NCBI RefSeq assembly: GCF_964355755.1
Contig: NC_092676.1
Coordinates: 17,962,288-18,026,287 of the forward strand
DNA length: 64,000 nt
Source of the DNA: Antedon mediterranea
Lineage: Eukaryota > Echinodermata > Crinoidea > Comatulida > Antedonidae
Direction: 5' to 3'
Position numbers and translations under genes: made by a program. Below the pieces are notes generated by a model. It was not told where the DNA came from. It made no database searches and saw only the letters and a list, made by a program, of their open reading frames with translations. Of this stretch, positions 1-64,000 are shown in pieces; the stretch's first letter is position 1; each line of letters opens with the position of its first letter.

Positions 1-11
1 CTTTTATTTTT

Positions 12-265
12 CGATAAAACTGGTTACTATAGCACAATTAACATGCGTAGAACCCATTAGTCGGCTCTGAGCATGTTTATTATGCTTTAGTAACCATTTA
101 TGTCAAAACTGGTTACTATAGCACAATTGACATGCGCAGAACCCATTAGTCCCTCTGCGCATGTTTATTATGCTTTAGTAACCATTTATGTCAAAACTGG
201 TTACTACAGCACAATTGACATGCGCAGAACCCATTAGTCCCTCTGCGCATGTTTATTATGCTATG
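12..265. repeat. 88-89 bp tandem repeat, three copies
   Basis: Each unit runs from AAAACTGGTTACTATAGCAC to TAGTAACCATTTATGTC and folds on itself (GGTTACTA / TAGTAACC; CATGCGCAGA / TCTGCGCATG). The last copy is cut short after TTTATTATGCT. Confidence 0.85.
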
Positions 266-1141
266 CATTTCTTATTTAATTATACATTGACGCATAATAA
301 TGGAATTTTGAATAGGTCGAAATATTTATTGTTACATCAAAAATGGAATGTATATTGATACATCTTCATCAAATCGTGTCATTTCTTTTTCCAATAAGAC
401 AATATATGTACACATACACACTAATATTACCGCATAATAATGGTATTTTCGAAACAAATATGCACAGGAGTTCTCTCGAAAATAAATAATCACTACATGA
501 ATTTTAATGGATAATGACAGCAAAGAGGCAAAATGAACCCGAAATTTAGCCATATTTCGAAATATGTCAGATTTTGACCTTTTTATTTTCTGACATAAAG
601 TGATCAATGAATATTAGTGCATAGTAAAAGATTTTTTTTGAAATTTGAAAAAAAAAAATCCCTGTACTATTATTTCATTTTTCTTTTACATAACTTGGTA
701 TTCATATACCATACCACATTCAGATATGTAAACATTTTTAATTAAGTGTGCCACTTTTAACCCTCGACATTTTAAAACAAGCAAGTATGAAAGTTATTTT
801 CCAGATGAAAGGTTAGTGCAGCACAAAAGAAACAATATTATATTACTACTAGGCAGTAAATCTGTTGTATTTACAAAATAAAGACATTCCATTGTTTTCT
901 ATTTGTATATACATAAAATTCTGTATCTTAATTTGATCAAATAAGCTTGAAATTATAATTAAAAATGTGATATTAATAATATAATATTGGCATGAGTCAT
1001 TTATGAATTATTGGTTTATGTCCCTCATTTAGCAGAATTTATCCTTTTTTCCTTGTACAATTTACTTGTCAACATATTGATAATTACAGATTGTTCACAA
1101 CACAACATTACAATATCTACCATTATATAACAATTAAATAC

Positions 1142-1485
1142 ATTCCTGTCATTTTATTGGATGATTGTGGGTCACATAGCGTGCAATAGTATACAAATAA
1201 TGAATGTTTATGAGTGCAATGGTACAAATAATGGCACGAGGTGAATGATGAAAGGTTATATTAACGAGGCAAAGCCGAGTTGATATAACCTTTCATCATT
1301 CACCAAGTGCCATTATTTGTACCATTACACGAATACAAAACATTCATTATTTGTTTTATATAACATCTAGACGTTTTTTTTTCGTACACAAAAATGTTTC
1401 AAAAAGTACTATTTAACGATCGTTGAATAGTGCGTACTATTGCACGCCATGTGACCCACATTCGTCCAATCAAATGACAAGAATT
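1142..1485. mobile_element. Palindromic foldback element (about 340 bp)
   Basis: Left TTGTGGGTCACATAGCGTGC pairs with right GCACGCCATGTGACCCACA; the inner arms GTACAAATAATGGCAC and GTGCCATTATTTGTAC close on a loop near 1265-1285. A decayed right-arm copy follows to about 1700. Confidence 0.8.
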
Positions 1486-1779
1486 TATATAGGTGTTATA
1501 TAATACAAACTATTTAACCATCGTATAATAGTACCTTTTTTTTTCATTTTTATTTTGCAAGAAAAAAAAATCTTCTTAATATGAAAAACAAATCTGCGAG
1601 AATGAATGTTTTTATGTCTTTGTGATTGTATAAATAATTTCATTCTGTGAAATATGACATTATTTGTACCATCGCACTCATGAACATTCATTATTTTATA
1701 TATACTGCAAAGAGAAATATTGAATTAAAGCAGAATGAATGAATACTATTTTATGTTACTTCTTAAATACACATTTGGA

Positions 1780-1940
1780 CAGTAGAAACCCTCCATAAGG
1801 ACAGCCCTATTAGGGTATTGAAAGCAAGGAGAGGCAATATGATATTATTAACACTACGGGTAACCCTATTCAGGGACACTCCTTTTAAGAGGATGCTTTG
1901 TTGGGCACCAAAAGTCCCCTTAACAGGGATTCTGCTGTAA
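1780..1940. mobile_element. Pogo/Tigger-like MITE
   Basis: CAGTAGAAACCCTCCATAAG and CCTTAACAGGGATTCTGCTG are inverted ends, as in short pogo-type elements. A relative lies at 3627-3806 (CAGTACAACCC...GGTTGTACTG), and another remnant at 24664-24800. Confidence 0.62.
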
Positions 1941-3498
1941 TTATTGACATGATTTTTTCACGTTTACAATCCTGGAATCATTTTTACGATTATTTTTCAT
2001 AATGCCCAATAAAAGACAAAAAAAAAAATAAAAAAAGTACAGTAAAGATAATTAAAATTGTTATTACATCCAAGAATGTTACCCACACCACTCTTTATGT
2101 CTGAAATAATTCAGCTGCTGGGCTTGCAGAATCAGTTGCCCTCTGTTCTGAGGCTACTAACAATTTATGTGGGGCAACAAAAAAGTATAATGTTCGGCCC
2201 CGATGGGCAACTAATAACAAAAGATGTACTGTTTTGCACAAGTTTCAGCCACCAAGATATTGAAGGGGCAACCAAAGCTCAGACACTGGTTGTGGCAAAA
2301 AAAATCTTGATTCCGCGAGGCCTAATTCTTTTAAAAAAGATATCAATGTTACGTTTTTTAATTAAAATTGCAATACAAAAATCACATATGCTACAAAATA
2401 TAAAAATATACTGCTTACTGCACATAAATAAAACAAATCATTAAAACAACATCAATACAAGGACTATGAAAATCAAATATTATATACAGTGTTATAAAAG
2501 TGTTCATGGCTTTCGATGGCAATGGCTTTGAATATATATATATCTTATTTATATATTTAGTTTTAGAATATACATATATACAGAATTGCACCAACTTCTT
2601 TCTTAAAAACAGTAGTTACGGACAAATATGGAAACTGAGAAGGGATAGTACAAGCCTCAAAGAATTTACTTATTCAACAAAAGGTTTATTTTTTATTTCT
2701 GAATATGATGTTGGTAATGTTATATGAATATAAAAGAAACAGAAAAATACATAATATACATGCATTAGTTTGAAAATACTCATTCAAACATAAAACAAAA
2801 ACAAAAGTGGTCTAGTAAATCTCTAGGCAGATATACCTACATTATACTACTGTACCAACCAATACATTTAAAATAGTCAGCAAAATAGTTCATTGCTGAA
2901 CCAACAGCATTATTTACCCTCACTTACCATGAATACAGGTGGCTACATTTTGTTTTTTTCTGCAAAGTACAAAGGTGTAAGAAGAGGGAGGGAATCCTGG
3001 AAGGTACAATGAAAAGGATAATTATGAATTTCTCAATAGCTGTATATCTCTTATAACTCTATCTTATATTTTGTACAATGGAAATGCAGGTGTGGGATCA
3101 CATCAAATGTCAACCTTTTAAATACAATACAATTAAATAGGGCCGTTTTTCAAAAATAAATATTGTACTTAAAGTACAATAAAAAAACAAAATCGTTTTT
3201 TTTACTTTAGTAATACTGTATACTATCGTGTGACTGGCCGACTGAAAATCCAATTTTTCTTCTTTAATTTTAGATTTACAAATAAACGCACAGTGTATTT
3301 TACAGCCTTCTCGTAACGACTTCAGCTTTCTCATAACTCTTGTTACTATGTCATTCAACAGTGATATTTGTACACTAGACTTGGATCTGTGTCATAGTTT
3401 CTAGGTGGTGCCAACACACAAAAAATATATATCCTCACGGCAATTTTAAAGCAGCAAATGTGTTTGGTAATTACAAATATCACTTTGAAAATTCTTTT
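1941..3498. other. 3' flank/UTR of the MAP3K gene, no other gene recognised
   Basis: AT-rich. An open frame on the plus strand at 2058-2444 has no ATG start and no recognised domain. Two AATAAA signals on the minus strand at 2685-2697 are candidates for MAP3K polyadenylation. Confidence 0.5.
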
Positions 3499-6400
3499 TC
3501 AGCATTCATCCTCTAGTCGTTGCTCCGATACTGTTTCATTATTGGTTTTCTTTGATCTGTGCTTCTTCACTTCTGCCCAAATTCTACATTGCGTACCACC
3601 ACTGTAAATAAAACATTACCACAGTACAGTACAACCCTTTTTAACCAACCCCTATTAAGGGTAAACTTTCTTGTGAAACTAACAAGGGTCAATAACACTC
3701 CAACCAAACCTTATTCAGGGGACACCCATATAAGGGGACACGTTGTTGGGTCCTGAAGGTCTCCTTAATAGGGGTCAGACTGCATCTACAAGGTTGTACT
3801 GGATAAGGTACTCTTAACTGTGTCAAGCTCTGTCATAAAAAAATTTAATGACGTGTCCCCTTAATATCAGAAATGAATAATTTTTGCATACAAGGATTGT
3901 TTAAAATACGTTTTTGCATCAACACACTCCACAAGCTTGTAACACCTGCATATGGCGTGACTAAGTCGTAGGCATAAGTAGCATATCGAATGGTTGATTA
4001 CAGTCGTCATATTGTGTGGTCCCCCTCCATGAAGGATCACTTTTTGAACTATGAAAACATTGGAGTCTGCCCTCTAGCCAATCTCATTCACAAAAACTTA
4101 TTACTCATGACCATACAATATTTAGAATACGAATAATAAGAATATTCTTTACTCTCTGCTCACAAGCTTTTATAAAAGAGGATAGACAATTGATCTGTAA
4201 CAGAACTATTCAGAACTTACCGAATTCTCAAATACCGCAAATCGTTTCTCGACATGTTTTCCAGAACATCAGTCAATGTAAATTGCTCAGACGTAATCTA
4301 CCGCAAGAAATGTAAAAAAACAAACATACTCTACAAGATTTCATAAATTTAGTGTTTTATAAACATATTATAAAGTAGATAACATAGATGACGTTTCGTA
4401 TTAAATTAAGTGTATGAGAATTTAATGATGCTCTCTAAGCTTCTTCAAATTAAAGACTGATATTTACCTTAGAAATACTATCAGCATCAATGTTTAACTG
4501 TTTCAACCAATCTACCAAATCACTGTCATACATATTACACTCTGAAAATATAAATATTATATATATTTTATGAACACCACAGGCACAAATTCAAATTCTG
4601 AAACACTCGGTGATATACTGAAAATTGATTTTATAATTAATTTGAAAACAATAAGATGAGGAAATATGTGAGAATGATAAAAAGTCGTCCCAACCGAGAT
4701 TCAAACCCGGAACCTTCTGCTTGATAATATTATATATATTAAGGCACATTCAGACAAGTTGGAAGTAAGCTTTGAAGTAGCAATATGATAGTTGTAGTAC
4801 CTCAAGTTCTTTCAACAGTAAACCAATGATTGTATTGTGTTTTGTGGTAGCATATCTACTTATAACATTTCTGTTAATTACTGTATAATAGAATACTATA
4901 GTTTATTGATTGGAAACTTGTCATGATTTCAATTAAAATAATAATTTGACCTGTAAGTGGACATACCACAACCAAAGACAACACAAAATAAATGAATACC
5001 TTTACTAAATTCAAATTACTTTACCTGCTAAATATGAAGGGGTTGATACTACACCAGGCGGTCTGTGGAAAAAATATTGATGTAAACAAAATTAATTTAT
5101 TATGATTATAGTTTTATTTTTAAAATTGTCTAATGAATCTGCACATTTGTGATTTAACAGCAACTGTAAAAATACATTTTTTTTTCAAACTTCCTCACAC
5201 TAAAAATGTTATACCCTTCTTCAGTCATTTTCAAGTGTAACATATTGGTGGCGTTGTTTTAAGACTTACGTAAGTACTTCAAGCAGCGACTTGTGCTCTT
5301 GTAACTGAGTCTTTATTGCTTCATTCAATCGTTTTTGTGTTTCAATTAAATCCCTGACCAAACTGGAAATTAAAAAGGAAGTGTCAAAATGTTACAGTAT
5401 ATTGAAAAGCCTTAAACCTTGCTTTTAAATAGACTCTTTAAAAAAATATAAAGTTTTTTTTTCTTTTGTCCACATTGCCCATCTACACCTAACCTTTAAT
5501 AATCTTATTTCCATAATTTACACATACAATGAATATCATTTAAAATATAAAATCTATAAGTTGCGTTAAACATATCAAGATCAATTTCTGATCTCTTTAT
5601 ATCATTGTAAAGTTTATATTTTTCAATTTAACCAATTTTAAATTGGTCCAGTTTTTGCTGCCTAGAAAATGGTGTTAATTTATTCACACACTATAAAATC
5701 ATATTTTTAAAAAGGTACAAAAATGTTCTTACCTTTGATACTCTGTACTTAAACTGTTATATTCTTGATTCATCATACGTGATGTTGCATTATACATTGA
5801 GCTATGAATATCAACATCTGCCTGATCGGTTGATTTACTAGAGCTCATGGTAGATACCCCTGATGTTGCACCTCCTGAATTACCACCTAGGTTACCTTCA
5901 AATTCCTCACTGTTGATACCTGATGAGTGTGTATGCTGTGCTAAATTAGCACCTAAATCTACAAAAATACATCAATCAAAAATTATTCTTTAAGCTTGGT
6001 TTCCACTAGGAGCAAAACAAAGAAGTGTACCACAAGTATTTTGACCAATCACAACGCAATGGACACCCCAACTGTCGCCTGTCATTGGTCAACTAAACTT
6101 GAGTTGCACCTTTTTCATTGGGTTGCGTGTTAGTGGGAACCAAACATAAATACAATATATACTGTAGTAACACCTAGGTAATATGAAATACTTATTTTTC
6201 TACATAAACCATTAGAAACCAAATCCCTTTTTCCAAATTTCTCCCCAAAAGACTCCTTTTCTATTATTTTCTATTACTACATATTGTATACACTGATTCA
6301 ACCACTGGACATGTTGATCTTGGACTTAAGATCTGTCTACAATGTCTACACACAAAAAAGTGTGATGCACCTAAATATGGTAGTAATGTAACATCACCTT

Positions 6401-8247
6401 GTCCATATATGGGTATATCACATTTTTTTTGTCACATAAAGTTTGATAGTGTAGACAGAGCTTAAGATATGGTTGGTCTGGATGCAAGTGGACAAGTTTT
6501 AACAAACAATAGTAACAGCAGCTAGGATGGAACCTTTTCACCAAAAGACTAACCTGGCAATAGAATAGTAACAGCTGCTTGGACAGCACCTCTTGTGAGG
6601 TTATCTAGAGCAAACATCCAATGTGGCTTGATGTTATTCATATGCAGCTTGAGATTATCTGTCACCTAAAAAAAAGAATATAAAATTAAGTGCTAATTTT
6701 AGGAAATTTATGTGCATCAATCTATGAGAATATTAACAAATGCTTGGAGATTTTTTTCTTTTTCTTGTTTTTTAAAATTCAATCACAGCTGGTTTATCTC
6801 ATGACATTATTCTGCCACTCTTCTCGGTCCTTGGCTGCCACAGAGCACATGTTGATTTTGGCCGAAATACAGATTTTTTGTTGTTGTTAAACATATTATC
6901 TTGAATTTCAATAGGCATCTGTACGGTATATACCTATTTACACCGAAAAGAATGATAACTTGAAAATTATAGGAGCTATCATGCTAACAAACAAACAAAG
7001 CAAGTAGTGGCTTTACTTACAGCATCTTGAAATAGATAGAGTGCAACATGAAGGTCATTGATAGCAGTGGGGTCAAATTCCAAGTCTTCTTTTAATTTTG
7101 CTGTAAAAAGAAATTAGCAAATTCCAACATATACAAGTATAATCAAAATAAATTCTTTATATATATTTATATATAGATATCTGCATATAAAGAAGAAGAT
7201 GTCAGATTCTTGGCTCGTTTGTGGCAGCATTCTACCATGCTCACAGATTTCATCATCATAACCATTAAAAATATTACTGGGCAGTTTATAATTTGCCTGT
7301 GAAATTCGTAATGTAATATTAATGTAGATTTTTTAATAAAACCAAGTATTTTATATTTTTTGAGTACTATAACTATACAGTTACATTTTTGTTGGTCCCG
7401 CGTACTTAACAGTGCACATTAAAAAACTTGGTACACTATTCGAAAAAGAGATGGAGATCGTCTCCTGGTGTGCTGATCTGGTAAGCGCTGCACTGCCGTG
7501 AGTCCGTGGAGGGCCTAATCCGAATTTCCTCAGTTTCCAGTTAAAACTTGAGGACCAGTAATAATACATTTAACATTTCTTTAAACATTTTATACAGTAC
7601 CTATTGTGGTTTGCATAATGCTAGACTCTCTGTTCTTAATCACTTGACAAAAACAGTCTACCAAAGTTCCAAAGTGCCGCTAGAAAAATAAAATTAATGT
7701 ATGAAATAAAGTTTAAACTGACATATATTTAATGCTTACAAAGTCACAAGCTTTTAGACATTCTGAGTAACATAAAACAAGAACATTCAGATCCAATTAT
7801 TTACACACTTGTAGTGATTTGTTTGTAAAGATTATGAGTATCCCTAATATTTCAATTCCAGATCTTTTTAGTTAACGTCCTCTACCAATAACTTCCGTTT
7901 TCTAGTAGCAGAATTGCTGGTCAGAATTCTAGGGCTCCACCAGGCAAATTTCATCTACTAAGCTAGGCCTAAAACAATCTCGTCTTCAGATAACTACCTC
8001 TCCTAGTCCATAGTGCCAGGTTAAGATCATACTTGCTTCATTTTGGAAATTACACATCCCTCAAATAAAAATCCTGGCTATGGGTTTCTTCGATTATACA
8101 TTTTTTAAAAGAGACCTATCTAGTTCAATTTTCCACTTTGTGAATGTGTCTTGATAATCTTGTGACATTAAACCTTACCTTGAATAATTTAGCTTGAGAT
8201 GAACTTGTTGCTGAATCTGTAAACTTCTTGTACCAATTGTTTACAAT
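3499..8247 (-). CDS. MAP3K exons 26-35: helical C-terminal region, coiled coil and SAM-like domain
   Basis: Exons 26-29 (8179-8247, 7601-7679, 7021-7100, 6554-6665) encode a helical block with [20 protein letters not shown], matching the ASK1 segment [15 protein letters not shown]. Exon 30 (5733-5958) is a Ser/Gly-rich linker with GVSTMSS as in ASK1. Exon 31 (5270-5362) is charged with heptad spacing and matches the ASK coiled coil. Exons 33-35 (4468-4541, 4221-4297, 3499-3601) encode [38 protein letters not shown] and a basic tail, matching the SAM domain that drives ASK oligomers. The stop is TGA at 3499-3501. Two possible AATAAA signals (minus strand) lie at 2685-2697, giving a 3' UTR of roughly 0.8 kb if used. 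Confidence 0.87.
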
Positions 8248-11200
8248 CTATAAACAAACATTCTTCATTTTTATGTACAAATATCTTAAACCACGTTTTT
8301 CTTGAAAATGATCAATTCAAATCTGTTTATAAATGACTGGAGTTTGATTTGATTTATTTTGATACCATACACAAAAAACAGATAAACCAAACAAAAAACT
8401 CAATCATTTTGTATGGCCTTTTAAATCCCTAAAAGTGGATTTACATCTTGATAGGTCCTCAAAAAAGATCATTATGTTTAATAACGTATGCCGCTTTACT
8501 TACCTGTGTATGATCATTCTCTAATATTCTAACTAACGTATCTCTTCTTTCACTGTCCTTGCGCAGCATATAAAACCCTACAGTGGAGTCTCTTTCAGGA
8601 ATACCAGTTTCACTACTATCATCACTATAAATAAACGAGTATGAATAAAGCCATGATGGCAACAACAACACAAGAACATCATCATTATGGACATGGGTAA
8701 CAGTTTGTTTTGGTTGAGTTTGTGATATATATATATATATATATATGTGTGCATGTTCATAATCGGTGTACCATGTCCCACATAACTGGCTCAGCATATA
8801 TATTGTGCCAGTTCTGGGGTACATATAATTTCGAAACATGAGCTGCACTGACGAGATCTAATAAGATGGAAAAAGTACTGTCTGCAGATTGAATATATAT
8901 ATATATATTCACTTGCACTGATGAAGGGCTAGTGTTGCCCGAAAGCTCTGCTAACTCCAAAGGAAAATTACTGAAAAAAATGACAATGCTGTGGGTATCA
9001 GTGGCTGGATCTCAATGGAGATACAAAAAAAAAAGCGAAAAGCTAAATCAAAACGATAAAGTAACCAGCCAGAAAAGTTAGCAGAGCTTTGGGGCAACAC
9101 TAGCCCTTCATCAGTGCAAGTATATATATATATAATATACTTATTAAGGTAAACCTAAGGATACATTAGAGCACAAGCCATTCACTATCCTTTGTAAAGG
9201 CGGCAATCTTGTTTACGAGACAAACCTATACACAAGATGTTCTACAAACACTAAGTCTGAAACAATTCTTTAGGAATGGTGTTGAAACTATCTCAAGACA
9301 AGGATGACAAGAGCTAAGTTGTTGAATGGGCAATTATGCTAATGAACTATAAAAGTCCTGTGAGAGATAATCGCACAGAGCACTGGCAGCTTTCAGTGTC
9401 TCTGTCGGCAAATCTCTAAGCATTAATATTCCGTGTCCTATAACCTTGATTGAATTGACTCTCAAAAAAGGTAAATTTAACACGGTTTGTTGATAGAGAA
9501 TTGTAGTGCAAAATTGTATAAATAGAGAAATTAAAGTTGATTTTATTAACTTTTAAACCACTAAGGAGATAATTTCAAATTGATCAAACTATGTCAATTT
9601 TAACTTTAAGTTAACCTTTTTTTTAAAAATATTGAAATTATTTGTTGTGACTTCTAAGTTACTTTAGTGTAACAAAAAATGCTTTCATGTTTTCATCACT
9701 AAAGTTCATTTTATGAGAGATATTTGTTTGAATAAAATTGTTCCAATGCTGAGCTGAACTATAAATAAAACAGAATATTTAACAGGAAAGATTGTACTTA
9801 CGGTGAAAGAGAATGTTGTTCTAAAAGCCCAAAAGATGGTCTCTTATGATCTCTATAAAAAACGAACATTAACTCATCATCATTTTAATATATAAATAAA
9901 TAATAATAATATATAAATGAATTATTTTCTACTATAAAAGTTCATAGAATTTGGCCATAACAAAACAAACTGTGAAGGCACAAGTTCATTGAGTAATGCT
10001 TTACTCTCATTGCACGATGCTTTATTCTCACTGCGCGATGCTTCACTCTCATTGCGTGATGCTTCACTCTCATTGCGCGATGCTTCACTCTCATTGCGCG
10101 ATGCTTCACTCTCATTGCGCGATGCTTCACTCTCATTGCGCGATGCTTCACTCTCATTGCGCGATGCTTCACTCTCATTGCGCGATGCTTCACTCTCATT
10201 GCGCGATGCTTCACTCTCATTGCGCGATGCTTCACACTCACTGCGCGATGCTTCACTCTCACTGCGAGATGCTTCACTCTCATTGTGCGAGATGCTTCAC
10301 TCTCATTGCGTGATGCTTCACTCTCATTGCGCGATGCTTCACTCTCATTGCGTGATGCTTCACACTCATTGCGTGATGCTTCACTCTCATTGCGAGATGC
10401 TTCACTCTCATTGCGCGATGCTTCACACTCATTGCGTGATGCTTCACACTCATTGCGTGATGCTTCACACTCATTGTGCGATGCTTCACTCTCATTGTGC
10501 GAGATGCTTCACTCTCATTGTGCGAGATGCTTCACTCTCATTGCGTGATGCTTCACACTCATTGCGTGATGCTTCACTCTCATTGCGTGATGCTTCACTC
10601 TCATTGCGCGATGCTTCACTCTCATTGCGCGATGCTTCACTCTCATTGCGCGATGCTTCATTCTCATTGCGCGATGTTTCACTCTCATTGCGCGATGCTT
10701 CACTCTCACTGCGTGATGCTTCACACTCATTGCGCGACGCTTCACTCTCATTGCGTGATGCTTCACACTCATTTCGTGATGCTTCACACTCATTTCATGA
10801 TGCTTCACTCTCATTGCGTGATGCTTCACTCTCATTGCGTGATGCTTCACTCTCATTGCGTGATGCTTCACTCTCATTGCGTGATGCTCCACTCTTATTG
10901 TGCGAGATGCTTCACTCTCATTGCGAGATGCTTCACACTCATTGCGAGATGCTTAACACACTATGTAAAGCAACATAAAATGCTAACTGACCTTTCCAAT
11001 GGCTCAGTTGATGACGATTCATATTCAGGAATCGAAGGAGACTGTGGTCGATCAAAACTCAGTTGAATTCTAGGAGATGGTGCTGAGAAAAAAACAAACT
11101 CACTTTGTTAAAAATGTTGACAAATTTGTACTCCTGAACACACATTTAAATGTGTCAATCTTATAATACAGTTCAATACATGTATTTTGTCTAACTTATT

Positions 11201-14200
11201 TAGTTCAGTTACTGTATATACAGTACCATGTTTTTGATGTACAGTCTATATTTTCATAGATATTTTAAAGGCCAGGTGCGGGCAAAAAATTTCTATTGAT
11301 CATACATTACAATAATTATCGATCTATAGTTTCCACTATGTTTCATAATTTTTGGGATTTTATTTGTGTTACACTAGCTTGTTGAAAATAAGCACTTTCT
11401 TATCAGTGGGGGGATAGTTCAAATTACACAGTAAAATCTCTATTCTTTTGTACACAAATGTTGTAAATAGAGAGGTATTTTAAAAAGCTATGAAAAATAA
11501 ACGGTGTGGTAAAAAATATTATCAGTAAATATAGGTAATATAACTTGAATTTTACATTTCCTATATTTTTATTCAACTTCAGATTTTTATTTTCATGCTA
11601 TAGCAAAAATTATCCACCGTATATCCACCATCTTTTTTCATGTACTAGGGAGTCACCAGACATGTTATTACATTAGATTAAACTACCTAACTACTGAAAA
11701 AAAGTCTTCCTGGTTTTTATGGCAGAATTTTGCCAAATTTTGTATTTGACCATATTAAGAGAAATTCATGTTTTTTCATCTTGATTTCTGTTACAAATAT
11801 TTGATTTATGTACAATTAACCAGATATTATATTTAAAATTCATGCCTGTAGCCGAGCTTTAATTGTTCCGAGCTGTGGTGTACATGAGTCTTATTTTGAA
11901 CTTTAAAACTTACTTGAAATGCTTCTATCCCTTTTAAATTCTGATCCGGCTTTTTGTGGGGACACTCTTGAATTCTTTCGATAGAGGAATGGATCACGAA
12001 GAAGCTGGGTAGCCGTCGCTCTCTTATCAGGATCAGATTCAAAAGTTCTTGTAAAAGAAAAGATGCAAAAGGTAAATACAATTATATTTCCTTCTTGAAA
12101 TAAAACAATAACAATACGTTATTCTGACATAGCACTCAATGCACAAAGCCTCTAAGCACTTCATATTATTGGCCCGGTTATTTTTGGATCAAACCTACTC
12201 CTTTAATGTTGCAGCCCTACCAGCTACCCATTTGCACACAGTGTTTTGCCTAATGTTACAAACAATGTATTGCGTGTTGGATTCACATTCAAAACTCCAA
12301 ATCCTATACACTAAGGGATCATGTCAAAATAATTCTAATGTTGTCTTTTTTGGGTATTCAGGGACTGCTTCATAAACTTCGGCATAGAAATAAAATCATA
12401 TGTTATTGCAGTAAAAAATAATGGTGTTACTGTAGGTTAACTGCAGTAGAATCATTTTGACATGGTTTCTATTAAATTCCTAAAGGCAGAGTGCGGAGAT
12501 GAAGAACTGATCGTATGCTTCCATTGATTATCTTGGTCTGCCTTGAATATACTCAAAAAACAAAAAAAACAAGAATGCAGTGCAGTATATTTACCTGAGA
12601 ATAAATATCTGGATAATATCGGACATAGACGATGGAATTTCTGGATGTAACTTATAAAAACCAACTTTAAACATGGCTGCCTCGGGTGAACCAAGCTAAA
12701 AAGAAAATAAACTATGCATTAAGTTGCGTTATTGATTTGCATATTGTATACAAATCAACATGGTAAAACATCGTCTAAACGAACTTGAACAGGGTTTCGC
12801 ACTACATAAGATTTCTATGGAATACATTTAGATATGTAGCGGACAATTGGAAAACTGTAGCATCAATAAATGAAGGAGAAAGTCCAAATTTAATTTACAC
12901 AAATGAACAGGCTACTTTAAAAATAATACCTCAACAAATGGATGGAATACATTTAGATATGTAGCGGACAATTGGAAAACTGTAGCATCAATAAATGAAG
13001 GAGAAAGTCCAAATTTAATTTACACAAATGAACAGGCTACTTTAAAAATAATACCTCAACAAATGGTGGTTTACTTGTTGCCATTTCAACAATTGTGCAG
13101 CCAAGAGACCAAATATCTGCCTAGAATATAAAAGCAAAAAAAATACAATAGGTCCATAAACCTGGAAAACAAATTGGGAGGTACACAAGAACAACAAAGC
13201 AGAGGATTGATTTGCCTGTAAACTACTTGAACAATTTGGGCTAACATCCAAAAATGTTGTGATAGGATACGTTTCGACTTATTCTTTCTTTCCTAGAAAC
13301 ATTGTCTAGGACGTTTATTACATCAGGCCATGGCCCAAATACAACAATATAAATAATTTACAATACAATAAACTTATGTGTGTTAAAAAATGCTTTCTCT
13401 TTTTATAAGCAATGTAAATGAACAGTAGGGAAGTAACTGTTTTCTTAAATTATTTAATATCATGGACATTGTAATAAAAAATGAACCATATCTTCTACTA
13501 GATTCTTATTACAAACCTATAGTCCGATTTGGTCTGGAGACTATACTAAATGTATTGTAGATTACAGAGATTGTTTCATTATGTTTCATTGTACAAAAAT
13601 ATTATAATCTATTTCATAGTTTTATAAAATAATGTTATTTACTTACTGCTGCGCCATAACCACGAAGACCTTTGTCGATGACTTCAGGTGCCATGTATTG
13701 TAAAGTACCTTTAAATGTATTTAACATAGTGTAAATAAAATTACAAAATTGAGGTAGTCATACCACAGTTATGTCATTAAAAAAATTATCTGTGAGAGAT
13801 AATCGCACAGAGCACTGGTAGCTTTCAGTGTCTCTGTCGGCAAATCTCTAAGCATTAATATCCCGTGTCCTATAACCTTGATTGAATTGACTCTCAAAAA
13901 AGGTAAATTTAACACGGTTTGTTGATGGAGCATTACAAGATTGTAATGTAAAATACATATATGGTACAACTACATTAACAGTGAATGCCTGAACAATTTT
14001 AAAAGCCATGATTGTAAGTTGAAATAGTCAAATTGTTTCCAAATCCAGTAAACCATTATGGGTTACTAACCTTTAAAAGAGTCTGCACTTGGATTTAAAC
14101 CTGCTAACCTCTTTGACGTTCCAAAGTCTGATATTTTTAGCACCCCACTGTATGTGTTCACCAGGACATTATCCCCTTTGATGTCTCTGTGAACAATTTT

Positions 14201-17200
14201 TTGGTCATGCTGAAAATAGATAAAATAGTTATTATATATATATATATATATAGCAGACGGTCCGAGTTCGAGTCTCGGTTGGGGCAACTTTTTCTCATTT
14301 TCCCAGATTTCCTCATCTTTATCGTTTCAAAAATTAATTAAATAATTTTCAGTGTATCACCGGGCAGTTTGGAATTTATTTCTATGCCTGTTGTGTTTAT
14401 ATTGTTACGTGTGACGAGAGTCAGGTGTCACATGTCACATGCAAATGAATCAAGTCGCCGGTGGTCAAGTGGACGAATCAGAACGGAGCGTGGTGGTGCG
14501 CGGTATTTTGGAAAGCTGTGCTGGGTGTGTGACACAAAGAAGAGAGGGACTCAGGGCCAGCCAAGGACGCTTGCGTTTAGAACTGTGCTTGAGACTGGAA
14601 GCGAGGCAGGACGATAAGAATGGGGAGGTTGTGATGTGTACGGATGGCCAGGCAAACCAACCACTCGGTATCATACGTATCTATAATTGTGTTGTTATGT
14701 ATTTTGTGCTTCGTGAAAGGAAATAAATGGAGCTCGTGCTCCTTGCATAATACTTTAAGTGTCGACTATTGTTTGTTCCAAGCCTCGTTGTTGCTATTTA
14801 GGTATTTCGGCCTAGGCCAAAAGTGGTCGTAACAATATATATATATATAAACACAGTAGGCAAAGAACATTAATTCTAAACCGCCCGGTGAATTAATGTT
14901 CTTTGCCTACTGTGTTTATATATATAAAAGTATCTCTTCGGAGATCACGCCTCGTGAATAAAAATACTGAAAGATGAGGGCGTATCAATTTGATCTCTGT
15001 TGCGCGTACGTACAACTGAGGACTAGTGCTGTTCCGCCGTACCACGCCGAGAATGTTAAAGAGTCGCTATCCAATCGAGTTTGAACAATACCATGAAAGC
15101 CCCAGTGGTCTAATGGTTAGGGCAACTGCATTATCAAGCAGACGGTCCGAGTTCGAGTCTCGGTTGGGGCGACTTTTTCTCATTCTCACAGATTTCCTCA
15201 TCTTTATCGTTTCAAATTAATTAATTAAATTTCAGTATATTACCGGGCGGTTTAGAATTAATGTTCTTTGCCTGATTTATTTATATATATTATATATATT
15301 TTATTTTTTAATTTCATACGCAGTTAAAAGTTTCATTTGAGGCTTAAGGAGGGAGTAGAAACAGTAGTAACTCTCAGTCTATCTGACTGGCACTACGTCA
15401 GATAATATGAGATTTATGAACCTTCTGGTTCACTTTTCACAGAAAACAATGTTTTCCGTGAAAGTCATGTGTTCAAAATTGAGTCAATGAGTAGTGTGCT
15501 GTACAGTAGTAGTAAATATGTAAAAGCATAAAGCTCTGTCTACACTATCAAACTAGTTTAACAAAAAAAGTGTGGTGTTCCCTAATAGGATAGTGGTATG
15601 CCTAAATATGGTAGTGATATGACATCATCGTTGAAACACTGGTTCTCATCAGATCACCAAAGTTAAGCAACGTTGGGCCCGGTTAGAGCTTGGAGGGGAT
15701 ACCATCTGGGAATACCGGGCGCTGTATATGGAGCTGGGGTCCCTTTAGGCATTTGAAATCAGCACTGCTGACTGTTATGGCAGCCCCTGCATCTAGCATC
15801 TGCCTAATCAAATCCAGTTTAGTTGGTTGCATAAAAAACATCCAAATTGAACAGCAGCACGTACCAACAGGGGTCTGGCTCAGATGTATTGGCTTATGCC
15901 TCTCCTCTTGTTAAGCCTGACGGGACGAGAGACACCCTTGGTCAATGTTGGGACCAGCCAAAGGTGCTGTAAACAGTCCTGGCCTAGTCATCATTCAGGT
16001 GAATGTAAGACTATTACTGACAATGTCGTTTAAGACAAAGTCGGCCATATATATTACATCATCATGTCCATATATGGGCACATAACATATTTTGTCACAT
16101 AAAGTTTGATAGTGTGAACAAGGCTTTACACAAACAGAACATAATAAGATAAATACTGTTATTCAATATGTTATTATAAGATGACCTGTTGTGATAGTAA
16201 GTTTTGAAACAATTTTTAAACTTCTTAGGTTAAATAATATATTTATATGTAAAAATGATTTTACCAGATACTCCAAGCCTTCTAGGATTTGTTTGGTATA
16301 AAAGGCAATTGTGTTTTCACTGTCCTTCAATGGCCCCCACTTTAACCTCAGCAGAGCTGATAAACTCCCTAACGACAAAGAATTTACATTATCACAATAA
16401 TTATTATTAAAATCACATATTTTTATATTTTATATTTTTTTTTATATAATATAAGGAAATTACTGTACATATTGGCAAATAATAATAGGTTAATCACATG
16501 CTCGCGTATAAGCATAGAATTCTGACAAAAGACTGGCAAATCCATCATAGAATTGACTGTCAATACCAGAGTCTCTCAAAACCGGAAACTCTCCATACTT
16601 TTCTTGAGGTTCAAAAGGTCCCACATAATTGTTACCATTGAAAACACATTCTGAATACCAGACTTTCTGGAAAACTAGACATATTTGGCAAGTCCAAAGG
16701 AGAGTTGACTTTATTCACCAAATTTTATACCAACGTTCCCTGGGACTATACTTGCTCATATACAGTAATAGCTTAGTAACATTTAGATATGTATAGCTAG
16801 CATACCTCCAGGCACTTGTTCCATCAATATTTTGAATACTTTTTCTTGGCTGACAGATCCCAGATATTTAACAATATTTTTGTGACTAAGTCTTGAATGA
16901 AGTAGAATTTCCTCATGCAGTGGTTGGACATCCCTTGAAAACAAAACCAAATTGAATTATTACAACCTGTACAAATATTACAATAATTAAACATTGTAAA
17001 AACCCTTATTTCTTGTATTATATGAATGAATAACTGGTTGGGAGCAGAAATGCTACTTGACCAAACTCAGTACGGTATGATTTTAATAATTCAATTAAAT
17101 AACTGTACAGTATAAGGTTTGCATGAAAATATATAGCATTTAATGTAAATACACTTAATAATTGTATGGAAAACAATGATTTGGTTTTAATAGGACACCC

Positions 17201-20200
17201 ACTAAATTCAAAGCCACTGCAAATATATCATGTTGGTATAGCAAATTCAAGATATTGAAAAGCAGTATTGGTAGTTTTATGATATGAAAATCAGGAATCT
17301 TTTAAAAAGAACAATTTACAAATTATTTCTCATCAAAAAATATATCAAGAATTGTTTTCTATTATTTCTAACACTGGAAAAAACACCTGTACTGAATTCT
17401 AGTTTGTATATATGTTGTGTAAAATAATTTCATACCATTCATTTGTAATTGGAACTTCTTTGACAGCGATTCGCACCTTTGTGTTCATATCCTTAGCTGC
17501 ATATACCACACCATATGTACCTTTTCCTAATACTACCTTTTCACCATTTTTATCATATTCATACTCAAACTACAAGATAAAAAAATAACTCTTAAAGTTT
17601 CTTCAATCCAATTGTTATCACCTTTCTGCTGAATATTCATTTTTCCCATCAGATGCTATACTGCTTTTTCTGTAGGTCTGTTTCAGGTTTGAGATTTGTT
17701 GGTAGTGTGTTATTTGGGACCTATTAGTGCTTTTCAAAGGTATTTTAATTAATTTCATACGCATTCTAACAGCAACTAACTCGCCAATTACAGGATGGAT
17801 AAACTATTTTATAATTTTATCATGCTTAAAAACTAAAAGTCTTATTTGAGGCTTTAGGGAGTGGAGTTGAAGGAGTTGTGAGTTTACAACCCTGGCACTA
17901 AGTCAGGATTGAACCCTGGAACTAAGTCAGGATTGAACCCTCGAACTAGGTCAGGATTAAACCCAGGATTGGAAGGCACGCATCTTAATCACCAAGCTAC
18001 AGCTATTGTGGTATAGAGTGCACACTGGTCTCCCTCTTAATTTAGTAAGGATATACTGGAGTAAAAGCTGATTGCTATATTTGTAGGTAGTTCTTCATCT
18101 TGCCTCAAAATATGTTCAAATAGTCCCAGCCTGGCTTGCCGCTAATCTACTGAAAAGGTTTTGTATTGCATCTCTCGTGGAGATTTTGGTTTGCTATTTT
18201 AAGCGGTATCTATTATTAGTTCTATCATTGTTTTAGCTGTTTTCTGTAAAATGTCTCGTTTGAATATATAATGATATTTAGAATGGGCCATGAAGAAATT
18301 CATTATCATAAGCTTACCGCCACAGGTTCAGAGTTCAAATCTGAGTCCCTTTCTGTTAAAAGATTATTCTTGTCTTCTAAATAATCATCAATTAATCTCA
18401 TGATCTCATCGTGAAATCTAAAAAGAATATATATTTATGGCTTCTAAAAAAGTCAATCTTATAAACTCACAAGTATTTAATTTATGCGATATGAAGATTT
18501 ATATAATGTTAAAAAAGTGGTCAAAATGCTGACAGTTCTTTTCAAATTGCTGAATTATTATAAAATAACACTTTGTTTTTGTTATATTCTTATCATTTTT
18601 GTTTCTATAATATATTAATTATACTGAAAAATAATTATATGGTTTAAGTCTACACAATACAAGTTTTATTAAGAAAAAAATGTTTATTAATGGAAATGTG
18701 TTAAAGTTATAAATAATATGTATAAAAAGAGGAATGCAGTACAAGTAGAAATTAGGAGAAAAGATGAACACAAAAACAATGGAAAATGTAACATTTTATG
18801 CAACCAGATGATAACAACAAACATTGTTAATACACTAATATGTATAGTGTACTGAAATGAAAATGTGTTTAGAGAAAAATATATTTAAAGAGATGAGATA
18901 TATGCATGGAAATAAAAGTGGGATAACCCACATAAGATAATAATAAAACAAGTTCAGCAATATATAAAATCACATGTTATATACCTTTGTCTTTGATTGG
19001 ACGATGAAAAAAATAATTGAAAGTCATCGGAGTTGTGTTGAACATATATAAACAAACACCTATCATCTCGTTTGTACAAGCTATCAAAACAAAATTGCAA
19101 AAACACATTTTTATTTAATTCTGTCAAAACTGACATATGCAAATTTAACTGTAGCAACATAGTGTATTTATGTAACATAAAACACTATAAATTGGACAAC
19201 TTACATTTTGCTTTTAAAAGAATGCGTGTGTATTGGGCAAATTTAAAATGAGGAAAATAATTAGATAAAAAAAAAGATTTTTTAACAGATTGAAAAAAAC
19301 AATCCTACCTGACACCTTTGATGGATGATATAAGGAACCTCCATTCATTAATTTTCTGAAACAATTACAATTTTTTTATTTTTTATAATTGGGTAAATAT
19401 TTGAGAAAGAAATCTATGTTCAAATTAAAATGTATTGTTATTAAATACATGGTAATTGAAATTTATATTCCAAGGTTAAAAACATGATTTAAATAGTTAC
19501 ACGCAAATACATACAAAAAAGAATACAATATTAAAATATGTAAAAACAGTAAAAAGTTATGAGACCATATAGTGAAAGTCTATGTTGTATGACAACAGTA
19601 AATTTAATTTTCCGCCAATACTAACCTTACAATTCGTGGGTTTTGCCACATGCCATAGCCTGACAGACTGAAAAGAAAAGGAGAACATAAACTTTGTTTC
19701 ACACTAGTTGAATTATTTACATGCACTGTTCAACACTGGTCTCCAATTAACAAAAAAATACAATATCTTATTGACAAGGTGCAGATTACCACAAATCTTG
19801 AATGCTTTTGGCCACAGTTTTCAAGAATACTTAAATGAGCAAATATTGCACCAGTCAGTGTGATTGAACTTTGCTTGGAAACAGAGTTATTTTCTTCTTA
19901 CTAATGAATTTACCAATAAGATGAAAACAAAGACAGTACCTTTTCATCCTCTTCTTCATTAATAGTGATAAAACTTGGCTTCATGACTTTAGATGGTTCC
20001 AAAACAAGCACAGGGAATATCACTTTAGAGTTACTGTCCTTAGTTGTCTCAACAAAGAACTCCAGCCAGAAGTTAAATAACTGCAATGCAATATTAACAA
20101 ATTATTGTTATGTTAAAATCCTAGGAGCCCCACACTCGAATTACAAGTACAAAATGGCATCATATACACACTTCTGTACAGGTGTAAATACTCGACAAGT

Positions 20201-23200
20201 CTAAAACTCTATCTACACTATCAAACTAGTTTGACAAAAAAAGTGTGATGTACCCAACTATGGTAGTGATATGCCCAAATATAGTGATATGACATCATCA
20301 TGTCCAAATATGGGCACATCACATATTTTGTCACAAAAAGTTTGATAGTATAGACAGAGCTTTTAAACACAACTTATAGATTATACTCATCTCTGGTCTT
20401 TATCTAGTGTTCTAATATAGTGGTCAACTAATAATATATTTAGTGCTTATTGCACAATGCTTCACATTATTACCCCAGTCATTTTTTGGATCTAACACAT
20501 ATGGAAACATACTCCCATAATGCAGCTAGTAATCAGCGCAATTGTGTTCTGACTTTACCAGGAATTAGGAATACTGTATTTATACCGTTTATTGTTCAGG
20601 GGGGTTTTTAGGGGGCATTTAATCAGGGGAGGCATTTATTTATATAAATAGAAATGTGTTGTAATACAATAGTGTGTATTATATATTTTGCAGGGCGTTT
20701 ATTCAAGCAAAAAATAAATGTCCTGGGGTGTTTATTCGAGGGGAGGCGTTTATTACAAATGATGTTCTATGGAAAGGTTTTTATTCGAGAAGGGTTATTC
20801 AAATAAATACGGTAGCTGAATTAATGTAATTGGAAGGTTCTTGAAAGTGCATTTTACCTCATGTTCAGGCTTAGGGTTCTCAACTGGGATTGGTATAACC
20901 TTTGTAATCATCTGAATATTGCCAAGAGTTGACTTCAAGTACCTACAACAAATATATCGAAAATTGTTTTTATCTGGATTTATATTTAGATATCTGTATA
21001 CAATTCCTTATGTTAAACCAGTAGATAATAATATAACGTTTACCTCAATAGCATTGTCTCATGAATTATATTATTATTATTATTATTATCGTTGGTAAAT
21101 TTGAAATAAACATTTTTTTTTGCTTTTTGTTTTCTTAAAGCCTATTTTCCATCAGTAGAATTTATTCACGCAAATCCAATGTTTCGCATAAAAAAAAAAA
21201 TTAAAACGTAAAATAAATGGGGAGATCAAACCTGGTTACAACTTGTAAGTTGTCCATATATGGGCACATCACATCTTTTTGTCACATAAAGTTTGATAGT
21301 GTACTAACTAATAAAGTGATCAAGTTGCTGGTGAACTATATTGTTGCAAATTTACCATGTTGGTGGCTTCAGGTTGAACATACACTCGGCAGCTTGTACA
21401 GCTTTTGAGAAGTCTCCAGCCAAGACACTAATCTCAAAGAATGTTGCAACATCCCAGTAATCTTGCAATGACATCAGACTTCCCTTCTTACCAAGAAGCA
21501 TGTTCAGTGTCACACCTATGTATGAAGACAACAAGTAAATGAAAAAAATAAAATGGGAGAAAAAACATTGATCTAAAGCATCTAGGCTTATGTCTTTTAT
21601 TTCAACTTGACTCAATCATACCAATATAGAAAATTGATGGGCAATTGGCAGAACCTTGTTCAGTTAAAATTAAAAGGTAATTCTACATTCTATCTATTGC
21701 ATTTAATGATTTTTCTTTTTAACAATTGTGAATTTCAATCCATGTATTAGAAATGCCACAAACATACCGTATGTATTCAAATAAATGCGGTTGTGTAATA
21801 TTTTGTGTAATATGGTGTGTGTATAATAAAATAAATACCCCTAAATATAAACAAGTACAACACAATTAATATCAAAAAGTGATAAAATACAGTAAAAATT
21901 GTATCAAAATGCTTGGTAAATTGTTGATCATGGCAGTCAATGGATTTATACTACGATAGCAATGTGTTGTAATACAAAATTGTGTATATGATGCATGTCA
22001 CATGTAATTTAATTATTTCGTAACGCTATTCGAGGGGGGAAGGGGGGCGGGTGTTTAGTGTTGATTCCAAATGATGTTATATGGAGGGCATTTATTTGAG
22101 GGTGGCGTTCATTCAAAGCGGTGCATTCATTTGAATAAACATGGTACCTATTTTCTGCAACTCTTGTGATTTACTGAAATCTTCACCAGACAGCACGAGT
22201 AGAGTTGCAAGATTGATGCCAGCATACTCATTGGGATGCACTTCAAAGCCTTTTCTGTACCTGCAACACACAGAAATGCAACAATTATTATTTCAACTCT
22301 TTTTAGGATTTTTTTTTGTTGGAATGTGTACAAAAAGGTGCATATTAGCTTTATAATTTTGATTTTAAATTTCCTACACATCTAACAGCGAGTACCAACT
22401 AGCCAATTACAGGATGGATAAATTATTTAATAATTTATCATGCTAAGTCTCATTTGAGGCTTAGGGAGTGAAGTTGAAAGAGCTCTGAGTTATAACCCTG
22501 GCACTAGGTCTGGATTGAACCCTGGACCTTGGAATTAGAAGGCAAGCATGTTAACCACTTAGCTATAATATGCCATCTTCTGCAAACTATTATCAATTAA
22601 CAACTGATACCCAATCTATGGACAAACATCTTTTACTTCTCTGCAACCTGAATGTGTGCCAAACATGTTGGGCTATCTCAGAAAATTGGTCTAAAAATCA
22701 CAATGTTCTAGTATAGCTTAAACACATCAAGAGAATTAGAAAGTGTCCTGGTGGGAATGCGTTATAAGATTAACTTAGACATGCATTCTTAATTTCTTTA
22801 CGGAAACTTTAGGACATAGAAAAGACAAAGAGAACAAAAAAGAATTATAAATCTAGTGTAAAAACAAAATGAAAGAGTGTTAAAATCTATTTACCAGTGT
22901 ATAGCCTTATCTCTGCTATCAGTATTTTCATACATACTTTCTGTGTACAGATCTTTGTAGATCCTTCCAGCTAAGCACAACATATCTGGAACTTGATTCT
23001 CCTTTTTCTCCAATGCTTCGTTGATGATCTTTAAAGCAGTCGCACGATCACCATTTTTGTTCCGCCTGAAAAATTTCGATAAAAAAAATTAGTAAATGAT
23101 TATTTGGTATTAAAGGTCAAAGGTATTAACTGCGCGTAGCTACAAGGCACATAATGATAAGAAAAGTCGCTAATGATGTACACGCAATCTGGGGTTCTCA

Positions 23201-26200
23201 ACAGCTACTGCTAAAAACAAACAAAAAACAAATTCAATTTTAAAAAGTAGTTTTAAAAACACCCATTAGATTTAAGGTGTTCCATTATTCACCTAAGCAG
23301 AGGACCACCAGTGACACATACTAGGCTTTATATCTGGCCTTCAAGATTACTTGTAAATTACTATCAGGCCTACATTATAAAACTGTTGAGTACCCCTGCC
23401 TTAAATAAATATAACGTTACCTGTTAAGAGCAAACACATGAAGGTGTATTATAGCTGGCTTGTCTGTAATGTTGTTATTTGACAGTTGTTCTATAGCTTT
23501 CACTAGTTTCACCATTGCATTATAATCCTAACAACCAAATAGTCAATGTTGTCAATATAATTTTTTTAAAAACCTGAATTAGATTACAACACTCATAATA
23601 TATGACTCTTAGAGCCCGTTTATACAACATGCTAAATCAACACGCATCGACGTTGGTGTGTTGTATAAAACAGAAATGGATTCCGCGTAATTACTAAACC
23701 ACCTGGAAAGGCTACTTGAAAAGGCTACTTGAGAACCGTCCAAATTTGGCCGGTTGGTGAGCTGAAGTAGCCTTGTTAAGTAGCCACAGTGGACAAGTTG
23801 CCCTTTATTATAGCAGCAAACGTTTGGCTGTGACTGACCTTCCTATTCATAACACGGCAGTTGACATTCATGCATGAACGGCTCAGTTTATGGGACTGAC
23901 CTTCGTATGTGAAAACACGAATATACATAGGTGTGTAAAGTAAGAAGGGTGTTGTATAAACACAGCCTTAAAGTCTCGCCACAAAAGCCTACTTACCTGT
24001 AAACATATTCATTGTTAAACTTATGCCCATGTGAACGTAACGCAACGATGTAGGTGCAATGCAAGCGAGTTGACCAATCACAAGATATGGTCCATGACTG
24101 GTCAGATTATTTGCGGTGCGCTTACATCCTTGCGTTGCGTTCCCAGTGGAGACCAAGCTTCACAGGCAGCTGAAAGAAAGTTAAATTGCTCTAATGTAGG
24201 TACAGTAAGGTCAACCGGGGTGGAATCTTACCTGTATTTCTCTGTAAGATAGCAAAAGCTGATGGACAATATCACCTGTGAGCAAGAGCTGATCATCCAT
24301 TCGCTTCTTTAAAACTGATAATTCCTACAAAATGATGAACAAATAATACAATTAAAAAATAACATTGATTATAAAAAATAATGCAATTTGCAATGATGCT
24401 CCTATTGAGCTGAGTTGAATAGAACTTTGAAAGGAAATATTCTGCCCATTCAACGCATACAAAACATTCATTTTTGTTCTGTATTCCTTTGTTTAAGTAA
24501 TCTGCCATTCCATCTAGAATCAAATGTCACAAACTAGACCATGCTACACATGGGTGCTCAGACTTTTAATCACATTGCAAATTATTTTTATGAGTGAGAT
24601 ATGTTATATATGACTTATGTTTAATATTCTGTAATGTGAAAAATGGGAGGCTTCTTATCCAAATACAGTTGAATTCATACTAAGGGGACACCTTTGGGGC
24701 CCAACAAAATGTTTCAATATGCCCATATGAAGGATGTCTCCTGAATAGGGTTAGATGCAGTGTTAAAGCATGTATGCTCTCTTAATAGGAGAGTGCTCTG
24801 AATAAAGTAGATTTACTAGTAGTGTTTGTTAGCACAAATCGAAAGCGTCCTCTTCCACCCATCTTCCGAATCCCTCTTTGCGACGAATTATAGTTCCTTG
24901 AGTTTTTTACTTCAGCGAAATTGGTAGTTCAAATTGTTTTTACTTTTTGCGAAGCAAAAAATGCGCAGCAAATCAGAGCTCTGGAAATGAGTTTTGACAC
25001 GTTCATGAGCACTCATTTGAATCAAACAAACGATAAGCATAAAAATCACAGCTATTCGCTCTTTGTAGTGGATTGGAAAAGGTAGCACGTTTTTTTTTCT
25101 CTGCGAAACGTTGGATGGACGCAAACAAATTGGCTTTAGGAGGAGTTCTACTGTCTATTCGTTATTTCCTATAATACAAGTGGTTTAGGTCTTTCTTATC
25201 TCCGTAATCTTTACTGTGATACAGATAGGTGTAGTTTGAAGGAAATCTTAGTGAAAGAAGATCACTCATGTTCTGTAAATAAATACATATGTGTTTAATG
25301 ATATCAATATTTTACCTTGGCCAGCTGTTCACCTTTATATCTCCTTCTTGCTTCTCTAATACCTTTAAGTAAAAGCTCCTTTGCACATTCTCTATAGAAT
25401 AAAATTTTTTTTTTTAAATAATTCGTATTGTATGAAATATTATAATAGACATAATTTGGGTATTAGGCATATTGAAATTTCATTTTCAAAGGTCCATGCT
25501 AAATCTGTTGTACTATAACCAGACAAAAATCCTGAAGAAATGTATGAAAAGTTGAAGTAAGTATAACAACTTTAGGAATCTCAAATGCACCACCATTTGA
25601 ACTATAGTGACCTAATTGATTTCAAGTATAAATTAAACCACTTTATGATTTGATCTATTTTAAACAGTCTCCAAACCACTATAAACATGTCTATTGTTTG
25701 TCTTTGCTAGCATAATTGACATTGAGCCACTCAACCCAACTTAGGAATGGTAAATTTAATGTACAGAATAGTTATAAAAATAATGTGTTAGCTTCTGTAT
25801 TCAATCACCGTAGCAATTTGTTTAAGACGCAATTGTACAGACTTTTTACATTACTACACAAAAATAAACATGAATACATTTTTACCTGTTTGTTACTTGC
25901 ATTTCTTCGTAAACAGATTTTAAACGACTATACAATGGTGGGCAAATCTTTGATAATGAATCACCTGATCCTTTGACAGGTTTGAAGACACAGGCCATAT
26001 CACACACATAACACTGGCCATCAGGGTCAAGCTTGTAAGGGAAGAAGTGGTAGCCAGATTCCAAACATGAATTCTGTAAATAGAAACAAATTAAAAATGA
26101 TAATATATAATAAAGAGAGAAAGAGTTGGAAGAGGAAGGCTTACAGAAACATAGTACTTTTTAGGCCAAAGCTATGGGCGATTAGTGGTGTGGGTGGCTA

Positions 26201-27230
26201 AATCCGCACCTGAAAGCAATATGTGGATCACTTTCCATGTGGAATTCTGGGCCAACCTGCAAAAAGTCCAGTCTTGTTCATTTAACCTTGGGTGTGATAT
26301 CTATACATTCATTTGCATGGTTATTAGGAAATGTTTACCCTTTTTCTTAATTTCTAATACAACCTGTTGTTACAGTGTTATTTCTTTTATGATGAAAAAT
26401 AAAAAAAAAATTTTCATTTAAAAGTGCCCTCTATTGTGTTGGACTCATTGTACTATGATGGATTAAAATAATAGAATTTGAAATTGTTAAAGATGTATTG
26501 TCCCCCAAAAAATTAAATCAGACTTTGAATATTTTATAGTTTAATAAAGTTAATCACTTCCATAGGAAAAAACACAAAAAATAATGTTTTAACTTATAAA
26601 ACGAAAAAATAAATAGTTAAATTCAACCAAAAACCCATTAGCTGGCAGCTATTTTTTGCTTTAAATGACAGTTTTTTTCAGGTAAATACATTTTTTCAAA
26701 CTAATTATTGTCAAAGTGGATTATTATATGTTACATTAAAATGGCATATTCAACAAAAACTTTGTTACCAAGTATTTTTTCAGGGGGACAATAAATCTGT
26801 AAACAATCCATAGAGGTTCTATACCAGTACTATAGCTAAAATGAAAATATCAATATTTAATGTAGTAATACATTAAAATATAACACAAAACAATAAATCA
26901 ACTTAGTCAACTTACTGTCAACGATGTTACAGTTTCAGGGTCGGAATCATTTTTATCATGGTACAAAACAATATTCTCATTTTTTCCAAAGCTTTCTCGC
27001 ACTCCGAGATGATAAAATAAAGTTGCCTGTTGAGTTTTTATGGACATGTCCACGATAACCAGATCAGCATCATAAAATATGTCTAACACGCTCGTCTGTC
27101 CAAAATCTAGGTGCTGAAAGGCCACTCGCTTCAGGTCAATGTCCGCATTATGAGTTTTTAATTTTTCAACATTTTCAAACGCTTTTTGACAAGCTTCAGT
27201 ATTATTACTGAATATGCAAGCCACTCTCAT
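3499..27230 (-). CDS. MAP3K5/15-like: ASK-family MAP kinase kinase kinase (MAP3K5/MAP3K15-like), 35 coding exons
   Basis: Serine/threonine kinase of the ASK family, which relays oxidative and other stress to the p38 and JNK cascades in the cytoplasm. Coding exons in order of transcription: 26916-27230, 25886-26073, 25316-25391, 24232-24324, 23421-23527, 22895-23065, 22148-22260, 21356-21515, 20858-20942, 19940-20080, 19626-19667, 19309-19355, 18985-19080, 18318-18417, 17436-17569, 16806-16933, 16265-16368, 14071-14209, 13647-13708, 13055-13120, 12595-12695, 11914-12047, 10992-11082, 9802-9852, 8504-8624, 8179-8247, 7601-7679, 7021-7100, 6554-6665, 5733-5958, 5270-5362, 5025-5062, 4468-4541, 4221-4297, 3499-3601. 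All introns are GT..AG and phases match throughout; the sum is 3816 bp (1271 residues plus TGA), close to human ASK1/ASK3 length. The ATG at 27230 has an in-frame TAA 18 nt upstream. Assignment to ASK1 or ASK3 is not resolved. Exon borders were read by eye. Confidence 0.93.
3624..3806. mobile_element. Pogo/Tigger-like MITE, second copy
   Basis: Ends CAGTACAACCCTTTTTAACC and AAGGTTGTACTG are inverted; interior shares ATTCAGGGGACACCCATATA and CGTTGTTGGGTCCTGAAGGT with the 1780 copy. In MAP3K intron 34. Confidence 0.62.
4575..4735 (-). mobile_element. Same SINE family, minus-strand truncated copy
   Basis: Reverse complement reads TTATCAAGCAGAAGGTTCCG, GGTTTGAATCTCGGTTGGGA, CATATTTCCTCATCTTATTG. 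In MAP3K intron 32. Confidence 0.72.
5994..6148. mobile_element. MITE with TTGGTTTCCACTA ends
   Basis: GCTTGGTTTCCACTAGGAGC and TAGTGGGAACCAAAC are inverted ends. A possibly related end (CCCAGTGGAGACCAAGCTT) is at about 24146-24165. Confidence 0.6.
6330..6461. mobile_element. MITE with GTCTACA ends, TTAA-flanked copy
   Basis: Starts GATCTGTCTACA and ends GTGTAGACAGAGC; TTAA on both sides (6326-6329, 6462-6465). Same family as 20203-20364. Confidence 0.72.
8504..11082 (-). CDS. MAP3K exons 23-25: Ser/Pro-rich linker with 14-3-3 site and conserved MLRKDSERR block
   Basis: Exons 10992-11082, 9802-9852 and 8504-8624 (residues about 868-955). The end of exon 22 and start of exon 23 together encode RSISTP (residues 864-869), a mode-1 14-3-3 motif at the position of ASK1 Ser966/967. 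Exon 23 is rich in Ser-Pro. Exon 25 carries [19 protein letters not shown], one of the most conserved stretches after the kinase in this family. Intron 23 holds a 45-unit 21-bp minisatellite; intron 24 holds a foldback repeat. Confidence 0.88.
8912..9120. repeat. Foldback repeat with 44-bp arms and hammerhead-like core
   Basis: Left arm 8912-8955 and right arm 9076-9120 are inverted copies (CACTGATGAAGGGCTAGTGT, GAAAGCTCTGCTAACT), bounded by TA runs. The left arm contains CTGATGA (8918-8924), a GGGC/GCCC stem, GAAA (8941-8944) and GCTCTGCTA. Confidence 0.75.
9349..9500 (+). repeat. Dispersed 140-bp repeat with upstream TATA box, copy 1
   Basis: TATAAAAG, then about 140 bp almost identical to 13791-13930 (GTGAGAGATAATCGCACAGA, CCTTGATTGAATTGACTCTC). 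Could be the end of an LTR element; not proved. Confidence 0.6.
9994..10956. repeat. 21-bp minisatellite in MAP3K intron 23
   Basis: About 45 copies of ATGCTTCACTCTCATTGCGC (plus G), with GCGC/GCGT/GTGC variants and a few 23-bp units. Because 21 is divisible by 3, several frames on both strands stay open (heptads such as [21 protein letters not shown]). These are not genes. Confidence 0.95.
11914..17569 (-). CDS. MAP3K exons 15-22: protein kinase domain (residues about 579-846)
   Basis: Exons 17436-17569, 16806-16933, 16265-16368, 14071-14209, 13647-13708, 13055-13120, 12595-12695, 11914-12047. Visible motifs: glycine loop [10 protein letters not shown], catalytic Lys in AVKEV (residue 615), alpha-C Glu in [17 protein letters not shown] hinge, HRDIKGDN (Asp709), [10 protein letters not shown] (Asp728), APE in [13 protein letters not shown] and [13 protein letters not shown]. 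All catalytic residues are present, so an active kinase is expected. In the activation loop, the first of the two Thr expected from ASK1 is replaced by Ser (SADSFKGT), while the second (residue 748) is kept. A SINE fragment and a solo LTR lie in the intron before exon 18. Confidence 0.94.
12817..13066. repeat. Perfect 125-bp tandem duplication covering the donor of MAP3K exon 20
   Basis: 12817-12941 and 12942-13066 are identical by eye. Copy 2 contains the last 12 coding bases of exon 20 (13055-13066) and its GTATTA donor; copy 1 repeats both within the intron (12930-12941, donor at 12928-12929). Confidence 0.93.
13791..13930 (+). repeat. Dispersed 140-bp repeat, copy 2
   Basis: Same orientation as 9349-9500, with a few substitutions; begins abruptly at TGTGAGAGA, without the TATA segment. 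Confidence 0.7.
14250..14402 (+). mobile_element. Same SINE family, 5'-truncated copy
   Basis: Starts inside the tRNA-like head (GCAGACGGTCCGAGTTCGAG) after a TA run and continues with TTTCCTCATCTTTATCGTTT and ACCGGGCAGTTTGGAATT. Interrupted at its right by the solo LTR. Confidence 0.78.
14403..14834 (+). mobile_element. Solo LTR (Ty3/Gypsy-like ends)
   Basis: 432 bp bounded by TGTTACG and CGTAACA with ATAT on both sides as target duplication (ambiguous because the flank is AT-repetitive). Contains AATAAA at about 14723. Open frames inside it are not recognised. GC-richer than its surroundings. Confidence 0.7.
14840..14926. repeat. Perfect inverted repeat, 36-bp arms
   Basis: Arms 14840-14875 and 14891-14926 (core GTAGGCAAAGAACATTAATT and complement) around a 15-base loop CTAAACCGCCCGGTG, built from SINE tail sequence in opposite orientations. 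May form a cruciform. Confidence 0.85.
15096..15285 (+). mobile_element. tRNA-derived SINE, near full-length copy
   Basis: Head is a tRNA-like fold (stem GCCCCAG / TTGGGGC, A-box TGGTCTAATGGTTAGGG, B-box GTTCGAGTC). The anticodon loop would be 8 nt, so it is not a working tRNA. Tail contains TTTCCTCATCTTTATCGTTT and ACCGGGCGGTTTAGAATTAA. Confidence 0.8.
15531..16126. mobile_element. MITE of the same family, split by a 5S-derived SINE
   Basis: Ends AAGCTCTGTCTACACTATCA and AAAGTTTGATAGTGTGAACA. Interior continues across the insert when the 15630-16055 segment is removed. Confidence 0.8.
15630..16055 (+). mobile_element. 5S rRNA-derived SINE (SINE3-like)
   Basis: The first about 110 bp resemble 5S rRNA, including GTTAAGCAACGTTGGGCCCG, GGTTAGAGCTTGGAGGGGAT and CTGGGAATACCGGGCGCTGT, i.e. 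the internal RNA polymerase III promoter region. A unique body of about 300 bp follows, ending in an AT-rich tail. An 8-bp duplication ACATCATC flanks it (15622-15629, 16056-16063). Confidence 0.85.
17755..18005 (-). mobile_element. tRNA-derived SINE (second family) with repeated B-box segment
   Basis: Minus strand: A-box-like TAGCTTGGTGATTAAG, then three tandem copies of a GGGTT(C/T)AATCCTGAC unit, then the same body as 22383-22570. A body-only fragment also lies at about 15313-15405. Confidence 0.68.
18318..20080 (-). CDS. MAP3K exons 10-14: PH-like part of the central region (residues 437-578)
   Basis: Exons 19940-20080, 19626-19667, 19309-19355, 18985-19080 and 18318-18417. Readable family motifs are [56 protein letters not shown] and [20 protein letters not shown], which correspond to the ASK1 pleckstrin-homology-like fold just before the kinase domain. 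Exons 11 (42 bp) and 12 (47 bp) are very short; phase arithmetic confirms them. Exon 14 is an acidic linker (DDYLEDKNN) leading into the kinase. Confidence 0.88.
20203..20364. mobile_element. MITE with CTACACTATCAAACT ends
   Basis: Inverted ends CTATCTACACTATCAAACTA and AGTTTGATAGTATAGACAGA, with AAGTGTGATGT / ACATCACAT inside. Related copies: 6330-6461, 15531-16126, fragment 21247-21303. Confidence 0.78.
20573..20813. mobile_element. CCGTATTTATTC-type MITE, second copy
   Basis: Same family as 21767-22144: ends near TACTGTATTTATACCG and ATTCAAATAAATACGGTA, interior with GGGGAGGCGTTTATT and AAATGATGTTCTATGG. In MAP3K intron 9. Confidence 0.75.
20858..24324 (-). CDS. MAP3K exons 4-9: central regulatory (TPR-like) region (residues 194-436)
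   Basis: Exons 24232-24324, 23421-23527, 22895-23065, 22148-22260, 21356-21515 and 20858-20942 encode a helical region with strong family signatures: [65 protein letters not shown] and [17 protein letters not shown]. In ASK1 this part forms TPR repeats, lies next to TRAF-interacting sequence and primes substrate. Exon 7 (22148-22260) has an unusual donor: intron bases +2 and +3 coincide with the TA target site of a MITE (21767-22144). Confidence 0.9.
21767..22144. mobile_element. CCGTATTTATTC-type MITE abutting the exon 7 donor
   Basis: Left end TA/CCGTATGTATTCAAATAA, right end TTTGAATAAACATGG/TA; TA target duplication at 21765-21766 and 22145-22146. The right TA is positions +2/+3 of the MAP3K exon 7 splice donor. 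Confidence 0.8.
22383..22570 (-). mobile_element. tRNA-derived SINE (second family)
   Basis: Minus strand has A-box TAGCTAAGTGGTTA and B-box GGGTTCAATCC, then a body with CACTCCCTAAGCCTCAAATG and GGCTAGTTGGTACTCGCTG. In MAP3K intron 6. Confidence 0.72.
23612..23968. mobile_element. MITE with GTTTATACAACA ends
   Basis: AGCCCGTTTATACAACATGC at the left and GTTGTATAAACACAGCCT at the right, in MAP3K intron 4. No ORF. Confidence 0.65.
25316..27230 (-). CDS. MAP3K exons 1-3: thioredoxin-binding-like N-terminal region (residues 1-193)
   Basis: Exon 1 (26916-27230) encodes residues 1-105 with the family signatures [20 protein letters not shown] and [19 protein letters not shown]. Exon 2 (25886-26073) continues with [13 protein letters not shown] and reaches residue 167; exon 3 (25316-25391) ends at residue 193 with a basic helix ([15 protein letters not shown]). 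In ASK1 this region binds reduced thioredoxin and holds the kinase inactive. The Cys at residue 108 aligns with the redox-sensitive ASK1 cysteine just before the GNYTFVPY-like stretch. Compared with mammalian ASK1 the long low-complexity leader is missing, so translation starts near the folded domain. A possible AG acceptor at about 27295 suggests a separate 5' untranslated exon, which I could not locate. Confidence 0.88.
26491..26798. mobile_element. MITE with AGATGTATTGTCCCCC ends, intact copy
   Basis: Terminal inverted repeat AGATGTATTGTCCCCC at the left and GGGGGACAATAAATCT at the right, 308 bp, in MAP3K intron 1. No ORF. Confidence 0.78.
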
Positions 27231-27475
27231 ATTGAATGTTTTGTTTTAATGTTTGATAGTTTAATTCATTTGATGTCTAAATGCTGCACATTCTAAAAAC
27301 AAAATATAAGAAATTAGATAGAATAGGTAAACTGGATCAATTGCTGTTGAGTGAATACAGGGCTTCCCCTTTCCCTACAACGAAATCCCTACACAAATAG
27401 GCCTACCATTAATTAATATATATTAGGCTTAGATAGTATCAAATTTAGGCCTACACTCACTTCCCCACCCCTCTT

Positions 27476-29283
27476 GGCCTGTCACACCAAAATCAGTCCG
27501 GGCCAAAATCGGTCCGGCGGACCAGTTTTGGCTGCCAAAATCAGTCCGGGGGACCATTTATGGCTGCCAAAACCTGTCCGGCCGGACCAATTTTGGCCGC
27601 CAAAACTGGTCCGGCCTGGATAAAATCGGTCCGGGCAGTAGGACTGTTTTTGGCCGCCAAATATGGTCCGGTCTTACAAATATATGGTGCGCAAAATGAG
27701 TCATAATGTATTATATCATTTTTAAAAAATGTATTAGTCATTATATTGAAAACTATGGGTTTTATTTGTTATTTTAATATTATAAATTAATCCTGTTTTT
27801 TTAATTATCATTATTAGTAGTAACTCATCAGTACTAATAGGCTTTTTGTATACAATATGTATCTCTGCCTGTTTTTAATCCATATTGTTCTTTTTTAACA
27901 TCTTCGTTTCCCCATGATGTTAAAAACAATTTAATTTATTAATTATTAATGGTTAATCAATCAATATATCAATTCAATACAATTATTATAAAACAATTAT
28001 CCAATATTGATTAGGCTGAGGAAGGAAAAAGGCCTCAATCATAAATAAAATCTAGCTGGCAATATCAGCGTCTCATACCCGTTCATGTGAGTGTGTGGCA
28101 GGCCGAAATATGAGTGAACACCTAAGTCATGTTTTTAGATAAAATACATTTATTTATAGTATTTATCCGACAAGATAACTTACTAATATATATCATGGGA
28201 TATTTTTCGGCGCTAGTTCCGTTTCGCACCTGTTTTTATTTCGACTTCCTTTTGACTCCAAATTGTTAAGCAACTTATTGTGAATACCACACCTTAAAAT
28301 TGGGCCTCATAAGTACTTTTATGAAGAAGAATCACATAAAAAGTAACAAATAAATCCTTAAATTGATGATTTTACAGACATGTTTCTCGCATACCGTTCG
28401 CCGCGAATTTAGCATACTCGAAGTTCAATATTTTCCTTTCTATGGAGCGCCAAAAGAGCAACAACAATAGATGGTTAAAACCTCAGTGGAATGCGTCTTC
28501 TTTTAATGCATTTATTATTGAAATACACAAACGTGTAATTGTAATATATTTTGTCAAATAAAAATGCTGTAACATTTTACTGCTAATAATTTGCTGTTTT
28601 CAAATAGCAACCAACCTAAGAGTAAGACTAAGACTTAAAGAGGCATATTATTTAGATTAAGGTATACCCCTACAGTACATGTAATATGATGATGAATTTG
28701 TCGATTTTCATTCCTAACTAAAAGCTCCTGAAAAAAACATGTACAGTATCAACAGTAATATTTTTGTTGCATTGACAAAATATGATAAAATTGAACGTAA
28801 TTTTCACCAATAAATGCATTAAATATACACAATTTACTGAGTTTTTAGCCCTCTATGATTGCTCTTTTGGCGCTCCATAGAAACAACAACATTGAACATC
28901 GAGTGTGCGAAATTCACGAACCGATGTGCGAGAAACACGTCTGTAAATTCATCAATTTAAAGGATTTATTTTTTACTTTTTGTGTGATCTCCTTCGTAAA
29001 AGTATTAAAGAGGCTTAATTCTAAGGTGTGGTACTCACGATAAAGTTACTTAACCAATTTTGAGTCGAAATAAACGACAGGTGCGAAACGGAACTAGCGC
29101 CTATTTTTCTAGCCATAAACAACTTAAAACAGCATCATAGGCCTAGTAATTCAATTAAAATCAACAGAAGAAAAGCCCGGACCGATTTTGGCAGTGGCGG
29201 ACTGCTTTTGGCCACAATTTTAGAGCCAAAACTGGTCCGGCCGGACCGATTTTGGCCCCGGACCATATTTATTGTGACAGGCC
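27476..29283. mobile_element. GGTCCGG-rich TIR element in the intergenic region
   Basis: Ends GGCCTGTCACA / TGTGACAGGCC are inverted. Subterminal parts are dense in short palindromes around CGGTCCGG and CCAAAATC. The element starts about 245 bp upstream of the MAP3K ATG. No ORF recognised. It hosts the palindromic element at 28209-29101. Confidence 0.65.
28209..29101. mobile_element. Long-palindrome (foldback) element, 893 bp, 8-bp target duplication
   Basis: TATTTTTC flanks both ends (28201-28208 and 29102-29109). Arms of about 270 bp are inverted copies from GGCGCTAGTTCCGTTTCGCA to the CTCTTTTGGCG block. The AT-rich centre has no ORF. Confidence 0.85.
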
Positions 29284-29540
29284 CTATTATGTAAGCCTAT
29301 AGGCCTAGGCTAGGCAAATACAGTAAAAACAATTCTAACAATTAATGTAAAAACAAAGGCAACCTAGCCTACTACTAGGCCTGTTTAGCCCCGGTATACT
29401 GCTACTTGTGGGGCCGGGAATCCGTGGGGCCTAAGCCTAGTAGTAGGCCTAGGCCTGACCAGGGAAGAGTGTTCTTCGCTGGCCTGACTTAGGCCTCTTG
29501 GCCTAGGCTAGGCCTAGCTAGGCTGGGTTCCAGCTGTCTG
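29284..29540. repeat. AGGCCT/CCTAGG-rich low-complexity tract
   Basis: Dense short palindromic runs of TAGGCCTAGGC type; a similar tract lies at 63560-63790. No gene seen. Confidence 0.7.
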
Positions 29541-30453
29541 CACATGTGGCCATACAACGACGTTTATATTTTAAACTGATCAAAGGCTCTAGGCCTAACA
29601 GTAGTATAAAATGCTGATTTACATACGCAGAATATCAAAATTTATCATATGTACCTAGGCCTAGGTTCGAATACCCAGCATACCATATTTAGTATTGAAT
29701 TGTACTTTAAAATACGTTGAACCAAAATGAAAACGTATCGTTCATGTTCAACGTTCATGCTAAAATAAAAAGTACAACGCGTTGAAGAACATAAAACGAG
29801 TTTTAAAACGCGTCTGAAGAACCAAATTAAAGTTATTATCGTTGCGTTTAGTAGTAGTACAGCATCATAACAAATATTCTATCTACAGTTTTATTTTCTT
29901 TTGGTGTGAGTTATTGAGTCTGCTGGGGATATCGACCAAGTCGTTATTTTTTACTCTGTACCGTTTTGTAGGAGTTGACGCTATAGGAATTGTATTGACG
30001 CAGATTACACTAGAAAGCAAATAGATAGCACAGACGCATTTCAACGCGTTGACCTAAATGTTTGGTTGTTGAAGTTGACGCTTTACGACGAGAGTTGACG
30101 TGTGGGTGTGGCAGGTGTGTGTAAGATGGAAGACACATTGTAAGCGTTTTTATTGACACCAATTTCTGTAAAAATAGCACTGATTAATCAATACACAGCA
30201 TTTGTTTGTACCGGTAAATTGAAAAATTAAATTGTCTTCTGGTGCCGCCAGTTAAAAGAGATGGATACCAAAATACACTACCACCTGTTATCACTTTTCC
30301 TATAGTCACGGTGAAAACAAATCAAATGATAAAAATAAACATAAACTTAATTTATTTTGGCAAAATGTTTAATAAACAATTGAATAAGGCAGACTTTCAT
30401 TATCTCCTTACTTCTAATACATAGGCCATTCCTTCACTTCTTCTTTCCTTTTA
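29541..30453. other. Intergenic, no gene recognised
   Basis: Only short open frames. Several AACGCG / CGCGTT and GTTGACG words recur (29770-30110) and may be an unresolved MITE. Confidence 0.5.
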
Positions 30454-31537
30454 AGATGTATTGTCCCCCAAAAACATGAAAAATGAAGATTAATTAAATC
30501 AGACTTTGAATAGGTTATTTTTTAGTTTTAATAAAGTGAATCACTTCCGTAGAAAAAAAAAGAGGAAAAAAAAAAAATTTTCCGTGACTTATAAAATAAC
30601 ATGATAAATGGTTAAATTCAACCAAAAATCCACTGGCTGGCAGCCAATTTGACATTTTTAGTCGCGTGGAAGCGACTCTATAGTTCACTATGTCGGTCGG
30701 TTGGTCGGTCTGTCTGTCTGTCGGTCTGTCTGTCTGTCGGTCCGGTATCACTATGCGTTTTATCGCTTTCTGACCTTATCTTGATATCAGTTTAATCTAG
30801 CTAGGTCAATTTTTCACAGTATATTCCTTATGGCCAGGAATCAATGTGGTTATGTTTTCACGGTGCGCAATAAAAAATTATGCGGTCTACGCACGATTTA
30901 ACGAAATCACGTTTGTAATCATATCTTCACAACCATGAATCACAATTAACGAAAATTTGGTACTCATAAATTTCAGGGCATAAATCATCATATGGCAATA
31001 CAATTACGTGCGTAGCGCATGTAACGCATGCGTACGCGCGCTTAAAATTGTCAAAATTTATTTTCAATGAAATAAGAGTACGTTTCAGGCAATTTTAAGC
31101 GTTTACAAAATTGCCATGAGTGCGCATATTTTTGCGCGCGCACTGCGCGTTAAATGTTATTGCGCACTCTTTTTGCCCGATTTCTGTTTTCTTGACTTAC
31201 TTTTCAACTCGAAATTACGTTATACGAGCACGTCAAAAGTGACAGGCTACGCACGTGTAAATTAAAAAAATATAAATGTTTTCAAACATTTCAACATTTT
31301 TAAACATGTTCAGTAATTTCGGTCAGTATAGTTCACTATGTCGGTCCGTCGGTCTGTCTGTCTGTCGGTCTTTCTGTCGGTTTGTCTGTCGGTCCGGTAT
31401 CACTATGCATTGCAGCACGCGACTTAATGGCTGTTGGCCTTGTTTGCTTTAAATCCAGTTTTTTCAGGTAAATAAATATTATGTGACATAACTGCCATGG
31501 CATATTCAACATTATTTTTCAGGGGGACAATACATCT
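30454..31537. mobile_element. Same MITE family, copy split by another insert
   Basis: Ends AGATGTATTGTCCCCC and GGGGGACAATACATCT; interior matches the 26491 copy except for a 763-bp insertion at 30661-31423. A third, partial copy begins at about 33331. Confidence 0.78.
30661..31423. mobile_element. GTCGCGTG-ended insert with GTCGGTC direct repeats
   Basis: Begins GTCGCGTG and ends CACGCGAC between TTA duplications (30658-30660, 31424-31426). Near each end is the same block: TATAGTTCACTATGTCGGTC, a (GTCT/GTCG)n run, then GGTCCGGTATCACTATGC, in direct orientation. The middle is rich in CGCG. Confidence 0.65.
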
Positions 31538-31640
31538 TTAAGATTGGATATAACTTTAAGAAAATAAACTGCAGTATCAATTGTTTTACCATTTGCAAAT
31601 GGTTTATTTCAATTAAAGCATGCTACATGATCAACATATA

Positions 31641-32276
31641 ATACTGAAATCTTAGTACAGAATTACAATACTGAAATCTTAGTACAGAATTAAAATACTG
31701 AAATCTTAGTACAGAATTAAAATACTGAAATCTGAGATAGAATTAAAATACTGAAATCTGAGTATAGAATTAAAATACTGAAATCTTAGTACAGAATTAA
31801 AATACTGAAATCTGAGATAGAATTAAAATAATGAAATCTGAGATAGAATTAAAATACTGAAATCTGAGATAGAATTAAAATACTGAAATCTGAGATAGAA
31901 TTAAAATACTGAAATCTGAGAAAGAATTAAAATACTGCAATCTGAGATAGAATTAAAATACTGAAATCTGAGATAGAATTAAAATACTGAAATCTGAGAT
32001 AGAATTAAAATACTGAAATCTGAGATAATTAAAATACTGAAATCTGAGATAGAAATAAAATACTGAAATCTGAGATAGAATTAAAATACTGAAATCTGAG
32101 ATAGAATTAAAATACTGAAATCTGAGATAATTAAAATACTGAAATCTGAGATAGAATTAAAATACTGAAATCTGAGATAGAATTAAAATACTGAAATCTG
32201 AGATAGAATTAAAATACTGAAATCTGAGATAGAATTAAAATACTGAAATCTGAGATAGAATTAAAATACTGAAATG
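31641..32276. repeat. 26-27 bp minisatellite
   Basis: About 24 copies of AATACTGAAATCTGAGATAG plus AATTAA; the first few units have the variant CTTAGTACAG. No coding signal. Confidence 0.93.
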
Positions 32277-34254
32277 ATTTAAAAAGCACCGCACAGTCGA
32301 ATTAGTTCCCCACATAGAGGAGAGCATGATCAATGATATCAATTTTTAAGTAACTACTATTACGTCCACAACATATGCACAGGAAATTGTTCATGATGTT
32401 CAAATGTTGTATACTGTTTACTTGGAATTTTACATTAGAAACAGAATTATTCTTGATAGTTTTAACATTATAACTTGTTGAAATATTCAATAGACTGCTA
32501 ATTAATAATGCAGCCATAATCATGAGTATACATAAATAAGTTAAAATGATAAATAATATAATGTATAAATCTCTGGAATCTGAGTACAGTAAAAACTTTA
32601 GCACCTCAGTCAAATATAACTGCCGCACCATAGGGCCATATATGTTGCAATATGCATAATCTAGCACAATATAAGACATCTCTGATAGCACCTTGGAAAT
32701 GGAGTGATGTGTCTTCATTCATACAGTACATAAATAATAAATACACATAAAAGCTACTGAAACAATATATTGTACAGTACCAATACTTTTTACCTTGCCC
32801 TGCATAGAATATGCGCCAAATGAACACATGTTGTAAATTTACATTACCTGAAACCAGGGAGTTGTAAAATAAGCTCCCTGCTGAAACATTATAGTTCAAT
32901 GATGTTTGTCTATAATTTTCTAAAAATACATATTCAAATTGTTTACAGAATCATTCAAAAGTTCCACACACGCAACACTGACGTCGGAACCTATTTAATC
33001 ATTTATGGTAACCATTATATATAGTAAGTAAATAATGATGTATAAATAATTAAAATAGGTGATCTGAATATGATAAATAATAGACGATTCAAACAAGCAC
33101 CTCATTTATTCACAGGTGAATGCCCCAGAATGCCGCACGCTTTTAAACGTACTTTAAATGAAAACATTTTGTGCACTTAAATAACATAGAACCAGGGAAG
33201 AGTGAAATTATAATTTAATTTCATTCTTTCCTACTAGAACTTATTAACATTTACAGAAAAACTAAATTCTTTTTCCCCCTAACATTATAAATGAATTGAT
33301 TTATAGCTGTACGCCTTTAATCTATGTACAAGATGTATTGTCTACCAAAAACATGGACATGAAGATTAATTAAAAAAGGAATGAATAGGCCATTTCGCAG
33401 TTTTGATAATTACAGTTTAATATATAAAGCATCTGCATGTAACAACTGTTAACATATAGTGCCTCTCTCCACTTAAAATACATTTGGAATCTAACAATAA
33501 ATATTCATATATAATTTTGTTTTTGCTTTTTATAATTTTGGAACGAAAACTGTAAAATGTCAACCTCAGAGAAATGTAACTGAAGTGAATAATTCACAAT
33601 AGGGAGGTTTTGAAACGATAATAAAAATAATATAAGGAAAAGATAAGGAAAACGGATACATCACATATTTGTAAAACTTTTGAGGTTAAGGGTTTTTTTG
33701 TTTTGCTAATTGTGCCGCAATAAAGTTCATAAATATTTTAGAGAATATGTATTACTCATTTACATTACATGAAAGCAAACTTTTTAATTTAGTTTTGGTA
33801 TGTTTAAATAGGCCTCTGTATGACCTACAAAATAAATCTATCTTTCAATTATGTACCAAGTTTAATTGTATATAAGCATATCAAATAATATATTAACATT
33901 GCAATAAATATTAAAAGTTAAGACCTGCAAAATATATGTTTTTCACAGTGTTATTGTAAACTGAATATACGCATATCAAATATTAATAGTACAATCAATA
34001 TAGACTAAACAGTAATGTAACAATATATATGTATGAATCGCATAGTAAAATAAATATTTTTTTAAAATTAAAACATAATAATTACAACAAATGCAATAAG
34101 AATTATAGCCATTTAAAATGAGTGTTTTAAAAGACAATAAAATTAAGTATAAGCATTGTCATAATATATACAGTAGATGTACTTCAATTTTGGCCATTCT
34201 GATACCACAATATGTGCTGCATGATACAGTATGACAAAAATTTGATAACAAGCC
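32277..34254. other. AT-rich region 3' of the receptor gene, no gene recognised
   Basis: Probably includes the receptor 3' UTR. Open frames of 97-138 codons on the minus strand (32302-32899) have AT-driven composition and no recognisable domain. A partial MITE lies at 33331-33425. Confidence 0.5.
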
Positions 34255-35239
34255 TTAACGATTTGTTTTTTCGCTTGAACATGTATATATGATCGTGTAC
34301 AGATACGGATTAACTGCCGAGTTGATCGGTAAAATGAAGGTTGCTGCCCAAACATATATTTCTGCAGGGATATCCCAATGTTTAGTTTCCGAGCAAATTC
34401 CCATTAAAATGATGGGAAACCAGCAACAAAAATCTGTACCAATTATAAACACTAGCTTCCGTGCAATTCGCAACTGTTCTTCAAAGCTTTTCCTTCTATT
34501 AACAGTCGCTGATGATCTTTTCACAGAAAAAAATATTGTGAGATAACTGACGACCATGACCAAGAAACCGAAACCGTTAAATGCAATGAAGATAGCAGTG
34601 GCATACTCCCAGCCTGGTAAATGGCTTCGAGTTAGCGGTAACGGAAGGCAGACACTCTGTTTACCATAGTAGTTCTGTCCAAAGTAAGGCAGGTCGATAA
34701 AGCTCAGTTTATTTGCAGCTACCGGTAAGAAACTGATAGCAGCAATAACAACCCAAGCAATGACGATGACTATTTTGCATGTTTTACGACTGAGACGTCT
34801 AGTGTTAAAAGGACTAACAATGTTTACAGCCCGGTCGACGCTCATAACCATCAACGTAAACACCGAGCATTCACTGGAAAGAGTAGAAATAGCACCTGCA
34901 AAACTGCAAGTGAAACTACTTTTCCAATATTCTAGAACTTCCGAGTATCTACCTCTATAGTGAATATCAGCCCCTGCAATAATTAGCAGATACATTGCCA
35001 TAAGTAGATCAGAGATGGCAAGACTGGAGATCAGCATGGAATCAACAGTTTTCTCTTTATTGCAACACCTTGATATGAGAACAAGTGCATTGCCAATAAT
35101 GGAGGAAACACCAATTACGAGCATCAACACCCGAAGCGATTTCCTTTTTAGTAAATCTTGGCATGATGCGAAAGCATCAGTGGGTTCACAGATCTCAATG
35201 TCACCAACAACACAACACAGATGGAAAAAATCTGAATAA
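34255..35239 (-). CDS. RXFP-like exon 19: hinge and seven-transmembrane domain
   Basis: Single 985-bp exon. The hinge has FHLCCVVGDIEICEP then AFASCQDLL, the LGR-type cysteine box joining LRRs to TM1. TM1 has GNALVLISR, TM2 LAISDLLMAMYLL, TM3 region TCSFAGAISTLSSECSVF followed by VDRAV in place of DRY, TM4 IVIAWVVIAAISFLP, second loop NYYGKQSVCLPLPLTR (close to the RXFP1 NYYG..CFPLH stretch), TM5 FIAFNGFGFLVMVVSYLTIF, TM6 FIIGTDFCCWFPI and TM7 LPINSAVNPYLYTI with NPxxY. The C-tail is only about 12 residues, much shorter than in vertebrate RXFPs. Stop is TAA at 34255-34257. Best guess is coupling to G proteins at the plasma membrane with a peptide ligand; the ligand is unknown. Confidence 0.92.
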
Positions 35240-38200
35240 CTGAATGAAAAGAAATAGGATAGTTATATATTCATAATTGATAATTGTAAAGTGTAAATAG
35301 CTAATTGCTAATTTCAAAAAGTGTAAATAGCTAATTTCAAAAAGTGTAAATAGCTAATTTCTAATTTAAAAAAATGTAATATTAGCCGTTTTTTCTTGCC
35401 AGCATGTATTTATTATATGGAATTCTTTTTTTATATAGAATACAATTTTCCTTGTTTCAGCAGTACAGCTGGGTCAACATTTTCTATCATGACTCGTCTT
35501 TACAGACACATTCCATTATTGTTCCGGCCTTTTCACTGAGATTGAGAAGTTCACACGTATGAATTCTTCTGATAACTTTTTAACCACTTGTTACATTTGA
35601 AAACAAAAGTGAATCTGTGAAATTGGTACTAAATGGCATTTAAATACAAAATCAAAGGGGGACAACAGATCACACCACCCTACATACAGCCATTTGCATT
35701 CATAATGTAAAATAAATTTACTTACAACTCTGTTAAATTTACCAACTCTTTAAAAGTCTTTTCTTCATAATCTTTCAAGTTGTTGTATGTTAGGTTTCTG
35801 TAGGATAATAAATTCAGAATGATCATATCCATTTAATAATAACTTTAAATTCACATGTCATGAGGAAACTTTCTGAATGATTGAAATCAAAACAGTACTG
35901 GGTTTGGTTTACTAGCATTCCTGCTCCCAAAAGTCATCCATTCATAGAAGCACTGATGAAGAAAGTCTATCCATGGTGGCCATAGAATGGTCCTCAAACA
36001 TACTTTGGCTTTAGTTGATAGAAGTTTGAAACATTTTATTAGAAATAGAGTATATGTAAGTTATAAACTTTGTGGCAATGACAATGTTTACAAAAAGCTG
36101 AATGTGCATTAGAGGCAAGAATACAAGCAGGTGTCTTACAATACAGATTATGAACTTACAGAATTAAAAGTGATGAAGCAAATGGAGAAAATGCACCATC
36201 CTCTATGTTAGTTATAGAGTTGTTCTGTAACTGTCTGTTAACAAATTAACAACAAAAATTATGATCCTAAATTTAGTTATCTGAAGATGATCAACTGCAA
36301 TTGCCTTTATTGGTATTTACTGCTCTGTCACAGTACTATATTATTCAATGTAATCAACTAAAGTACATGTTTTAAAGATACAGTATACTGTCCCACTGTA
36401 AAAATGAATTTACTATTAATCTTTGTTAAACATGCCATTCTAATGTCACATAATAGTAATCATCAGTCATTGAAATTTTAAAATAAATAACAATTATTAC
36501 TATCAACTATGATTAATGAATTAAGAGTATAACACAATACGTACAAAACATACTTACAATATTTGCAAATTGTTCAATCCATCAAATATATCAGCTGGTA
36601 AATTACTAATTTGGTTGTTTTCCAAAAATCTGCAAAAATAAAAATGAACAACATTTAAAGTGAAGTTTGACTATTTTATATTTTACCCATGGTTTCACTA
36701 TTTTGTTTTCTTTATTTTTTTTTAACATAATTTTTTATCCAACTTTTAAAATTTATGTATGATCTTGTTTAGAGAAAGTATATAAAAAGAAAGTTGAAAA
36801 ATTAATGTTTTTATTTAATATGATTAACTTAAATTAATCATTTCACAATAATTTTACAAATGTTATAATAAATTGCAATTATTGCTATTCATCATCATCA
36901 CAAACAGGGCACTTAAGACTTCTCCAATCAGAGAGATTATTAGCCAAAGTGTACATAGACTTATTTATTTTTTCTTTTTGCATCATTTTCTATAATTTTT
37001 ATCCATGTGGTTCTAGGTTGTTCTCTTCTGTCATTGATTCAGATAGAGCTCCTTGTGCTGGGATATCATAGTCTAGACTAAGAAGGTGTCCACACCATGT
37101 CAAGCGTCTTCTCTTTATAACTCTGTTCCATTTTTCCTCATTTGTGCTGTTATATAAATCTATATTTGTTATTATATTAGACCATCTGGAATAATTAATG
37201 TTTAAGTTAAATGCCTTCAGTTGATTATGTTGCTATCAACTATGATTAATGAATTAAGAGTATAACACAATACGTACAAAACATACTTACAATCTTTGCA
37301 AATTGTTCAATCCATCAAATATATCAGCTGGTAAATTACTAATTTGGTTGCCCCACAAAGATCTGCAAAAATAAAAAATGAACAACATTTACAAGTGAAG
37401 TTTGACTACTTTATATTTTACCCATGGTTTCACTATTTTGTTATATTTAGTTTATTTTAACATAATTTAATAAGCAAAAGTACATATAAGGGCACTATAC
37501 TGTATTTCATTAGTGATACATATATCAATCATATTGATTGAATTATTAGTGTCTATGATTCATGCACCTTTCTGACCGTTGATCATTCACTAGAGCACTG
37601 TTAATATGTCCATTAATACAACATCTGTATCATTTTTTTTAAAGCCAACACATTAAAAATATTTCATTTATGTAAAAATAATGTTTCAAATTTATAGCTT
37701 TTGTTTAATAATAACACAATAAGTACAAAACATACTTACAAGTCTTGCAAATTGTTCAATCCATCAAATATATCAGCTGGTAAATTTCGAATTTCATTAC
37801 CATTCAACCATCTGAAAAAAAATTAAAAATTAACCACATTTAAAAGTGAAATTTGTCTATTTTATCACCCATGCTTTTACTAAATTTGTTTTCCTTCGTT
37901 TATTTTAACATATTTTTTAAGGCAAATTTGTATGATAATTTACGTATGATAATTTTGTTCAGTTCTTTTTGTTATTATATTAGGCCATCTGGAAAGATTA
38001 ATGTTTAAGTTAAATGCCTTCAGTTGATTATGTTGCTATCAACTATGATTAATGAATTGTGAGTAATAATAATGCAATAAGTACAAAACATATACTTACA
38101 AGACTTGCAAATTGTTCAATCCATCAAATATATCAGCTGGTAAATTACTAATTTGGTTGTCGTACAAATATCTGCAAAAATAATATAGAACATTTAAAAG

Positions 38201-41200
38201 TGAAGTTTGTATACTTTATACTACCTATGGTTTCACTATTTTGATTTCTTTAGTTTATTTTAACATAATTTTGTATCCAACTTTTAAAATTTATGTTTGA
38301 TCTTGTTTAGGGAAAGTATATAAAAAGAAAGTTGAAAAATTAATGTTTTTATTTAATATGATTAACTTAAATTAATCATTTCACAATAATTTTACAAATG
38401 TTATAATAAATTGCAATTATTGCTATTCATCATCATCACAAACAGAGCACTTAAGATTTCTCCAATCAGAGAGATTATTAGCCAAAGTGTAAATAGACTT
38501 ATTAGGTGATCATTTAGAATAAAATGATCACCTATTGTTATTGTACAAAATCTTTATTGTTATTATTATTCTTCTTTCTGTACACTTTTTGTTCGTCAAA
38601 TATCACAAAAAGTTGAATAGCAATGATCACAAAAATTTCACAATGTCTTTCAAATATTTTAACTTAGCCATAATAAGCTTTTCAGCGTGATCACTCATCC
38701 GTTGCGTCACGTATACGCCATTTTGTGAAATCACATTATCAATCATATATCCATAATTTATTATCACATATTTATGAAATTCACTACACGTAAACTTCAG
38801 GTCAAGGGTAAAAATATTAGCAAGTAAAAATGCGCGCGCACGTAGGGTCATGCGTGTGGAATCGCGCAGTAAAAATTTAAAAAGCTCAAAATTACGTTTT
38901 AATCAATTTAGAGCATGAATTAGGCCATTTGCGTGTTTCAAAAAATGACTGCGCAAAAAAAATATTTTGCGCGCGCGATACATACAAAGCGTAAAAATTG
39001 CAGTTTTTTTATACAAATCGCGTTCTACTCACCATCCTTAGTACATTCACCTAATTTGAGTAAGTTCCGACTGAAAATAACGCTATACGAGCAGGTTAAA
39101 AATAACAAAATGCGCAAATTAATTGCATCAAAGTGCTGAAAATGGTGAAAAATAAGGCCTTTTTAAAATGAATATAACTCTTCAGAATGGCAGGTGACCC
39201 CCAATTTTTTTAACTTATTCGGGAAGCCATTGGGTTGTAGATACATATTCATGTACACATTAGACGTACAAAATGGTATGACGTCATCAAATGGCCACTT
39301 CAATTTAAAAATTAGTAATTTTAATCTTTTTGTGTGGGTTATCACATTCAATAGACCGCATCTCCGTTATTTGAGCCCGATTTTCGCCGAAATTTTAGTA
39401 TGTGCTTGCTCAATTAATTATCTTTCTCAAGGGTTGTCAACATTTTTATTTTGATGACGTCATCATGTGTAAAAACTTTAATAACCAAGGTCGTGTAATT
39501 TCAGCTACACCATACATTTGAATATGTTATAGCTCTTCAGAATTAAAGGTGACCTTGAAGATTATAATTTATTATGAAAGCTGATTAAATGTAGATATGA
39601 ATTCATATAAAAATTAAGCCTATCGGATGTTGTGATGTTATCATATGGCCAGTTGAAGTTAAAACGTTGTTTTTAAATTTCTTTAGTCAAAGTTATACAA
39701 ATTTCAAAGAGCGCGCATTGCGCTTCTACGTGTCAAATTATCTTCCAATCCTTATATTTATTTGCTCAATTCATTATCTTTCGAAATTGTCATCTTCGAG
39801 TTTATTTTGATAATTCCATCATACCAAAAAATTTGAACATGATGTGGGTCCCGTAATTTCACCTATGCTACACTGTATATAGATATACAGTATATACTGT
39901 ACATATTGTATATGACACATAATAGGCACAACTCCGCACTATAAGCGTATAACAGGATGGTATACATCAACATTTTCCTATTGTATGTTAACGTACGTGC
40001 ATGTTTAAAAAATATTAATGTAAGTAAAGCGATAAAAATGATCACCTATAATTCGTCAAAGTGACGAATTAAATTCTAGTTTGTTTTTTCTTTTTGCATC
40101 ATTTTCTATAATAATTTTTATCCATGTGGTTCTAGGTTGTTCTCTTCTGTCATTGATTCTGATAGAGCTCCTTGTGCTGGGATATCATAGTCTAGACAAA
40201 GAAGGTGTCCACACCATGTCAAGCGTCTTCTCTTTATAACTCTGTTCCATTTTTCCTCATTTGTGCTGTTATATAAATCTATATTTGTTATTATATTAGA
40301 CCATCTGGAATAATTAATGTTTAAGATAAATGCCTTCAGTTGATTATGTTGCTATCAACTATGATTAATGAATTGTGAGTAATAATAATGCAATAAAGTA
40401 CAAAACATACTTACAACCATAGCAAATTGTTCAATCCATCAAATATATCAGCTGGTAAATTACTAATTTGGTTATTATCCAAAGCTCTGCAAAAATAAAA
40501 AATGAACAACATTTAAAAGTGAAGTTTTACTACTTTATATGCTACCCATGGTTTCACTATTTTGATTTCTTAAGTATATTTTAACATAATTTTTTATCCA
40601 ACTTTTGGAATTTATGTATGATTATTTTGTTCAGGGTAAACTTAACATTGCAAGTTGAAACAGAATTCAGATCTTATAAAAGAGCACTGTGAATATGTCC
40701 ATTAAATACAATAATTTGTTTCATTGTGGTTAAAATCAACACATCAAATATATTTGATTTATATGAAAATAATGTTGAAAAATTAATGTTTTTTTGTTTA
40801 ATATGATTAACTTAAATTAATCATTTCAAAATAATTTTACAAATGTTATAATAAATTGCAATTATTGCTATTTATCATCATCACGAACACTGAACGTCAT
40901 CTGACATAGTGCACTTTTAAGTCTTAAAAGACTTCTACAATCAGAGAGATTATTGGCCAAAGTGTGCATGGAATTATTTATTTTTTCTTTTCTATCATTT
41001 TTTATAATTTTTATCCATGTGGTTCTAGGTTGTTCTCTTCTGTCATTGATTCTGATAGAGCTCCTTGTGCTGGGATATCATAGTCTAGATAAAGAAAGTG
41101 TCCACACCATGTCAAGCGTCTTCTCTTTATAACTCTGTTCCATTTTTCCTCATTTGTGCTGTTATATAAATCTATATTTGTTATTATATTAGGCCATTTG

Positions 41201-44200
41201 GAATAATTAATGTTTAAGTTAAATGCCTTCAGTTGATTATGTTGCTATTATTATCTATGATTAATGAATTGTGAGTAATAATAATGCAATAAGTACAAAA
41301 CATACTTACAAGACTTGTAAATTGTTCAATCCATCAAATATATCAGCTGGTAAATTACTAATTTGGTTGTCATGCAAATATCTGCAAAAACAAAAAATGA
41401 ACAACATTTAAAATTGAAGTTTGACTACTTTATATTTTACCCATAGTTTCACTATTTTGTTTCTTTAGTTTTTTTAAACATAATTTTGTATCCAACTTTT
41501 AAAATGTATGTATGATCTTGTTTAGGGAAAGTATATAAAAATAAAGTTGAAAAATTAATATTTTTATTTAATATGATTAACTTAAATTAATCATTTCACA
41601 ATAATTTTACAAATGTTATAATAAATTGCAATTATTGATATTTATCATCATCATCACGTACACTGAACGCCATGTGACATAGTGCACTTTTAAGTCTTAA
41701 AAGACTTCTCCAATCAGAGAGATTATTAGCCAAAGTGTACATAGACTTATTTATTTTTTCTTTTTGCATCATTTTCTATAATTTTTATCCATGTGGTTCT
41801 AGGTTGTTCTCTTTTGTCATTGATTCAGATAGAGCTCCTTGTGCTGGGATATCATAGTCTAGACAAAGAAGTTATAACTCTGTTCCATGTTTCCTCATGT
41901 GTGCTGTTATATAAATCTATATTTGTTATTATATTAGGCCATTTGGAATAATTAATGTTCAAGTTAAATAACTTCAGTTGATTATGTTCCTATTAACTAT
42001 GATTAATGAATTGTGAGTAATAATAATGCAATAAGTACAAAACATACTTACAAGTCTAGCAAAGTGTTCAATCCATGAAATATACCAGCTGGTAAATCAC
42101 TAATTTGGTTGTCATAAAGATATCTGCAAAACCAAAATAAACAACATTTAAAAGTGAAGTTTTACTACTTTATACTACCCATAGTTTCACTATTTTGTTT
42201 TCTTTAGTTTATTTTAACATAATTTTTTATCCAACTTTTGGAATTTATGTATGATCTTGTTTAGGGAAAGTATATAAAAATAAAGTTGAAAAATTAATAT
42301 TTTTATTTAATATGATTAACTTAAATTAATCATTTCACAATAATTTTACAAATGTTATAATAAATTGCAATTATTGATATTTATCATCATCATCACGTAC
42401 ACTGAACGCCATGTGACATAGTGCACTTAAGACTTCTTCAATCTGAGAGATTATTGGCCAAAGTGTACATAGACTTATTTGTTCTATAATTTTTATCCAT
42501 GTGGTTTTAGGTCGTGTTTTGACTTTTCTCATTGATTCAGATAGAGTTCATTGCGCCGGGATATCATAGTCTAGACAAAGAAAGTGTCCACACCATGTCT
42601 AGCGTCTTCTCTTTATAACTCTGTTCCATTTTTCCTCATTTGTGCTGTTATATAAATCTATATTTGTTATTATATTAGGCCATCTGGAATGATTAATGTT
42701 TAAGTTAAATGCCTTCAGTTGATTATGTTGCTATTAACTATGATTAATGAATTGTGAGTAATAATAATGCAATATGTACAAAACATACTTACAAGTATTG
42801 CAAATTGTTCAATCCATGAAATATATCAGCTGGTAAATTACTAATTTGGTTATTATCCAACCATCTGCAAAAACAAAAAATGAACAACATTTAAAATTGA
42901 AGTTTGTCTACTTTATATGCTACCCATAGTTTCACTATTTTGTTTCTTTAGTTTATTTTAACATACTTTTCTATCCAACTTTTAAAATTTATGTATGATC
43001 TTGTTTATAAAAGAAAGTTGAAGAATTAATGTTTTTATTTAATATGATTAACTTAAATTAATCATTTCATAATTATTTTACAAATGTTATAATAAATTGC
43101 AATTATTGCTATTCATCATCATCACAAACACTGAACGTCATGTGACATAGTGCACTTAAGATTTCTTCAATCAGAGAGATTATTGGCCAAAGTGTACATA
43201 GACTTATTTGTTCTATAATTTTTATCCATGTGGTTTTAGGTCGTGTCTTGACTTTTCTCATTGATTCAGATAGAGTTCATTGCGCTGGGATATCATAGTC
43301 TAGACAAAGAAGGTGTCCACACCATGTCAAGCGTCTTCTCTTTATAACTCTGTTCCATTTTTCCTCATTTGTGCTGTTATATAAATCTATATTTGTTATT
43401 ATATTAGGCCATTTGGAATAATTAATGTTTAATTCCTTCAGTTGATAATGTTGCTATCAACTATGATTAATGAATTGTGAGTAATAATAATGCAATAAGT
43501 ACAAAACATACTTACAAGACTTGCAAATTGTTCAATCCATCAAATATATCAGCTGGTAAATTACTAATTTGGTTGTCATGCAAATATCTGCAAAAACAAA
43601 AATAAACAACATTTAAAAGTGAAGTTTGACTACTTTATATTTTACCCATAGTTTCACTATTTTGTTATCTTTAGTTTATTTTAACATAATTTAATAAGCA
43701 AAAGTACATATAAGGGCACTATACTGTATTATATTAGGCCATTTGGAATAATTAATGTTTAAGTTAAATGCCTTCAGTTGATTATGTTGCTATCAACTTT
43801 GATTAATAAATTGTGAGTAATAATAATGCAATAAGTACAAAACATACTTACAAGACTTGCAAATTGTTCAATCCATGAAATATATCAGCTGGTAAATTAC
43901 TAATTTGGTAGAACGACAAAGCTCTGCAAAAATAAAAAATGAACAACATTTAAAAGTGAAGTTTGACTACTTTATATTACCCATAGTTTCACTATTTTGA
44001 TTTCTTAAGTATATTTTAACATAATTTTGTATCCAACTTTTGGAATTTATGTATGATCTTGTTTAGGGTAAACTTAACATTGCGAGTTGAAACAGAATTC
44101 ATATCTTATAAAAGAGAGCACTGTGAATATGTCCATTAAATACAATAATTTGTTTCATTGTGGTTAAAATCAACACATCAAAAATATTTGATTTATATGA

Positions 44201-47200
44201 AAATAATGTTGAAAAATTAATGTTTTTGTTTAATTTGATTAACTTAAATTAATCATTTCACATTATTTTACAAATGTTATAATAAATTCCAATTATGCTA
44301 TTAATCATCATCACGAACACTGAACGTCATGTGACATAGTGCACTTAAGATTTCTTCAATCAGAGAGATTATTGGCCAAAGTGTACATAGACTTATTTGT
44401 TCTATAATTTTTATCCATGTGGTTTTAGGTCGTGTCTTGACTTTTCTAATTGATTCAGATAGAGCTCCTTGTGCTGGGATATCATAGTCTAGACAAAGAA
44501 GGTGTCCACACCATGTCAAGCGTCTTCTCTTTATAACTCTGTTCCATTTTTCCTCATTTGTGCTGTTATATAAATCTATATTTGTTATTATATTAGGCCA
44601 TTTGGAATAATTAATGTTTAAGTTAAATGCCTTCAGTTGATTATGTTGCTATCAACTATGATTAATGAATTGTGAGTAATAATAATGCAATATGTACAAA
44701 ACATACTTACAACCATAGCAAATTGTTCAATCCATCAAATATATCAGCTGGTAAATTACTAAATTGGTTGTCACCCAAAACTCTGCAAAAATAAAAAATG
44801 AACAACATTTAAAAGTGAAGTTTGTCTACTTTATATGCTACCCATGGTTTCACTATTTTGTTTTCTTAAGTATATTTTAACATAATTTTTTATCCAACTT
44901 TTGGAATTTATGTATAATTATTTTGTTCAGGGAACTTAACATTGCAAGTTGAAACAGAATTCATATCTTATAAAAGAGAGCACTGTGAATATGTCCATTA
45001 AATACAATAATTTGTTTCATTGTGGTTAAAATCAACACATCAAAAATATTTGATTTATATGAAAATAATGTTGAAAAATTAATGTTTTTTGTTTAATATG
45101 ATTAACTTAAATTAATCATTTCAAAATAATTTTACAAATGTTATAATAAATTGCAATTATTGCTATTTATCATCATCATCACGTACACTGAACGTCATGT
45201 GACATAGTGCACTTTTAAGTCTTAAAAGACTTCTCCAATCAGACAGATTATTAGCCAAAGTGTACATAGACTTATTTATTTTTTCTTTTTGCATCATTTT
45301 CTATAATTTTTATCCATGTGGTTCTAGGTTGTTCTCTTCTGTCATTGATTCAGATAGAGCTCCTTGTGCTGGGATATCATAGTCTAGACAAAGAAAGTGT
45401 CCACACCATGTCTAGCGTCTTCTCTTAATCACTCTGTTCCATTTTTCCTCATTTGTGCTGTTATATAAATCTATATTTGTTATTATATTAGGCCATCTGG
45501 AATGATTAATGTTTAAGTTAAATGCCTTCAGTTGATTATGTTGCTATCAACTATGATTAATGAATTGTGAGTAATAATAATGCAATATGTACAAAACATA
45601 CTTACAACCATAGCAAATTCTTCAATCCATCAAATATATCAGCTGGTAAATTACTAAATTGGTTGTCACCCAAAACTCTGCAAAAATAAAAAATGAACAA
45701 CATTTAAAAGTGAAGTTTGTCTACTTTATATGCTACCCATGGTTTCACTATTTTGTTTTCTTAAGTATATTTTAACATAATTTTTTATCCAACTTTTGGA
45801 ATTTATGTATAATTATTTTGTTCAGGGAACTTAACATTGCAAGTTGAAACAGAATTCATATCTTATAAAAGAGAGCACTGTGAATATGTCCATTAAATAC
45901 AATAATTTGTTTCATTGTGGTTAAAATCAACACATCAAAAATATTTGATTTTATATGAAAATAATGTTGAAAAATTAATGTTTTTTGTTTAATATGATTA
46001 ACTTAAATTAATCATTTCAAAATAATTTTACAAATGTTATAATAAATTGCAATTATTGCTATTTATCATCATCATCACGTACACTGAACGTCATGTGACA
46101 TAGTGCACTTTTAAGTCTTAAAAGACTTCTCCAATCAGACAGATTATTAGCCAAAGTGTACATAGACTTATTTATTTTTTCTTTTTGCATCATTTTCTAT
46201 AATTTTTATCCATGTGGTTCTAGGTTGTTCTCTTCTGTCATTGATTCAGATAGAGCTCCTTGTGCTGGGATATCATAGTCTAGACAAAGAAAGTGTCCAC
46301 ACCATGTCTAGCGTCTTCTCTTAATCACTCTGTTCCATTTTTCCTCATTTGTGCTGTTATATAAATCTATATTTGTTATTATATTAGGCCATCTGGAATG
46401 ATTAATGTTTAAGTTAAATGCCTTCAGTTGATTATGTTGCTATTAACTATGATTAATGAATTGTGAGTAGTAATTTTTTTTTTTTTCTTTTCTTTTCTTT
46501 ATTAAAAACAAACCAATTGGCAGCAAATCTGCTGAATTGCATGGTAAGGGACAATATACATTCAAAAGACAAGTAAAGTAATAGTCATCATCTATATATA
46601 AATTTACGTAAGGGCAAAATTCGGTAAATCGCGCCTTACTTCTAGAATTTTTACTCGATGGTATATAAAGTTGGTTCGTACTTTCGGTACTGATTTTAAC
46701 CACCTGATGTAACCCTGTTTACTAATTAAATTAAGTTAGATAATTAGTTATTGACGATTAAAACGAATTTAGGTTCAACGATTTGCCCCAAATAGGGGTG
46801 TTTTCCGATCGTGGTATACACTGTCTAATGGATGTCCATCTTGAAAAATACCCGCCACAAAAATGCGAGGAGGCTTCGCATTTTCCTATCTCCTCCTACG
46901 ATAATTGTTTTTAATAGCTGAAAACCGGTTGAACAGTTCGAGTACAGCATCATAATGTTGAAGACAGGCCGATTTTCTTTAAAAAATACTATTTTGATAC
47001 ATTTAATATACGTTTTTACAAATGTATTGATTTGTGATGAATGGAACATTCCAAATTATTTGGTTTAACCATACAGGTATAGATTTAGATTTATGGGCCC
47101 CCTTGGAGAATAAACATAAATAGTATTACAATGCTGTACCAGGGAGTTCCCTGGCTGTACAATACTGTTAAGGTATTTTAATGGTTAAAACCACTTTTGA

Positions 47201-50200
47201 TCGCAATTTGAATCGCAAATTTCTTACTGTGAGTGTTGGTACTGTTAGATGTAATATAAAAATATATACAAATAAACTTTATTACTGTGAGTGTGGGTAG
47301 GCCCTACTGTTAGATTATAAACATATAATATACAAATAAACATTCCAAATTATTTGGTTTAACCATAGAGGTATAGATTTAGATTTATGGGCCCCCTTGG
47401 AGAATAAACATAAATAGTATTGCAATGCTGTACAATACTGTTAAGGTATTAACCACTTTTGATCGCAATTTGAATCGCAAATTTCTTACTGTGAGTGTTG
47501 GTACTGTTAGATGTAATATAAAAATATATACAAATAAACTTTATTACTGTGAGTGTGGGTAGGCCCTACTGTTAGATTATAAACATATAATATACAAATA
47601 AATAAACGTTATTACTGACAGTTGCTTCTCAACGTTTGTATTAATTAATAATTTAAAAATATATAAACGTCGTAGTGGTGTATCGTTACATGTACTTTAC
47701 TATTTCAATCGACTATGACAGTGAGAGTTTTAACAAAGTACCGTATTAAATCGTAAATGTTTTACTGTATTTAGTGGTATATTATTTATAGGCCTATAAA
47801 ACATTAAAAACAATATTTCGTTACTGAGTGGATAAGAATATATTTTAAAATGTTTCCTCTTTGTACCTATCCTCTTCCCCCATCCCTCAACCCTTAATGT
47901 TACATACAAAACACAAATTGGGTTTGTTTAAATGAGTCCAAATAAAAAAATTTGACTCATTTTGTTTCTCTCTCGGAAGTAATTCCCAGGGTGCTAATTT
48001 TGGTTGACTACATAAATCATTGTGTATATTTATTCGTTTCTGTAAACGACAATGTATTATAGTCTTGCGGTACGTACATTTGAAATCTCCATTTTTTTCT
48101 CGCTGGAAATACTGTGTATTCGAGAACCATCTGTGGGCACGACCTAGATGGTACGCGAGCGAAGCGAGCGTGCCATCTAGTTAAACAAAATTATCACAAT
48201 TACAAAATATATGTAAATTTAAACATAAAGTATAAAAAATATAGTCATATTGCAAGGATATAGTATACATTATTACTTAATTACAGTATAAAAATATAAT
48301 CTTAAATTTAAGTTGCAGTATTTACTTTGATTTCTTAATTAAGGTTTACATCAGTCGACTTCAGACAATTAAATAATTACAATTATACATTTACAAAAAC
48401 ATTAAATTCAAAATTAAATGAGAATTAAAAATAAATTGAGTCAAATTCAAGAAATTTCTACTAGGCCTATATGTCAAATTGATTAATATTTGGTTACATT
48501 ATACATTTATTTTCTTTTATTATTTAATCAATACTGTTGAGGCAGCGAGTGAGAAACGGGATTGCACTGTTTCCATATCTATTTGTCTTATTTTTGGGGA
48601 CCTGGTATGTATTACTTTTCCGTAAGGCCATATTATGCGTACTCATATTTCTCGGAAACCACTCAGCATATCTATACGCATTAGCACATTTCTTTGCAAA
48701 TTCAATGCATAGTTGGTAACGTCTCTCAGTCATAGTATGGAGTCCCAACTGCTTCAGTGACTCCGTGTATGATACGTAATCCGCACCAACGATAATGCGG
48801 CATGCTCTCTTTTGGATTCGCTCCAATTGGCAGGTCTGTTCCTTGGTTATACTGCTATGCCAAACCGGGACAGCGTACTCACTTATTGGGCGAACATAAC
48901 ACGTATACACGGAGATCAAATCTTCAGTCGGGACACCAAACCGTTTGAGACGTGATAGCATGTATAGTCGTCGACTACTTTTACTAATAATATCGTTAAG
49001 GTGGGACTGCCAGCCAAGATTGGACTGGACAGTCAGGCCCAGAAGCCTGGTCTCAGACACCGCCTCAAGCTCCACCCCAGCGATTTGAAGGTGAGGAGGG
49101 TTAGGCGGTTCCTTCATAAAACAAACCTGCATAACCTTGCACTTACTGGGGTTGAGCTCGAGACGGTTGTCCGTTGCCCAAGCATCCAGATCCTGAACAT
49201 CCACTCCAATCTGGCTGGGTTGATTTGCGGGACGAACTTCTACAAGGCTGAGGTCATCAACATACTTAAAGCTTTTAGCCAGAGACTCCTCAGAGGCATT
49301 ATTGATAACAACCATGAAGAGATGTAAGGAAGTTTGTTATCCATGGCAGTAACTCGCTTCTGACACCAAGCTCGAAGAGTCTCTGAATAGCTAAAGTATG
49401 ATCGATACAGTCAAACGCCTTGGAGAAGTCCGTCACAATAAGGGTGCCAACATTCTTACCCTTGTCTGTACCTTTAAAAAACAAATCAAGTATTTCAATA
49501 AGACAATGGGCAGTGGATGATCCTTTTATGCCACCATATTGGTTACGATCAATTTCTTTACCTATATCTTCCATAACCCAGTTGGAAACAAATCCTTCGC
49601 AAGAATCGATGTCAAAGATATTGGTCTTAATTTAGAGATTGAGGCAGGGGTAGTCTTTGGGATAGGGGAAATTGTGGCATCCTTCCACATTTTAGGAACA
49701 ATTCCCTCTTTTAGAGATGAGTTAAATAAGTCACAAACGGGAACAGTGTCGATTCGACGGGCCTGACATGGAGAAATTGAATTGAAAATTACGGAACAAT
49801 ATTCAAGGTGAGGACGTATAATAGATTTGTATAAAGATAAAAGTGCCCTGCCGTCGTTCATAAACCTACAATTTCTCCATATTAAGCCCATCATTCTATT
49901 AGCTTTTGACAACACATGATTAATATGTGAACAAAAATTTAATTTACTATCAATAAAAATACCTAAATCTTTCCATACATAAACCATCTCAAGATCATGT
50001 CCATTCAAATTATAATTGAAGAGCACAGGCCTTTTTTTAAGTGTTATAGATAAATATTTGCATTTATTAGCATTCAGTTTTATCCCCCACTTCTCCGTCC
50101 ATTCCACGAGACCATCCAGATCCTCCTGAAGTGAAAAAGCATCCTGTGGAGTGGTAATCACTTTGAACAATTTCAGATCGTCAGCAAATGAAAGAGACTC

Positions 50201-53200
50201 GGAATGATAAAATTTTAAAGGAAGATCGTTGATAAATAAATTAAACAAAAGCGGGCCCAGGATCGAGCCCTGCGGAACGCCCGATAACACAGGGAGCCAA
50301 TCAGATGTCTCTCCCCCAATGACAACACGCTGTTGTCTATTAGTTAAATAGCTTTTAAACCAACTTAAAAGTGAACCGGATAAACCAAATTTTGAAAGTT
50401 TAAAAATAAGCAAATCATGGGAAACGGAATCAAAAGCCTTAGAGAAATCAGTGTAAATCACATCGCACTGCTTCTTGCTGTTAATTGCATCGTATGATGT
50501 AGCAAGAAGCAGTGCAAGGTTGGTTTGACATGATCTCCCAGAGACAAAACCATGCTGCCTAGGACTTAAAGCATTAGCAACATGTGATGACAAACCATCA
50601 TGCACAATGCGCTCAAAAATCTTAGACATAGTAAGCAATAACGAAATAGGACGATAGTTACAGATTAGTTTTTTGGGACCACTCTTGTGAATTGGGACAA
50701 TATTAGCGTGTTTCCAAGATGAAGGAAAAACCCCAGAACTGTTGGCATTTATAGCTTCTGCTATTGCTTTGTTATCATCCGGTTGGACCCCTGGGACAGT
50801 AATAAGGGCTCGCTGTTGGCATTTGTTTGTTATTAGTTGAATACCTTTGTGCCAGCCAGACGGGTCACTTGACTTAAGATTTTGAATGCGATCTCTGTAA
50901 TGGAATTTCTTTGCCTGATCTATGAGTCGTATAACTTTGTTGCGCAAGAAACGCCAGAGAAACATCTTTTTCTCGGCAAAAGCAATCTGTCGTTTTCTAA
51001 TTAAGTCTTTTTCTCAGTAGAGATCCATGGTTTGTCCTGAGAATGATGTTTAATTAATTTAGTAGGGAAGTGATTGTCAATTGCATCCTGAACAGTAGTG
51101 TAAAATGCATCAGCCTTATCAGATGTAGAGGATGCATCAAGAACTTCATACCAAGGATGATTGGTTATCCATCTTCCAAACTCATAAATACAATGTTTAC
51201 GTAATGGCCTAACTAATCGTTTAATTTGTTTACCCGTTTTACTACAACCGATTGGTGGCAGGTAGATGGTATTATGATCGCTTCTTCCAATCGGAGAGCA
51301 TACAATAGGCTTCTTATAATAGTTCTTTAAATTAGTAATTACCAAATCTAATATGGCATCACCCCGAGTAGGCTGGTCTATAATCTGCTTCAACGAGTGA
51401 GCTCTACACGTACGTACGTAGGACGTACTCGAAGCCATATGCATTCCAATTCATCTGGGACAATGATGTTATTTAATGTACTTACAGGTAGGCTGTCCTT
51501 GACATAAACGGCCACTCCACCCCACGCTTTCCACTTCTCTTTGTAGTAAAAACATTAAACCCGCTTACTGCTATATAGTCATTATCAACCTTATCTGATT
51601 GGCAGGTTTCGGTAATAACAGCGATATCGGTGGTACTGACATCAGTTTGTTTCAATAATATTTCAAGTTTTTCCAATAAAGATTGGGCATTAGTAAGGAA
51701 CACACCTGGAAGAAACTTAGCAGTGAATTTTGCTGTTAATTGTGCAGGTAAAACGTATGCGAGTACAGGCGGTGGGCGAATATGACAGATGGATGGAACT
51801 GCTGGTCTGTTTCTAAAAATTACCTGTATCGGGCGTTTGATTTTCCGACCACCCCGTCTACCTCTACGAAATGCGGTTTTAAGTATACCAAGATCATCAA
51901 GCTTGTGCTTTATACTAGATGAAAGTTTAGCACCCTTAAGTGCAAGTGACTTCAACGTCTTAGCATCGTATACATACCGCGTTCGAGTGTAGGGCAGCTT
52001 CACAAGTGTAGAAAACAATAGTCTCATACATTCAGCTATGTACCACCTGTTGATTCCGTTCGCTACGTACCACCACTGGTGTAGAGCGTTGGGCCTAGGC
52101 AATTCTGTATCACTCATGTTGATAAATTTGTTACAAAAATCGTGCAAATGTCTACAGGTCTTGTCGAAAATCAGTAATAATAAACTGCATTCATAATACA
52201 TACGGTCACGGAAAAATATCACTTGGAATTCAACAAAAACTGAACAAAATAACAAGACAAGAAAAGTGTGACTGCTACCAAGCGCCACCAGATACCACAA
52301 TACTGTATGTACAAAACATACTTACAAGTATTGCAAATTGTTCAATCCATGAAATATAGCAGCTGGTAAATTACTAATTTGATTTCTCAAAATATCATAT
52401 ATGTTACTATAACTCGTGTTCCGCACGGTCTTTTTCTGCCTTAATATGTGGTTATATACTTTGCATGGACAAGTATAATAACAACGCACTTTAATAAAAG
52501 TACTTTGACAAATTATTAAAATGAAAACAAATTGTATCACGAATAAAATTCGGAACTAACTGTATTTACGGCCATTGGTTTGTTATACACTATCCCTTCA
52601 CTTTAAAATATATGTAGCTGTGCTGTGTAAATTAGATGATGCACGCAACAAAAGTATAAAAATGCCAAACTATATCATTAATATGTATTATGTATATGTA
52701 TATGTATATAATATGTATTAATTATTTGATATGTAGAGATAAAAAAAAAGTGGACAAAAATCAAATGAAAAACACATTGCTGCACAAACACGAATTGTTA
52801 AGTTTATTGGGCAGACATCTCGGTCCTAACGGGACACAGGGAGCCTACAGTTATTCCTGCAAGCTTACTCAATAAAACTCAGCTATCGGGATTTCACTCG
52901 AAAAATGTCTTATCAAATCTCCCTATGTAATTTTATAATACTATTCCCCACAATATATTCTGATTCTTTATGGCGTATATTTAATTTGATCTTTATTAAT
53001 TTGCAGTATAATTCCTATTATTTAACTACTGTACCTTCACACACGTGTGGTATGTTTTAAAATAAACAAAAAACTGAAATGGCTATGATTAATGGCCAAT
53101 TTTTTTTTCGTCTTCCAAAGGGACACTGTATTGATTGATGGAAAGTGCCTGTTTCCAGTCACCTTTAGGGTCAAATCTATTATTTTAACTGCTCCCTTGT

Positions 53201-56200
53201 GTATAAAAGAGAGAAAATATTTGAAACTAAGGTGAACTTATCTTAAACCCGGAAATTACTTTGACCGGGAAGAATTGAAATTGAGAGGAAAATCCAATGT
53301 TGAAATCATAAATGTTGTTAAAAAACTCTTTATAATATCTTCCTAAGATATAAATATGGAACAATAGCGTCGGCGTGCACACTAATGTTATCAAATCTAC
53401 GTTTCGCGGTACATCTCGGATAGATAAGGTAGGTATCCAAGGCGGAGATTTGTACCGAAGTTTTTGCATTGTGCTCGCCTACGTCAGAATTAACCATAAT
53501 TTATATATAGATAATAACGATTTACACACGTGGGCTTACGCTTTTTTTGCTTACATAAAAAAAAAATGTTAGCCTAGCGTTGCATGCTCCAAGCATGGAG
53601 GTCTATTTGTTACATCCAGTGATTTGTAAAAGTCGGAGGCTGGATGGCAATCTATAGTGTTATCGCAGTTCAAGAATTGATTCTCCATGGAGAGGGAACC
53701 AACATGATGGCGGCTACAATCGACCAATCAGATATGCCCTACGCAGTACGCACTACGCCTGTGTTAGTTTAGTTTAGTTATAATGGGAAAGTTTAGGCGA
53801 GTGCCTTTTTAACCCCATATCAACTACATTGTGTCGATGCGATTCTTGAAGGTGTTAGTGGTCTCAGAATTAACAACGTCAGCTGGTAAACTGTTCCAAT
53901 GGTTTATTACTCGTTGCGAGAAGGTATGTCTTCTACAGTTCAATCCTTTATGGAAAATAGGCTTGAAAAATCTCAGGTGATGTCCTCGAGTAATTCTGCT
54001 AATATTACTTCTCATCTGGAAAAAGTCATCCTTGAGCCTATCTGCATGAGAACGATGCGCAACGCGCGTTAAGCACATGAACGCGAACGCATTCTATATG
54101 ATCCCCGTCAAAGGTCAAAATTAGGAGTTTATTGACAGTTTTATGATTTTTATTACATTAGAACAAATACAAACAAATACTTTGCGAGTAATTTGAGACC
54201 ACAATTATCACTTTTTGACCAGTGGTTGATGAGATATTCATATGGCCAATTTCTTGACCAGTGGTCAGAAAAGAGTTTCTGTCCACTTTTGGCAACAAAT
54301 TACCCATTAGAGTGAATAGAAATATGGGTCTTCTGAGTAGTTTGGCACAAAAATATTCCAATACACCCAGTAGTTACCAAGTTACGCACAGTCCTGACTT
54401 TGACCATATTGACCTTTTGGCCCCTGTACTGACCAAGCATTCCAATTTTTTTTCGGCCAACAGCAAAAAATTGATTTGTATAGATATAAGGAAGCAAAAA
54501 AACATTGTTAACATACTTTGCTAGAGGGTGCACGTAAACCCTTTCTGGCTCTCCAACTAAATATATTACCAATGGCATTTAACCGATTATTAAAATTTTG
54601 TAGTAAATTACTCTCATACTATTTTTAATTGGTTTATTTATTTTTTTGGCAGAAAGAGAGGCCAACAACACTGTATTGCATTGTCAGCTGGTATGATATA
54701 GCTTATTACTTTATTGGTCTTAAAATCAAAGAGGCAATCAATAACTTTTCAAGATTGGATTCGAGACAATTACAGTTTCTTGAAAAGGAAAATATACTAC
54801 TTACTGCAAATAGAAAAACAAATTATGCAGTTCAGGGCTATTGTTAGGATAGATAAATATGAACTTCTTAGAGTGTTAAAATATAGAAAATTAAAATGTT
54901 CAAATAATAACCTCAGTTGACAGTTTACCATTTTACTTTTAACAAAGTGAATCACCTGGCTTATATTTTAGGTCACATCTAAGAACTCTGATACTTCATG
55001 CAAAACAACACATACAAACCGAGTGAAAACATTCTGTTGTTTTAGAGAAAAAAAATTATTGTTATAACACACTATAATAGGTAAATTTAAACTTACATCC
55101 ATTGAAGACTTGATAAATTATTATCCTTAAAGATATTTAAAACCCTCTCATCATACCCTTGCAGCCACCTATGAAATAATAAAATAAAACAATTTGTCAA
55201 AAACTAAACAAATTTATTATTGTCTTGAAGACTGATCATGATGATGGGACTGATATATCAGTTCCATCATTACAATTATGGACAATTTAATATTGGTGGT
55301 ATAATACATACAAGAACAATTGAAAACTATCTTTGGGCATCTTCTTATTAACTATTTATCATTTGGGAAAGTTAAATGTTGATTTTATTTCACATACTTT
55401 TTCCAATGATAATGAAATATGAGAGGGTAAAAACTTACCTGTATAATTAGTGTTCGCTGTAAATTCAGTTTACTTATTAACTACACATACTTTAACTAAC
55501 AACAGGACGCTGAGCTTGACTTGCCAACATATGCTATCATAACGAACGTGTATTGAAATGATGTCAACCTTCATTTTGACAATGTTGACATTAAAATGCA
55601 TAATAAAATCAGATGATGTTTATACTCACTTTATTGTTATGTTTCACCAAAAGCTGCCTCTTATATACATACCTTAATGTACACATTTATTAATTTATAT
55701 TGAAAGTGGGAAGGGTTTTGTATATTAAAGCAAGGCTATCAATAAGTGTGCGGATTATGGATGGTACCGTTTTGGTACCCACAGATCAGTCAAGCGTATA
55801 CGGGGTGGAGACTTGTTTCGAAACTAGAGTTACCCTGCCTTTGATCTGGTCGAGCTCAGCGTCCTGTTGTTAGATTGCCTTGCACATACACATGTTAGTA
55901 AGAGAATATTTTGGCTTTAGTGAGAAATATGATAGAAATGTATTTTTCTGGAAATAATTCAATATTTTCTGATATTACATAACATCAGATAATTATCAGA
56001 TATTATTCTATAATTCTTTAATTTGTATTTATATTGGAAACACAACTAGTAATTATTTTAATATTAAGCCTATATTATATGATTTGAGAAATTGTAGGAA
56101 AGAAACTTGCTGTTGGTGAATTAGCAATACTGAAGGAAACTAGCAGTAAGAAGACATTGAACATCTTAGGTAGAATAGCCAAGGTGGTAAATTAATGTAT

Positions 56201-59200
56201 ATTATAAAGACATCAAAAGTGTCAAAAAAGAACCCTGAGTTGAATAGAACAATCAGGCTTTCAACTCATGAACATTTTCAATAAAACTATAAAACATTCA
56301 CAACACATTATATTCTTAACTAAATTTTGATTAATTAATCTGTCACTTAAATGTTGAATCGATGTGCATGTTGTAAAGTACTAGACATCTATTAGAGGCC
56401 TAAATACTTTAAACTGTGTTATGTATCTATAAACCTGTTGTAAAGTACTAGACATCTATTAGAGGCTAAAATACTTTCAACTGTGTTCTGTTTCTATAAA
56501 CCTGTTGCAAAGTACTAGACATCTATTAGAGACAAGAGTGAGTGAGTGGCCGAGCGGTTAAGATAGTGGAACCGTAATCATGTAGCCATAACATCGGCAG
56601 GGGTTCGAGGCTCACTCACTCCATGGTTCTGGTGGTAGAACGAGTCTTCTCGGATAAGGACTATAAACCGTAGGTCCAGTGTACACAACTTGCTCGTGTG
56701 CACTTTAAAGAACCTAGTACATCTTTCGAGATGAGTAGGGGGTTACCCCGGTGTATTAGTACATCACAGCCACTGATCACCAACTGGGCCCTCTGGGAGA
56801 TCAGTCTTTGACTGAAGAGGTTACCCAGTATAAAGATAAAACAAACAAACAAACAAAAATACTTTGAACTGTGTTATGTTTCTACAAACCTGTTGCAAAG
56901 TACTAGACATCTATTAGAGGCCTAAATACTTTAAACTGTGTTATGTATCTATAAACCTGTTGTAAAGTACTAGACACCTATTAGAGGCCTAAATACTTTA
57001 AACTGTGTTATGTTTCTATAAACCTGTTGCAAAGTACTAGACATCTATTAGAGGCTAAAATACTTTGAACTGGGTTATGTATCTATAAACCTGTTGTAAA
57101 GTACTAGACATCTATTAGAGGCTAAAATACTTTGATCTGTGTTATGTTTCTATAAACCTGTTGCAAAGTACTAGACATCTATTAGAGGCTAAAATACTTT
57201 AAACTGTGTTATGTATCTATAAACCTGTTGTAAAGTACTAGACATCTATTAGAGGCCTAAATACTTTAAACTGTGTTATGTTTCTATAAACCTGTTGTAA
57301 AGTACTAGACATCTATTAGAGGCCTAAATACTTTGAGCTGTGTTCTGTTTCTATAAACCTGTTGCAAAGTACTAGACATCTATTAGAGGCTAAAATACTT
57401 TGAACTGTGTTCTGTTTCTATAAACCTGTTACAAAGTACTAGACATCTATTAGAGGCTAAATACTTTGAACTGTGTTCTGTTTCTATAAACCTATTGCAA
57501 AGTACTAGACATCTATTAGAGGCTAAAATACTTTGAACTGTGTTGTTTCTATAAACCTATTGCAAAGTACTAGACATCTATTAGAGGCTAAAATACTTTG
57601 AACTGTGTTCTGTTTCTATAAACCTATTGCAAAGTACTAGACATCTATTAGAGGCTAAAATACTTTGAACTGTGTTCTGTTTCTATAAACCTGTTGTAAA
57701 GTACTAGACATCTATTAGAGGCTAAAATACTTTGAACTGTGTTCTGTTTCTATAAACCTATTGCAAAGTACTAGACACCTATTAGAGGCCTAAATACTTT
57801 GAACTGTGTTCTGTTTCTATAAACCTATTGCAAAGTACTAGACATCTATTAGAGGCTAAAATACTTTGAACTGTGTTCTGTTTCTATAAACCTGTTGTAA
57901 AGTACTAGACATCTATTAGAGGCTAAAATACTTTGAACTGTGTTCTGTTTCTATAAACCTATTGCAAAGTACTAGACATCAATTAGAGGCTAAAATACTT
58001 TGAACTGTGTTCTGTTTCTATAAACCAAAGTGATTAAAGCACTTGACACAACCAACAATCAAGCACACAAAATTCACTAAATATTAAACTATTTCAAAAG
58101 ATTGATTGTAAAATTTACTTTTTTTAAATTTAATTTATGAATGTTAGTACTAGGAGTGTCAAGAATCATTAACATTGTATACTTACATGCATTCTAAAGG
58201 CTTATACTTATTCATCTTAATGATCAATGCTGCTATGTCACTCCATGGCACTGTTTTCTTCACACACTTGATGTCAAAATACAAATTGTATTGATCCTCT
58301 ATACCATAACATATGCAATCAATTGGACATTCTGTGGTTAAAACATAAATGTTAGATAAATATTTAAAAAAAATAGAACTTTACATAAGCATAGGGATGG
58401 TATTGTCCTGATTATGATAGATACGCCCTCCACAAGATGTGTATTTATTTTCATCTTTCTGGTTTTGTACCTTCTTCTTTCTAATTTTTTTTTTATATAT
58501 ATATTGTTTGAATTGATGGAAGCCAAAGTGAACCATGTTATATATCAAGTAACACAAGTAGACACTTAAGATATTAGATGGAGAAATGTCAATTGAGATG
58601 TTAATAACATTCTTGCATTAACAATGCTATTTTTATCTAAAAGACATTCTGATCACATGATTGGCCATAGAAACAGAAATTTAGCACAAAAAAAACAAAA
58701 AGAAATCGTCATACAGTAGATAATCAGACACAACACAACAGAAAAAAAATCATTTGAATATATCATTACATTTTAAATACATATTTTTTTATTTTTGCTA
58801 TGTTTTATTTATTCAGTTGAACATTCCATACCTTACCTTATACTGCATGCCAGTATAAAGGAAGTGTAGGTTAAACAGTAGTGTAAGTTGGAGACAGCAT
58901 AACAAAAACAGAGTTGGATCATTAGATACCAGTTCAGGGATTTAAGAGTAAATATCAGTCATTAAATTGTATTAGAAGTTAGTAATAGAACCACGAAAGA
59001 AATCAGTCAATACTAAATACGAGCATTAAGCAAGTATAAGGTTCATTAAACTTACTGATTTCACAATGAAGACCAACATATTTATCAGGACAAACACATG
59101 TATTATTTGACATGTGACATGTACCTCCATTCTGACATGGATTGCTGTTACACATAGTATCTTCAGTTCCTAACAAAATAAAACAAACTGTTAAAGTGAG

Positions 59201-60008
59201 AATTACACACACCATCTTTGATTATAATATTTCTATATACCACAGCCTATAGGCCTACTTTACTATGTACAGTATATTCTAGTCAACTTAATAGACTTTT
59301 TCTTTGAACTCCATCTAAAAGAGGCAATTTCATTTTAATACATAAAAAAAGAAAGTATGGTAATTGAGTCTAAATTGCAAGTAGGCCTACTTAAGTGATA
59401 ACTTTGTCAAAGTGTAGATACTCAGAATGAATGAAAAATAAATTATGAAAAAACCCAAAAGAACTTTACATACTTTATTTAAAGGTAATCAATATTACAG
59501 TAAATTGTACAATTCATTTTCCAAATAACAAAATAAAATGCTATAAAATAATAAACATAATTGATTGAAGACTAAAGTTTTAAGGGGTTATTCACCAATT
59601 AGAAATCTTTTTACCACTTATTTACGGTAGTCCAGTAAAAATTGTGAATTTACTACATAACAAGTAACTACTACATAACAAGTAACGACTACATAATAGA
59701 CATGCATGTTATTGCTTAAACATAGTTATGGGACTTACAGATAATATGGTCAAACAAAACCTGCTAACCACAAACTTTTATCTGTATAAATAACATCTTC
59801 CAATTTAAATTTCAAAGAAAACAATTTTGTTACAAAACTTTTGTAAAGAATATAAACAACACAAAAAAAAACATTTAAAAAATTTGTTCTCAAACAGTCA
59901 ATTAATCCTACTGCTGCTACACAATCAAAATAAATGAATCATACCATTTGTGGAACAACTACACAATTTGAATCCAACAAAAATTATAATGCACTGCAAG
60001 GTAAACAT
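34255..60008 (-). CDS. RXFP-like: Leucine-rich-repeat GPCR, relaxin receptor-like (LGR type C), 19 coding exons
   Basis: Coding exons: 59945-60008 (signal peptide), 59056-59169 (EGF), 58187-58331 (LRR N-cap), 55097-55168, 45606-45677, 44711-44782, 43852-43923, 43516-43587, 42793-42864, 42052-42123, 41310-41381, 40415-40486, 38100-38171, 37740-37811, 37291-37362, 36558-36629, 36160-36234, 35726-35797 (LRRs) and 34255-35239 (hinge plus 7TM). Borders are AC/CT on the plus strand (GT..AG on minus). Phases agree and the sum is 2391 bp, 796 residues plus TAA. All LRR exons are phase 2 at both ends. The 7TM part resembles RXFP1/2; these receptors sit in the plasma membrane and bind relaxin-type peptides. 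Joining the four upstream exons to the array across a 9.4-kb intron full of transposons is inference from phase compatibility; an array-internal promoter is possible. Confidence 0.8.
35283..35385. repeat. Short tandem repeat in the intron next to the 7TM exon
   Basis: Three copies of AAGTGTAAATAGCTAATTTC (period about 25-38 bp) between exon 18 and the 7TM exon. Confidence 0.7.
35726..35797 (-). CDS. RXFP-like exon 18: last LRR
   Basis: 72 bp, phase 2, encoding NLTYNNLKDYEEKTF then LVNLTEL. Diverged, ancestral-type repeat leading into the hinge. Confidence 0.82.
36160..36234 (-). CDS. RXFP-like exon 17: membrane-proximal LRR (75 bp)
   Basis: Encodes QLQNNSITNIEDGAFSPF then SLLIL. One codon longer than the cassettes and clearly diverged in scaffold; phase 2 is kept. 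Possible N-glycosylation site NNS. Confidence 0.82.
36558..36629 (-). CDS. LRR cassette exon 16 (array unit 12)
   Basis: 72 bp, phase 2. Opens FLENNQISNLPADIFDG and closes NNLQI. Last member of the homogenised array before the diverged membrane-proximal LRRs. Confidence 0.85.
37291..37362 (-). CDS. LRR cassette exon 15 (array unit 11)
   Basis: 72 bp, phase 2. Opens SLWGNQISNLPADIFDG and closes NNLQR. Confidence 0.85.
37740..37811 (-). CDS. LRR cassette exon 14 (array unit 10)
   Basis: 72 bp, phase 2. Opens WLNGNEIRNLPADIFDG and closes NNLQD. Confidence 0.84.
38100..38171 (-). CDS. LRR cassette exon 13 (array unit 9)
   Basis: 72 bp, phase 2. Opens YLYDNQISNLPADIFDG and closes NNLQV. The upstream intron carries a 1.58-kb Helitron-like insert; without it the spacing (about 737 bp) equals that of other long units. 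Confidence 0.85.
38502..40079 (+). mobile_element. Helitron-like insert in a cassette intron
   Basis: Compared with uninterrupted cassette introns, about 1578 bp is inserted between GACTTA and TTTGTTTTTTC. The right end has a hairpin (AATTCGTC / GACGAATT) followed by CTAG and then a target T, a Helitron 3' hallmark. The left end has an AGGTGATCAT hairpin and lacks the canonical TC start. No helicase ORF is present. Confidence 0.6.
40415..40486 (-). CDS. LRR cassette exon 12 (array unit 8)
   Basis: 72 bp, phase 2. Opens ALDNNQISNLPADIFDG and closes NNLLW. The start resembles unit 5 (LDNNQ) and the end units 1-2 (LLW), as expected from recombination between cassettes. Confidence 0.85.
41310..41381 (-). 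CDS. LRR cassette exon 11 (array unit 7)
   Basis: 72 bp, phase 2. Opens YLHDNQISNLPADIFDG and closes NNLQV; same protein as unit 4. Confidence 0.85.
42052..42123 (-). CDS. LRR cassette exon 10 (array unit 6)
   Basis: 72 bp, phase 2. Opens YLYDNQISDLPAGIFHG and closes NTLLD. The most scaffold-diverged unit of the central block (N to D, D to G, N to T). Confidence 0.84.
42793..42864 (-). CDS. LRR cassette exon 9 (array unit 5)
   Basis: 72 bp, phase 2. Opens WLDNNQISNLPADIFHG and closes NNLQY. Confidence 0.85.
43516..43587 (-). CDS. LRR cassette exon 8 (array unit 4)
   Basis: 72 bp, phase 2. Opens YLHDNQISNLPADIFDG and closes NNLQV; only 336 bp from unit 3, so the intron between them lacks the LINE relic found in longer units. 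Confidence 0.85.
43852..43923 (-). CDS. LRR cassette exon 7 (array unit 3)
   Basis: 72 bp, phase 2. Opens ALSFYQISNLPADIFHG and closes NNLQV. Tyr replaces the conserved LRR Asn, which may loosen the asparagine ladder at this repeat. Confidence 0.84.
44301..44560 (-). mobile_element. Decayed LINE ORF2 C-terminus inside the cassette intron (best copy)
   Basis: Minus strand reads RRRLTWCGHLLCLDYDIP, then RPKTTWIKIIEQIS, matching the WxGHxxRM...GRPxTTW C-terminal block of RTE/L1-like LINE proteins. Related copies lie in the other long cassette introns near 36900-37180, 40085-40310, 40905-41200, 41690-41940, 42410-42680, 43130-43410, 45220-45490 and 46120-46390, most with indels. Confidence 0.75.
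44711..44782 (-). CDS. LRR cassette exon 6 (array unit 2)
   Basis: 72 bp, phase 2. Opens VLGDNQFSNLPADIFDG and closes NNLLW. Sister of unit 1, 895 bp away. Confidence 0.85.
45606..45677 (-). CDS. LRR cassette exon 5 (array unit 1)
   Basis: 72 bp, phase 2. Opens (x)VLGDNQFSNLPADIFDG and closes KNLLW. Near-identical to the next unit (KNL against NNL, one visible residue) and flanked by near-identical intron for about 0.9 kb: the youngest duplication in the array. Confidence 0.85.
46591..48180 (+). mobile_element. Non-autonomous Helitron nested in the LINE 3' region
   Basis: Starts TCTATATATA after an A (46590) and ends with a GC-rich hairpin (GATGGTACGCGAGCGAAG / GCGAGCGTGCCATC) plus CTAG before a T (48181). 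That gives canonical 5'-TC, 3' hairpin, CTAG and A|T target site. No Rep/helicase ORF. Confidence 0.8.
47047..47604. repeat. 294-bp tandem duplication inside the Helitron
   Basis: Copy 1 begins at 47047 and copy 2 at 47341 with the same CATTCCAAATTATTTGG start. Copy 2 lacks a short stretch present in copy 1 (the part with CAGGGAGTTCCCTGG). Confidence 0.85.
48524..49780 (-). pseudogene. LINE family B: reverse transcriptase, 5' truncated and broken
   Basis: Starts inside the RT domain at VCDLFNSSLKEGIVPKMWKD, ISPIPKTTPASISKLRPISL; a small deletion shifts the frame near 49570. TDFSKAFDCIDHTL follows, then a deletion at about 49312 removes the PQG block. The last frame has KYVDDLSLVE (YVDD), RPISEYAVPVWHSS and ERIQKRACRIIVG to the stop at 48524. 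A different family from the upstream RT. Confidence 0.83.
49780..50999 (-). pseudogene. LINE family A: reverse transcriptase
   Basis: Readable RT blocks: WKHANIVPIHKSGPKKLICN, YRPISLLLTMSKIFERIV, QHGFVSGRSCQTNLALLL, YTDFSKAFDSVSHDLL, LSGVPQGSILGPLLFNLFIN and SLSFADDLKLF (catalytic Asp pair present). An in-frame deletion near 50745 removes the segment before WKHAN. The protein stops aligning with its family after IIRPHLEYCSVIFNSIS and continues without a stop into family B. Confidence 0.85.
51001..52117 (-). pseudogene. LINE family A: apurinic-type endonuclease region, broken
   Basis: ATG at 52115-52117 opens MSDTELPRPNALHQWWYVAN. The endonuclease shows VFLTNAQSLLEKLE, IAVITETCQS and, after the break, PIGRSDHNTIYL (SDH motif). 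About 100 residues of the middle are missing near 51410-51480, where GGVAVYVKDSLP runs into sequence in another frame, at a spot rich in ACGT repeats. A further one-base slip lies near 51005, before the RT. Confidence 0.8.
52326..52397 (-). pseudogene. Orphan LRR cassette exon with lost acceptor
   Basis: Has the array donor (TT/GTAAGT) and encodes ILRNQISNLPAAIFHG with NNLQYL, but the AG acceptor is missing and the sequence to its right is unrelated to array introns. It sits just beyond the 5' end of the LINE, showing that the LINE jumped into the array. The open frame extends right to 52540, but only from a GTG and without an acceptor. Confidence 0.7.
53754..54081 (-). mobile_element. 5'-truncated LINE fragment (C-terminal ORF2)
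   Basis: Minus strand encodes RLKDDFFQMRSNISRITRG, then RHTFSQRVINHWNSLPADVV and TFKNRID, the usual last block of CR1/Jockey-like ORF2. The 3' end has a CTAAA-type repeat (53762-53778). Confidence 0.75.
55097..55168 (-). CDS. RXFP-like exon 4: first LRR
   Basis: 72-bp phase-2 exon encoding WLQGYDERVLNIFKDNN then LSSLQWM. It is diverged in scaffold from the twelve array cassettes, so it belongs to the ancestral receptor rather than to the recent amplification. It lies 9.4 kb from the next intact LRR exon because of the LINE and other inserts. Confidence 0.78.
55496..55873. mobile_element. Short TIR element (378 bp) in receptor intron 3
   Basis: Ends are inverted copies: CTAACAACAGGACGCTGAGC at 55496 and its complement ending at 55873. 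No ORF. The target duplication is not clear. Confidence 0.75.
56380..58025. repeat. 67-bp satellite array in receptor intron 3
   Basis: About 20 head-to-tail copies of a 67-bp unit containing AGTACTAGACATCTATTAGA and TTTCTATAAACCTGTTG, with point variants (GGCC/GGCTA, TTGCAAA/TTGTAAA). The array is broken once by a SINE at 56531-56859. Confidence 0.93.
56531..56859 (+). mobile_element. tRNA-derived SINE inserted in the 67-bp satellite
   Basis: The head resembles a class II (Ser/Leu-type) tRNA: stem GAGTGAG / CTCACTC, A-box TGGCCGAGCGGTTAAG, B-box GGTTCGAGGC. A body of about 230 bp follows and the tail is (ACAA)n. Satellite sequence resumes after it with AAATACTTTGAACTG. Confidence 0.82.
58187..58331 (-). 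CDS. RXFP-like exon 3: LRR N-terminal cap
   Basis: Encodes ECPIDCICYGIEDQYN, then FDIKCVKKTVPW. The CPxxCxC..C spacing is the LRRNT cap that shields the first repeat. Acceptor CACAG at 58332-58336 and donor GTAAGT are clear; phase 1 in, phase 2 out. Confidence 0.82.
59056..59169 (-). CDS. RXFP-like exon 2: single EGF-like module
   Basis: One symmetric exon holds a complete EGF module with six cysteines: MCNSNPCQNGGTC followed by NNTCVCPDKYVGLHCE. Canonical relaxin receptors carry an LDLa module at this place; none is seen in the flanking introns. Confidence 0.85.
59945..60008 (-). CDS. RXFP-like exon 1: signal peptide
   Basis: ATG at 60006-60008 opens MFTLQCIIIFVGFKLCSCST, a short N-terminus, hydrophobic core and small residues suitable for signal peptidase cleavage. 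The exon ends AATG/GTATGA, phase 1, matching exon 2. The reading frame stays open upstream through a 23-bp tandem repeat, so an earlier start cannot be excluded, but the hydrophobic leader favours this ATG. Confidence 0.65.
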
Positions 60009-60031
60009 TTTATCAAAATCCTTAAACTCGC

Positions 60032-60166
60032 AATAGAAATCCAGCACAAATCGTAATAGAAATCGTAACAGAAATCCTGCACAACTCGTAATAAAAATTC
60101 TGTACAAATCCTGACAGAAATCCTGCACAAATCGTAATAGAAATCCCACACAAATCGTAATAGAAC
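60032..60166. repeat. 23-bp tandem repeat just upstream of the receptor start codon
   Basis: About 5-6 copies of a unit like AATAGAAATCCTGCACAAAT plus CGT, ending 24 bp upstream of the ATG at 60008. It would lie in the 5' UTR or core promoter. Confidence 0.75.
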
Positions 60167-61035
60167 CTTTAACTCAATCATTTGGTTTAATGCGAGATTC
60201 ATTATTGGAAAAGATACTTCATCAATTTTTAATAGTAAACTTCTTTTTAAAAATTTATATAAATCACTCCACCAGACCATTTGTTCTTAATAAACAGGAT
60301 ATGATGATCTTGGTGGATGTCAGAATATCTTCATCAATATGATATTTGTTTATTAATTCATTTTAACTTTTTCTCCATTTTAGTAACAAAACTATAGGTT
60401 TAAAAAAAAGATCTTTTATAGTAGAACAAAATAATAATTTATCTTTAAAATCAAATACTGTTAAATACTACAGTAGTTGTGTATTTAGAAGTCCAGACGC
60501 ATGCCTCGCAAAATCAAGAAGAAATTCACTACAAGTGACCAAAATTTTATTGCCCTCTCAATTTCTTGGATATGGCAGCCAAAATGATCAAATATCTAGA
60601 GACTTTACTGTTTATTAAACAACTAATGCCAAACATTGTTAAAAAAGTGGTTTGGGATTTATTGAAATACTCTTGATGTTTTAAACAAATTTAAAAGGTG
60701 TTCATCTCTTCTGACTGCATATTTAAACCAAATAAGATACAGTAGTCTTGCTAATTCAGTAATATCACTGAAACTGTGACAAAAACGCAACAAACATCAA
60801 TCATATTAATGAGGTGACCAAAACAAACCTTCCAACTCTGGATATCAAGAGGTTTTATGAAACTATACAGGGCGCTATAATAATACATCAAGTCACGGAG
60901 ATGACTCAAAATATCGGGAGACTATTGGGGAGTTGGGACGTCAAGAATTTTTCATTTTCTATGGATGGAAACTTTACAATTAGTATTCCTGAAATGGTGC
61001 TCTCCTTCCTGGCTATTACTGTAGTCCCCAGTAAA

Positions 61036-61102
61036 AGGAAATGTCACGACAAATATGGTCCTGGGCCAAAATCGGTTCGGACCGATTTTGGTGTGACAGG
61101 AA
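61036..61102. mobile_element. Minimal copy of the GGTCCGG TIR element
   Basis: About 65 bp between TGTCAC and GTGACA that joins the two end sequences of the 27476-29283 element (AAATATGGTCC side and GATTTTGGTGTGACAGG side) with almost no interior. Confidence 0.6.
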
Positions 61103-61192
61103 TATAAACCCAAACCTTCACAAACAGTAACTGTTTATAGTCACGGTAAATCAAGGTAAATCTAGGAACAGAGCAACTCCACCCACAATACA

Positions 61193-63229
61193 GAGTGTTG
61201 ACAAAGTGCGAGGCAGCGAGGCATGCCAAATATTTGTGCGAGGCATCATTTTATCATTTCCAAAAGTGCGAGGCATGCGAGGCATATAGTTTACAATTTC
61301 AAAAAGGTGCGAGGCATATCTTAACGTGCTATTATGCTATATTGTAGTCATAATAATCAATTATTTATATTTGTATAATAGGCCTAGCGTATCTAAATAG
61401 ATTCGTGTATACACTCAACGTGTTTATTGTTATGTATCGATTGTTTTTTTTCATTCAAGTCATATCGTGTCAAATTTTACTTTTACAAAAGTGCCCGAAC
61501 TGTTCAAAAGTTGTGCATCCGTAATTCGGTATGCGCCATATTTAAAAAATCTGAACGACGGTCTTCAACTTTCAATAAACAATTGTTATAGCGACACTTA
61601 TCATCAAATGACTGCCATGTTTGTTGGCATTTGGAGCGTGTTCACTTTACAATTAATTTAACATGTCTCTCGAACATAGCAGAGTGAAAATAATATTTTG
61701 TCACACCCCCGCGCCTCGATCCAGTAGACCAAGTGAGAGATGGAAAATTCCTCTTTACTATTTAGTAAGTAGCGGCGGAGTGATTCTGCCCCGAGAGGAT
61801 TTGGCCTTGTGGCGATTCCCCTCCTATATAGCACGTGGTTTCAGCAGCAACGCACAGACTTCTCTCTAAGCGGCGTGCCAAAGACATTTTTGACATTCCA
61901 TTCTTTAGGAAGTCAACACGTGTACCTCTCTCGCAAATAGCGATGGCCAGGACAAGTTCAATAACTGGCGGTGAATAAAAGGTAACTGATATGCCAATCA
62001 AATAAAATAATGCCGCAAAGAAAACATTTGCGAGAGAATTCTGAAGCGCGTGTGAAAAAAACTTACGTCCGACAATCGTAATACTAGGCTTAAAATTAAA
62101 CTTTAGCTAATATGCTTAGCCCTAACCCAGAGGCCTATGCAGAAAATAATTTAATCAATATTTATATAATAATAATTGGTGTAATATTTTAATAATGATA
62201 CGCTATTCCTGTTTTAGTAGGCTAGGTATATTACGATTTTTATTTATTGTTGTCCATGTACGTACTAATAAACCTGGCGCTATAGTTTCCTTTGCTTGTA
62301 TTTTTACTCCAAATTTGATAACTAGCTTTATCGTGTGAATACCACACCTTAGAAGTATACCTCATGAGTACTGTACTGTACTTTAATGAAAGAATCACAT
62401 AAAAAGTAACAAATAAATCCTTAAATTAATGATTTTACAGGCGTGTTCCTCCCACAATTTTTGCGAATTTCACGCATGTTCAATATTTTTGTTTCTACAA
62501 TAATAGAGGACTAAAACTCAGTGAAATCCGTCAATTTCTCATGCATTTATTGGTGAAAAACACGTTTTATTCCAATATATTTGTTAATATGTCAATAAAA
62601 ATACTGTAATAATGTTACCACTGATACTGTTCTGTTTTCAAAGAATAATAATCGATCCTAAATCAACATCACTACCTAGCCTAGACCTAGGACATCCTAC
62701 TAAGGATTATGATGAATTGTTTTATGTTATTCTTTAAAAGGTTAACGAAACCGTGCACAGCATCAACAGTAACATTTTTCCTTACTGACCGACAAAATCT
62801 TCACCAAATAATGCGTTAAATATATAGATTACACAGAGTTTTTAGCCCTCTAATTATTTTTGCTCTTTTGGCGTTTCATAGAAACCAAAATATTGAACAT
62901 TGAGTGTGCGAACTTCGCGAACCGTATGCGAGAAAAACGTCTGTAAAATCACAAATTTAACGGATTTATTCTTCATTAAAGTAGGCCTACTAATTCTATG
63001 GTGTGGTATTCAGGATAAAGCATGGTTAACATATTTCGAGTTAAAATACAAGGAAGGTGCAAAAAGGGAACAAGCCTACTAGCGGGCCTAGGCTACTTTA
63101 ATTTTGTTGATTTCCTGCCTCGCAATTTTGAGAAATGATAAAATGGTGCCTCGCATTTTTTGATGATGGTAAAACGATGCCTCGCATAAATTTGTGACTT
63201 GCCGCACTTGCCTCGCTCTTTGTTACTAC
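61193..63229. mobile_element. 2.0-kb TIR element with 11-bp target duplication
   Basis: CCCACAATACA flanks both sides (61182-61192 and 63230-63240). Termini are inverted relatives (GACAAAGTGCGAGGCA and TGCCTCGCTCTTTGTTAC), with extra GCGAGGCA copies just inside each end. An 11-bp duplication suggests a Mutator-like or foldback type. No transposase is recognised; a palindromic element is nested at about 62276-63085. Confidence 0.75.
62276..63085. mobile_element. Second copy of the long-palindrome element
   Basis: Diverged copy of the element at 28209-29101: shared GGCGCTA start, GTGAATACCACACCTTAGAA and CTCTTTTGGCG blocks in inverted arrangement around an AT-rich centre. Confidence 0.75.
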
Positions 63230-63240
63230 CCCACAATACA

Positions 63241-64000
63241 TTACCACTCACTGCAAGATTTGATACAGGAAACACAAGAAAAATGATGAGATATTTTGAC
63301 TATGTTGCAATCTTTGGCAGTGTCCACATCAGACTAATTCACAAGTTTACTTTTTATGTGATACTCCTACTTTAAAGTACTTATGAGGCCTAATTCTAAG
63401 GTGTGGTATTCAGGATAAAGTCAAAATACTTACAAGGCAGGTGCGAAAGGGAACAAGACTATTGCAGGCCTAGTGCCCACATAAATAAATAGGCCTACAC
63501 CAGAAATTTTTTTATTAAAATATATAAAACACAACCAATTTCAAACGTCTAATAAAGGCATAGGCCCTCTACCTTTTGCCTAGGCCTGTGCTTAGGCTTA
63601 TGCCTAGCTAGGCATAGTAGTAGAGGCCTAACCAGGTAGGTAGGGCCTAGGCTATGGGAATAATCCGGGCCTATAGGATAGGCCTATCCTACCTATATAG
63701 CTAGCCTTAGGCTTGGGCCTAGGCTAGCTAGGCATATTAATAAGCCAAAGCACAGGCCTAGGCAAAAAAGTGGAGGGCCTATATACATTTATACCAGAGT
63801 ACCTGAACTTACAAGGAGATTTACTATACTTAAATAATTCTTAAAGGTTTTAAAGATACTGTATAAACTTTAAAGATATTTTCAAGATCTTCCACGTGTT
63901 ATTCATGATCTTCAAAACATTAAAATATCGCCCTCAACTTTTAATGTGGAGTAAACTTTTAATGGTCTTTTACTGTTACATCATCATCAGAACCCCCTCT
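63241..64000. other. Right edge, no gene recognised
   Basis: Holds a palindrome-element arm (63335-63475) and an AGGCCT-rich tract (63560-63790). Nothing else supportable. Confidence 0.5.
63335..63475. mobile_element. Arm fragment of the long-palindrome element
   Basis: A single arm: TTATGTGATACTCCTACTTT, CTAAGGTGTGGTATTCAGGA and AGGTGCGAAAGGGAACAAGA match the right arm of the 28209-29101 copy. Confidence 0.65.

Follow-up and report, generated by a model that had tools for sequence, protein, structure and literature searches.

Large innate-receptor families with diversified binding surfaces occur in plants and algae and among some animal NLRs and TLRs. In plants, the resistance genes of the NLR and LRR-RLK classes form tandem clusters, and their leucine-rich repeats (LRRs) are mostly not encoded as one exon per repeat. 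Lamprey VLRs are built somatically, from donor cassettes that enter an incomplete germline gene, and carry no seven-transmembrane (7TM) domain. The closest precedent for the locus described here is provided by the LRR-ROCO genes of brown algae. The sections of PMC11378527 dealing with these genes describe, for Ectocarpus and Saccharina, tandem and shuffled 72-bp phase-2 exons encoding one LRR each, reported splicing variants, and four concave sites (14, 16, 18 and 19) identified as positively selected by PAML site models; they also mention diversifying selection on the LRR beta-strand face of plant NB-LRR proteins.

Among animal GPCRs, type C LGRs (RXFP1/2, LGR3/LGR4, GRL101) combine an LRR ectodomain, a cysteine hinge and a 7TM domain. 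An LDLa module is expected in them according to the part of PMC11863921 concerned with this type, while the LGR overview in PMC9545775 gives 7–9 LRRs for type C and 10–20 for LGRs as a class. Large lineage-specific numbers of non-canonical LGRs are known from Trichoplax (46) and Nematostella (13), for which the sections of PMC9545775 on these expansions mention neither cassette arrays nor selection at concave sites. In the literature searched, we found no animal GPCR precedent for hypervariable concave cassettes.

Structure of the gene

The window, the 64,000-nucleotide stretch of the Antedon mediterranea genome analysed here, contains on its minus strand a gene, G1, with an open frame of 766 aa across 17 exons when these are joined by their genomic splice sites (Table 1). 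An EGF-LRRNT start, twelve cassettes and two fixed LRR exons lead in frame to a 7TM exon resembling that of relaxin receptors. A preliminary description had placed twelve 72-bp phase-2 exons at 36558–45677 and assigned them to a GPCR ectodomain; all twelve were found there, the first and last cassette codons it listed are correct, and the in-frame junction of the array with a class-A 7TM domain (7tm_1) identifies G1 as an LRR-containing GPCR. Each cassette exon is exactly 72 bp long, starts with A, ends with TT, is preceded by an AG acceptor and followed by GTAAGT. The introns on both sides are in phase 2, and the first base of each cassette completes the preceding codon. The 148-nt unit holding the exon occurs in 12 copies in the window, and the cassette pattern is beyond chance.

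Table 1. Coding features of G1 and the damaged cassette, by position in the window.
Feature	Position	Strand	Remarks
First coding exon found; EGF domain	59056..59215	-	Pfam EGF_2 on open frame; phase-1 donor; possibly own signal peptide (ATG at 59215)
LRRNT (LRR N-cap) exon	58187..58331	-	CPIDCICY...PLEC; AG and GTAAGT borders; phase 1 in, phase 2 out; spliced straight to cassette
Damaged cassette, 70 bp	52326..52395	-	TG replaces acceptor AG; frame broken; donor intact
Cassette 1	45606..45677	-	VLGD...LW
Cassette 2	44711..44782	-	VLGD...LW
Cassette 3	43852..43923	-	ALSF...QV
Cassette 4	43516..43587	-	YLHD...QV
Cassette 5	42793..42864	-	WLDN...QY
Cassette 6	42052..42123	-	YLYD...LD
Cassette 7	41310..41381	-	YLHD...QV
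Cassette 8	40415..40486	-	ALDN...LW
Cassette 9	38100..38171	-	YLYD...QV
Cassette 10	37740..37811	-	WLNG...QD
Cassette 11	37291..37362	-	SLWG...QR
Cassette 12	36558..36629	-	FLEN...QI
75-bp LRR exon after array, fixed	36160..36234	-	Protein identical in all four sister genes
72-bp LRR exon ahead of hinge, nearly fixed	35726..35797	-	Few differences between G1 and G2–G4
Terminal exon; cysteine hinge and 7TM domain	34255..35239	-	Includes stop; Pfam 7tm_1 5.4e-32; best PDB match relaxin receptor 1

The 5' end allows two readings. The ATG of the first exon is ATA in the sister genes G3 and G4, and an acceptor-like TTTTGTTAG directly ahead of GAACTGAAG suggests that the signal peptide may come from a further upstream exon instead. 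The LRRNT exon alone has no Pfam match and was named by its motif. The damaged cassette adjoins a LINE, and the same damaged copy is present in G2.

Compared with the PDB, the 7TM exon matches RXFP1 (4.6e-46), FSHR (1.5e-30) and LGR4 (2e-14), a ranking among solved structures, with the invertebrate type C2 receptor GRL101 outside this set. Judged by these matches, the 7TM domain is nearer to RXFP than to glycoprotein-hormone or R-spondin receptors, as in type C LGRs, with which G1 also shares the LRR ectodomain and the cysteine hinge. It differs from them in its EGF domain, in having about 14 repeats instead of the 7–9 given in the type C overview of PMC9545775, and in its dozens of copies with homogenised cassettes and hypervariable concave codons. 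A search of the window's minus strand with simple patterns revealed nothing resembling LDLa; the EGF domain is found there instead, and a further upstream exon is possible. The best PDB match of the ectodomain sequence is the acid labile subunit of the IGF-binding complex (3.6e-77), and VLR A (2o6q, 2.6e-39) is also among the matches.

Position of the variation

G1 and three sister genes stand in tandem (G1–G4). A blast search with all cassettes detected 50 cassette-like places in them, 45 intact and 5 damaged or partial, with 12 intact cassettes in G1 and 12, 12 and 9 in the three other arrays; a cassette was called intact if it had the frame, AG and GTAAG, and the exon scan lists intact exons only, damaged ones being detected by blast in G1–G4. 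The frames are open through the joined exons, for G1 as a whole and for G2–G4 as far as the 75-bp exon.

As the preliminary description had claimed, the concave beta-strand positions carry most of the variation, and the scaffold is nearly fixed: across the 45 intact cassettes, LRR positions 8, 10, 11 and 6 show 10, 9, 5 and 10 kinds of amino acid, respectively, and all other positions only 1–3. In each sister gene, {6, 8, 10, 11} ranks first by mean amino-acid entropy among the 8855 possible four-codon sets, and the 45 cassettes carry 38 distinct sets of codons 8–11 plus 5–6. All exon junctions lie inside a beta-strand, to which one exon contributes position 6 and the next positions 8–11, so that a new in-frame strand results whenever an exon is gained, lost or exchanged.

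The spacing of these four positions is the same as that of the four selected LRR-ROCO sites in PMC11378527, which are numbered there inside one exon, whereas those of the receptor straddle the exon junction. The test basis also differs, with site models used for the algal genes in that source and a comparison with introns for G1–G4. LRR-ROCO proteins end in a ROC-COR GTPase, while the terminal exon of G1 encodes the 7TM domain. The plant proteins share the selected beta-strand face, as far as the remarks in PMC11378527 go, but NLR and LRR-RLK genes contain other domains and belong to another kingdom.

The likeness to lamprey VLRs put forward in the preliminary description holds for the repeat, which is similar, and for the hypervariable concave LRR surface. 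It does not appear to extend to somatic assembly, for which there would be no need: the germline already carries a complete, in-frame G1 equipped with introns and splice sites, and the open frames of G2–G4 up to the 75-bp exon argue the same way. A 7TM exon joined in frame is a further difference from VLRs.

Divergence relative to introns

Close pairs were defined as cassettes with a flanking-intron divergence below 3%, and cassette pairs are mutually non-independent. In 27 such pairs, formed by 17 cassettes, 33.6% of the concave-codon bases differ, compared with 1.8–1.9% of intron bases and 2.9% of the other exon bases. The resulting concave/intron ratio of 18.2 varies from 14.8 to 19.2 in a jackknife and from 9.8 to 18.2 across cut-offs of 1% to 5%. 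For 16 disjoint pairs, concave nonsynonymous divergence reaches 45.6%, with 3.5% in introns (Fisher p about 4e-54) and 2.0% at scaffold synonymous sites; concave synonymous divergence is also raised, to 20% with path averaging.

Singly or in blocks of 2–3, the exon-intron units have undergone duplication and recombination, both inside individual sister genes and from one to another, in keeping with the preliminary description, which proposed cassette duplication and conversion. In some units one flank matches while the other does not, which suggests recombination.

The wider family

The 7TM exons of G1–G4 differ at only 2–5 nonsynonymous and 4–11 synonymous codons of 323. Across the genome, 67 near-full-length 7TM relatives were counted, and the related receptors, which the preliminary description did not mention, number dozens and are spread over 11 contigs. 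A gene on contig C6 (L009, L010) has 4 cassettes and a base divergence from G1 of 7.8%.

Other family members were taken as 17 slices (L011–L027), eight of which were tested for concave variation, L025–L027 having been picked for their many cassettes. Nine slices (L012, L015, L016, L017, L018, L020, L021, L023 and L024) were left out because the slice contained too few cassettes, because the repeats were old and divergent, or because the same three exons were present twice. A rule for dropping cassettes that lay close to the end of a slice removed none of those listed. The divergent pre-hinge LRR exon was excluded from the counts in L013, L014 and L019, as were that exon and the 75-bp one in L022. 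Concave positions are favoured in all eight arrays, the concave set ranking 1 to 55 of 8855, and concave divergence clearly exceeds that of introns in six, but not clearly in L013 and L019. L025 has a fixed position 6 and L026 a nearly fixed one, and several close pairs of L027 vary more outside the concave set than inside it.

Origin of the variation

We consider it likely that the family, LRR-containing GPCRs related to relaxin receptors, diversifies in the germline by duplication and recombination of exon units under strong diversifying selection. That the concave residues merely drift freely while folding holds the scaffold is extremely improbable: the scaffold positions are indeed those required for LRR folding, and in L013 and L019 concave divergence about equals that of introns, yet neutral sites cannot outpace their flanking introns, as the concave codons do roughly 18-fold in close pairs of the sister genes. 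For these genes relaxed constraint is refuted as sole cause, unless introns had been selectively homogenised with the exons spared, which would be selection anyway. A local mutation process targeting the concave codons, such as an AID- or mutator-like hotspot, would account for a rate 10–18 times that of introns, which is very high for selection alone, and for the synonymous change within these codons, where third-base differences reach 20% among close pairs and 49% over all pairs. However, Leu 9, flanked by the hypervariable positions 8 and 10, is encoded by TTG in 43 of 45 cassettes, and the third base at position 8 is T in all codons but those for Trp and Leu. Pairs with the same amino acid use different codons in 0/145 cases at position 8, 12/98 at position 10 and 7/91 at position 6, though in 76/312 at position 11. 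With codons for the same amino acid rarely differing at three of the four concave positions, selection fits better than blanket hypermutation; a blind mutator would not leave silent positions untouched in this way, and targeted mutation in place of selection is very unlikely. The raised synonymous and third-base change and the codons of position 11 point to some old recombined lineages or a local mutational process.

Dscam-like combinatorial splicing, in which the choice among the twelve cassettes would vary from cell to cell, always in frame, appears unlikely. All intact cassettes are 72 bp long, with a phase-2 intron at either end and similar splice sites, the brown-algal ROCO genes of the same exon layout splice LRR exons alternatively (as described in the corresponding sections of PMC11378527), and the full array exceeds the 7–9 repeats listed for type C LGRs in PMC9545775, so that skipping some would leave a normal length. 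But about 14 repeats also fit the 10–20 listed there for LGRs as a class, and the passage of PMC11378527 citing Koo et al. presents phase-2 LRR exons as ordinary in this receptor class, for instance in gonadotropin receptors; the layout is therefore no evidence of interchangeability or splicing choice. Collapse or expansion of repeats during assembly is highly improbable as well. Near-identical units such as cassettes 1 and 2, an intron divergence of 0 between cassettes 5 and 8 of G2, and three 7TM copies with identical scores at C7:4.08-4.34 Mb would suit such an artefact, whereas the many distinct concave codon sets, the silent changes separating the sister 7TM exons and the recurrence of the pattern on several contigs argue against it.

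In these genes each LRR occupies one exon with its own intron, the scaffold codons have been kept alike and the 7TM exon is conserved. Diversifying selection for binding many or changing ligands would drive the concave change, and the whole array would normally be spliced in, so that the ectodomain forms a horseshoe with some 14 repeats or more. Germline receptors that differ in this way may relay different ligands via one common G-protein module. A more far-reaching version strikes us as doubtful: a genome-wide germline repertoire of dozens of LRR-GPCRs and perhaps several hundred interchangeable cassettes, with exon recombination under very strong selection, exon skipping and a cassette number and order that differ between individuals, serving an anticipatory immune or self/non-self role.

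Significance

With a ligand-binding arch encoded by near-identical small exons that vary mainly at the few residues expected to contact the ligand, the receptor family looks more like an inherited, fast-evolving recognition system than like an ordinary hormone receptor. Pathogen, allorecognition or environmental molecules are the likeliest candidates for its ligands, ahead of a single hormone. The intron beside each cassette serves as a built-in neutral clock, so one genome suffices to measure how strongly selection acts on individual binding residues. An animal GPCR and a GTPase of brown algae, both with one exon per repeat, are seen to diversify four LRR positions of the same spacing. If true, a GPCR family of this kind would couple a rapidly evolving recognition surface directly to G-protein signalling, and the recognition targets of dozens of invertebrate orphan LGR copies would become a testable question.

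Organization of the receptor gene and its family

The array of twelve 72-bp LRR exons (cassettes) proposed in the preliminary description exists and lies exactly where it had been placed, on the minus strand within an LRR-GPCR gene, G1, whose exons, spliced at genomic AG/GT sites, form an open frame of 766 residues.

Exons joined in the 766-residue frame of G1 (window positions)
Feature	Position	Strand
EGF exon	59215-59056	-
LRR N-cap exon	58331-58187	-
Twelve 72-bp cassettes	45677-36558	-
75-bp LRR exon	36234-36160	-
72-bp LRR exon after 75-bp exon	35797-35726	-
Hinge and seven-transmembrane (7TM) exon	35239-34255	-

As the tandem sister genes G3 and G4 have ATA where G1 has its ATG (59215), and an acceptor-like site lies just after this ATG, the signal peptide may sit in a further upstream exon; no upstream signal-peptide exon of G1 was located. 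Pfam assigns the 7TM exon to 7tm_1 (5.4e-32), and among solved structures it scores highest against relaxin receptor 1 (4.6e-46), followed by FSH receptor (1.5e-30), with LGR4 at 2e-14. Of the many LRR proteins matched by the ectodomain, the acid labile subunit of the IGF-binding complex scores best; LGR4, TLR3, RXFP1 and VLR A are among the others. Type C LGRs possess LDLa, and loss of RXFP/LGR3-type receptors is reported from several phyla (excerpts of PMC11863921); simple patterns detected no LDLa-like motif on the window's minus strand.

The genome assembly (354 Mb, 18 contigs) holds 107 matches to the G1 7TM protein, 67 of which, spread over contigs C1-C11, have an identity of 43% or higher and span 300 or more of the 323 residues; in 11 of these 67 a stop falls within the matched stretch. 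G1, G2, G3 and G4 stand in tandem on contig 7 and are 99% alike; of the 323 codons in their 7TM exons, 2-5 show nonsynonymous differences and 4-11 synonymous ones. They carry 12, 12, 12 and 9 intact cassettes, respectively, and BLAST with all 45 located 50 cassette places, five of them damaged or partial. A damaged cassette common to G1 and G2 has lost acceptor and frame, G3 has two defective cassettes, one shortened and one without donor, and the remnant in G4 is an 18-bp piece. A single-cassette protein query gave at least 150 scored matches among 313 candidates, none in G1-G4; since this is a lower bound, the genome-wide total is likely to be several hundred.

Elsewhere in the assembly, three 7TM copies of equal score (C7:4084537, 4204508 and 4344741), spaced 120-140 kb, represent either recent duplication or an assembly repeat. 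A tandem cluster of eight related receptors lies at C8:24384671-24487326, each match containing at least one in-frame stop, which may be the natural protein end. The window also holds minus-strand exons of a protein kinase gene (about 11900-17600), reminiscent of MAP3K5/ASK, and a minisatellite-like tandem repeat (9938-11063) with several open frames on both strands (SLRDASL / SHCAMLH / NESEASR).

Concave-face variation and probable selection

LRR positions 6, 8, 10 and 11 face the concave side. Across the 45 cassettes (repeat LxxLxxLxLxxN), positions 8, 10, 11 and 6 hold 10, 9, 5 and 10 kinds of amino acid and all others 1-3, with moderate variation at positions 5 (Q/L), 14 (I/F) and 23 (D/H). 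Codon 7 is split by the exon border, so that one beta-strand combines position 6 of one exon with positions 8-11 of the next, and the 41 cassette-cassette junctions of G1-G4 give 38 different strands. Equally spaced concave-face sites were described for brown algae (excerpts of PMC11378527).

The introns flanking each cassette served as neutral clock. In 27 close pairs (17 cassettes, intron divergence <3%), 33.6% of bases differ in the concave codons, compared with 1.8% and 1.9% in the introns and 2.9% in the remaining exon; the concave/intron ratio is 18.2 (jackknife 14.8-19.2), ranging from 9.8 to 18.2 over intron cut-offs of 1% to 5%. Nonsynonymous concave change reaches 45.6% in 16 greedily chosen disjoint pairs (intron divergence <10%), versus 3.5% in introns. 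Pairs sharing an amino acid differ in codon in 0/145 cases at position 8, 12/98 at position 10 and 7/91 at position 6, and codon 9, flanked by hypervariable codons, is TTG in 43/45; this sparing of silent sites argues for selection on amino acids. Three observations speak against a simple selection picture: path-averaged synonymous change at concave codons is 20% in the disjoint pairs; third bases of concave codons differ by 20% among close pairs and by 49% when every pair is counted; and at position 11 Asn and Gly are encoded by two codon lineages, 76/312 same-amino-acid pairs differing in codon.

Eight further arrays, among 17 genome slices fetched, were tested.

Concave-set rank among all 8855 four-codon sets, and mean divergence
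Array	Rank	Concave	Upstream intron	Downstream intron
L011	1	0.51	0.25	0.27
L014	2	0.54	0.30	0.33
L022	2	0.48	0.15	0.09
L013	3	0.43	0.38	0.42
L019	55	0.54	0.55	0.54
L025	22	0.32	0.12	0.25
L026	13	0.27	0.09	0.07
L027	15	0.30	0.08	0.23

Concave divergence clearly exceeds that of both introns in six arrays; a clear excess is absent in two of the eight, L013 and L019, which leaves us slightly less confident in germline diversification by exon-unit duplication and recombination under strong diversifying selection, and slightly more inclined to relaxed constraint on the concave residues, an explanation we still regard as very improbable. The strength of concave variation differs from array to array: L025 is invariant at position 6 and L026 nearly so, some close pairs of L027 differ more in the scaffold, and in old arrays, L019 for example, the scaffold is no longer homogeneous.

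Duplication and recombination

Units of exon plus intron duplicate, alone or as blocks, with two-exon blocks repeating every 2337 bp in L026 and three-exon blocks about every 2482 bp in G2. Counted over overlapping pairs in automatic alignments, three cassette pairs are alike in the upstream flank (<3%) and >25% apart downstream, while 41 are alike downstream (<3%) and >20% apart upstream, a pattern suggesting that recombination borders probably lie in or near the exons. Correlation with the upstream intron is weak for codons 8-11 (rho 0.22, p 0.002); codons 5-6 show none with either flank. Directly downstream of the array, G1 and G4 are 0.6% apart; among all intact cassettes of both, no identical cassette protein is common to the two.

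A 300-nt repeat occupies 8/11 inter-cassette introns and the region upstream of cassette 1 (36915-46421); it was copied along with the cassette exons and may be a homology source for unequal exchange. Its minus-strand reading, WNRVIKRRRLTWCGHLL..., which resembles a LINE protein tail, has no Pfam match. Between N-cap exon and array (48527-52321, minus strand), adjoining the damaged cassette, are open frames of retroelements, one of which contains a reverse transcriptase (Pfam RVT_1). The intron separating cassettes 9 and 8 contains an insert of ~1.5 kb (about 38500-40070, read by eye) that bears inverted TGATCACCT-type sequences near its ends and may be a DNA transposon.

Relation to known systems

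Among described systems, brown-algal LRR-ROCO genes come nearest: their LRR exons measure 72 bp and are phase 2, and they show shuffling, four selected concave sites and alternative splicing (PMC11378527); the likeness to lamprey VLRs is confined to the surface. A large number of LGRs, 46, is given for Trichoplax (excerpts of PMC9545775). Searches at abstract level, in literature mostly outside subscription journals and bioRxiv, turned up no animal GPCR with arrays of this kind, so the evidence for novelty is weak. Four points are inferred: that every cassette is used constitutively, that the receptor is expressed at the cell surface, what class of ligand it binds, and that the arrays vary between individuals. 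Genes of the G1 type quite probably work like germline-diversified recognition receptors, for which immune, allorecognition and chemosensory functions are candidate roles.
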